64,000 nucleotides of DNA from Branchiostoma floridae (Eukaryota > Chordata > Leptocardii > Amphioxiformes > Branchiostomatidae). Below, piece after piece: positions 1 to 64,000 of this stretch (the stretch's first letter is position 1; each line of letters starts with the position of its first letter). The position numbers were made by a program, and so were the translations under genes. A model generated the notes under the pieces. The model saw only the letters and a list, made by a program, of their open reading frames with translations. It ran no database searches and was not told the DNA's origin. The stretch covers positions 5,105,469 to 5,169,468 of the forward strand of contig NC_049982.1 in the NCBI RefSeq assembly GCF_000003815.2, in the 5' to 3' direction.

Positions 1-1499
1 TACTTCAACCCTTGTCCCGATAACGGGACATGCGCAGACATCCCGGGCGCCGTCCAGTGTACCATTTGTCCTGAGGGGTCGTCTGTGGACAGCTCCCTGT
101 GTGTGGTTATTGAAAGTAAGCTCCAAGTGAAGTATACGATACATACTTCTTTTGAACATATGTTTAGTTGTACACTGTCTTGCTCACACCAAATGTTATG
201 TTTTGAAATCTGTATTGAAAACACAAGTTAATTGCATCATGCTGTGTATTCGTTTGTTTCCCATAGCCGGTAAACCATGTGCACACACCAGCTTTGTTCA
301 GTTTAATCGATTCTCTAGAGGTCTTACAACAGAAACAAGCGCTTTGTGCATTGTATTTGTCCACGTGTGCCTGCCGTTGGCATCCTCACATATTGAAAAA
401 AATCCCCTACAGTTCCCTTGGACCCATGCTCCTCCAACCCCTGCTACCCTGACGTCACCTGTGACGTAGCTGGTGACGTGTACACCTGCGGATCCTGTCC
501 TGCCGGGATGACTGGTGATGGAGTCAGTTGTGTTGACATAATTGGTAAGTAGTGTTGTGCTGTTGATGAAACGTTCATGTAAATGACTCACAAATGTAGC
601 TTATCATAAAGCCTTATAACATTAAACGATTCGTACAAAATCACGTTCTTGCTCCGTATATCCGTTTGAAGTGATTTGATATCGACAAGCTCGATTGTTA
701 TAGCCGTGCATCAATTGAAAAGAACCTTTCCTGCTCAAACGTCTATTTGACTTCCACATGTTTTTCCTTCCTTAGACTGTTCATCTCAGCCGTGCTACCC
801 GGAAGTGACGTGTACAGACGTACCAGGTGGACATGAGTGTGGGGACTGCCCACGAGGCATGACGGGAGACGGAAAGAACTGCACTCAGGATCCTGGAGGT
901 GCGTGTGGTGTTTGTATGATCTTGGCATGTTAGACTCTTGGCTCGTAGGCAACCAACCTAGAGACCAGACTGGCTAAGGCTGATAAGAAAAATGCTCAAA
1001 AACAAATAACACTTTTTGATTTGTGATAACACGTTTAGACAGTATCTCAATGATATATCTTTTTCTCTCCAAATGATATTTTAGTTATTCCCTCATTTTA
1101 CGGTGGTCGTCTTAGTCATTGTAATCTCTGTTGAGGAGGGCAACCTACGAGGGCAACTTGCCACTGACCATTTAGTTTCATTGCTGAACACTTGTCGAAA
1201 AGGGGGATTTTTTCCGGAGTCATCCGAGATCAATTTCATGCTTAATGTTATGTCTCTATGCAGTTCCGGACCAACAAGGGTCCAGCTGGTACCAGCAGCC
1301 TGCATACATCGCGCTGTTGTCCGTAGGGGCAGTCGCCGTGGCTGCAGCTCTGATCGGAGTCGCTGTGTGGCGCGTCAAAGCACACAACGCCACCAGGGGC
1401 AAGGTGGGAGATCTGCCGCTGGAGGAGAGGAGGAAGACCGACGGTTCCAGAAGTGTCAATGAGGAGGAAATATTGGACCAGGATGACGAACACGAATAG
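1..1499 (+). CDS. VWD/EGF-domain membrane protein, copy A (3' part only)
   Basis: This is the 3' end of a gene that starts left of the window. The exons I read are 1-115, 413-544, 776-898 and 1264-1499. All junctions are phase 1 with AG/GT borders, and the stop is TAG at 1497-1499. The first three exons are cysteine-rich EGF-like modules ([12 protein letters not shown], then [12 protein letters not shown]). The last encodes a juxtamembrane QQGSSWYQQP motif, a hydrophobic span (about [21 protein letters not shown]) and a charged cytoplasmic tail of about 45 residues ending DQDDEHE. The order matches the last exons of copy B at 21963-23432 and of copy C at 36188-37110, so this is a third, tandem paralogue. 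A surface role in adhesion or ligand binding is inferred from the modules alone. The missing N-terminal part should hold D8C and VWD modules. Confidence 0.85.
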
Positions 1500-2393
1500 T
1501 GAACTGCGACCCTGCTCTAGGTCGGGATTCCTACACTCCTCTAAACCTCAATTGGGAGTCCAACTACCCCGTGTATATGCATCAGATTCAAACCTATCAT
1601 TGTAAATTACTGGTTTATACTGACATCTCGACATCATTGTCAGTAGAGATATAGTTCACCTTAAATGATCTGTGTCTAGGTTATTGTAAGCCCAATTGTT
1701 CTGCGAATCGCCTTCAAAACTGGGTATGACCAAGATGCATATGACACATCTTCCGGACAGTCTAAAACGTTGTGATGATGGCTGGTTATATAACGTTACA
1801 ATATCCCACGGTGTGTGTTGGGAAATCCCAGACTTAGCGCTGGATTCTAAAAATGTAATTGAAATTGAATTGACCATTGATGCTGGAAAAAGAATCGTTT
1901 CAAAGGAATTTATTTGTTGAGAAAAGAATATTTTCCGATTCATATACATTCATTTCATAACATATCTCATCATCAGCTGCAGAACTAGTTGTTTTTTTGC
2001 TTTATTGTTTTCGTCTTGCAATGTGTGTGTCGTGTTTTAATATCTATGATTTCTGCAAACCTTGAACAAAAATATCATAAATCGGAGAATCGTTCTGACG
2101 TGAATTCTTTATTTTGCATAGGTTTGACATTTTTTAAGCAAACCAACAGTACACGAATGCTGTAACATAATTCCATCCGACCAATACATTCACCGCACAT
2201 AGAGTAGTTTGACAAGTCGTTACTAGTAATTACCAGCTGTGATAGTCAGGTGTGAACTGTTTGATAAAGATGTATGCGGAAAACACGAAATATGTTTTGA
2301 TAGGGATTCAGTCTTTTCCACCTTACACTAATTTTATGAATACTTGCTTGATGCTTCATATGCCTTCAAGTTAATGAGTGGTAAGTTGTGTAA

Positions 2394-2399
2394 AATAAA
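2394..2399 (+). terminator. Candidate polyadenylation signal for copy A
   Basis: An AATAAA hexamer lies about 0.9 kb downstream of the copy A stop codon. It is the clearest plus-strand signal I noticed before the next exon. Use is inferred. Confidence 0.35.
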
Positions 2400-2779
2400 C
2401 ATCCAAATTCAAGACTAACATTAACTGTGTGTTCATTTTACTGTGCCAATGTATTGTGGCTAGTACTGGTACTTTTCTGATCTGCGCAGGCGTGAGTGAT
2501 GCACAAAGCAAAGAACCACCAGCACCAACAGAAAAATCCCTCTTTTTGTAAGATCGTTTGCATAATGGATGCATCCCGTATAGAAAATTCTGTACTTTTT
2601 TTGTACATGAATGTGACTAAAAGAACAGTCAATGTGGTGGCAAAAGAAAAGAAAAAAATCCCCGGGGAATATATTGATACAAACTTGAAATATTTTCATA
2701 TTGCACTGACTGCAACCAGTGCCTCAACCCCTGAGACGTCACCACAATGTGCAAATATTTACCCCATCAGTATCACCAG

Positions 2780-2820
2780 CGGCCGGACAGTTTGAACTTC
2801 AGCTGGACGGTCAGCGGGTC
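2780..2820 (-). pseudogene. 41-bp fragment matching the EXD2 coding sequence
   Basis: This stretch matches 25091-25131 inside the EXD2-like gene at 39 of 41 positions, in the same orientation relative to the plus strand. Homology does not clearly extend further on either side. It is too long and too similar for chance, so it is probably a small duplicated scrap of EXD2. It cannot encode anything on its own. Confidence 0.55.
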
Positions 2821-3341
2821 ACTCAAGTGTGCTCCTTACGATTGCGGCGCGGAATTACCAAAGAGGGAAATGATAATACATCAAAGAAAGACGACGAAAA
2901 CACTTGTGATCCATTATTGTATTGTGCATACAGAAATGGCCTTTGGATGTGATAACAGTCCAAATTGATACCAGATTTGATTACATCGCTAATAACTTAA
3001 CCTGGTATCTCGCTGGAATGCGCCAAATTGCAAGAAGTATGGACGCCAATTTTGAAATTTTCCAACACAGTACAAATGGGTGCAAAAAGACACCAGTCGC
3101 TGTCTCTGAAAAACGAGGGGACATGCAATGAAGGGTAGAAACAACAGAACAAGAAAGATTGATAAAAAAAGTTCAAGACGAATTTGTCTTAGGAGTTTTG
3201 TACAGTATTGACACTACGTAACGTCATGTGTGATTTCGTATGCTCCATACAGACCCTCTAAGGAGGGTCTGTTGAGTTTGTCATTCTACGGCGGCTTGTG
3301 ATCCAACTGAACGATCACTCTTTCTAAGCCACCCGTATGAC

Positions 3342-3678
3342 ATGCATAAGGCACAGATCCTTCTGTTGGGAGTCCTTGTGACTCTGATAGGGAATCAAGA
3401 AGTTTTGTCACAAATAGTACTAGGCAACCGATGTGATCAATGGCCATATTGGCATTTGACATACCCATTGTGTAATGACCTGTCCTGGAGCAGTTGGAGC
3501 GCCTGCAGTGCCCGTTGTGGAAATACGGGCACGCAGACGCGCACAGCTAGTGCTTGTGGTCTCGCTTCGTTTTGCTATGAGACCCGCGCCTGTAACCGAT
3601 TCTGTCACAACGGAGGAACACCCCTGGACTCGTCCTGTTCGTGTCCACTAGAGTTCCGGGGAACTTGCTGCGAGACCC
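3342..3678 (+). CDS. Signal peptide + thrombospondin type-1 + EGF-like exon
   Basis: The frame opens with MHKAQILLLGVLVTLIG, a good signal peptide. A thrombospondin type-1 module follows (WSSWSACSARCG, then TQTR and spaced cysteines), then a compact EGF-like module (CHNGGTPLDSSCSCP, ending GTCCET). The frame runs to a stop at 3755, but a strong donor GTGAGT follows base 3678 and leaves phase 1. I see no further exon before the copy B signal-peptide exon at 4422. The next phase-compatible acceptor I recognise is copy B exon 2 at 12617. So this is either an alternative first exon of copy B, giving it an N-terminal TSP1-EGF extension, or the start of a small secreted protein. Splicing to 4421 would give an immediate stop. 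Copy C has no equivalent that I can see. Confidence 0.6.
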
Positions 3679-4421
3679 GTGAGTTCTTGTTGTTTTATAT
3701 CTTTCCAAAAATATCAATGTACGAAATTCTTGTCTTGTCTTTTTGTTTTGCCTGATGTATAAGTGACATCCACCATGGCTCAATGAAATTAGAGTCCGAA
3801 TAAAGAATGACACAGCTACACAATCAAAACAAAGTTTACGTCCTGTAAACGTACCTCTGAACTGGATAGAGAATCAGAGACCGTTGACCGGACAAATTGG
3901 ACTTGTATGACTATAAATTGTACAGTTTGGAAGACAAGAAAGTATACAAAAGTTACAAAAAAACGGAGGAAAGTTGCGATGATCGTATTAACAGTAAAAA
4001 TTTACTTATCTTCTCCAAAAATTTTATGAGTTCACACTTGATTGTATTTTGCTAAGATTGCCCCTTTGAAATTGCCGACGTGACAAACAACAGGCGTCAA
4101 GGAAGTTTAATCTATTAATGGAGCCGACGAAAACACTTGATCGCGGTAATTAAGCCTTGTACACAGCGATGACCCGAGGGCGCGATAACAGTGGCACCTG
4201 TGTATCGTACTTGATAAGCAGGCAGCAAAACATTTGGACAGCGCAAAGCTCGACCTGATGTAGTTCCGTGTCGAGCTAGGGCAATCACTGCCGACCCAGG
4301 ATTTGAACTGAGTTGAATCTATTCATTCTGGTCTGCTCGAGAAGTATTTTGTCAATCGGAAATCAGCTACCACAACCCTCTTGAATGTTCAGCGAGCCCA
4401 GGGGGCGAAACATTGTTCAGG

Positions 4422-7400
4422 ATGATTCTGACATTTGTGGTACTTCTGCTTTCTACAGGTAGGAATGAATTCCGCTATATATTTTTTCCTTGGCCTTCGA
4501 GTTCGGGACAACCGGAGAGGCTCTATCAAAATTGTCTCTATCAGATGTTTGGCCTTGAACTTCATAGTCAACTATCATATTTGTGAGTGGTTTTGTTTAA
4601 TGCAGCATTAATTATGGCGTGTTTGCTAGAGAGAATTCCAAACAGGTCTTCTTGGCCGCCCAAATGCCGAAGACGATTTATTAACCGCGGATTGTTGCCT
4701 ATTTCGAAGTGGAAGTTTTTTTCATTAAGCAAAATGTTGTGCTTTCTAGTCCTGCATGTATCATTTTTTTCAAAATTTCATTAACCTTCTTAATGTGCAG
4801 ACTAAAGTCATTGCCGTTGACTGTTGTTTTGGCCACCGCGTTCTAAGCCTAACATATTGAGTATTGACCATTATGTCTCTTTTTTTACCAATTCACCTTG
4901 GGAAACGGTCGAATCACGTATGTTTAGCTTTCGTCTGTACTGTGATGCACAACAGTTCATTTTCATGCATTTGAAAGGAGAACACTATAAGTTTATTCGG
5001 CACTTTTAAGGACTTAAAAGTCTAACGGCGAGCGATTTTTGATGTTTGTCGTTCTTTTCTCATCGCTGCACTCCTGAACGGTGCACTACTACCCAGTGCG
5101 TTTGCTGTAGGACGGGTATGCATGTCAGCTATTCTATGAGGTATGTTGATGATGAAAACGTCATATTTCGATGGACCGCTTAGGCAACACTAGAGCCCCA
5201 TCCGACACCCTCTTCTTCTACCCCATGTATGCACACTTCAGATATTCAAGCTTTGCAAAAACAATCTTACGGTTATCATGTAGATAACAATGCCTGAAAT
5301 GACAAATACACATCAACCTTCATCCGTGCACCAAGGGTACAATTTCCTTTGTGGGTAGATTTGTTCCCACTAACCGTCATGGGCAAATGAGCATTTCCTG
5401 TCTCTACGTACCTTGTAAGTTGGTTTATCTTGAGCTTAGAGGACCTTAGAAGTTGGTTTATCTCGACCTTGATCATATGGTATTTCTTTGTACATACATG
5501 TAAGAGATGAAAAATTTCGTCGCCTTCAAGCGTTAGGCAGTGGAAGTACGAAAATAAAAAAATATATATATAAACACTATTCCGGGCCATTGTCCGACCC
5601 CGGGGTGACGTCATACATTTCTATCGGAAATTCGCTTTGAAATGAAATTTGCCTATTTTAACGAACGAAATGCATGATTTGGGTTCCTACGTCACCAAAT
5701 GAATGTAAAAACCAAAGACCTGTAATTAGGTATAAACGTGTCTTCAGTATTATCGACAAGCATCGTCATGTATTGACGCGGGACGTAATAAATAGAAAAT
5801 AAAGGTATGTCTAAAATGAGGAAGATCGACGGCTCTTACGCGCTGTGTTTTATCTGCAAACCTACTTAGAATGGGTATCATCAAGTGTTATAGCGACGAG
5901 GAACAGGCCTGGACCACAAAATTGCAGTAAATATGTGGATTTACCTCACTTCCAGCAAGCATTACTACAAGGCATTTCACAGAATTCCCAAGCCTATACA
6001 ATTTTACCTCCACCAAGAAGACTTTTTTCTCAGAAGGAGAGCCACCTCCCGGAGGAGTAGTTAGATTGGTTGCGTTACTACTGTTCTCAGCTGTTTCTCT
6101 ATGTTCCCTGTGCTGCATTCTTACGTAAATTTAGTTTGGTATTTTGTCTGCTTTTTGCATTGCCGCGCCAGCGGCAATGCCTTATGCCAGCTTTCTTCCA
6201 TGGTTGGATCAATGGACGGACCTTTTAACCCAGCCCTTCCAAAGCCCCTTCCAAAGGCCCTTCTTTTTGCTGGAAGGTGACAGTTCAAAATTAGTAATGA
6301 CCATTCGATACAATGACCATACTCATATGTAGTTGACCCCTAAGGGTACACAAACATTAGGGAGGCAAGCCAATCCACTGGACCACGCTCGCTCGCGGCT
6401 AATCGCTCGCTCGCTCACTCGCGGCTAATCGCGGCCGAGTTTCATGGGTTAGTTAGACAATGGTACATTCCAGGCGAGTATTAAAACTCTCTTCTAGACG
6501 CATGTTACTGTATGTGGTCCAGCGTAATAAATCTACGCTTTAACTCACCATGTTTATATAAAGATATATCACAAATTGCATCAGAAGGAACTTATTTTGT
6601 AATTAAAAAATAATGCATATTCATTGTGGGTCAAAAAGTTTTACAAAACCTGTTTAATGTGCCAATGATTCATGTGACATAAATTATGATAATGAGGTAA
6701 ATTTCCAATATCGCCTTTTGCTGCATTTCCTACTGAAGAAGCTAGGTGTCGCTCTCAGCAGTTCAGTCATAAAATACGCGGCAATGCACAGCTTTTCTTA
6801 AAAGATTTCTTGTTTAACCGGAGCTCTGTCTATTATAACGTAACGTAATATTTCAGAAAACACTCCAGGTCACCGCTAATGGGTCTAGATCTGTATCTAT
6901 ATAGCCGGTATAACCGCCCTTCGGAAAACACACCAGCTTCTGTATCTGTATCTATATAGCCAGTATAACTACCCATCGGCTTAACACACCAGCTTCACAG
7001 GCACGCGGCGCGACAGCAGCTGGTTATATTACACTCAACGACCCTTCACACCTAGCTTTTGCACATCTATCTGCAAGCGTTCTTTTAAGCGTTCTATCTA
7101 GAGAAGATGCCCCTACTGTGCTTGGTAATAACAAATTCATTTAGATATAGTTCTGGGGAAGTATGAATTTTAATGATAATAATAATGGTTTATTTGGTCC
7201 ATTAAAAGTGTACAGAATAGCAGGACTAAAAAAATGGGCCCTGAATTGCTCTTGTACTCACATGATGCTTGACGAGGACACTTAAAATCGTTAACAGTTA
7301 TCAAACGTATTAAAATATATACATATTGGATTGACCGGTAAAATCGACAGATAAGGTAAAAACAACGCAGATCATGAGTTCAGTAATCGGACGATGTGCG

Positions 7401-10400
7401 GAATGGTACTGTTCTTATACCGCTCCGTTCTGGCCTTTATAGTGTTCAGATTGGTGTGTGATCTGGTACGTCGTCCACTGGTCTCACCTCGGGTTGGTGG
7501 TAGCCACTGCCTGAATGTTGTTGATTGCAACAAGGTGTAGCCGAATTTCATAGTGAGCTGTTCGCGTCGTTGCTGGAGAGTGGGTAGTCCCAGTCGGTCG
7601 CATGCTTCCGAGCAGTTTAATGTATAGCATCTACCGAAGATTATCCGACAGGCACGGCGCTGAATGCTCTCTATCTGGGCTGTTTGGGTTGATGTAAGCC
7701 CAGGACTCCAGACGGGGCAGGCATACTCGCACAGCGGACGCACATAGATTATGTACACAGTTGCAAGGTCAGGTACAGGGAGTTTGAATCTTTTGAGGTG
7801 GCGTAGGAGGAATAGTCGTCTGCTACTCTGACTGATGATGTGGTTCACGTGGCCGTTCCATTTCAGGTCGGACTGCACTATCACCCCTAACAGTTTGGCG
7901 GAGGTGACTTGCTGAAGGGGGTGACCATCAATATACAACGTAGGGAGGGGAGGGGGAACTTTTGTGAACCATACATGCATAACCATGCATTTTTGGGGTG
8001 CAGCTTCATGTGACTGTCAGACGACCACTGTTCCAGGGCACTGAGATCTTGCTGCAGGAGTGATGGTTCATGCACGAGTCTGCTTTCGATCATTGAAAGA
8101 TCGTCCACGAACTTCCAGTTTTCCGATCGTGTACCTTTGGCGGCACTGTTAATCATGGCTATGAAAATGATGGGTGCCAGAACAGTGCCCTGTGGTAACC
8201 CGCAGGTGAGTATTTCCCATGCTGAATGGGAGCCCTGGTACAAGACGCGTTGTCGCCTCTCAGTGAGGAAGTTGCATATCCAAGAGATCAGTGAAGGTCT
8301 ACAGTCTAACTCCAGCAGCCTTGTTATCGCGGCCGTGTGCTCAACACGATCGAACGCCTTGGAGAAGTCGGTAAGAACAATGCTGCTAAGTGTTCCTCTC
8401 CGGTCCGAGGTAGAATTGAGATGGTGTAGAATGTCCACCAGACAATGCGTTGTTGACTTACCAGGCAGTCCGCCAAACTGTTTAGGATCGATGTTGGGGG
8501 TGATGTCTGACAGTGTCCACTTGGCTACAAATCCTTCGCACACCTTTGCTAATATTGAGGTGAGCGAGACTGGTCGGAGGTCTTCCACAGTCGGGGGCTT
8601 TGTTTTGGGGATAGGGATGACGGTTGCTTCCCTCCATTCTTTGGGGACACGGCTCTCGCGCAGTGATGAATTCAGGATGCGCGTTAGTGGCTGGCTGAAT
8701 TCATATGCAAATTCCCTTATCAACCGCCCCGTGATGTTGTCCGGGCCGGCCGCCTTCCGCACACGTACCTTCTGCAACCTGTCGTACATCTCGCATACTT
8801 CCACCTGTGGTGGTTGTGGTGCAGGCAGGAACGCAGGCAGGTGGCTGATATCCAGAGGGGGTAATGACTGTGTTATTTTACTCAGGTTAGCATTGATGGC
8901 GTCGGCAGTAGCTTTGTTGTTGTCTGGAGCGACTCCGTCAATATGGATAACCGGGTTAGATTTGCCAATGTTGGCCATCGTATTAATGTTCTTGTACCAG
9001 TTGGCTGGGTCGTGTCGTCTTAAGTTCTGTACCTTGCTACTGTAGAAGTTCTGCCTCGCATGTCGGATGTTTGCTTGTAGTTTGTTGCGTAAGCTTTTCC
9101 ATTCAAGCTTCTTTCCGGTGTGGAGAACTTTTTGGCGTAGAGAGATGAGGTTCTTTATCTCGGGAGTAACCCATGGTTTGTCCTTATTGTGAACTTTAAT
9201 ACAGCGGGTTGGGAAGTGTTCAGAGATTTTCTGATGGAGTGTGTTGTACATCGCTGTTGTCATGGCTTGGCTTCCCTCCTCCTGCGTGACCTCGGGCCAG
9301 TTATACGATGTGATCCAGGCACCAAAAGAGCGCATCTTTGAGGCTGGCATGGGACGGACAGTTCTTTTGGTGGTTCTGTTTGACTTGGTTTGTTCTTTGG
9401 GTTGGAGGACTACAGATCTATGGTCACTCATCCCTAGTGGCGCGATAACAGAGCACGGATTGTAGAAACGCCCTACGTTGGTGATAATCAGGTCCAGAAT
9501 GGCATCTTCCCTTGTGGGGGTGTTGACTATCTGCTTCATACTTGTGTTATAGCACAGATTGTGGACGTCCATTCTGTTGAAGTCTCCTCCTTTTTAAAAT
9601 CCGATGTCAGCATACTTGGCGCGCAGTTGGTCAATGGTGTCAATCAGGTGGACGTTCAGAATATCCTGATGTGGTGAGCTGGGTGGTAGGTATACAGCAC
9701 AGACTGCGAGTCCTGAGATTTCACGTGGTAGTCTAGTCGGTCTGATGTACACCCAATTACATTCCAGTTCAGGGGGAACGGTTATGTACAGCTGTCGGGC
9801 GTAGATCTGGTCACTCACATACACGGCGACCCCGCCGCCTGTTTTGTTTTGTCGAGGTTTTGAGAACAATGTAAAACCGTCGATACCGTACATTTCGTCA
9901 GGTTGATCAGGTTAAACACATCAATCCTAGGTTTGTAACTCTGGTCCTTGAAGGCATGACTGTTTCTTGTTCTTTTTTTGAGCTGGTATTAGATACTTAT
10001 CCGTTGGTACGTCCACCATTTTGTACATCATGCAAAGTCTGGACATGTTCCTTCTGTCTTCAAGTGACACCCACTGCAGTTCTGTTTTAATTTTGGTAAC
10101 ACTAGAATCCCTGTTGTAGTTGTTTGTACAGAATCTGGCAGCTTGGTTCTGTACCCTTTCCAGTTTATCTTTGTCGTTCTCTGTATACGGATCCCATACT
10201 GTTGCAGCATATTCAAGGTTAGGTCTTACCAGTGATGTATATGCAAGTGATTTTACACTGGCTGGGCATGCCAACAAGTTGCGTTTGATCACTCCCAATG
10301 TCTGTTTAGCCTTGGTTGTTATTTTGTTAACATGGACACCCCACTTCAGCCCAGTTGTTAACGTAACACCCAGGTATGGGTGGATTTTGTGAGTCATCAA

Positions 10401-13400
10401 TGTCGTTAGGCTTTTGTGAGGTATTTTTTCTCAATCAGGTGTATGGTTATGTGGTGTTTTAACCTCCTTCGTCTGACAGTTTTTTTTTTAAGACAGGGAG
10501 CAGCTGTCGCTAGCTCCAAGCAGATATTAGGCATTAGCTACGTACACTGCATTCATTTAATTATTGCCAAGTTTTATAATGAATAACTGCCTGGACATAC
10601 AAAGAAACCGCAATTAGATACAAATCATGTGTATCAGGTGCTTATTTGAATAATCAATGAAATGCTCAGTTATTAACGAGAAGTTTATAAATCTACTGCA
10701 TTTGTTGTTGATAGCACTCTCAATCATGAGTCACATGTAACCGAGAGGAATATCTATATAGATGATAATTTTGCAAATATATATATAATTAAGACCTGAT
10801 TTGCCTAATAGGTAAGAAATTACTTCTGTAGTGGATAATGATGGGAATTTTATTATCATGGCATTTGGAAAGAACATCATTAGATATAAATCATGCATCA
10901 GGGCCTCATTTACATAATCTATGAGAAAATGCTGCAATATCCTTCTTTGCTAAGATCGAATGTTCTGGAAATGCTATAAGCATGGATTTTACATAGCTTT
11001 GAGAATTCACAAGCGGATAGCTCAAGAAGGATGAATGGATGCCTTGAAGACATAATATGATCTACCTCATGATAATGTGACCTACCTCTTGCATAGTTAA
11101 TGAGGAAACGTAACAACCCCCCCCCCCCCCCGTGTTCAAATATAGGAATTGGCATAGGTTTCTCATAAATGGAGGGCCATTTTAGATTACCTACACACCT
11201 AATAGAGCATCATTCGGATGACTGATGAGAAAGTGCTCTGCGATAACTTTAATGAGTATTACATTAATATATCATGCGAATGTTATACTTGTTCAATGAT
11301 CCGTGCAAATCAGGTTGACATACTTTGCACAATTGCGAAGGTATTGGGTCGTTGAACTCTAGTGTAATATGGAAGCCAAGTCATACAGTTGTTTGACTGG
11401 CGCCTTGCACCTTATCTTTCATGTAGTTACTGAGTAACAAGAAAAATACATTGTTTTTGTGATCCCGCGGCCCTTGGATAATGTTAAGTACATGTATGTT
11501 TGGTCTTTGTTTGTAGGTCGTGCCGAGTCCACATACATTGATATGAATGTCATCAAAGGTCCTACACACGGGTACGGTTCAAGAGATTAAAACAACGCAT
11601 TAAGCTGTATTTGTACAGAAAACAATTTCAATAAACTCTATTCGACGAACACGAAAAAGCACTCCGTTAATGCAATTTGAGCGGGAATTTTATCGCTTTT
11701 ATTCTATTTCTTATTTTTTCACCTGGGGGGTGGGCACAGACAGACTAACAAACGTATTATCAAATGTATAGGTCGATTCCTGAAACAGCTGAGTCAAGAC
11801 GTTGCAACAAAGGAACTACAAATCCAGATTTTTTCGTGTCATCAGTAACGCGCATGGTACTTATGGGGTGGGTACCGATACAAAACCGGTTTTTCTTATG
11901 GGACAAAACCGGTCCGGAAAAAAAATCGGTGGACGGCTGAATAATGGACCTGTTGGAAAATGAACAGATTATATGATCAGACATTCACACATTTTGGGTA
12001 TTACCGGTCGAAGAAAACAACAAGAGCCAAGTCGAGTAGAGTTTATAGTAATTTCTGCAAAGGTTTACAATCAATCGTAGAGAAGCAACTAGCCTTGTAG
12101 GATCTTAACACGCCAATGGGAGTCGAACACTCCACCAAACAGATTCCTTTGTAGTGAAATGGACCATTGTTTTGAGCATTACCCATTTACAAGTTTTCAC
12201 ATACTGAAGCTGGTCCAGGTTCAGGTCCGGACCTCTGGACTTGTACCGGACCTGTACCTGAACAATTATTTTGCATAAATTGGGAAAGACACTGTATCAG
12301 ATGTTAACATCAAGCGCACCTCAAGAATGAGACATCTGCTTAATCAATATAGGGCCAAATACTCAAACACTCATTAATAGGGCTCTAGTAGAAGCTCAAT
12401 AGGTCAACTACAAAATGAAAATACAAATTAAATCTTAAAATAATCTATATAGCACCCAAAACAAAGAGGATGGGGTGGTGAAACTGCGACTCACCAATTT
12501 TGTTCGTATCTTGTTACATACGTTTCCCGCGGGCATGCCAGGCAACAGTAAATTTGAGGAATCGGCCAGTCGTAATAGCTTCCCAGTAACAACAGCTACC
12601 CTTCGTGTTTTCACAGCTGTAGCCTTGGGTGATCCATGTCAGACTTACCAGGCCCTTGACGAACCTTTAAGGAGTGTCGGTGCCTTGTGGACAGTGACCG
12701 ACACAGCTCTGTGCGACAGCAGCCTGGAAACAAAATGGTACCGATTCGTCAGCCCGGCAGGAGGGGTCATCCCGACAAACTGTTCTGTGCTCAGAGCAAA
12801 CAGCTGTTCGACTCTTGGACCCATTTGGATGAAAGGTTAGCATTCTGTGATGTTGAAGTACTCTCCAAGCAGAGGTTAGGCTCCGGCTGTTTTTCCAACG
12901 TTTTTTTTTTGTCGTTTTTATCGGACTTTCTATTTTGTCACTTTTTTTTGCTGTGTCCAATCTAACAGGTTGAAGGACATTGTGAGACTCACTATATTGT
13001 TGATTCAATGAAATGTATGTGCTAGATGGGAACAGATATAGTGAGCAGTACATTTGAGTCAGTAATAAGAGTCTAAACCATGTTTTTGTTCATTCTTTAA
13101 TCCAATTTCAACATTCTTATTATTATAGATACGCCAATGTCAAGCATAGGTGCACTGAATTGAAAATCATTTATTCGACTTAGTCTAAATTATTTCGGAC
13201 TCTTTCTGTAACTTTATGGGATTACTAAGACCAAATCATCTGTTAAACTGGGTTCCCTGCTCTTGATCTATGGATAATTCCTTTATCTAGGAACTCTCCC
13301 AGCTACATCAGAGGGAGAAGTCATCAGACAGGCGTGCCGCAGGTCTTATGCCTCAGGAGACTGCGAGGGGTACTGCTGGGTCATCATGGTGAAGAACTGT

Positions 13401-16400
13401 GGCGACGAGTACTTCGTGTACCTGCTGCCCCCGACGCCTGGCTGTCCCGAAGCGTACTGTGCAGGTAAGGCCTGGTGACATTCTCCTCGCAATCGCAAAA
13501 TGATTAGGCATTTTTTCACGTGTCACACAAATTTATTTGTCTTGTCGGTGGTTGATTCTGTTTCTGCCTGCTTGAAAATTCTATGATATCAAAATAGTTC
13601 GATCACCTGCGACAAATGTGACCGCACCGTAAAGCAGCCTTATATGATCTGGCCGGGTAAATACGGTTTATGCCTTATATTTACATGACAGTGTCCAAGA
13701 TGGAAACAGCTCTGTGACAGGATTTAACTCTGATTAACTCTCACTAGCCTCCAGGTACGAGTAATCAATTAACTTGATTATTTGTTGACTGGCCGTAGGA
13801 ATTAACAAAACTTGAAACATGATGTGTAATATTCAATGTTCAACAGCATAAGAAGGGTGTATAGTTTGTACAAACGTATTTCTGAATGTTGACTTTATGT
13901 TACTGTTACATATGATGGGAATAGATAGCATAAACGTACAATCTCAATGGAATGATGGTAAAAGCGTTAACATTTGGCGGCGATATCAGAAGGAAGTCGA
14001 CAACAAGTATGGGTTGAACACAGAAACAACATGACTCTGTCATGAAAATACTTTTGTTTTTCTGCTGTGTAATATATATCCATTTCATTCAGGAACTGAA
14101 GTACCTTGCCCTCCCGGACAGAGCTCGGAAAACTTCGGGTTTACACCTGGGTGCTCAGGTTATTTCAATATTTTTATTGTTTGCTCAGAGTGTTTACTGC
14201 TTATAGAAAGCAGATGTAGAAATTGTATGTAACAAAGGTATGCGATTTCTTTTGTTTTATTCAAGAAAAAATAAATAAGTACATTGGTACAGATACAAAA
14301 AATGTGATTTTTTAACCTGCCAGTTACATCATCAAGGTACCATTTGTGACTGTACCCGCACTCATTTGCAGCAACTTTTCCAACCATTCAAATGAACCCT
14401 CGGCTGAGTAACGGTATCCTGGGTGGCGCTACAGTTGTCATGTTCTGTGACTTCGACCCTCCTCCCTGGAACAACCTGACAGTGGAGGTGTTCTGGACTG
14501 CCGACGGTGATGTCATCGACGAAACTACTCTAGACAACGGAGAGAGTCGGGCAATACTTGACCAGGATCAACTCAGACTTGGAATGGGAAAGAACGTGAG
14601 ATAACGCGCGTAGCTTTCAACATTACTGTGTCATATGTATGTTACAGTTCGATAGCACAAATCTTCACCAAAGTCTCCTAGCGGGGATTGAAACGCTTGT
14701 TTTCGTCATAACGGCTCATGGGATCGATTCCTGGCTTTTGTATTTGTTATCATCTCATAGTGTAATAGCAGTAGGCTAACTCCCCGCAACTAACCTTTCC
14801 GCAAGTAAAAAGCACAGACTACTTCCTCATTTTAAGTTTTACTAGGTAAGTTTCGCCTGAGTGCCAGTCTTTTTAGCTACAGTTCGTACTCTCTCTGCCG
14901 CTTCCGGACCCGAGGGTGACAAAGAGTTCGTACTACAATTAAGAAGGATGGCACCCAGGCTAAGAAAAAAACCAAAGTGACCATCACACGCACACTCTGT
15001 TACTGTTTTCTTAATTGTGTTTTGCATGTATATTTCCATAGATAGCGTGCAAAATCCGCGGGAGGTATAAAGATGGAGGGGCACCCGGCACTCTCGAGGT
15101 CAGCAACGAATTCTTTGCGGGAATGAAGGTCAGTAACTTAGGCAAACTTCTTTATCTTGTACCCAGTGATTTTACGATAGCCGTCAGAACTAGGTAACTG
15201 TCAAAACTTGGTAGCACTTAGAACCGGGTGGCTGTCAGACACCGGTAGGTATCAAAAGCCGTTGGCTACATCACAACCGGCTCCAATATCAAAACCGGTT
15301 ACTTTGTCTATTTTTGTCTTACTGTTGTTTGCTAGTATCCGTGTACTAGAAAGATATAACGTAGATGGATAAAAATCAGATGGCATTAATTAGATACTGT
15401 ACGTACTAAATGGTGCGACAACGTTCTTACGAATTGCTATCACACCCATTCAATTTTTTTCTAGCCCCGGTACCAGCCTTTTCAACCTTACTCCTTTCTC
15501 TCGGTCGCTTTGGCTATGGAAGTGATAGAGAGACTCTGTTGAGCTTTATTTTCCGCCAGACCAAATACAATAAGCACGACGCAGCTGTCAGAAACAGGTA
15601 GCCATCAGAGACCGATAGGTATCAAAAACTGATGGCTATATCAAAAGCGGTTGCTATATCAGAAACCAGTAGCTGTCAGAAAACTGCTTAAGGTTGTAAA
15701 GGAGTTCGGCGTAGCTAATTTCTGTCCCGTAAACGGTCGTTGCCGGCGATGCCAGACAAAATGCATATATGTGGTATTTTTTATGCACGCTAAGTGTATC
15801 AGCACTGCCTGCGCACACTAGACTTTTTTTACTCGAGTTCCAACCGGAGTTGATGGATTTGTCCTTATTTTTTTTAAACATTTATTGCGATACTGTCGTT
15901 TATATGACATTGAACTACTTTATATACTTTTTTGCTTCTTGTCAGCCCCCCAAAGTTATGAAACTCTGGGATATGGTGGGGTATGTGGCGATCGTTCGAA
16001 AAAGCGACGACCGTTTACGAGACGAAAAATTGCTTAATTTGCAACAGAAGCTGCCAATTTATACTAATGGTGGCACCTTCATTCTTCACAATTCTTGCCT
16101 GACAGGTCCTGAAAAAAGTGTTCACTGTTGATGAAGATGGACCAACAAACAACATACAGCTCCAACCAACACTGCCCCTAGTTTGCATTTCCCCAGGTCC
16201 CTACTGCTCTGTTTCGATACCGATAGAATTCGAGGAGGAAAGCCGTCGCGTTTGTCAGGGAGGTGACGTACCCCAGGTGGTAGCAGGCGGTAATTTGATA
16301 ATGGACAGTGATAACACCTGTTCGTTTTCATACGGCGTTGATGACTGGAACGGCATCATAGAGATCCCCGTGATGGCCGTTCGCGACGCCCAGATCGACG

Positions 16401-19400
16401 GTCTGGGGTACATGAGGGTCAAGTTTGGTCCTTTCTCGGCAGGGCAATCGGTCCTGTGGGATGGCTACCAGCTCGAGGATGTGGAAGTAAGTTTTGAAGT
16501 GAACCGTGAAACGCCAAACCAGCTAAACAAGCATAGAGCAAGCTGTCATTAACCAGAAGTAATTTAGTTAATCTCCAGTATATGCTACACTTATTAAGTA
16601 TTTAATATTGTCACTGAGACATTGGTCTAGCGAGTTTGATATACAAAATGTATATGATAGGATAAAATTGTATCCTCAATGAATTAAGTAAATCAATATA
16701 TGTCCATAGATTCTCTCCGTGGACAAAGACTCGATAGGAGATGTGACGTGCACGTCAACAGGCGACCCGCATTACACCACTTTTGATGGCCGGTAAGTAG
16801 AAAAACAACGATGTTGGACACCATGCATCTTCAATGTATCGTTTGGGTATTCTGGTCTATCATGATGTTGCTGTTGCCCTCTGAATATTTAAAATTGTTT
16901 TGCAGATACTAGACCTAGGTCTCGTAATGTTAAAAGACGCAATGTTTGAAAAAAGGGAAATACCTTTTGTGTATTGAGCTTTCTTTCGAACCTCGCACAG
17001 AGATGGACACTAATCTTGTACTTTCACCAGGTACTATCACGTGTATGAAGCGAACACATTCACTTTGTACAAGCACCGAACCCTGCCCATTGAGGTAAGT
17101 TTATGGTCATTATTCAGCGCAGTTAGTACCAGCTTTGCGTTGCTAACGGGGCAGTATATCATCACTTTGTAATAGCCGCCCCATTGTGCCTATATGCCCA
17201 TGTCCAACTACAGTCATGGTTACTACATAAGTGTGGCCATTGAACTATTGAACTAGGGTACTTCTACAGCTACAAGCGTAATCAAGGCTACACATTGTGG
17301 TACCTTCTCGTCATGTTGACCATCTTCGATGGGGGGAAAGATTTCTTCTTTCTTTAATCAGGCCAAAGTCAATGAGCGTGATGATGTCATCCATAAAATG
17401 TACCTGCTGTGGCTTACAGTCCTGCAGATTGTAACCCCGTCGGGTCAGCTTGTAAGGAGGCTTTGTGTTGAAAGCTTTTTTGTGGCATACGGGGGCTTGC
17501 ATTTCGCATACCTCAAGAATTGACCGTAGGTAGGACAGCTGGTAGCTAAACATCATCAAGATGAATCTATGACTATTGATGACTGCTATTGGACCCTATT
17601 GATATGAATGTACAGCTGTACAAGCCTAACGCAGTAAGGACGTTTGTGTTTCAGGTTCAGACTCGGACGAAAATGTGCTTTAGCCGAAATGGCCATGTCG
17701 CATGCAACTGCGGCGTCGCTGTCAGGTCTGGGAATGAGACATTAATTCTCAACAAGTGTGTAGGAGGTATCCTGAGGTACAACTTCCCTTTGGGCACCTG
17801 GACGATGTATGAAGGGTTCCTGGCCTCAAGAATTGATCACTATGGCCCCGTTGGGAACGACATCAGATTCTACAAAGAGAGCAATTCCCGCTTTTATGTA
17901 AGGGTTTTTGCATTGTTATGCTTAGGTGACATTTCCAAACCTGGGCCCGGCTGGGCAGCTTTCGGGAACGAAATAACTGATATAAAAGACACCAAAATGC
18001 ACAAAATGTAAAAAGAAGTAGCCTCTGTTGCAGTCTTTGAACTGGGCTGGTTTTTATTTTAGTGGTGGCGGTGTGTGTTGGGGGGGGGGGGGGTGGCGGG
18101 GGGCGCTGGTTCGCGATTTTCAACGTTGGCTAGGTACTCTTATACGTACATGTATATCGAGAAAAGGGATTAAGGAATTAACTAAGTTACCATTTAGGGA
18201 CAAATTGACTGATACCTTCTGAGTGGAAAAAATAGACTCTCAGACTGTGTTATTGACGACGTCCAGTCTCGTGCATTGCTCCATATGACATAACAGCCTT
18301 TCTAATTATCATACCCACAGGTCTTCCTGCCTACAGGAACACTCATAGACATACACGTGAGGGGAACTGACGCCGAACCGTACATGGACATCACCATCCG
18401 TCCTTCAGCCGATGACAAAGGAAAGACTCTAGGGTTGTGTGGAACATTTGACGGCAACATAGTAAATGACGGCCTTCACAGCGATCTGTCAACAATTTCT
18501 CCCATACCTTATCAGGGCGTAGTGATGACCAGTAGTGCCTTCGTGAATAGCTGGAAGTAAGTGCTGTCTTCATGTATGCATACGTGCTTTTCCCTTTCAT
18601 GGTCACGATATTTGGCAAGATAATCACTATTTTTGTTTGCTGTTACAGAGTTAGATCCCATAACGACATTTTTATGGGCAACGTTCGTCCATTACCGCCT
18701 GCTGATATTGAGCGCCGCTACTGTCCTTGTGTGACAGATGCTGTTCATGGACAGCATATCCAGTGTAAGACAAGCCCTGCCTACGACTGTGTAGCTGAGG
18801 AAATAAAGAGTCGGGGAGGCGTCCAACCGATAGAGAACAACAGCGCGCGCAAGAGACGGGACACCAGCTACAACGACGAAGTCTATGACGACGACATGTT
18901 CGGGTTCGAAGACAACACACCTGCCGGCCCTGTTGTAAGTTATATACGCTCATAACACTTGAAGTAGAACTTCCGTCATTTCACTTTGCATGTGTGGAAG
19001 TCACAATGCACTATGTTCGAATCAATTTTCTGCATTATCATGTCCATATAGCAAAAGAAACATTTTACTGTCATTTCTGATCCACGGTTGGGGAGGGGTC
19101 TATGGCACGACAAACTCAACATTCAATATAGTTTTTAAAAGAACTTTCCTGCTCCTCGTCATCATGTTCTTAGTTCCTAATAACGATACAAAACAATGCA
19201 AGTCATCTTTATCAACCTTTATCAGATTTATCAATCTCCATCAGATTGAGACTTGTCTCAATGAGAGTGTGTAACAATTTAACCCTATTCAGACCGGACT
19301 TTTTTTAGCATTGCTACATGGGGATTTATTTTTATGACGGTTACATCTTATTCATTTTCCTGCTGTTGCTAGTCAAGTTGGTGTGATGGACAAGTGTCAG

Positions 19401-22400
19401 ACCACCGGGTGTTCGAGTGTGCAATATTTGTATCATTTCAGGCGCCACCTTCCTGGCCTGCACCTAATGGGATGACAGAAGCTGAGGCCAGGGCGTACTG
19501 CCAGGACAACCTGGTGAATTCTCCATCTGGGAAACTGTGCACGTCAATCCTTGGAGACTCCATGGACACATCATCAATGGTCGAGTCGTGCGTCGTTGAT
19601 ATCCAGGTGAGATTAAAGTACTACGTGATACTTTATGGTACACATTTCTATTCAATGTCACTGAAATGACGTCAAAATTGCTTGTTGATGTCGTATCCAG
19701 ATGAAAAAAATGCTTGTCATATTTAGAGTTACAGTTGTCATTAATATCATAGTTCTTCATTACGAACGTGATCACATCCGATTACAGTTTGTTAAAAATT
19801 GCTAACAGTGCTATCTTTGCTCTCAGGCTACCTGCGATACTGTGTTTGTGCAGACCGCAATCGCCTCGTTGGAATCACGATGTTCCGACGTCCTGTACAA
19901 AAACCTGACCTATTGGACAAGCGACATCAGCAACGTGACAGGCAACGTAACATCCGAACCGCCCTCATTCTTCTTCGAAACGGTCTCCTGCCCTAATAAC
20001 TGTAGTGGCAGAGGCATATGTGAGAAGGGAGAGTGCGTCTGTCAGAGGGGGTTCGAAGGCCCGTCGTGCTCTATAGAAACAGACGCGCCGCCGAAAGCAT
20101 ACTTCATCCCGAAGGAAGGTCTGTGCGACATCAACACCCGGCCGTGCGAACGGACTCCTGTCATCGGGAAAGATTTCCTGCAATCAGGAAACTTGACGTG
20201 TTCTCTACAGGCAGCACAGGTAAGATAAGAACTAAAAAAAGATACCACATGTGAGTCGTAGTAGTAGATACTGGATAGTATTGTGGGCCCAAGATCTTGG
20301 GGTCGATGTCCAAGACTTATAATTACAGGAAATTACGACAGGAGAATGAGAATTTATTACAGGAGAAAAAAGAAAATTAGACGTGATGGTGATAATAAGC
20401 AAGTTAGCGGTTCTGTTATGGTGTGAGTTATCAGCACTTGATATCTTTATGCTATTTTCCTCAGGTCGACGAAAACGGCGTACATCTTCTTTCCATTGAA
20501 AACATCACCACCACAGCCACGTTTGAAGATTCGTCACGCGTCATCTGCCCCCTTCCGCCGTCTCGCGTCAGAAGAAATACTGCAGCCGGACACAGGACAA
20601 CAGCCGAGGCGACACTCGTCTCCATCAGTAACGACGGTGTGCGCTTCAGTCCCCCGGTCCTGCTCATCACGTATGACGCCGTCTGTCAAGACTGTAACGT
20701 CACCGGGTTCTGTGTTCTCAAGGTGGGTGTGCCGTACGTTTTGAAGTATTATTTCCACTTTTAACTCAGCTACCTATACATGCATTTTTTTAGCCATGAC
20801 TCATGTTGCATTGGAATTACTACTACATGTGCGGCATTGAAGCAACTAATGATAATGACTTCATTTAGCTTAGTTCTAGTTGCTTTTGCGTTTTACACAG
20901 AACAACTCCTGTGAGATAGACGGCACGTGCTATGCCTATGGAGACACTCAGATCGGCAACTGGTGCAGGCAGTGCCTCCCGTCAACCAGCGTGTCAATAT
21001 GGAGCGACCGGCGAAGTACGCAGCTTTGAGTCTTTTTGTAAAAAAAATAGCAAAGACTACGCGTTAGGTCCCTTAGAAATAAGATGTTGATTATATAAGC
21101 GGGAATAAATACTAGACAAACGTAATGTGCCCGGGTAGAATGATTTTCTACTATCACACTTGGACCATAAAAGGTGATTTCAACAACGGCCTGTACGTTG
21201 TAGAACGTCACCGAACGCTGCAGACAGTTGATGCTGTCCTGTCACTCTTTATGATATACAATGGTGACTATAAATCTTAAAACAATATTAGTTTCACTTT
21301 GCATCCATTTTTCACAGACAATGCACCACCTGTCTTTCAACCAACCGGCAACATCATCGCCTTCATCAACCACCAACTGGATTTCATCGTAAAGGCAGAG
21401 GATCCGGAAAACCGGCCCCACCTGAGCTACTCTTTTCCCGGAACACCACCTGACCCAAACATGTCTCTGTCTAGTGATGGCCGACTGAAGTGGACACCTA
21501 GACGACATTCAGACATCATCATCAACGTCGCAGCTGCAGACGAGTGCGGTGCGAGTTCCACAGAGTCACTCACAGTCATGGCCCGCGACTGTCCGTGCCA
21601 AAACGGCGGTTCGTGTCCTCCCTTCGCGCTGGACAGTCCCGATAACATCACCTGCACATGTAACGGTACCGGCTTCACGGGTCAGATGTGTGACGTGGAT
21701 GTGGACGAGTGTTTGAACAGCCCGTGTGACCATGGAGTCTGCAGCAACAACATTGGGAGCTTTCAGTGCGACTGTGAGCAGTACTACACAGGTAGGGCAA
21801 ACCACAGTTTACGTAACGGGCCAGTTACCATTATAGAACGGGCCCATTATCAGAGTTATGCACAAAATAAGGTGTACAATATTTGATCTATACATTATTA
21901 ATGTCACTATATTTTTTTTTTCACAAAAAGAAGTGGACAACTAATACTACTCGTCTCCACAGGTCCTCTGTGTGACCAGGAGACGCCATGTTTCTCCTAC
22001 CGTTGCCCTGACAACGGGACATGCGCAGACATCCCGGGTGCCGTCCAGTGTACCATCTGTCCTGAGGGGTCGTCTGGGGACAGCTCCCCGTGTGTGGTCA
22101 TTGAAAGTAAGCTCTGCCATTATATCATATTTTTGACATATATTGAGATGAACTAGATAAACATGGGCTACTGTATAAAAGCAACATAGTAAAAATGTTC
22201 TGAAAGATCTTAACATCCGTATTTCAAGCGACAAATTATCACAACATCATTATATGTGTTTATCAATTACTCTTTTTGTCTGCATGCCAAGTGTACGGGG
22301 TCAACGTGACTTCTCAAAATGATGAAATATGTATCTTTCTTTAAAGTTCCTTTTGAGCCATGCTCGTCCAACCCCTGCTACCCTGACGTCAGCTGTGACG

Positions 22401-23432
22401 TAGTTGATGACGTGTACACCTGTGGACCCTGTCCTGTCGGGATGACTGGTGATGGAGTCAACTGTGTTGACATAGGCGGTTAGTAGTGATATGCTGTTGA
22501 TGTTGTTCATCCAAAATGTTGATTGTAACATAAAACGATGCTTTGTCGCTGCACATATTCTATTAAGACTATTTAACCTTTTCCCTGCCGCCTTATCCAG
22601 TAACTAATAGAGACTTATTAGCCAAATGGCTACTTCAGCATGCTATATGTTAAAGAGGTTAAATAGCGGCAGGCTTAACCAAGTCTGATTGTTATATCCT
22701 AGATTTAGCACTCTTTAGTGCGAAAATTTGACTTTCACAACTCGAAACCAAGTTCACCTTTCCCCAGACTGTTCGTCCCAGCCGTGCTACCCGGAAGTGA
22801 CGTGTACAGACGTACCAGGTGGACACGAGTGTGGGGACTGCCCACATGGCATGACGGGAGACGGGAAGATCTGCACCCAACAGACTGGAGGTATTATTGC
22901 TGATATCTCCCAGTCTCCGTGCAGATATACCAGTGGCAAGACAGTGTCCATCGACCAAAAGAGTAATCCATTGGCCCCTGAAGGTGAATGGATACTGTTT
23001 CGGCCCATGGATACTGTCTTACCAACGGCAGGTCTGCTTGGAGATTAGGTATCTTCCTGGGAAAGTGACAAAGATTTCATGGATGAAGCATGCAAAACCT
23101 GAGTGTTGAGTTTTTAAAAACCCTAAAGATATCTACTTCGTTTTGCGGTGTCTGATATTATTGTTCTGGTCTTTGAATACATTTGCTATATTCTCCCATT
23201 GTTGTACTCTCTCATAGTCACAGACCAACAAGGATCCAGCTGGTACGAGCAGCCCGTAAACATCGCGCTGCTGTCTGTGGGAGCAGTCACCATCGCTGCA
23301 GCTCTGATAGGGGTCGCTGTGTGGCGTGCCAAAGTGGGCTCCAGGGGCAAGTACAAGATGGGAGATCTGCCTCTCATGCCAATGGGAGAGAGGAAGAAGA
23401 GAGACGCCCTCGAGGATCACAAAGCTTACTAG
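4422..23432 (+). CDS. VWD and EGF domain-containing membrane protein, copy B (complete)
   Basis: I read 21 exons: 4422-4458, 12617-12835, 13291-13464, 14093-14158, 14372-14595, 15042-15128, 16106-16486, 16710-16792, 17031-17094, 17655-17897, 18321-18556, 18649-18934, 19442-19606, 19827-20219, 20465-20722, 20901-21015, 21318-21791, 21963-22106, 22347-22478, 22768-22890, 23218-23432. They total 4119 nt (1372 codons) in phase. Module order: signal peptide [11 protein letters not shown]; a D8C-like cysteine region with GDPC, about residues 14-143; a middle region; a VWD module, about 400-605 ([14 protein letters not shown], later GLCGTFDGN); a furin-type RKRR at 672-675; an EGF in exon 14; a cadherin-like stretch plus EGFs in exons 17-20; a TM helix, about 1317-1337; a 35-residue basic tail. 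The architecture resembles vertebrate VWDE but adds a TM segment. The first exon rests on a short but phase-correct signal peptide and is the least certain. It probably acts as a type I surface or shed extracellular protein; the ligand is unknown. Confidence 0.88.
4459..7164. other. Left part of copy B intron 1
   Basis: I see no gene here. The stretch is AT-rich apart from a GCTCGCTCGCGGC-type simple run near 6387-6435 and a short tandem duplication at 6891-7001. All reading frames are short and lack recognisable domains. Confidence 0.55.
6891..7001. repeat. 55-bp tandem duplication
   Basis: CTGTATCTATATAGCC recurs at 6891 and 6946. The sequence after each copy is also alike, including ACACACCAGCTTC in both. 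There are two imperfect units, in intron 1 of copy B. Confidence 0.6.
7165..9900 (-). mobile_element. Decayed non-LTR retrotransposon (CR1/L2-like LINE), 5'-truncated
   Basis: The minus strand encodes the end of an endonuclease domain (9594-9893, with [12 protein letters not shown] and [12 protein letters not shown]), then a reverse transcriptase (7887-9572, with [32 protein letters not shown] and a FVDDL catalytic box), then a C-terminal region (7372-7986). The frame is broken by an in-frame TAA at 9594-9596. A one-base loss in a run of T (7990-7994 on the plus strand) breaks it again. The 3' end near 7165-7190 carries an ATT-type simple repeat, as in CR1/L2-group elements. It sits in intron 1 of copy B, opposite to transcription. 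It is inactive as read. Clade placement within the Jockey/CR1 group is by motif only. Confidence 0.85.
9901..10430 (-). mobile_element. C-terminal fragment of a second, different LINE reverse transcriptase
   Basis: The frame at 9927-10400 encodes the thumb and C-terminal region typical of CR1-like reverse transcriptases: [19 protein letters not shown], then [20 protein letters not shown] and VQNQAARF. It duplicates the function of the C-terminal part of the neighbouring LINE (7372-7986) but its sequence is clearly different, so it belongs to another family. Its catalytic box is absent. The two fragments lie side by side in the same orientation, as if the element at 7165-9900 landed in or next to this older copy. 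Confidence 0.75.
10431..12616. other. Right part of copy B intron 1: repeat-derived DNA
   Basis: I see no gene. The AT-rich stretch at about 10560-11300 has TTTACATAATCTATGAG-like phrases that also occur in the repeat at 52301-53310. A run of about 16 C occurs near 11117-11132. Bases 11859-12260 resemble, in part, segments at 32560-32720 (inverted) and 36661-36735, so they belong to a dispersed element with a GGGGTGGG(T)ACCG end. Confidence 0.5.
15186..15690. repeat. Degenerate minisatellite in copy B intron 6
   Basis: Units like GGTAGCTGTCAGAAACC and GGTATCAAAA(G/A)CC recur many times at 15186-15310 and again at 15590-15690, with about 280 bp of other sequence between the blocks. Unit spacing is roughly 20-24 bp and copies are poorly conserved. 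Confidence 0.55.
17938..18010. repeat. Half copy of the inverted-repeat element found at 51359-51541
   Basis: This stretch (GGGCCCGGCTGGGCAG, then GGGAACGAAATA and GATATAAAAGACA) closely matches the reverse complement of the right half of the element at 51359-51541. It lies in intron 10 of copy B. A run of about 15 G follows near 18079-18093. Confidence 0.6.
22912..23047. repeat. Short TIR element in copy B intron 20
   Basis: The ends are imperfect inverted repeats: TCTCCGTGCAGATATACCAG at the left and the complement of CTTGGAGATTA-type sequence at the right. Inside each end, AAGACAGT(G/A)TCCAT is also inverted. The end motif ATCTCCAAGCAGA recurs elsewhere in the window, so this is one member of a dispersed MITE-like family. 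It starts only about 20 bp after the exon 20 donor. Confidence 0.6.
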
Positions 23433-24009
23433 GGGAACCCTGACCACGATGATACAAGTGCATAGCGTAGCATTGAAGTATGTCATAAGTTACATGTATA
23501 ATCCCTTTAACCTCTTCCTCATTGGCAGTCCAACCCCAGGAGACCATCTTTGCCCTATAAAAAGGCACTGAAGTTGAAATTACGGATTAAAATTGAAATC
23601 TTCTCACCATTCTACAAAAGTTAATACCTGCTGATATGTTGATTCATCTTGACATGTGCAGAACCAAGATCTCTCAGAAAGGAGTATACAAAACAGAAAT
23701 TTCTTCTTGGCTGGAAAACCAATCCAGAGACTCAATCAAAACAAAGAGGTTGAACCTCTTTGATCAAAATAACACTCCAATCCAGCACATCCATTTGTAC
23801 ATGCATTGCATGTTAGAAGTTTAATTCCTCTTTAACAAAACTATCGAGAGTCTTTGGACTTGAAAGGTGTGTGCAATGTGAGAACACGATGTACAAGGAT
23901 ATTCAATGACGCTTTCACGTCACCGACCAGCTTGCACGGCAATTACAAAACTTTGTCTAGTTGATACCTCAATTCGCTTTTAGATGTAAAGTATTGAAAT
24001 GTTGTGTGA

Positions 24010-24015
24010 AATAAA
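24010..24015 (+). terminator. Candidate polyadenylation signal for copy B
   Basis: AATAAA lies about 580 bp beyond the copy B stop codon. A TTTATT (minus-strand AATAAA) at 24151-24156 could serve the convergent EXD2 gene, which puts the two 3' ends within about 150 bp of each other. Confidence 0.45.
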
Positions 24016-24150
24016 GGTTACAATACGAGGCAGACATATTCTGTACACTTGTAGTTTTCTGTTACTGGTATTTCATAGCACAATTCGTTGACCTGACTGA
24101 TACTCAGGAGACGATACTAACAGCAGTATTTCTTTCTTTTCTCTCTTCAT

Positions 24151-24156
24151 TTTATT
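24151..24156 (-). terminator. Candidate polyadenylation signal for EXD2
   Basis: This is AATAAA read on the minus strand, about 200 bp beyond the EXD2 stop at 24355. Use is inferred from position. Confidence 0.4.
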
Positions 24157-24354
24157 ACAACATCACATGTTTTTACAATTGATTGAACGTTGGAAGCATC
24201 ATTAAGGCTTGTCCTCTGATACGGGCTTCTAAATTGATACCGTTTACTTCATGTATGTCCATATGCAGACATTGCGTGGTCTGGAAGCTTAAGAGCAAAA
24301 ATCACGTTTTAGTTTCTTGAGTGGCTCCCCGTTCACTAGGGAATCTGTGATAAA

Positions 24355-26274
24355 TTAATTGTCCCCATCAAGTCCGTGTGCTTGGTCCCCGCCAGCCAGG
24401 CTGTCCTGTCTGACCGGCCCGTTCCTCTCCAGTTTGCCGTGGTTGTGATCGTGCCCGACCGGCCCGTTCCTCTCCAGTTTGCCGTGGTTGTGATCCACGG
24501 ACCAGAGTGGCGGCAGGTACCGCGGTTTCATGCTGTCCAGAAAGTGGCGACGCCAGCGCTTCTCAAACAGCATCAGTCCGTCCCTCCGCTCCAGGAGCGA
24601 CCGGACAACCTTCTCGGCGTGAGGGACGAAGTTCTCGTTCTCAATCCGAGTTTCCAGGGTCGCGGCTTCCATGAGCATAGCTGTGGTAACTTCCTCCGTG
24701 CTGTAGAATTCCTTCACGTGAGTCTCCAGCTCCAATTTTCGCTCAGCCGGGATTTTGTTGTCGTCACGAAGCAGAGCCTTAGCCGCCGTCCGGGCTTTTC
24801 TTCGAGCAGGGTCTTCCAGAAACTTGGCGTTGTCCTCTGACCCCAAGGGTGCGTTGAACTCCCTGACAATCTCGTTCCGCAACCTGTTGTCATGGTGACC
24901 GGTCTGCTGGTGACAGACAGTGCAGAGGAGGAGGATGTCGTGCGACAGGTGGTCCTTCATCTCCCGCGGGAAGTGTCTCCGGTAGTCGTGCGGCACCACG
25001 TTCTTCCTGATGTACGACTCGGTCCGTCCGCACACGACGCATACATTATCCTTCACGGACAGGTAGTACTGGTCATCCTGGCTGGACGGGCGGCCGGACG
25101 GTTCGAACTTCAGCTGGACGGTCAGCGGGTCCTCGCTGACCAGCTCTCCTAGCTCCTTCTGGAGGTACCACTGCACCTTCTTCCGGTCGATGGTACTGAG
25201 GAGGGTGCCGTCAGGCGCCAGTAACTGACAGTTGTGGTAGAAAGGAGACCGCCGGACGGTGTACCCCTTCACTTTCCTGGGTGTCGGGGCTTTGTTCTCT
25301 TGATGTTGCGGTGCCTCTACATTACTAAAGGACCCTTCGTTGTGATTCTGCGGTACCTCTCCATTACTAAAGGACCCTGCATTGTGATTTTGTCCAAGGA
25401 GCTCCTTATTTTGTCTGACACCGACCTCTTCGTTGTCAAAACTCCCCTCGTTTTGATGCTGTAGCGGACGTGTTTTGTTATTCCGAGCAGTTCTCTTTCT
25501 CCCTCCCCTGTGAGAGTCAGAAAAGGGAACGTCCACCAGGCCTTGGCACATCGCCTTCACAGCAGATCGCAGGTTTTTCTCGGACTTGTCATTTTGTTGT
25601 AACTTCCACTCCAGAAAGGTGGTGAAGATGTCCACCGATACAAGGGCATCGTTTGCGGCGTATGTGATCTGTTCCTCGCTCAGCTTTGAGGCTTCCCAAT
25701 TGCTGCATCTCACGGTTCGACTCTTGTCCATCTTGACTCCAAGTACCTGCTCGGCGAGTGCCTGTAGACCAAGTTTACCGCTCTGTAGAGACTTGTGTCT
25801 GATAGCCAGGTGTCTGAGGTCCACACAGCCGCGCACAGTAATGCCATAGTCTCTCTCTAGCCGCCGGCTGTCCTCCCAACAGGCTACGCCGACTTTCAAC
25901 ACGTTTTTATTGGCAAGCAAGTCCCTCACACACCGCGGGATGGTCCCATCGTTCAGACGACAGACCCGGAAGAGACCACACTCTCCCGTCCTCGAGGCGA
26001 GCTGTAGCAACGACACGGGGCGAGTTGTGCCGCCCCTGGTCACCCACTCACAGTCAAACCCGAGCACCTGAAGCTCCCCCAGCGCTTCTTCATCCACTAA
26101 CCTGCCGCACACGTCCTCACAGCTCGTCTGAGAGTCCACCACAGTGATCCTGGTACCGGCTGGGTCTCTCTGTAGGAAGGTTTTCCGCCTGTCTCTGTGG
26201 TAGTGCTCCAAACACGACATCACCCACCCACAGATCGTGAGGGAAGTGGTCATCAGCACCATTGGGTGGATCAT
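24355..26274 (-). CDS. EXD2: EXD2-like 3'-5' exonuclease, intronless
   Basis: An uninterrupted 639-codon frame encodes a DEDDy-family exonuclease. The catalytic residues are visible: D74 and E76 in GFDCEWV, D135 in VACWEDSRRLE, and Y205 and D209 in YAANDALVS. An N-terminal hydrophobic stretch (about residues 5-21) fits the membrane anchor known for vertebrate EXD2, which has been placed on mitochondria and in DNA end resection. The C-terminal half has the second conserved EXD2 region with a CVVCGR and CTVCHQQTGHHDNR cysteine/histidine pair. Length is close to the human protein (about 620). An in-frame TGA four codons before the ATG supports the start. The linker around residues 270-330 has NHNxGSFSN-like repeats, and the C-terminus a 15-residue duplication. 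The lack of introns is unusual beside its multi-exon neighbours and may reflect an old retrocopy. Confidence 0.93.
   Translation of the reverse strand: MIHPMVLMTTSLTICGWVMSCLEHYHRDRRKTFLQRDPAGTRITVVDSQTSCEDVCGRLVDEEALGELQVLGFDCEWVTRGGTTRPVSLLQLASRTGECGLFRVCRLNDGTIPRCVRDLLANKNVLKVGVACWEDSRRLERDYGITVRGCVDLRHLAIRHKSLQSGKLGLQALAEQVLGVKMDKSRTVRCSNWEASKLSEEQITYAANDALVSVDIFTTFLEWKLQQNDKSEKNLRSAVKAMCQGLVDVPFSDSHRGGRKRTARNNKTRPLQHQNEGSFDNEEVGVRQNKELLGQNHNAGSFSNGEVPQNHNEGSFSNVEAPQHQENKAPTPRKVKGYTVRRSPFYHNCQLLAPDGTLLSTIDRKKVQWYLQKELGELVSEDPLTVQLKFEPSGRPSSQDDQYYLSVKDNVCVVCGRTESYIRKNVVPHDYRRHFPREMKDHLSHDILLLCTVCHQQTGHHDNRLRNEIVREFNAPLGSEDNAKFLEDPARRKARTAAKALLRDDNKIPAERKLELETHVKEFYSTEEVTTAMLMEAATLETRIENENFVPHAEKVVRSLLERRDGLMLFEKRWRRHFLDSMKPRYLPPLWSVDHNHGKLERNGPVGHDHNHGKLERNGPVRQDSLAGGDQAHGLDGDN
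24412..24495 (-). repeat. 45-bp tandem duplication inside EXD2
   Basis: A 39-nt stretch starting at 24412 is repeated exactly starting at 24457. In the protein it gives two copies of a 15-residue HNHGKLERNGPV-type unit near the C-terminus. The duplication keeps the frame, so it looks tolerated and recent. Confidence 0.8.
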
Positions 26275-27010
26275 TGTGAACTCTCAGGCACACACTGGTC
26301 CCAAAATATGGCGAGCAGATGGCTTAAAACGACCGAAAATACGGCTTCGATCGTGCAGTTACAGTAAGGTTGCGACATGACAACAACACCAGCTGATGAG
26401 GTCACAAAGGGGTCACTGGGGATGACGTCATTCTTGTTCTTGTTCCCCCTGTTTGTGCTGTTATCTTTGAGGATGTGTGTCGATAACTTCCGATGTTAAC
26501 TTGAACTATTAGCTTTATTTTGAGCATATGTAGATATACACTACATTGCAATGTTGCATCAAGTGAAACACTTTCTCTGAAAATAAAGCACCCACACAAT
26601 GGTATAGCCCACCAACATCCCACAATGCCCATGGCGCCCACAACCTTAACACTTCCGTTTCCGGTCCGTCCAAACACTTCCAAACAACAAAAGTTGTCAG
26701 GATCGATTCCCGAACATTTGTTACATGTCAGCGCCCATGTGGTAACCTCTATTGTTTATCGCTCAATATTACTGGTCATATTACACACACCGCCATTGTC
26801 TGTGCGTGCAAGTATATGTCTTTGGGGGGAGAATTCTTTTCAATTTAGCGGCGAATCGGTCTGTAGGGAGACTTGTCACGCAAGGGTTCCAGCCGAAGTT
26901 GGCGCCGGGTGGCCTGGATTTTTCGTACGTGGCAAGATGTGGAGAGGCTAGCTAGAACCGTTTCACATTTGGAGAGATGATCATGTACTCACACTGACGA
27001 TCACACGTCC
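26275..27010. promoter_or_regulatory. Probable shared promoter region of EXD2 (-) and SIRT3 (+)
   Basis: The start codons of the two divergent genes are 736 bp apart with no gene between. I see an AAATATGGCG box (YY1-like) at 26304-26313 close to the EXD2 start. CTTCCG (ETS-like) and CATGGCGCC elements lie near 26630-26660. There is no obvious TATA box. Bidirectional use is inferred from the arrangement only. Confidence 0.45.
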
Positions 27011-34145
<7,135 letters not shown>

Positions 34146-34189
34146 ACCTGTCTGTGAAATTGTGCATGGTGGGCAGAGACTTTATTTAA

Positions 34190-34620
34190 TGCTGCAAGTC
34201 TGATTTGTCAAGATTCATAGACAACCAACCAACCAAGTCCCAACGACAGATGACATTGTTCAGTACTACTAGTACTAATTCTTAACCATGGTCTGGAGAA
34301 GGTTGGGAGGCCATGGCTGGCTATGTGTGACAGGGGCTTTAGATCAAACTGAGCAGAGATGTCAATGTTGCAAGTTTGATTTGTCAGGATTCATAGACAA
34401 GTAGAACAGGCTACCTTACCAACCAACTCTCACTACTGCTTAATACTGACTCCCAACCATGGTGTGGAGATGACAAGGTTGGGAGGCCATGGTTGTCTAT
34501 GTGCGACAGAGGCTTTAGGCCAAACTGAACCAGTAAAATTGTTGATGAATAGAGACGTAGACGGTGCTAGTTTCAGATTTGTCAAAATTCATAGACAGCT
34601 TGCACAAATGACTTTTAAAA
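34190..34620 (+). repeat. Imperfect tandem repeat in the SIRT3 3' UTR
   Basis: GATTTGTCA(A/G)(G/A)ATTCATAGACA occurs near 34203, 34379 and 34574. Between them, GGTTGGGAGGCCATGG and GCGACAGAGGCTTTAG-like phrases repeat. The period is roughly 175-195 bp, with about two and a half units. Confidence 0.65.
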
Positions 34621-34926
34621 GACTACTAAGCAACCTCGCCAACTAACTCCCAACCATGCTTTGAACAAGCTTTGGTAGCCACTTTCTGGTAGCCACTTGT
34701 CAAATCCCTAGTCATAGAACCAAAGAGAGGTTAGCTGATTTATCCGTCCAGGTTATAATAGATAACATAATTGCCCAACTCTTAACATTGAATCTTTCAT
34801 ACATTTACGTCTAAAGCTTTCAACGTGGTAGGCTTGGAACTCATAACGCTACTTCCTCATTCTAAACTGACACAGTTATATTTGTGTACCAAGTCAAAAT
34901 GATGGAAAGCAAAACCTTTGTTGCCA

Positions 34927-34932
34927 AATAAA
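34927..34932 (+). terminator. Candidate SIRT3 polyadenylation signal
   Basis: AATAAA lies about 780 bp after the SIRT3 stop codon and beyond the 3' UTR repeats. Confidence 0.45.
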
Positions 34933-36187
34933 AGACTGTCTACAGAGACATCACCTAAAGCAGCAGTGCTGGTCAGCTAGCTGCATGGAACAAACTGAAT
35001 TAGTCAATTGCTGTGAGTTTTAGCACCTAATTGACCATACATTACTGTATGAGGCAGAACTTTGAACACGTCAGAGATAGAAGTAAGATAGGTAGATTCA
35101 GGGGAAAGCTATATGGGTGTATAATAAGAAATTATGAGCTGTATTCTTATTATTCAGCTTTGTTAGATGAAATGTATCCATTGAAGATTTTATACTTGGC
35201 CTAACAACTGAATGTACAACAGAATTATAAATTAAAGATTTTTCTTGATGTTGATTTGTGGCATTGGTTTTGTGACTTTGTATTGCAGTCAGCACACAAT
35301 TAGGGAGGGAATGTTTTGTTCATTTATGCATGACACAAGTTCACATCCACATAATACCTGACACAGTGACAGCAAAATGAATCATTAGGCCATATTGATT
35401 TGATTTCATGTATGATATACGCACGTCCATCAATTTTCGGCCCTATATCCAAAAAGTGGATACACAAATACTCTAAGTTGAACAAAGCAACTGCAGAATT
35501 TAAAGAACAAGTATATGCCGTGAATTGCAAAAAAGTCAAAATACGGACACTAAAATCAAGGATTGTCATTCATGTTGATTGTTCACATCGCAGCCGTCAG
35601 TTGAGTAAGAAACGATCACAAGATTTTTGCATTCTCCGAAAACTAAAACACAGCAGACAAAATACATAACAACCACAACAAAGTGAAAACTTAAACTGGT
35701 AATGAAGATGATTTGTCATGGACAAGAATCATCAAATTGACTTTGAGCAAATTATCGTCTTTGGTAGAAGCTTTCTAAAACTAAGAATATGATTATAGAA
35801 ACAGTGAGATTTGCTGTAAACCGAATTAACAAATTATATATTTTTCTCATTTTTGGCTTTCTGTCATTCATTGCTCGATAGATCTACATGATGTAACGTT
35901 ATCACGTGGTGGCTGATATTATGACATTACTAATTATGAAGTATGTTATTTGTGTACAGAGGAATGCTACCAATGTACACCTATAGGATGACAGAAGTAG
36001 ACAAAAATAACTTGTATCGTATGGGTACCATCGACTTCTGCTATCATGAACTGGCATTAGGCACTTCCCACAATTCAATCTGACTAGAATATCTGCAAAC
36101 ACTGACACAAACATCGAAAACCATTTTTATCGATCTATTGACAGTGAGATATTTGAGGTCGTGAGGATCACAGCTAGCAAGCATAAA
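34933..36187. other. Spacer between convergent SIRT3 and copy C
   Basis: I see no gene here. Bases 35384-35445 match the left end of the TIR element in SIRT3 intron 7 (AGGCCATATTGATTTGATT, then CAATTTTCGGCC). The rest is AT-rich without recognisable features. Confidence 0.55.
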
Positions 36188-39100
36188 CTACATTTCCACT
36201 GCCCAATCTTTGGCCAAGTTTGCCAGTTTCTTATGATCTACTTTTGAAGCATCGTCGTTCTTCTGTTCCTCCAAAGGCAGATCTCCCACTTTCTCCGTCA
36301 TGCCGTTGTGTGCTTTCATGCTCCACACAGCGACTCCAATCAGTACTGCAGCCACAGCGACAGCCCCCACAGACAACAGCGCGATGTACGCGGGCTGCTC
36401 GTACCAGCTGGACCCCTGTTGGTCCGGAGCTGCAGAGAGACATACAGTTTATGAAACATATCTTTGGTCGGTGACAAGTTGGCCCCGTAGGATAATGTTC
36501 TCGATCAGGGAGGTTATTGTGGGCCCCGTACGCGTCGTGAAATGAGGGAATGATATTAGAAAAGGACGCACGTCGCTCTCAGATAGCACGGCTATGGAAG
36601 TACAGCATTATTCAGGCAAGTAACGTCAGTCAACATCTAAATGTAAATATTATGTCACCAATAGGGGTGGGACCGAATACATCATCCGGTACAAAGCCGT
36701 TTTTTCTTCTTGAACCGGTCCGAAAATATCGAACCTGAATGTTTGTACATAGACTTTTGTAAAATATACACCTGTCTGGTGTTATCGAACAAAGAATGTT
36801 AAAAATCATGCTTTTCGGGTGTCAACTCTCAATTCCTGCCAGTGACGACAGCGGGTTCCAGACAGATTTGTTATGAATTACTTTTTTTTTTCACTCTAGA
36901 CTTTGCATCCAAGACTTTGTCATCTACGTATACGAATTAATCTTCGTGTGACATGATGTACCAAGATGGCACCACATTTACCTCCAGTATGAGTATCTTC
37001 AGTGCAGTTCTTCCCGTCTCCCGTCAGGCCATGCGGGCAGTCCCCACACTCGTGTCCACCTGGTACGTCTGTACACGTCACTTCCGGGAAGCACGGCTGG
37101 CACGAGCAGCCTTGGATGAGAAAAGAACAAAATCATGGAAGTCAAATAAATATGTAACTGTTATGTTCATTAGTATACATGTACGCTGCATATTCCCTCA
37201 ACATTGGACAACCAAATATCTAATCAATGTTATTGGTACTAAATCAATACAATGGAATCTGTGCAATCTTCTACAAAATCTTCTACAAAAACACGTTAAC
37301 TACACCTTTTCTGCACCACAAGACTTCAGTTACCCTACAACTACCCACCACGATCGCTCCATGTTGACACGTTAACTGACGGGTCACACTGTTTACAAGG
37401 ATTGCCAATTTGTGTTTCCCCACTGGCGTAGCAAGCACCGTCTATCTCACAGGAGTCGTTCTGTGTGTAGAAAAACAAACACGACACAATCATTTTCATC
37501 AGATGCTATAACTTCTGGATCTCCAACGCCAAAGCGCCAAAGATATGGTTAGTTCAGGTTTGTAGAAGTATCGAAGCCTACGAAAAGCACCTGTAGCCTA
37601 CAGAAAGCGAATGCTCTCTTACCCTGAGAACACAGAACCCGGTGACGTTACAGTCTTGACAGACGGCGTCATACGTGATGAGCAGGACCGGGGGACTGAA
37701 GCGCACACCGTCGTTACTGATGGAGACGAGTGTCGCCTCGGCTGTTGTCCTGTGTCCGGCTGCAGCACTCCTCCTCACACGGGACCGCGGGAGGGGGCAC
37801 ACCACACGGGCAAAGTTCTCAAATGTGGCCGCAGTGGTTGTTATGTCATTAAGAGGGTGAACGCCATTGTTGTCAACCTGGAAAAGCGAAACATTGTAAG
37901 AGTTGGAGTACCACTTGTATATTCATGGTACATTTCACATATTTCAGCATTATAGGCATGTGAGTTATCTATCTTAAAAGTAAAAGACTATGAGCAACGT
38001 GGAGCAACTTGACTACTTGGTCAGTAGCACCTCGTTGACTGCGTGTCAAGAACTTACAACCCCAAAACACGCTACCACCGGAAACAACACACACCTGTGC
38101 AGCCTGTAAAGAACATGTCAGACTCTCCGACTCCATGAAGTTCAGTCCGATGACGGGAGTCCGTTCACACGGCCGGGTGTTGATGTCACACAGACCTTCC
38201 TTCGGGATGAAGAACGCGTCTGGCGGTTTGTCTGATTCTATGGAGCACGAAGGACCTTCAAACCCCACCTGACAGACGCACTCTCCCTTCTCACAGGTTC
38301 CTTTCTGGCTACAGTTACCTGGACACGAGACGGCTTCGTAGAAGAAGGACGGAGGTGTGAGGGTGCCGTTGTTTGTCTCGTTGTTTTGTGCCCAGAAGGA
38401 CGTGTTTTTGTACAGCAAACCGCCGCAACTGGTTTCCATGGTTTCAACAGCAGTTTCTGCCCACGTGGTGTCGCCTGTTGCCTGAAGATGGCCAAATAAT
38501 AGCATCGACTAGTTTTTTCATGCTTATTGACCCGATGTAGAAGACGCAACAAAGAAAAGAACTTTGCAATGTCCTAAATTACATTGCCAAATATAAATGT
38601 CATTATTGAACTAGTTTAACTGTAATATCCAACACAAAAATTGGACTTACCCAAATTTTCGACTGATTTGGGTGAGTCCAACTTTTGTGTTGGATATTAC
38701 AGTTAAACTAGTTCAATAATGACTTCTACCAACACAGAAGAACTTTCAAGCTAAAATATAAATGTCGCTGTCTTGTAACATGTATCTAACATATTTAACA
38801 CACAGTGAATGAAATACATGTACTGAGATTTAATCATTCTTTGCTGACCTGTCAATGCCTTTTCTTACCTGGATATCTACCACGCATGACTCTGCGGCTG
38901 AAGACAGATCAATTTTGTTCCCAAGAACTGACGTACACAGTTCCCCTGACGGAGCCCCCGTCATAGCGTCCTCACAGAACGCTCTAGCTTCTGCCTCCGT
39001 CATTCCATTCGGTGCAGGCCAAGTGGGGGGATCCTGAAAGGGACAATTGTACCGGTAAGATACGCTGCACATGCAAAATTTACAGCAATAAGGACATCAG

Positions 39101-41595
39101 TTCAGTTCAGTTCATCCTCGGAGAGGTGACACCAGCGTCTCCACATAAGGACAAGATAACATCTAATATAATGAGATCTTGTAATTCGCCATTGGGCAAA
39201 ACTCACACTGTGACTAGTTTCTTAGAATTCCTTGTCAACATGCAACCCATTTGTCGTCTGAATGATAATTGTGGAAAAATGAAGTCATTATGTTTCAGTT
39301 GCTCACCACAGGAGTGACCGGCTCATTGTTGTCGAAACCGAACATGTCGTCGTCATAGACATCGTCGTTGTAGCTGGTGTCCCGTCTCTTGCGCGCGTTC
39401 GGTGGTTTGTCTACCGGCTTGGCACCTGCACTGGCCGACTTCCACTGACAGTTGAAGGCGTACGATGAGTTGCAACTCACTTCCTGGTGAGAGCCTTCAC
39501 TGCTGCATTCGCAGTACTGCCGCTCATCGAGAGGAAAAGGTGCCGGATTCACGCTGCCAGTGAAGAGATTGTCGTCATCTGGAAGCCTAAATTGAGTCAC
39601 GAAGAAAGTGTTATAAGATTTGGATATACTAAATGTGAATGATGCGAATCAGTGAAGGGTTCAACCGTATATCATTAGTGAAACAGCAGCGAAAAATAAA
39701 AACTCACTTCCAGCTTGTGACGAAGTCACTAGGGTTGCCCGCGTTGATTACCTGAGCGTGGCTAATGTGTGACACGGTCACAAGATCTGCATGAAGACCG
39801 TCGTTTGTCTCGTCGTCATCAAACGTTCCACAGAGCCCCAGAGTTTTATTGTAGTCGTCAGCGGAAGGGTAGAAAAATATGTTCATATACTGTTTGGAAG
39901 ATCCAACCAAGGTGATGTCCATCCATGATCCTGTTGGGAAGTAGACCTGAGAAAGACAAACGATTGCAAGTCAAGTCCAAAGATGGAAGTCAAGTCCGAA
40001 GTGCAAAATGCAGGTATACCAAACCTTTCGTCTGGTAGAAATTGTAATGTTTAGCAAAACTGATCGACCTTACCAAAAACCTGTGGCCGCCATTTTTGTA
40101 GTAGAAACGCGTGTCCTGTCCCACAGGGCCATGGTGCTGCATCAATGTGACAAGAGACGATTCAAACTGAACCCAAGAGCCTGTGGAGTAGCTGAACCTT
40201 TCAACACCGTCTTTGCACTTTGTGATGATGAAGACCTCGTTCCCTGCTCTGATAGCAACGCCGCAGTTACAGGCCACACTCCCGGCACCGCACATTTTCA
40301 TCCTGGTCTGAACCTTGGGACAGAACAGACTGTACTGTTATTTCCGATCGACCGACTGAATGACCAACTAAATGCATCACTTGGTAGTGGTAACACTCTA
40401 CGTATTTCATTCTGATAGCAACGAGAGATCCCAAAGGAATAATTCCACCAAAAAGATTGTCGCATAATGCTTTGTCTGGGTTACTTTTACTAGACTTTTG
40501 CTCGGTAATACGACTCTTTATCACAAAAACTATGCAACATTGTTGTAATTTGCTCAACCTACCTCAATGGGGAGGTATCTATGCTTCATCAGGGTGAATG
40601 TGCCAGCTTGGTAGATATGATAGTACCTAAGAATCGAACGAGATAACAAAGAAATGAAAGGACGACAGGGTTATTGCAAGCGCACCGCGTTGTTGTATAA
40701 CAAGGAAGTAATTGTATTTGGCGAAAATGTCTGTGTGTAGATGCTCTCATAGATGCTTAGAATCAACTGCCATTGGAGATGGCAAGGTACACAATTAACA
40801 CAAGAGTTACTCGTATATATTTTCTTTACCTTCCATCAAACGTGGTGTAGTGCGGATCTCCCGTGGATTTGCACACAACATCCCTGTCGGGATCGGTGTT
40901 ACGAGTGGTGACCTGAATACAACAAATGCTTAACGTTATAAGATATCTAAAAATGTTCCAACAATGAAATGTTTGTAAGCATTCAAATACACATTTTTTT
41001 AAAGTGGTGTAGCTTTTTAAAACTTTTTTTTCATCATACAAGCGATTGGAATGGACGGATATTGCAGATAATATATTCCGATTTGAACCAGGCGCGCAGG
41101 CTACGCGGTACAATGACAATGCTAGGCAAACCCATTCCATGCGAGATAAAACCATTCTCAATTTACAAGGACGTCCCCAATTTGGTATCCGTCCCACAGG
41201 GGAGCAGGATCAGCAGAAAACGGGTTGAATCCGATCTTCATGCGCCTCGCCCCGTCTGCAATGCAGTCACTGACGGCCTTCACCGGAAACTCAATGATCC
41301 CGGTCCAAGTGTCCTTGTCAAAATTGAGGCTGCACGTCTCCTGCACAGCCTCACTTTTCAGACTTCCCTCACAGAAGCGGTCAGCAGAAGAGTCGTTGGC
41401 CTTGAAGACGATTTGTACTGACAGCTTACACTGGCCCCACAATGATGCAATCTCTGTGCAGACCAGCGGCAGGGTAGGCTGGAGCTGTATCTGTTTTGCC
41501 TCACCTCCCTCCTCGATCAAGATATCCTGCGTAAGAATCTGTGGCGAGAAGTATTCAAAAGTCAACAAGAAGCAGTAGCATTGTATTTGTGTGTG

Positions 41596-41672
<77 letters not shown>

Positions 41673-44600
41673 TCTTTCAACTGCCAAAGTTTGGGCAGCT
41701 GTATGTAGCGTGAAAGACTCTCGGGCTCATTTCCCAAACAACACCACGAAATGCATCAAAACAAAAGCGAGTTTCTACCTTTACTCCGGCAAAGAACTCG
41801 TTGCTGATCTCCATCGTGTCAGGGTCTCCTCCGCCTTTGTACCTGCCGCGAACTTTGCAGGTGATCTGGAAAATATTGAGTCAAAAATATTTGTGACCTA
41901 AAAGTGATGCTCAATGATAAACAATAACCCTACACTTGAATACATGTATTCCATAAAAATGAACATGTACAGCTGGCTATGTGTATGTGACATTAGAAAT
42001 ACCTAAGTTTGCATCATCGTTAGATAATACATATATACTTGATTGTCATTTCAAGCACCTTGCAAACCGTAAACAAAAACTCCCTGAAGCAAACATAGCG
42101 AGCAGAAATTTGAAAAACAAACTATTGAATGTATTTTCATTTCTATTGTAGCGTTTGAAACGTCGGTCTCTAGCTGCATTAGAGTATTGATTCATTTGCC
42201 ACGGTAGCAACACCTAACCTTCACCAAAGTTAAAATCTATGAGTCACTGAGCAACAAGCTGATGTGAAGGAGTAAGTCAGCTTATGCTGCTATTTCTCAC
42301 CGTCTTTCCCATCCCAGCTATGAGATCATCTTGTTTCAAGATTGATCTGCTCTCTCCATTTACCAACACATCCTCGAAGATGGGACTGTTGTCGGCGACC
42401 CAGAAGACTTCGAATGTCAGGTTGTCCCAATGAGGACGGTCGAAGTCGCAGAAACAGCACGACTTCGTAAGGTTCCGTGCCATTAGTAAGCCTTGGGTTG
42501 GTCGTGATGTTGGGGAAGTTGGCTGTGATGGAAAATTTGAAACATTATTAAAATGTGGAGTTCCAACATTTTTCTTTCTTGTGCTTTGCACGGATTAATT
42601 GATCAGTCATCTGAGCACAAAGAATCTCTTTGCATGAGTTGAAAAAGATGTCAAGGTGCTGTACCCGTTGAGACATCAGCATGTCAATATCAGATTGGTT
42701 TGGAATCACTGGATTTTACAATTAGTCTTTCATGAATCAATCAAAGTTCAAGAAAACAAAACATAGACAGTGCCATGCATATTGCGATTAGACTGGAAGG
42801 CAGATTAAGTCCCAAATTTCATAATCGTCACGTTTGATTTTAGAAATGGAGTGAATCCATACAGCAACAATTTGCCCTTGTGATTATGCAGAAGAGCAAT
42901 TCAATTTTATGCATAGAGAGAAATGGCTATGTAGTCTAAACGATTCAAGCTGCAGCACAACTCTTACCTGAACAACCAGGTGTGAATCCGTAGTTTTCTG
43001 AGGTCTGTCCTGGGGGACAGGGCACTTCGGTCCCTTTTCAGGAAATGAAGAAAATAGTGGTTTATGTATAGTCAGGGAATTGTAAGCATTGTATCAGCTT
43101 GCATAGTTCTCATGGCAATCCTGTTATAGGTCTGCTCGCAGTTAGTACATGTACTGATATCCTTGCTATTGCATTTATAATCATTGAATTGTCTTTGCAT
43201 ACAGTATTCAATTTACGAGCAAGCATACTTTGAATGCTGAATTTCGTAACATATGGAATATGACGCAGAGACTAACGTGACCTTTTTTTTCTTTATTCAC
43301 AGACAGCAATTGCCGGTGTTGTGACCAAAGTAAAAATACTAGTACATCATAGACATAACATTGATACACTTTGTGAATCTGAATACAGTCAATCAAATTT
43401 TGTCCAAACTGTCTATCCTGCTGTAAAATTAGACATGTCAGCTTGAATCACGTGAATGCACTCAGGTTTTAAGCTCACGGTTTTACTGACTGTGTCAGTC
43501 GGTTCCAGAAGCGGGAAGCGTACGGAATGAAGCTGGGCTTGTATGTCTGTGTCCTTCAAAATAAATCTAATAAGAGTCTTCAGGACTTTTGACAACATGT
43601 CTCTGGCTCACCTGCACAATATGCTTCATCACAGCCAGGTGTGGGAGGTAGACGATAGACATAGAACGGCTCAGGGGGCCCAGGGCAATTCTTGACGTTG
43701 ATATCCCAACAGTTGGCCTCACAGTCTCTACTACTGAATGACCTGCGACAAGCTTGCCTTGTCACTTCACCGTCAGATATTGTCGGAAGAGAACCTATAG
43801 CATAGGGTGTGTATTTGACAAACTTAAGATCAAAGTTTCTTTCCTTAGGATTTGGTTGAAGCCTGAAATGCTATCTCATTATCCATAGAAACAAATCTCG
43901 TCTTCACATATATCAAGGGGAAACTACACCCTGTTTATTATATTACAATGCAATTTAGAGTTCCACAACCTCATACCTTTGTTAAATGATGTTAAGACGG
44001 CAACCTTATCAAGTGACGTGTTATAAATGTCTCTCATTCATTATAAGTCTCTCATTCAAATAATGTGCATATCAATTAATCGACTTGTCCACTTGAATAC
44101 ACCTTTCTCACGCGGCGGCCATCATAGATTGAAGACGAGGTCAATGAGGCAAACAAACAAAATTTATTTCTAAAGTCAGCTCCCATTTAGTATTTCCCCA
44201 GACCACAAAAATTTTCACAAGATCAAATAATAAATATTATAACAAGTGTTATGCACCGAAAGATGTAGCAATGTATTGTAGCATAGACTGATCCCACTGC
44301 CCCGTATGAGACGCAAAATAAAAACATAATAATGCAAATATTTGACGGACATGCAACCAAATCTCTTATTGGATGTTTTCCTAATTGGCAGGCTATCATT
44401 GGTTGAACTACTAATTATGATGGACAGTCTTTTGTTTGCCTCATTGAACTCGTTTTAGATCTATCATGGCCGCCGCGTGAGAAAGGTGTATAGCACAAGC
44501 TGTTCATCATGTAACGCTAGTTCACCTTTATCCGCAGGGTAACCTACATCCGTTGTCTTTAAACAGAGCATTTATGGGTCGACGGACTGTGGCTGCTATT

Positions 44601-47067
44601 ATGCATGGTTGCCATTTAAAGCCACTGCCCGTCAACCTCACATTCGTAAATATCCTGTTTTAAGGATATCAGGTCGTCTAATCATTGGGGGTTCTTATTT
44701 GTGGAAGGATGGCATTTTCAAGGGATGGCTTAGGCGTCGACTGCATTTAGATGCTTTATTCTGTGCTATCTTTGTAGTCGTCCGATACGACCTCTTGGAA
44801 GGGTCTCGTAAGCTCTGGTTTCTTAAGCATGCGTGTCTATGTGAGTCTATACGTCAGTTACTGAAGCAACTGGATCTGATGTTGGGTACCTTGATGACAC
44901 ACGGATACATACAGTGATACACCAACGCTCACTTGATTAACGTATAAATTTATGGAAGATAGTCCAAAAAATGGTCTGAAAGGTGCGATGGACGTTCATG
45001 ACTCACCTTTCATCCAAACAGGCCCGAGAGTTGAGCAGCTGCTGGCAGACAGAAGAGAGCAGTTCGTCGGTATCTCTCCCCCCGCCGGACTGACGAAGCG
45101 GTACCACTGGGTCCTTAGGCCGCTGTCACAACGTAACTGGTCGCCTGGACTCGCGACGCTGCCGGTGCTCCTGGAGGGCTCGTCCAGGGCCACGTAGTCG
45201 GTACATGGATCACCGAGCGCCACGGCTGTTAGAAAACAGTGTAAAATCTAAGCTGTACATATATTTTGCTTTGCGTATGCAGTAGGCCTAAGTAACAATG
45301 TAAGCAAATCATAAACTTGGAACGACTATCGTGTATTAAACCGAAGAATGTTGTGTCACTTAATTCCGATATCGATTGGAACGTAAATGTTCATCAGAAC
45401 AATAATACCCCAGCAATGCTACAACAGCGCTGCTGCCCGTCATGTAGCCCCGGTCGGGCTCTGAAGCCAGAAAGTTGTTACTGTGGACTACCGGTTAGGG
45501 GTGCCTCTTGGTGTTTTCCTGATTAGACCGCGTTTATTTGTCGCCGGATCCTGGGTTGATTTTAACCCCGAGTTAAAAATAAAAACATCCAGGGGCCCGG
45601 GCGTGCCCAAAATAGCCCTGTAGCCACGGGGTTTCCCACGGGGCACGTAAAGATCACGCCCGAAAATGACAAAGACAGTCCGATGCATGGGCAATAGGCC
45701 GCGGCATATTTTTTTAATTGCAGAAAAAGAGAAAATACAGTACAGGTCGGTACAGCCCTCAAGCAAACTGGCACTGAAGCGCATGTTGAACAAGGGATCG
45801 TAGGGCGGTCTGTGCCCTGCATGTTACGTGCTATACTTTTATAAAGCAGACAAATTGTGAGAAATGTTTGAGAGGCCACATATCTGCAGCATTACTGCAG
45901 CATTGGATCAGCCTTGCTCAGATGGAACGGACAGCAGCAGATGTGTGGAGTAGCAAGTGTGGAGAACAATGACGGCCAGCCTCAGCGAACACTGACATGC
46001 CGGTGAAGATGATGATGATGATCTGCATTCGCTGTCATTCAGCTAAGGCTTTGGTCCTAATTGCACAGGTGACCGGCCGGGCTCCAAAGCCAAATTGAAA
46101 TTGTCCCGCTGGACAATTTCCGTCGGATAAAGGGGGAGGGGGCGTCTAATAGTATGTGTTATCGGGTACCGGCTCACATACCCACAACTCCACCCGAGGC
46201 CCAGTCGTAATCAAATTTTAGTCTCTACCAGACTCCCACATGGCCGAATAGAAATAGTGAACTTTGGACAAGTTAAGAATAAAAGTGTACTTGGAGTTGC
46301 TTGGCCTAGGAGTGAACTGGCCGGCCGACGGAGGCCCTCTGGCCGGCCGACTTCCCTTGGGTACTATTGACTCTATTTGCCCAATTTCTACCATTTAATA
46401 GACCACCGATCCGCTTAGTCTAGTACTAATTAGTGGCTACTTACATTTATCCCGGCCACGGAGCCACGAAGGGGACACTGCCCGAAAGTGCAAACAAAAG
46501 CCCGTGAATTGCCTGCCCAGGGCAAGTTTAACCTCATGCAACACTCACACGAAACAAAGGATTGGACACATGACAACGATGTCAAAGAGACAGGGAGAGG
46601 AAGTGAAACCCACGACCTAGCTGTAGTTCGAATGAGCTTGGACTGAGTCAATATTTTCTTCATTCCCTTGCGTGACACATCGAGTCAACAATTGTACAAA
46701 CTGTTATTCTTCCTTCTGTCGACAGTTTAATAAGTTTTCCAATTCATCTTGAAATTTGTAAGCAGAAATCGACAGCAGTCTGCGAATAGCAAAATAGCAG
46801 GAGAAAAGGTAAATGTGGTGGTGGCAGACTTCTTCATGAGTACATATCCATGCAAACATAACCTATGGCAGTACCACTAAGCTTATATATGTTTGGTACG
46901 CGGGGTTGGTGGGGGGTGGGGGTGCGTTTGAATACTGAAGGTCGGGTATTAACTTAGATGGTTAATTATCAGGAGCCCATATATATATATTAGGAATAAT
47001 ATTATTAGTGGCACCTCTTATGAATATGAGGATGAAATGAACTGATCTATATCTATATCTATATCTA

Positions 47068-47098
<31 letters not shown>

Positions 47099-48607
47099 GG
47101 GCTCCTATACATATTTATATGTATATATATACATATAATTATTAACACCTATAGTGTGTTATTTAAAAACCGATAGTGCAAAACCTTTACAAATTAGAGC
47201 TAATGTTATAAATATTCTGTTGAAGATTTGACGTTACTATGATCATTTTGAGCAGATATTTGTAACGTTTGCCGCGGGCAGCATAAGTATACACAAGACA
47301 CAAACGTGTGGGCAACCAATGTAACAGTCTTCTGTTTTTGTAAAGGAGTGGAACCGTTGAATTCATTGTGACGATCAAATTTCTCATGTATTTCCTTCCT
47401 GTTTTACTCATCCTATATTTCAATATTAGAGCGTTTAAAATGGAAATGTTCTGGATGAGGCAATCTGTATAAAATTGATATCTACTGCACTATATTCCCG
47501 CATTTACATCTTCATTGCATACTTTGAGCGGTTAAAAACGGTACAGAAACAAGCAATTCCCCATTGTTTGATGCTGTCTAATTGCTGGCCCACTTTACGT
47601 TACGCTTTTCGCGTCAGCGGTGAAATTTCCCGCTGTCGGGACGCCGCTATCGGGACCCCTTTAGACACACCGCCCGGAAATCTGGCAGGACACCCGCGGG
47701 AAAGTCTACCCGTAGAGATCGCAGTTTTTCTAGCTGCACGCTGTCATATTGAACAAACTTTCATTTTTTGTTTGCGTACCGCATCCAAGTGATTGAAAAT
47801 TCAAATACGGGACTTGCATAAGAAATACAAGTCCCTGACTACGTTGTTGTTTCGCTGACACAACTCCGACCGCAAAATTTTCGATAAAAAAGCACTTTAA
47901 AACCCTTTCAAAACGAACTGTTTGATAGAAGATCCCTTTCTTTCAGTGATGACCTGCTAAATAATGGCTACGCACTGAAATAATCGCCCAAACCATAACT
48001 CACTGTCGGGAGTCAGGGTTTAGGCGTTCTCTTTATACGCAGTTTGAAGTGTCGGGGACACCCGCTGAGCCTACGGGCGTACACTTCGGAGTGGACGGGA
48101 GAAAATTTGAACACAGCGGGACTACGACGACGGGAACTCTCTTTACACGGTGCTCCCGCTCTCGCAGTTCCGCTCTCGCCACTCCCGCTAACGCGAAAAC
48201 ATTTCTTTTTGACCTGGTGTAAAAAAGCTGCCCACTTTTTAAATGTCCCTAGGGACGTCCACTTATACCTATGATGCAGTCAATAAGGTAAGTCATTTCG
48301 AAGAAAACAGGGTAAAGTCTACGGTAACGTTTGTTACCTGCCCTGTAATACATTACCAATGGGACCGAAAATAATAAGTTGTCATTTTTTGGCTATGGTT
48401 AAAAGAGGAATTTTCCTAAACAACCAGGTAGTTTCCACTGAAAATAAAGCCGATTTACTTTTTGACCAAAAAAATGTCATTTTTTACATTTCAATGAGAA
48501 CGAGTGAGAATCCACTCTGTTCAGATTTAAAGAAGTGTTTGAATACACCCACCTGCCAAGACCAAGTAGACGAACAGTAGGGAAATCGGTTTAGCCGTCG
48601 AGGCCAT
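36188..48607 (-). CDS. VWD and EGF domain-containing membrane protein, copy C (inverted paralogue, one frameshift)
   Basis: I read 18 exons on the minus strand: 48553-48607, 45007-45225, 43612-43794, 42968-43033, 42301-42522, 41779-41865, 41167-41538, 40830-40912, 40563-40626, 40074-40313, 39708-39946, 39307-39586, 38869-39033, 38095-38481, 37623-37877, 37349-37460, 36982-37110, 36188-36429. The order matches copy B: signal peptide MASTAKPISLLFVYLVLA, D8C-like GDPC module, VWD ([22 protein letters not shown]), furin-type RKRR, an EGF, one CQPCFPEVTC module, TM helix and tail. Exon sizes and phases agree with B except exon 5, which holds one extra base at 42452-42454 that breaks the frame. The total of 3400 nt is one over a multiple of three. 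B's exons 17-19 have no counterpart. It is either a recent pseudogene, a population variant or a sequence error; all other exons are intact. Confidence 0.85.
38601..38721. repeat. Near-perfect 56-bp hairpin in copy C intron 13
   Basis: The arms 38601-38656 and 38666-38721 are reverse complements with two mismatches in 56 bases. They are separated by only 9 bases (TTTCGACTG). Transcribed RNA would fold into one long stem. It could be a MITE or a precursor-like hairpin. I see no second copy in the window. Confidence 0.85.
41588..41672. repeat. (TG)n microsatellite
   Basis: About 40 TG/GT dinucleotides with few interruptions lie in copy C intron 6. Long open frames on both strands here are an artefact of the repeat. 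Confidence 0.95.
44097..44492. mobile_element. TIR element of about 395 bp in copy C intron 2
   Basis: The ends are inverted repeats of about 60 bp with few mismatches: TACACCTTTCTCACGCGGCG at the left and its complement at 44473-44492. Both ends continue with CAATGAGGCAAACAAA. The middle is AT-rich and non-coding. This is a MITE-like element. Confidence 0.8.
44511..44567. repeat. Solo end of the GTAACGCTAGTTCACC element
   Basis: It matches one terminal repeat of the element at 50893-51232 (GCTAGTTCACCTTTAT, then GGGTAAC and ATCCGTTGT). No partner end is seen nearby. It starts 19 bp beyond the TIR element at 44097-44492. Confidence 0.6.
45895..46023 (+). mobile_element. 3' end fragment of a retroelement with a (GAT)n tail
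   Basis: AACACTGACATGCCGGTGAA followed by GATGATGATGATGAT closely matches the stretch at 59245-59292 (AATACTGACATGCAGCGAAG, then GATGATGATGAT). A shared unique part followed by a short simple tail is typical of truncated non-LTR insertions. The parent family is unknown. Confidence 0.55.
46971..47105. repeat. Inverted repeat with CT/TA simple core
   Basis: AGGAGCCCATATATATAT at the left is mirrored by its complement at the right. Between them lie TATCTA and CTCTCT runs. It may be a small MITE or a hairpin-prone microsatellite. Confidence 0.55.
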
Positions 48608-49339
48608 GGCGAATTTCTATGTTTCTCTACGCTCAGTTGTGCTTCTTGAAACGGCACGAATCTTTGGACTGAGACTTCCTTCACACACAACCCTTCTCCA
48701 ACTAGTCTCGCGAAAATATTGATTCACCTCCCGTGTTTAACTTCTCATGTCATTGTCTAGCCTGACAAAACTGCATGGCAACCTTCCTTGTCGACAGCCT
48801 GTTTGGACGCAGTGGGTGGACATGCAGGAAAGGTGGCAAACTGATAGAAAGCCCGAGAAAAACACCTTAAAGTACGTAAAATTAGCCGGAGCTGAACTAA
48901 GTAAACTCGACACAAAAAGTTTGGAATATCAACTTTGGTATATGGTATTTCTGTTATATCTGTATAAATTTCAATGTATTACATATCAATAGAAAGGTTG
49001 TCTGATTCCCTTTCCCATGGTATCCAACTTATTATGATTGTAAACTTATGAAACGGACGCCAGGCCTGTTTACTTGAGTGGGTCACCAAAAAAAGTGCCC
49101 AAATTTCCCCGATTCTGTACATGTTCAACGCTGTATCGTCCTGTTGGTATTGGCGCGCGTGTCAGTGATTCAATCAATCCTCACGTCACGTTTTCACGTC
49201 ACCTTCGGTATACAGAACATACAAGTTTGTTTTACCACATTTGAGTACAGTATATCTGCCCTTTCGGCAGTTGAATGGCCAAATTAAAGCGTGGAGGCGG
49301 CAAGGAGAACCGCACGTAGACACGGCATAAGAACGGTTC
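48608..49339. other. Upstream flank of copy C
   Basis: This should contain the copy C promoter and 5' UTR, given the signal-peptide exon at 48553-48607. I see no TATA box or clear element. No gene is recognised on the plus strand. Confidence 0.4.
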
Positions 49340-49640
49340 TTTCGGTGTTTGGTGGTGGAGGCAGCGTCATGGTGTGGGACGCTATAATCGCCATATGAAA
49401 AATAAAACTCGTCATCATTCCAGGCAACTTCAATGAGGTGAGATATAGGGATACCATCCTCTATCCAGTCGCAATATCCTACCTCTACAATATTGGACCA
49501 AATTCCATTTGGAAGATTACAACACCCGTCCACACAGCCAAGGACCATTGCAGGCTACCTCCAGGATGCTTAGGATGGAATAGCCTTCATACGGTTTATG
49601 GCTAGCACTCGATTGAATACCTCTTGGTTTAAATTGTTTG
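49340..49640 (+). pseudogene. Relic of a Tc1-like transposase
   Basis: The plus strand reads, in shifting frames, SVFGGGGSVMVWDAI, then VIIPGNFNEVRYRDTILYPV, then DYNTRPH and TIAGYLQDA. These match the conserved blocks of Tc1/mariner-type transposases (MVWG, L..YRDEIL.P, DNA.PH, YLQ). Several frameshifts and stops make it dead. I did not find clear terminal repeats. Confidence 0.7.
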
Positions 49641-50892
49641 CAGTGAATAAAGGGTATACGTAACAGTGGCTTTGTCCTGTTTATTCAACTTGCCTTCATT
49701 TGCTTAATACCGACGGAAGAAAATGAGCTGAATGGAGTGTTTGACTTGGCCATACACTGTACACTAATGGTCGTGCCCGGCAACCCCAATACGTGACATG
49801 TAAGGATGGTAGCAATTGAATGGATTGGACACACATGAGATTTGGAGTACACTAGTAGCACTTGTACTCTTCTTAAAGTATGCAACCAGCCAAGTGGCCC
49901 AACACCATGCATGAGGAATACTTCCTTAAAAATATCGGGCTCAGACAAACACATGACCGCCTGGCAAGGTCATTCTCAGAAAGAAGTACCACCTCAGAAA
50001 AGAACAAGAAATAGCCATGCCTTCAAGCACAAAGATATCAAGTCTCCATGGCCACACTAAACGCGCAATTCTGTCTTCCAAGTGAGCCTACTAGGTAGAA
50101 ATACGCTGTAGTTGCTGTAGTTAACATTAACCGCTAGATGCCCTCGCTCTTCCGTCGCCTTGTTTGTTCAACTACTCTCCTTCGAAAGCGTGACATATAA
50201 AAGGTCATATTTCCCCCCGCCAGCCAATTTTCTTGGAGAGTTCGGTGACTGTGGTTAAAATGGCTTCAATGGAAGGCAAGATAAAGATCATCCTTGCGCT
50301 TTCCTTATCCCTGTGTCCCAAACATTCAATCCTTCTTGTCGCCTCGTTCTGTCTATTTCCAAGTTCCAACACATGTCATTATGTTCAAATCGTACAAACA
50401 ATTATATTTTGATTCAAATCTATTCAGACGACGTGGAATGTCACAGGAAAGGAAACGTTTTTTTTTCTCGGCCTCCAAATTTATCCCTGCAGACATCATG
50501 ATCAGTACATCATCTTATCCCACATATTCATCTTTCGGTTCTGAAACTCCATAAGCTCCCTTACCTATGATGGGATTGTTTCACTGACCAGCTCACATGT
50601 CATAATCTAAGTCTAACACTTGCTTATCGCGGCAATACACGATTCAGTATGTCTTACGAATGGATCAGAGATAAAGCCCATATTATCAAAACATCAACAA
50701 CAAAAACAACAACAACGTTTGTTCAGTATTTTTGACAGGAAGCCAATGTAATCCCAGATTTTACAATTCAAATGAGCCGACTTCGAGCCAATCACAAGCG
50801 ATTACAAGAACATGAGTCGGCGTCCTTTGTGGTACATCAGCTGTTCAAAGGGATTTTCGATAAAGCAGTGTATTTTGTAAGTTTTCTTAAAA
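49641..50892. other. Spacer without recognisable gene
   Basis: Only short frames without domains occur. The sequence near 50220-50290 has a brief GC-richer patch with an ATG but no convincing exon. Confidence 0.4.
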
Positions 50893-51232
50893 TGTAACAT
50901 TACCGCTAGTTCACCTTTATTCTCGGGGTAACATATATCCGTTGTATTTTAAAACTAGCCGGTAGTCAAGCCTTGTTCGCTTTGTTCAGCTTCCGAAGGC
51001 CGTAAGTAGCGACTTTCGGGATCGGAACAAAGCGAACAAGGCTGGACTCCAGGCTAGTTTTAAAACAGGATGTCTTGGGACATAAGTCGACGGAAAGTGG
51101 TTCCAAACTGCCAAAGTTTGAAAGTAATAGCAACTTGAAACCACCGTCCGTCGACTTGATGACCCAAAATACACTGTTTTTCAATACAACGGATATAGGT
51201 TGCCCAACGGATAAAGGTGAACTAGCGTTACA
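50893..51232. mobile_element. TIR element with nested inverted repeat
   Basis: The outer ends are inverted copies of about 50 bp (GCTAGTTCACCTTTAT, ATATCCGTTGTA). Immediately inside, a second inverted pair (AGCCTTGTTCGCTTTGTTC and its complement, flanked by TTTAAAACTAGCC) adds another stem. The whole element could fold as one long hairpin. A solo end lies at 44511-44567. Confidence 0.75.
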
Positions 51233-51358
51233 TCTATAAAGAAAGCAAACCTCTGGAACGAAACGAAACGAATCCGTCGGTTCGCATTACATTACGTCAG
51301 ATTTTCTGACCCTATTCTCACAGGAGCCACCTGTTCTGTGCCCCACTAAGGCCTACGT

Positions 51359-51541
51359 CACATTTCCTACCCGGGGCCCGGCCGGGCTGCTTGCGGAAAC
51401 GAAAAATTAGATTTCATGCCAATGAATATGCACCAGGAATGCCGTTGAATTGCTTTTGGTCCGTTTTGTGTTTTTGTTGTCTTTTATATCATATTTATCG
51501 TTCCGGAAGGCTGCCCGGCCGGGCCCCTTTGTGTAAATGTG
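51359..51541. mobile_element. GC-rich TIR element (CCCGGCCGGGC ends)
   Basis: The ends carry GGGGCCCGGCCGGGC and its complement, with CACATTT at the outer tips. The middle is AT-rich. A partial copy is in copy B intron 10 at 17938-18010, so this is a dispersed non-coding family. Confidence 0.7.
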
Positions 51542-52300
51542 AAGGGCTTCCGAAGAACGACAAACTGGTTGCTGTTTAAAGTGCCCCCTTTCCCAGCATT
51601 GAGAATGTTAGCCTCTGATGAAAATCGCGAATCAGTGCCCCTAAGGCCGCTGCAGATTTGAAAATGACCTAGGCCCTCCCCTGCTAATGAGTCTATTGCT
51701 TCTATTGATTTAGATAGCACTTTTCCTTCGCGGTGGCGAATGGAACTCCTATGTTGGCTAAACTCCTTCCCAAGCTTATGTATGATACTGTGCCACCGCA
51801 ATATCTGCTTGGAGATTACTTTTCCCTAGCATAGGAACGGAAAACTACACTTTGCTTCAGGTCTCTGAATTTCTCAAGGTCGTCCGGTCATAAGAGCGCG
51901 GTTGACGCATTTGCGGGGATTTTCTAAATTCCTTGCTTTTGTCGTCAAACTGAAGACAAACGAGGCGATTTTCATAACGGCGAAAAGGTCTTTGTTATTG
52001 AGACTTTGGAGCAGATAACTGAGTGGTATCGCTTCTAGCCGCGTCACGTCAATGCAGACATTTGATGGTGACGGCGTTATGAATGGTTGAAGTAAACTGC
52101 GACAGGAAAATGATAAGAACGCGCAGAACATGACGCATGGCAAGGATTCCGGGAAGGAAGCTTGACGTCATCACTGCATTCCCGGATCGCACGGCTGAAT
52201 ACTGTGACGCCATCTACCCTCTAGCTCAGAGGTTATGCTTTGGCTTGTTCTTGACGCAATTTAGACGTTTTTGCGGTGCTTTCTATTTTCTGTTTTTTTT

Positions 52301-53310
52301 TACCTCCATGAAATGTCAAGGAGGTTATATTTTACCCTGCGTTTGTCTGTGTGTCATGAACGGTTGGGTGGATTGGTTTCATACTTGGTGTGTTGGTAGT
52401 GTGTGACAAAAGCTGGAAATGATTAGATTTTGGGCCCCTAGTGGCTCCCCTTGGTACTGCAGCGCAACTTACGGTTTTGCTATCTCGGTGTTCTGAACAT
52501 GCTATGGTCACGATTTTTGAGTATTAGATAGCTCTTGTGCTCAGGAAGAAATGACATAAGTTTGGGCCCCCTAACATCTAGTTTTGGGATAGCAGGGGCA
52601 TTTTTGTCAAAAACTTATAACTCAAGAAGAGAACAACGGATTTTCATGATTTTTGGTATGTAGGTACCTTAGACAATGTTTTACAAGATAAGATACTAAT
52701 TATGCAAAATAGGAGTACATTTGCATAATTAATGAGAATATTCTATCATAGCAGTTTTTTCAATGTATCTCTTGTTCCAGTCATGCTATGGTCTTGACAT
52801 TTAGGTGGTAGATGGCTTTTAGTGCCATAAAAAAGTGGGGCAAGTTTCACCCCCCTAACATTTAATTATGGAACTGCAGGGGTGTTTTTGCCAAGACACT
52901 CCAAAGAGGTTACCTGCAGAAAGGAACGACGGATTGCCTGCATTTTAGGCATGCAGGTAGCTTAGGCAAAGATGTTCATAATGATATACATGTTATGCAA
53001 ATGAGGACTTAATTTGCATAATTAATGAGGGAGTTGTATAATTCCATTTTTTTCAATAACTGGACCTCAATACATGTAACATATGGTAATTATGATAGGT
53101 GGAATATAAGCAGATACCAAATATGGTAATGAGGAACTTATTTGCATAATTTATGTAAAAATTGCAAAACCGCTTTATGATCAATAATGGGAATTTTATA
53201 ATTGTGACATGTGTACATTAGTCAATGATGAACAACATGCATAAATTATGTTAATGTGTTAAGTCAATTGCATGAAATTTACGAAAGCTCTAAATTTTCA
53301 TGGAGGTATG
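52301..53310. mobile_element. Repeat element with TACCTCCATGAAA ends
   Basis: The block starts TACCTCCATGAAA and ends with its complement TTTCATGGAGGTA. It is non-coding. It contains degenerate internal repeats built around TTGCATAATTAATGAG and CATGCTATGGTC phrases. Similar phrases occur at about 10560-11300. It is probably a non-autonomous element of about 1 kb. Confidence 0.6.
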
Positions 53311-53435
53311 AGGTCGCCGAACTCTAGTTCTTTTTTTTTTTATGGGCTGGTGGACAAAAAAAACCCCGACAAAATGGAAAGCTCCGGTAATCTCCAAGCA
53401 TATTCCTCCGGTGGCTTAAAACAGTAACATAAGCT

Positions 53436-53541
53436 GGGGAAGGACTTCAGCCGGCAGAGGGAAAAATTTGCCACCGCAGTGGGGGTGACGCAGTGGGGAA
53501 GGACTTCAGCCGGCAGAGGGAAAAATTTGCCACCGCAGTGG
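53436..53541. repeat. 59-bp tandem duplication
   Basis: A 45-nt stretch starting GGGGAAGGACTTCAGCCGGC occurs at 53436 and again at 53495 without a visible difference. Just before it, 53390-53436 resembles a solo end of the ATCTCCAAGCAGA element. Confidence 0.8.
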
Positions 53542-53939
53542 AGAGAGCAACGACCATCCCTTGGACTTAGACATAGACCCCTTCCAAGACCTTTTCCCCT
53601 CTGCTTGGAGTGACGTCATCACCGTGAGAACCAGTGCAGTTCACGGTGTGCGCGTGCTGACTGATTCCACCTGTGCCAGCTGACTCTGTATTAGATATAA
53701 CCCATTTCCTTTGTTGTGCAATAAACTTTCACTGGACCCTTCCTGAATACCTGAATAAACTTTCACTCGTTCATAATTTTCGCCATTCTTTTGTAACCGT
53801 TTTATGCCCTCCTTGACATTGAGAATGACAAGAAAACAGTCAGCAAAGCATGTTACACATCGATAGAAAAACGTTTTCAACTTTTGACCTAAACATAGAT
53901 TAGAGCGATGACATATTTCCCAACATAAATACACGCACA

Positions 53940-54560
53940 CGAATGATAATATAATGTGTGGAATTTCCCAAAAGGAAGTCATGCGTCACCCCCACATTCC
54001 GGGCGCACGTGGTACGGCCCTGCGCAGAAATGTCCCGGTGTGCCACTGTACTGCGCATCCATGAGTGGAGGTGAACTGTGCAGTCGACTTTGGCGAATTT
54101 CTCACATCCGGAGGCGAATTTCTGCGGTTTCTTCTGGGACTTCTGCCTCAAAACTGCGTCTGACCAGAGACAACATCCCCAGGATATTCCCAACCAACGC
54201 ACATCGCGGTAGGTCCCATAGTTCGGATGCTAGCGCTGTTGTTTTAGAGGTATTGCTTTTTGTTTATGTTCACTTGCCTGATCCCAATCGCACCGCACTG
54301 CCAGAATCTGGAGATTTCCCGGCGATTGGTAGAACAGAAAGTCTCCCAAATCCCGTCCCTCATGTCTACAACCTTCCATGTCTTCCACACGGGACCCAGT
54401 CCGTGTCTACCACTCCTGGTTTCGACCAGGGACCGGTGTGTCCTCCGGTAGTTTGGTTCGCAGCTCGCGGTCTCAGCCTGCCAGTGTCCCCACATGCCAT
54501 ATGTTTTCATCATCACGTCGTTTGCACCGTTATAATTTTCAGCATCAAGAACTGAGGAAC
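53940..54560. other. CpG-rich patch, possible promoter or exon of unknown gene
   Basis: This stretch is richer in CG dinucleotides than its surroundings, with CACGTG and TGCGCA motifs at about 54006-54057. It holds a 199-codon plus-strand frame (53956-54555) whose product I do not recognise and which has low-complexity composition. I would treat it as regulatory or chance until transcripts say otherwise. Confidence 0.25.
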
Positions 54561-55344
54561 TTCGCTTCTCTCTAAACGCAATTTAATCTGTCCTGATTAA
54601 TTTCTAACCCATAAACTTGCAGTTATAATCATCGATCCTGACGGTACTTATGAGGAACATTACGTTTTATGTGATTAGGAATGTATTAACGTTAATAAAC
54701 TTTGGAGAGTTTTTATTGTAAGGTTGGGGTATCAGTTCCCTCCAGCTAAACGTTTGAGATTTTCGCTCCTTTTGTTAACAGATAAGTTTCATCAATTGTC
54801 TGATTGCATGACGATATTGTAATGCTGATGACTATTATGTTATGTAACTGTAATTAGTAATTAGTTAATTACTCTAGAGAATTGTATTGTCTACTAGAGG
54901 GTTGGAATTCTCACACAGAAAGAGTAGTTTTGATCATTTCTTTCAGCATGTTTATTGTGTGGAATAAACAAGTAAATTGGTCAAAACACAATTTAGCCTT
55001 TAGGCAAGACTGATAACAAAAAAAGTTTCTATGGAGATTTGTAAAAATCCAATTTATTATTGGGAGAAGTATATTTTCCTCAATTCCCTGTTAAATCTAG
55101 GTAGTGATGATAGGTAGCTTCTGGTAGTCTATTTATTAGTTTCAGCACCAATAAACTTGTGGAAAATTGATGAAACATAAAAAAAAATTCAATATCACAG
55201 AATAAGGCACGTTAAGTGACTTGTAATAACCTTGTCTACTAGTAGTTTATTGGATTGCAATATCTTTGCGCTTGATGACATAATACTAGTGTGGATTGTG
55301 TCTTTGTCGTTTTTATTGGTTAGGTACTCATCTTCAATTGTGGC

Positions 55345-55555
55345 GTATTCAGCGCACACGTCTGCCGGGGGTTGGCGGGTCAGCGTCGCTGCGAAATCAG
55401 AGCCGGCGCGTTAGTTCTTACTTAAATTGGTTATTGACCGCGCCGGGCGGTGATGTTGTGAAAATTGTTTGATGAAGCGCCGCTGATGAAATATTACTTC
55501 CCCGAGAATCGCTGCTCGGGGACGGAGCTGGTGTGATAACGCGTGTGTAGGTGAT
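55345..55555. other. Second CpG-rich patch
   Basis: A locally CG-rich block in AT-rich DNA includes CCGCGCCGGGCGG and a small hairpin (CCCCGAG...CTCGGGG). No frame is supportable. A promoter or 5' UTR of a gene beyond the window is possible. Confidence 0.25.
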
Positions 55556-55923
55556 TAGTGGGACCAGTTATTGCTAAGGTCATATTGATTTGCTTGTCGC
55601 ACGTTAGTTGAAGGATTGGTATCACCCAATATTCAGTTTTGAGAGCGTACTCTCTGGTTTTGATGCAGAAGTTTGTAGTCGCACACTTATGAAGTTATTA
55701 TCATAAGGAAGCCAAAAGAATTTAAGAAAGGAAAAACTTACTGGAATGTAGGTTCATCTGTGACTATAATCAACATTATGTTACAATTATATCAATATAC
55801 AAAATAAAGCGCTTACATGTACATGAAAATACATAAATCCTCTGATCTTTATCAAGTTGAAATGATCTAAAGCCTATGTCACACGTCCATTTGTTTTCAA
55901 AACATAAGGAAAAACATGCAATA

Positions 55924-56275
55924 CTATCAATTCACTACCAGTCATCAAGTAGAAAGCATGTTTAAAACATGTGATTCCATGTTCTTGGGTAAATCTGAGT
56001 CTAATTAAATAACAAGGTTGCTACAGTACATATATGTAAATGTAGGCTGAGTAGGTCAATATTGTATCTCTTACTGTTAGACTGTGGAATAAAAAAACAT
56101 GTATCAATTCACTACAGTACCAGTCACCTTAAGTACATGTAGAAATCCTTGCAATTGTAAGACATGTGATTCTAGGTTCTTGGATAAATCTAAAATAACA
56201 AGGTAGCTACAGTACACACATGTAAATGCAGGCTGAGTAGGTCAATATTGTGTCTGTTGTTAGACTGTGTTATTG
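55924..56275. repeat. 177-bp tandem duplication
   Basis: Two imperfect units begin TATCAATTCACTAC at about 55924 and 56102. Each continues with ACATGTGATTC, AATAACAAGGT and GGCTGAGTAGGTCAATATTG. There is no coding potential. Confidence 0.75.
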
Positions 56276-56799
56276 ATTTGTAGACTGGTGCAATTGTTCC
56301 AACAAACCAGTCAATGAAAGATCCTTGACCTGATACATTCTGTGTTGGGCCACACTGTCCAAAGTACAGAGATTGACCTGCAGGTTAAAAATACATTGTA
56401 TGTACTGTATTTCTCTGTCAAGAAAGCTGTAGCAAATCTCCCAAAGCCCCCATAGTATAGAGCAATGCATTATACAGCCTGGTTTTACCTAATGCTTCTC
56501 GCATAGCTTGAGGTGTTTAGAATGCCAGAAAAAGGAGTGGCTTTAGTTTAGTGCAGGACATGTTTTCTGAGTCATGAATTATCCTCTGGCAAGTCCCAGC
56601 CCAGATACCTGCGTGTTGTTAGAAGGCTGACAGGAAGGGGGATCGCTGGACTGTCTCAACGAGTCAGTAAACATTTGCTCCTGCTGCTTGTTTCTTGCCT
56701 CCTGTGCTGGTGGGGACTAACTAACACTAACATGTTTGGGACTAACAACACATGGGTGGATGCTCATTTGGATTCTCCATCTCCAAGCAGAGGTTATGG

Positions 56800-56917
56800 T
56801 AATCTCCAAGCAGATCCTACGGTGCCATAAGATAGTATCAAAGCTGGCCAGGGGAGTCAAACGGGCATGGTACGTTTGATACTATACATTATGCACCGTA
56901 GATCTGGTTGGAGATTA
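56800..56917. mobile_element. TIR element with TAATCTCCAAGCAGAT ends
   Basis: The left end TAATCTCCAAGCAGATC, followed by CTACGGTGC and ATAGTATCAAA, is mirrored at the right (TTTGATACTAT, GCACCGTAG, GGAGATTA). Related ends occur at 12864, 22912-23047, 51802, 53390 and 56778. Confidence 0.75.
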
Positions 56918-56937
56918 AGGTTACGGTAGGGGTGGTT

Positions 56938-57067
56938 ATCCTCCTTCACCGGCCTCTCTGTGGGAATTGGCGATTTTCGTATATTTCTCTCCCGGCATCA
57001 GAACTTTCCTGGTTGAAAATCGCGAATCGGAAATCAGCTATGCCCACAGAGAGGCCGGTGAGGGAGG
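56938..57067. mobile_element. Small TIR element with CACCGGCCTCTCTGTGGG ends
   Basis: CACCGGCCTCTCTGTGGG at the left is mirrored by CCCACAGAGAGGCCGGTG at the right. Next to it, GCGATTTTCG-type sequence is also inverted. It lies about 20 bp after the preceding TIR element. Confidence 0.7.
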
Positions 57068-57789
57068 CTAGGGGCTAGTACATGTACGGGTGCAGTTTCT
57101 TTTGGGAATTTGGCTGCCTCCTCTACTGAAAGAAATTGAGGCCACTGCTATCCCCCCCAGATCGTAACCTCTGCTTTGAGAATCATGCACTAGGCTTACA
57201 AATGGTTTTCTTTGTCCCCAAAGTTTACATCATGTTTGTTAGTGTCCCGGTCTTCCTATCACTATCAGTCAAAGCTGTGTTATCTTAAATTTAGCTACAT
57301 GAATTGGCAACTGGCAGGTCAACTGTAGTCAGCAGTGATGGTCTTTTCACATGAGGTTGGACGTTATCTTTGTTACCCATCAGTCTGGTGAAAATTGGGA
57401 CGAAATGGGCACTTTCCTGGCAAGCCAGCGGAAATTTAAGGCGTAGATTCATAAAAGAAAAGTTTCCATGTTTGGAATGGAATTTTTGTGGTTTGTGGGC
57501 CACTAGGGAAGGACTGCAGAACAGTTGGCATTAATCAACAATTGTGATACTACTTACCATAACACATTTGTAAGTTGTGACTTTTTACTGATCCGTTCGT
57601 TGATAGGAGAATTGAGCCAATGATAAATGACTTTCAGACTACACTGTCAGCAGTGATGGATGGTTTATTTTCACAAAGGTGCCTTCTTTGATGGGGGAGG
57701 GACAGATTTGGGGACTGTTATCAGCTGAGCACTTCTTGTAAAAACACATACCTGTTAGATCACTTTTAAAAGAACCACTGTTGTGCTAG

Positions 57790-58075
57790 TGCAGATGCCG
57801 GTGCAATGGCCCAGTGGGTAGAGTGTTTGCCTTGCATGTCGTGAGTTCGATCGATCCCCGGCCGAGTCATACCATAGACTTTAAAAATGGTACATGCTGC
57901 TTTCTCTGCTTAGCACTCAGCACTAATGAGGAAGAGTATGGAAGTTAAACACACATCACTACCAGCGGACTAGCCCCCTGCTATAGTGACTTGCACAAAT
58001 GTGTGGCCCAAGGGCTTCGAAGTGGAGATGGGCGCCACCCTAAGCATCTGCATAGATGCATGGGCAACTTTTAAC
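57790..58075 (+). mobile_element. tRNA-derived SINE
   Basis: The head has pol III-like boxes: GGCCCAGTGGGTAGAG (box A region), then GAGTTCGATCGATCCCCGGC (box B region). Its tRNA-like fold is imperfect. A non-tRNA body follows, with CTTTCTCTGCTTAGCACTCA and TGGCCCAAGGGCTTCGAAG. A decayed tRNA gene is less likely because of the body. Confidence 0.65.
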
Positions 58076-58083
58076 TGTTGTGC

Positions 58084-58195
58084 TAGCCTGGGTACCATCC
58101 GATTTCTACCGGTTCCTTACACTCCCTACCCTAAAACTATTTTTAGGTTAGCAAGTATAAGGAGCCCCCATAGAAATCGGATGGTACCCAGGCTA
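58084..58195. repeat. Perfect 25-bp inverted repeat
   Basis: The arms 58084-58108 and 58171-58195 are exact reverse complements (core GGGTACCATCCGATTTC) around a 62-base middle. It lies directly after the SINE and is MITE-like. Confidence 0.85.
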
Positions 58196-58199
58196 CTGT

Positions 58200-60081
58200 T
58201 ACATGCCTCCTTGAAACTGAAAGAACTCCTTGTCAAAACAATACATAATTACAACTTTTACAAGCTTACTTTTGAAGAAAACATACAGCACTTGTCACTG
58301 TTATTGAGTTCAAATATTATTGAACTTGAAGCCTCTGTTGTTACCATGCGTGTTTTATTGCTACAGTTACCATGAAGGTTTTAGATTGTCTACTGGAAAT
58401 TGGAAGGTTTTATGGAAGGTTATTTTCCACCATTGATCAGTGGTTGTCTAACAGTATCTGTAGCAGCCTGTGCTGGCAGTGAACCAAACCTTCATAACCC
58501 ATGAAAACCCTCAGGAACCCCTGCCCTCCGCTCGTGGATATTGAATTATCTGACAGTGTATTCATCTGTGTTATGTATTAGCATTATTCATCTATTGGAA
58601 CAAAATCAGGTTCAAAATTGTTCACAAATTAGGAACCCAGAAAATGAATTTATTGCGTTTTTTAGTGTAGCCACGTAGCTTTGACTCACTGGCATACCTA
58701 TGCTTAACTGATATTATTACTAGTGGTAAATATGTCTTCTTCAGTTTTTTCCTTTTAGCTTAAGTCTTAATGCCAAATCCTTGATAAGATTCATGATGGC
58801 ATTAATGCATGAAATGTATACTATGAGTGAGTGCTCAACATATAAAGTATACCCATTTTAGTTTTTACCTGACAACTCCAGCTTCAATACCTCCACAGGC
58901 CAGGCAAATAAGATAAGTTGAAGGCTGAGGGAACACTCCAAACAGGAAAGATAAGATAAATGGGTGCTTTAATGGCTGCCGGAGGAGATGGACTTGCGCA
59001 GAGACCTTCCCCGAGATTGTCAGTGGTGAGACCCATGGGAAGGCTGGTGTGCTGGACTTGGACTTGGAGATGAGCCAAGAGCATCATGTCTTGTTGAATC
59101 CCTGTTGTACTGACAGATGTAGGGTCTCACTGAGATCCTGTAGTTTTTTGCCTTTGCCAAGAAGCAAGTTTTTTTTGTTTGGCGTGTGTATATGTGTGTG
59201 TTTGTGTCTGTGTCTGTGAACAGCATACTATAGTAGTTACTCCAGTAGGCTGGCATCAGTGAATACTGACATGCAGCGAAGATGATGATGATACTTAGCC
59301 CAAGAAGAATATTCGATTGAACAGTAGTATTTTTGTTGTTGCAAGATTGGAATTGTAACTGAAATTGAAAGGACCTTCTTTACTATGAATTGCAGAAAAA
59401 TTGCATCTTCAAATGAACATCATGTATTCTGTAGATAGTGTATATATAATAACTGCTGAGAATTTTGACATTTTTACCTTATTGAAAATGGGGGTATTGT
59501 TTGGTGTGTTTGCTGCATTTTCGCAGTCAGCGGAATGTCGTGATAGCTGGTATGTGGGCAGGTCTTGGGAAGATGACGGTCAAGGTCAAGACTCAAGCCC
59601 AAGGTCGATTCTAGTTCTCCTGGCGACTTTTCATTGTTGCGACAGCTTTGTGGTTTCCAGAAGATATCAGTGGGAAAATCAGGTTGATGTGTCCCAACAG
59701 GCGTTGCTTTATGACCTTGAACAGATAGCATCGCTTGTCCGCCTGGTCGTCCTGGAGACGAGGGAAGTCTTCTCCCGTTGCCATGGCAACACAAGCCCGT
59801 AATGGAGCACCCTGTCTGGCAGAGACAGAGCAATCTTGGGATCTTGTCTTGTTGGAAGGAAAAAGTAATGACACGCGAAAACGTGGAATTGAAACACTGC
59901 CATACAGTTCAAACCATTTGACACAATGCCCACTGACCTACTGTAGCCAGGATATGTGATAGGATGTGTATTGTGTTGATGGCTGGCCCTTTAGTGTTGG
60001 AATACTTGACATACTTTCTCCTTGTTGAGTCTCAGCTATGACAACTTGAACAGAATTGCAATAACTTCTGTCTATGTTAGA
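58200..60081. other. Spacer without recognisable gene
   Basis: A 133-codon plus frame at 59401-59802 has no domain, signal peptide or splice context I trust. A retroelement tail with GATGATGATGAT lies at 59245-59292. Otherwise nothing is seen. Confidence 0.4.
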
Positions 60082-60234
60082 TACTGTAAATGCATTTAAG
60101 TTCACGGTAGCACCATGTACTGTAGTCTCTTACTGCCATGGAAAAATGTTCACGGTGGTTTTAAGTTCGCAGTGAAGCGTCCACCGTGAAAACCGCGAAC
60201 ATTAAACCACCGCAAAAGTTTCTGCATTTACAGT
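60082..60234. mobile_element. TIR element of the TACTGTAAATGCA family, copy 2
   Basis: It begins TACTGTAAATGCA and ends TGCATTTACAGTG. GTTCACGGT and ACCGTGAA phrases are inverted inside. It is clearly related to the element in SIRT3 intron 2. Confidence 0.75.
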
Positions 60235-60640
60235 GATCCTAGGAACAAGGAAGCTTTGAATTTTAGTAAGCTACCTTGTTGATTGTCAGACATTTCAGGT
60301 AGCATCGGATCCTCTGCCATTCTTCAGTGAATGTCAGTGACAACAGTAACTGTGTTATTGTGTATCTTACTGCCCATATATATAGGTTGATAAAAGCTCC
60401 TTCATCTAATAACCTTCATCGACATAAACATGTCAGTTCTCTTTCTCTCTTTGTATTCGCTCCAAGAATCATTGCATCATTTCATTACTTCCCTCTTTGC
60501 CAGGTTCTTATGTTCACTTGTCAAACAAAATTCGTGTCTGACTACTTAGCTGCTATTGTATCATGTATCACTGGTCACATTATCCCTGCCTGTGTCAGAG
60601 GCAATTGGGAAGGAAGAAAGAGTTCCACACGCACATTGTG

Positions 60641-60882
60641 AGGGTCTGCATGCTCTTTCTGTAGTGTAACTAGTGTAAGACGCTGGCTAAGACAGCTATC
60701 CGTACAGATCAGCATATTCTGATCTCCGGTAATTTGTACAGAAAGCTGTCTTATTCACGTAATTTGTAGTAAGGCAACCAAATTTTGCATTCCCAGATTT
60801 AATTCTAAGCGAAGTACGCAGGTGTTTTTTTTCTTCTTCTGAAATCAGCATAAAGTGTTTTGGGGGCCCCCATGCAGACCCT
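60641..60882. mobile_element. TIR element AGGGTCTGCATG, copy 1, with 9-bp target duplication
   Basis: The ends AGGGTCTGCATG and CATGCAGACCCT are exact complements. They are flanked on both sides by CACATTGTG (60632-60640 and 60883-60891), a perfect 9-bp direct repeat. Nine-base duplications are usual for Mutator-like elements. The body holds GTAATTTGTA repeats and no gene. Confidence 0.85.
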
Positions 60883-61524
60883 CACATTGTGTCCTCTGGT
60901 CATGTCCCCTCTCCCCTATGATCTCAAGTTCTCCCTGTGCAACATTCCTTGTTGACAAGTCAGCCACTATCATGTATCACCTGTCACATTAGACCTGACA
61001 GTGTCACTGGCAATTACAACTAGTCACTGTCTAGTGGCCCAAAGCCAAGTTTGGAAATAATCGAACAGAATATGACAGATTTTGAAGTCTGACATGTGTG
61101 TATGCCAAACCCCAAAAGCAATAGTATCTGTTGTGAAATGTTGGTTACCTTGATGTCTGGACAATGGCTTTGACTACTGTAAAATCATGAGCATAACATG
61201 TCCAGAAAATGAAGAATAAAAACAGGAAGTTCTTCTGCAGTTCCATGGAAAACCGCCAGGTGCCTGTGATCTAATCATTTCTTCATTTTGCCAATACATA
61301 CCAACATACTTGTCCACATGTACCGTGGTAACTACGTTTTATCTTACCAAGAAACAAATCAAGAAACAGATACTAGTAATACAAATACAAAAGCTTATGC
61401 ACGTAAGTGGAGGAAAAGGAGTGGAGGAACTGCAAAATCTGAGCTACCTGGGTTTAGAATTATAGTTGCATTTGTAACACTTTGCTACTGTACAAGTGGG
61501 TATTTCCAGCACTGGGTAATATAG

Positions 61525-61723
61525 AGGGTCTGCATGCTCTTTTACGTAAGGCGTAGGCAGCCTATTTTATTTCCCGTAATTCGTAGGGAAAACCATCTTA
61601 TCTACGTAATTCGTAGCGAGGCGACCAACTTTAGCGTAATTGCCTTCCTTGATTTAGCGTAATATGTAGGGGGCTCTTCTGAATTCAAGGTAAATCGTTG
61701 TTGAGACCCCCCATGCAGACCCT
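61525..61723. mobile_element. TIR element AGGGTCTGCATG, copy 2
   Basis: It has the same ends as the copy 640 bp to the left. The body repeats CGTAATTCGTAG-like units several times. Flanking AATATA/AATATATAG suggests an eroded target duplication. Confidence 0.8.
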
Positions 61724-62173
61724 CAATATATAGGAAGGTAGCAGGGCCAGAGAAGACCACCATTGTTGGGGGAGAGACCTAAAAAACATTCCATCCAGAC
61801 AGCTCAGCCCTCTCAGGTGTCCCCAGGACCTCCCACGGGTCTGACCAGAGGGACAGGATGTCACCTGAACTGACCTCCCATGGTGCACCTGGATTAGGAC
61901 AGGCTTTACTTACAAATGTGCTCCATGCCATGACCAATTCTTGGATAGTTGGAATGAAACGCTTCCCTCTTATCAAGTGGATTTCAAGGATTGTGGTTTA
62001 TAAAAAAGAGGCTCCACAATAAGTTTGGAATTCCACTTTTCCCATTTTGAAATGGGCTTATATTTTCAATATAAAAGCACTTGGTGAAAAGTCTTTACAT
62101 ATGATTGACAAGTATGATGTACAGTTGTGAAATATGATAATAACTTTCATGAATATTCATTTTGAAAATTTTC

Positions 62174-62334
62174 TTCCTGCAGGAAGTCCTGCAGGAATTC
62201 CTGCAGGAAGCACTTTTCCTGCAGGAATTCCTGCAGGAAAAACTTTTTCCTGCAGGAATTCCTGCAGAAATTTCCTGCAGGACAAAGGTAAATTCCTGCA
62301 GGAAGAATGTTTTCTGCAGGAATTTCTGCAGAAA
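62174..62334. repeat. Array of the palindrome TTCCTGCAGGAA
   Basis: Eleven CTGCAG cores lie within about 160 bp, eight of them extended to CCTGCAGG. Spacers are short and A/T-rich. Each unit is its own reverse complement, so both strands read alike (LQEFLQ on both). The spacing is irregular, unlike a simple tandem repeat. Confidence 0.9.
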
Positions 62335-63198
62335 TGACCTTATAATTCATCTGAAGCAATAACACTAACTAAAGGAGTTCTTATCAATTTGATTTTTTTC
62401 ATTTGTTTTGAAACTGTTAAACTGTGCCTATTGCATTAGTTGTTTATCACACCTGACTGTGAATATATAGTGAAATATATTCATATATAATAGAGGGCCT
62501 TGTATCCGCAGGGCATGAACAAGATAAATCCATTTTTTTAATCCAAGTATGTTCCATGGATGAATGTGTTAAGAATTCATTGAATCGCATTCTGATCTTG
62601 ACAACTCTCTGGCAACTAGACTTCAAGGGCATGAAAAAGCCTGGCATGTTAGGGTGCCCTCCCCATAATTACATGTAGACTGCCTTCAATATATAAACAT
62701 TCTTCAGTTGAAGTTTACAAGTCTACTTTTCCCATTTTGTCAAGTGCTAACATTTTCAATATAAAACTTAAAAGCACTCCCAGCCAAGAAGAATTTTCTG
62801 GTAGGAATTCCCACACCGGCCATAACAATGCCTGCATGAGAAGATGCAACTACATGTAGAACTTGGTTTCAACAAATGTGTTCCCTTCTGGCACATAAGC
62901 TGTAATGTAACCATCAGCCATCATGCAATCCGCCTGAAACTGGAAGGGGGGTGCCCATGACAGCGGCTATTTTAGACGAGGCTGGACGGTCATACATTTA
63001 CCCAGGATCTATTGTATGTCCTTTTTACATGCAGAAAAAATTGTATGACCACAGACATACGACCTAGTTGTAGGCCTCTGTTGTATGTATGGCCCTTTCC
63101 TCATCCATAACTCCTGAGGTAAATGCTGTAAGATTCATCAAAAGGCTCATGTATAGGTGTCATAATAACCTCTTCTGCCCTTTCCTGCCCATCTCTAA

Positions 63199-63942
63199 GG
63201 CCCCGTTCATGATACAAAAAATGAAACGGTTCTATCGGTTAGGCCTGGAAATCCGACAGCAAACGACAGGAAACGGTTTGCATTTTGCGTTCACGATGCA
63301 AACTTGCAAACCGTTTCAGTTCCTTGAAAAGGCAAGGTAATGCGACCTCTGACCCCTGAGGTTGTTGTGATCTTGCCCAAACTTGTACTCAATCTGTGTC
63401 AGATTGTTGGTCTTTGATCGAAATTGAACCAATGTCTTACTGTATTCGAAGCTGGGTTCTGTTAATATGACATTGAATTATGCCTCTGAAAACATTGTGG
63501 TCCCGATATATGCCATGCTATGACATTTCCACTGGATCTCCTGACACATTCCCCTTGCGATATCAGGACTGCTGGCTCCTCACTCGACTAGGTGGCGGCC
63601 CGATAATAAAAACGAATTTTACAATTGAAAACACGGCCGAAACACCCGAATGACAGATTAAAAATTGCACTTTTCCCCCGTGGCGCCCTCAAATATGAAC
63701 GCACATGCCCCGATGTAAAACTGATCTCGCCGCTTTTGCGTTCATGATACAAATTCGCAATTCCGGATAAGGAAGAAATCGTTTCAATACTACCTCGCGA
63801 GGTGGTTCTGAACAAACCGTTTCCTATCGCTTCAGATCCGTTTCGGACCGTCCATGATGACAAAACTTATCCGTTTCAGCTGGCCTAACCGATAGTAATC
63901 GATAGAATCGTTTCATTTTTTGTATCATGAACGGGGCCTAAA
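63199..63942. mobile_element. TIR element of about 745 bp
   Basis: The left end has GGCCCCGTTCATGATACAAA, then AAATGAAACGGTTCTATCG. The right end is the complement, to GAACGGGGCCTAA at 63929-63941. GAAACGG/CCGTTTC and GCGTTCA(C/T)GAT phrases recur inside. It encodes no protein that I recognise. Confidence 0.75.
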
Positions 63943-64000
63943 GAAGCCATGATTTACTGGTGTAAACTAGCAAGTACAATGCATGCACTAATTTGTAATT

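Follow-up and report, generated by a model that had tools for sequence, protein, structure and literature searches.

Probable recurrent homogenisation of a half exon among VWDE-like paralogues of Branchiostoma floridae

Two oppositely oriented genes of Branchiostoma floridae share 141 consecutive bases without a single difference, inside an exon whose remainder has diverged. The question raised by this locus is how so short a block comes to be identical, and whether the two genes concerned are its only holders. The earlier note on this DNA proposed gene conversion between the two inverted paralogues. The explanation that we favour, with a probability of roughly 0.85, is recurrent short ectopic (interlocus) conversion of a conserved 3′ half exon among at least six VWDE-like paralogues, resulting in patchy concerted evolution. 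In what follows, the window is the whole stretch of DNA that was analysed, 64,000 nucleotides in length.

The identical tract and the genes that carry it

Copy B, a VWDE-like gene, lies on the forward strand at 12617..23408, with homologous exons 1–20 as modelled and with uncertain first and last exons. Copy C, also VWDE-like, is inverted and occupies 36248..45225 on the reverse strand, where no counterpart of B exons 16–18 was found. The 3′ end of copy A (1..1442, forward strand) comprises EGF exons and an exon reading as a membrane helix. The tract of copy A is located some 1.2–1.4 kb upstream of the window at C4:5104086-5104226, and its exon 3 was not found, a gap of 100 Ns lying nearby. 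As modelled, each gene is incomplete at exon 1 and at its 3′ end. Exon 1 denotes the first exon that can be matched between B and C, and the exon that carries the tract, exon 15 of the earlier note, is exon 14 in this numbering.

Joined exons 1–15 of copy B matched the Pfam families VWD (E 2.6e-11), EGF_Teneurin (1.8e-8) and EGF_2 (7e-5), and copy B also showed a weak match to D8C_UMOD. It thus holds the combination of VWD and EGF-like domains by which the VWDE family is recognised; Ig_VWDE stayed below threshold in copy B (14.6 bits against a curated cut-off of 28.1, E 0.032), which is why we name the gene VWDE-like and not VWDE. The VWD and EGF-like domains, the weak D8C_UMOD match and the sub-threshold Ig_VWDE are common to VWDE and the amphioxus genes, whereas the latter form a multicopy cluster with a putative membrane-helix exon (exon 20, read by eye) after the EGF exons. 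The available part of PMC9117669 mentions VWDE together with its role in blastemas, and a search of the literature at hand found no paper joining amphioxus and VWDE.

Several other features lie between or beside these genes. Between copies A and B, at 7887-9572 on the reverse strand, an open frame carries a reverse transcriptase domain (RVT_1, 7.7e-22), and a 639-residue open frame with a 3′–5′ exonuclease domain (DNA_pol_A_exo1, 2.6e-22) is found just past the modelled 3′ end of B, at 24355-26274 on the reverse strand. A 27-base exact match joins the region of the exonuclease frame to sequence past copy A (2794-2820 / 25105-25131). Other repeats in the window are an exact tandem repeat of a 24-base unit at 31096-31213, a 41-base exact inverted repeat within copy C between exons 12 and 13 (38599-38639 / 38683-38723), and nested palindromes at 62187-62267 with units TTCCTGCAGGAA.

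The tract itself runs from 20580 to 20720 on the forward strand in copy B and is the reverse complement of 37625-37765, on the reverse strand in copy C, at 141 of 141 bases; the match cannot be extended on either side, and was the longest exact match in the window in a self-scan of both strands with 20-base seeds. In both genes it falls wholly within one coding exon with plausible splice sites (B 20465-20722, forward strand; C 37877-37623, reverse strand), stopping two bases short of the modelled donor site. In copy B this exon is an open frame with AG and GT sites, of which the 5′ part is diverged and the 3′ part is the tract. The claim that the identity extends to synonymous sites proved exact: within the tract, B and C use the same codon at all 46 degenerate positions where they encode the same amino acid, and in the other exons at 265 of 528 (Fisher 1.1e-13). 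The longest silent run of the pair was not equalled in any of 20,000 shuffles, under a simple permutation model applied to a pair picked, post hoc, for being extreme.

Outside the tract the two genes are far apart. Over exons 1–12 the B–C comparison gave dS 2.15 and pS 0.71, and this comparison shows that high synonymous identity is not a property of the genes as a whole. The first 39 codon columns of exon 14 are identical at 75 of 114 bases, with pS 0.73. At E ≤ 1, BLASTN found no match between the two copies of intron 14, and in intron 13 just 11- and 9-base matches on opposite strands, none on the same strand. The strongly different flanks described earlier are thus borne out by the introns; the upstream half of the exon is less alike than the tract, yet still aligns as homologous. 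GC3 is 0.70–0.78 in the tract core and 0.59–0.61 in the rest of exons 1–15, which is the direction expected under GC-biased conversion, and from a core of 40 codons, too few for inference, we draw nothing.

These values bear on the idea that B and C arose by recent gene duplication and then diverged quickly everywhere else. Related genes do stand in a tandem cluster here, as that idea would have it, but a dS of 2.15 over exons 1–12 and introns without a same-strand match stand beside zero changes in 141 bases, and we regard a young duplication as scarcely credible.

A basic motif, RVRR, lies directly before the tract and is similar to the RKRR of exon 11, beside which B and C have exact matches of 36 and 23 bases (18844-18903 / 39338-39397). 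Both motifs resemble what we take to be furin-type sites, and are candidates by motif.

Six copies and a conflict between trees

A search of the genome with the tract (513 Mb in 431 contigs) found six copies, all on C4 at 5.055–5.144 Mb and within 88 kb; the array was analysed with ten 10-kb stretches in addition to the window. Five of them (D, E, F, A and B) run in direct orientation, and C is inverted. The four copies other than B and C carry the block at 97–99% identity, copy A over the first 120 of the 141 bases only. Over these 120 bases there are 0–2 differences in all 15 pairs, and in the core 38–40 of 39–40 comparable silent codons are identical in every pair. No indels separate the six copies in this 3′ half.

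The rest of the genes tells a different history. In exons 1–12, silent identity between clades is 0.46–0.51 in all 11 pairs, and dS is saturated between clades (2.0–3.1) and 0.31–0.48 within them. The tree of these exons joins C and F with bootstrap 100, separates C, F and B from D, E and A (100), and places B on a long branch. The tract tree instead joins B and C (93), with F next to them (77), and thus conflicts with the gene tree: (B,C) at 93 against (C,F) at 100. The states 116T and 128G are found in B and C only and are lacking in F, the sister copy of C, while 134T is common to B, C and F; B equals C throughout the tract, whereas C and F differ at three sites. With copy A left aside, mean differences in the tract are 2.5 within clades and 3.4 between them, so that the clade structure is erased.

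Could the half exon simply have been held still? Purifying selection on its DNA or RNA, for example on an exonic regulatory element, would freeze synonymous sites with no exchange at all. The near-identity of the core in all six copies would fit, as would the encoded protein: the tract amino acids are the same in all copies except for two residues of A, and elsewhere variation is confined to the last residue, which falls just beyond the tract. However, constraint should preserve the proportions of the gene tree, and uniform slowing would shrink all distances alike. The similar within- and between-clade distances, the identity of B with C while C differs from F, and the conflict between tract and gene trees argue against it. 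Simulating evolution on the exons 1–12 tree under nine rate scalings, copy A being left out, gave a probability of at most 9.3e-5 for B equal to C together with at least three C–F differences, and of 1.1e-3 at best for the contrast within and between clades, the model again being simple and the pair chosen post hoc. Slow evolution alone explains the tract poorly.

The edges of the block differ between copies, which is likewise at odds with constraint. Silent runs start at alignment codon column 26–27 in the C–D, C–E and C–A pairs and at column 39 in the pairs of B with C, D, E and A, and copy A departs from the common block at base 120, 21 bases early. Such staggered edges are better fitted by several overlapping conversion events than by one frozen element.

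On both sides of the block, B is unlike C. Just upstream, B agrees with all other copies at 9–11 of 23–24 silent codons, where C, D, E, A and F agree with one another at 20–33 of 26–37. Downstream, the last codon of B exon 14 is A/D/E-like and not C-like, and B exon 15 (20901..21015, forward strand) agrees with A, D and E at 20–23 of 26–28 silent codons and with C at 15 of 26. The C-like patch in B is therefore flanked on both sides by sequence of another history. Since B is unlike every copy upstream and A/D/E-like downstream, it is favoured as recipient, and the last event probably copied C-like sequence into B, to judge from a few sites. A tree built from the 39 codon columns upstream counts against B as recipient, in that its long B branch stands next to F and C, though weakly supported (41, 64).

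The same flanks bear on whether conversion used a spliced cDNA instead of genomic DNA. The first codons of exon 15 are raised in silent identity (0.88 over 11 between-clade pairs), as if the block spanned the junction, which is what a spliced template would leave; in B, however, both exon 15 and the codon that closes exon 14 resemble A/D/E and not C. A block crossing the exon 14/15 junction, suggested by a silent run of 52, was rejected in view of the same B exon 15; the run extends across the junction because codons with differing amino acids are skipped.

In a further alternative, assembly or polishing used the reads of one copy to build or correct the tract in the others. It is true that the near-identity spans about the length of a short read, that the species is very heterozygous, and that runs of N occur inside copy A and past the modelled end of copy D. 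The window, however, contains no N, and the flanks of the six copies are different. One private substitution in the first 120 bases marks each of D, E and F, and copy A has a tail of its own. B is also non-C-like on both sides of its patch, and a simple chimeric join does not produce this arrangement. We consider an assembly origin unlikely.

Exon 14 is not the only homogenised part of the array. In the EGF-like exon 19, copy B (22749..22892, forward strand) agrees with C at 30 of 33 silent codons and with F at 30 of 32. Within the C counterpart (36992..37108, reverse strand), 54 bases match B exactly (22790-22843 / 37035-37088), and the A counterpart (769..900, forward strand) holds a 47-base exact match (787-833 / 22779-22825), the B stretch of which overlaps the B/C match. 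Across D, F, A, B and C, the eight comparisons between clades show identity at 28–32 of 32–38 silent codons in this exon. In exon 17, compared in frame, silent identity is 30/33 for B–D, 24/29 for B–A and 23/29 for D–A.

Exon 13 (B 19827..20219, forward strand; C 38095..38481, reverse strand), which encodes an EGF segment and a conserved 3′ block, is also raised between clades, reaching 0.70–0.88 in four 10-codon bins from column 80 when the 11 between-clade pairs are pooled, with copy E counted from its in-frame 3′ part alone. Setting aside four end bins of 11 comparisons at 1.00, the bins of exons 1–12 lie between 0.18 and 0.81. Exon 13 of copy E, outside the window at C4:5071969-5072365, matches two overlapping frames, one of which contains stops, and its alignment shows an apparent one-base insertion; either decay of this copy or an assembly error would account for the break.

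Conversion between B and C, as put forward in the earlier note, is thus upheld by extreme silent identity, sharp edges, differing flanks and the conflict of trees. What does not stand is the picture of a private exchange between two inverted paralogues, because six copies share the block and homogenisation extends to other exons and to a second group of genes.

The same switch in a second paralogue group

A search of the genome with the exon protein returned at least 19 matches, six of which are the array. Five further loci, L024–L028, form a second group, with three on C10 and one each on C9 and C5. L024 was taken in a longer cut as L036 and compared with L037–L040. At exons 6, 9, 10, 12 and 15, L036 is saturated against the other four, with silent identity 0.28–0.50 (exon 12 in two of the four pairs). 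In the 3′ half of exon 14, the silent counts against L037–L040 are 35/38, 35/41, 39/41 and 39/40, against 14–16 of 26–27 in the 5′ half and 7–13 of 23–27 in exon 15. Fisher tests with L024 were weaker for two partners (9.7e-3, 2.4e-2) and stronger for the other two (6.7e-4, 1.3e-4).

The pair L036 and L040, which lie on different scaffolds, has 41 mismatches in the first 126 bases of exon 14, one in the next 126 and two in the last three, a contrast at the changepoint that none of 20,000 shuffles reached. In the alignment, this switch point is only a few codons from that of B and C. An independent group thus repeats the same mid-exon switch, and the half-exon island is recurrent. As five of the six array copies are direct and the second group is spread over three scaffolds, the inverted arrangement is not essential. 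The second-group exchange would have taken place either between chromosomes or before the copies dispersed.

Other exons of this group are also partly homogenised. In exon 16, split at a motif chosen by eye, L036 is identical to the four at 16–17 of 35–36 silent codons in the 5′ part and at 65/75 to 77/78 in the 3′ part, and exon 13 is raised too (77/102 to 85/103).

The recurrence of the pattern in a separate set of genes speaks against an assembly origin. Exchange through cDNA, for its part, is disfavoured by L036, which, compared with the other four loci, is homogenised in the 3′ half of exon 14 and saturated in exon 15; we give it a very slim chance.

The wider family also returns to the question of constraint. 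Silent identity between groups is mildly higher in the 3′ half of exon 14 than in the 5′ half (1374/2829 against 576/1779, the same sequences being reused in many pairs), and, compared with the array, the outgroup loci L023 and L032 have silent identities of 0.69 and 0.67 in the 3′ half. Some silent constraint, or older conversion, may therefore have acted there. Other paralogue pairs nevertheless vary in the same half and do not show the mid-exon switch, with 16/29 silent codons identical between L029 and L031 and 31/41 between L033 and L034. Silent constraint or old exchange does not account for the 46 of 46 codons of B and C or for the conflict of trees, and constraint without exchange is, overall, improbable.

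A possible mechanism and its relation to known systems

Under recurrent ectopic conversion, the behaviour of this half exon may follow from its own conservation. It encodes the conserved segment SISNDG..FS...LL..YD.VCQ.C, and, being free of indels, would keep more uninterrupted homology than its surroundings, so that strand invasion between copies could start there. Repair would then copy some 100–180 bases until the heteroduplex meets diverged sequence, which would be the first half of the exon at one end and an unrelated intron at the other. Each event would renew the near-identity and keep the block a good substrate, and conversion could thus recur. We infer that meiotic repair is the process at work, that the conserved block has a self-sustaining role, and that conversion returns to the constrained, indel-free 3′ half as the stretch with enough homology left.

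In its broadest form the proposal is tentative, and we think it somewhat less likely to be right than wrong: the constrained half exon would be a long-lived, self-renewing conversion island, alone above the homology threshold, and re-homogenised in separate tandem and dispersed sets of paralogues. If so, 120–140 bases would be re-homogenised long after the rest of the genes had become saturated, and the domain would evolve as one unit across the family.

The findings suggest that paralogues otherwise saturated at synonymous sites can go on exchanging a block of about 120 bases by conversion. Where single exons are used for gene trees, dating or selection tests, such islands distort the outcome. 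With two groups whose switch points differ by a few codons, one can ask what determines the edges of a tract, and whether constraint itself sustains exchange. With a published pedigree recombination data set for B. floridae, described in the available part of PMC12500494, the question becomes directly testable.

The mechanism of conversion is already known; what is of interest here is that one half-exon island recurs. The accessible portion of PMC3924837 describes concerted evolution of multigene families, and in a search of literature available in part, nothing on conversion confined to exons or domains was judged close. To judge from those portions, the array resembles ectopic conversion and concerted evolution elsewhere in its short near-identical patches within diverged paralogues, its sharp edges and its conflict of gene trees. 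It differs in that the partners are old, with saturated synonymous sites, and in that the block is a recurrent half exon, one also found in copies that lie on different scaffolds; this pairing of old partners with a recurrent half exon is unusual in our own judgement, made without a survey. Allelic non-crossover (NCO) conversion in the highly heterozygous B. floridae genome offers the closest comparison of size: according to the part of PMC12500494 available, 90.9% of such events are under 200 bp, with a mean of 99 bp, which makes a 141-base tract one of ordinary size. Those events, as that part describes them, are meiotic and pass between parental haplotypes, whereas the partners here are paralogues.
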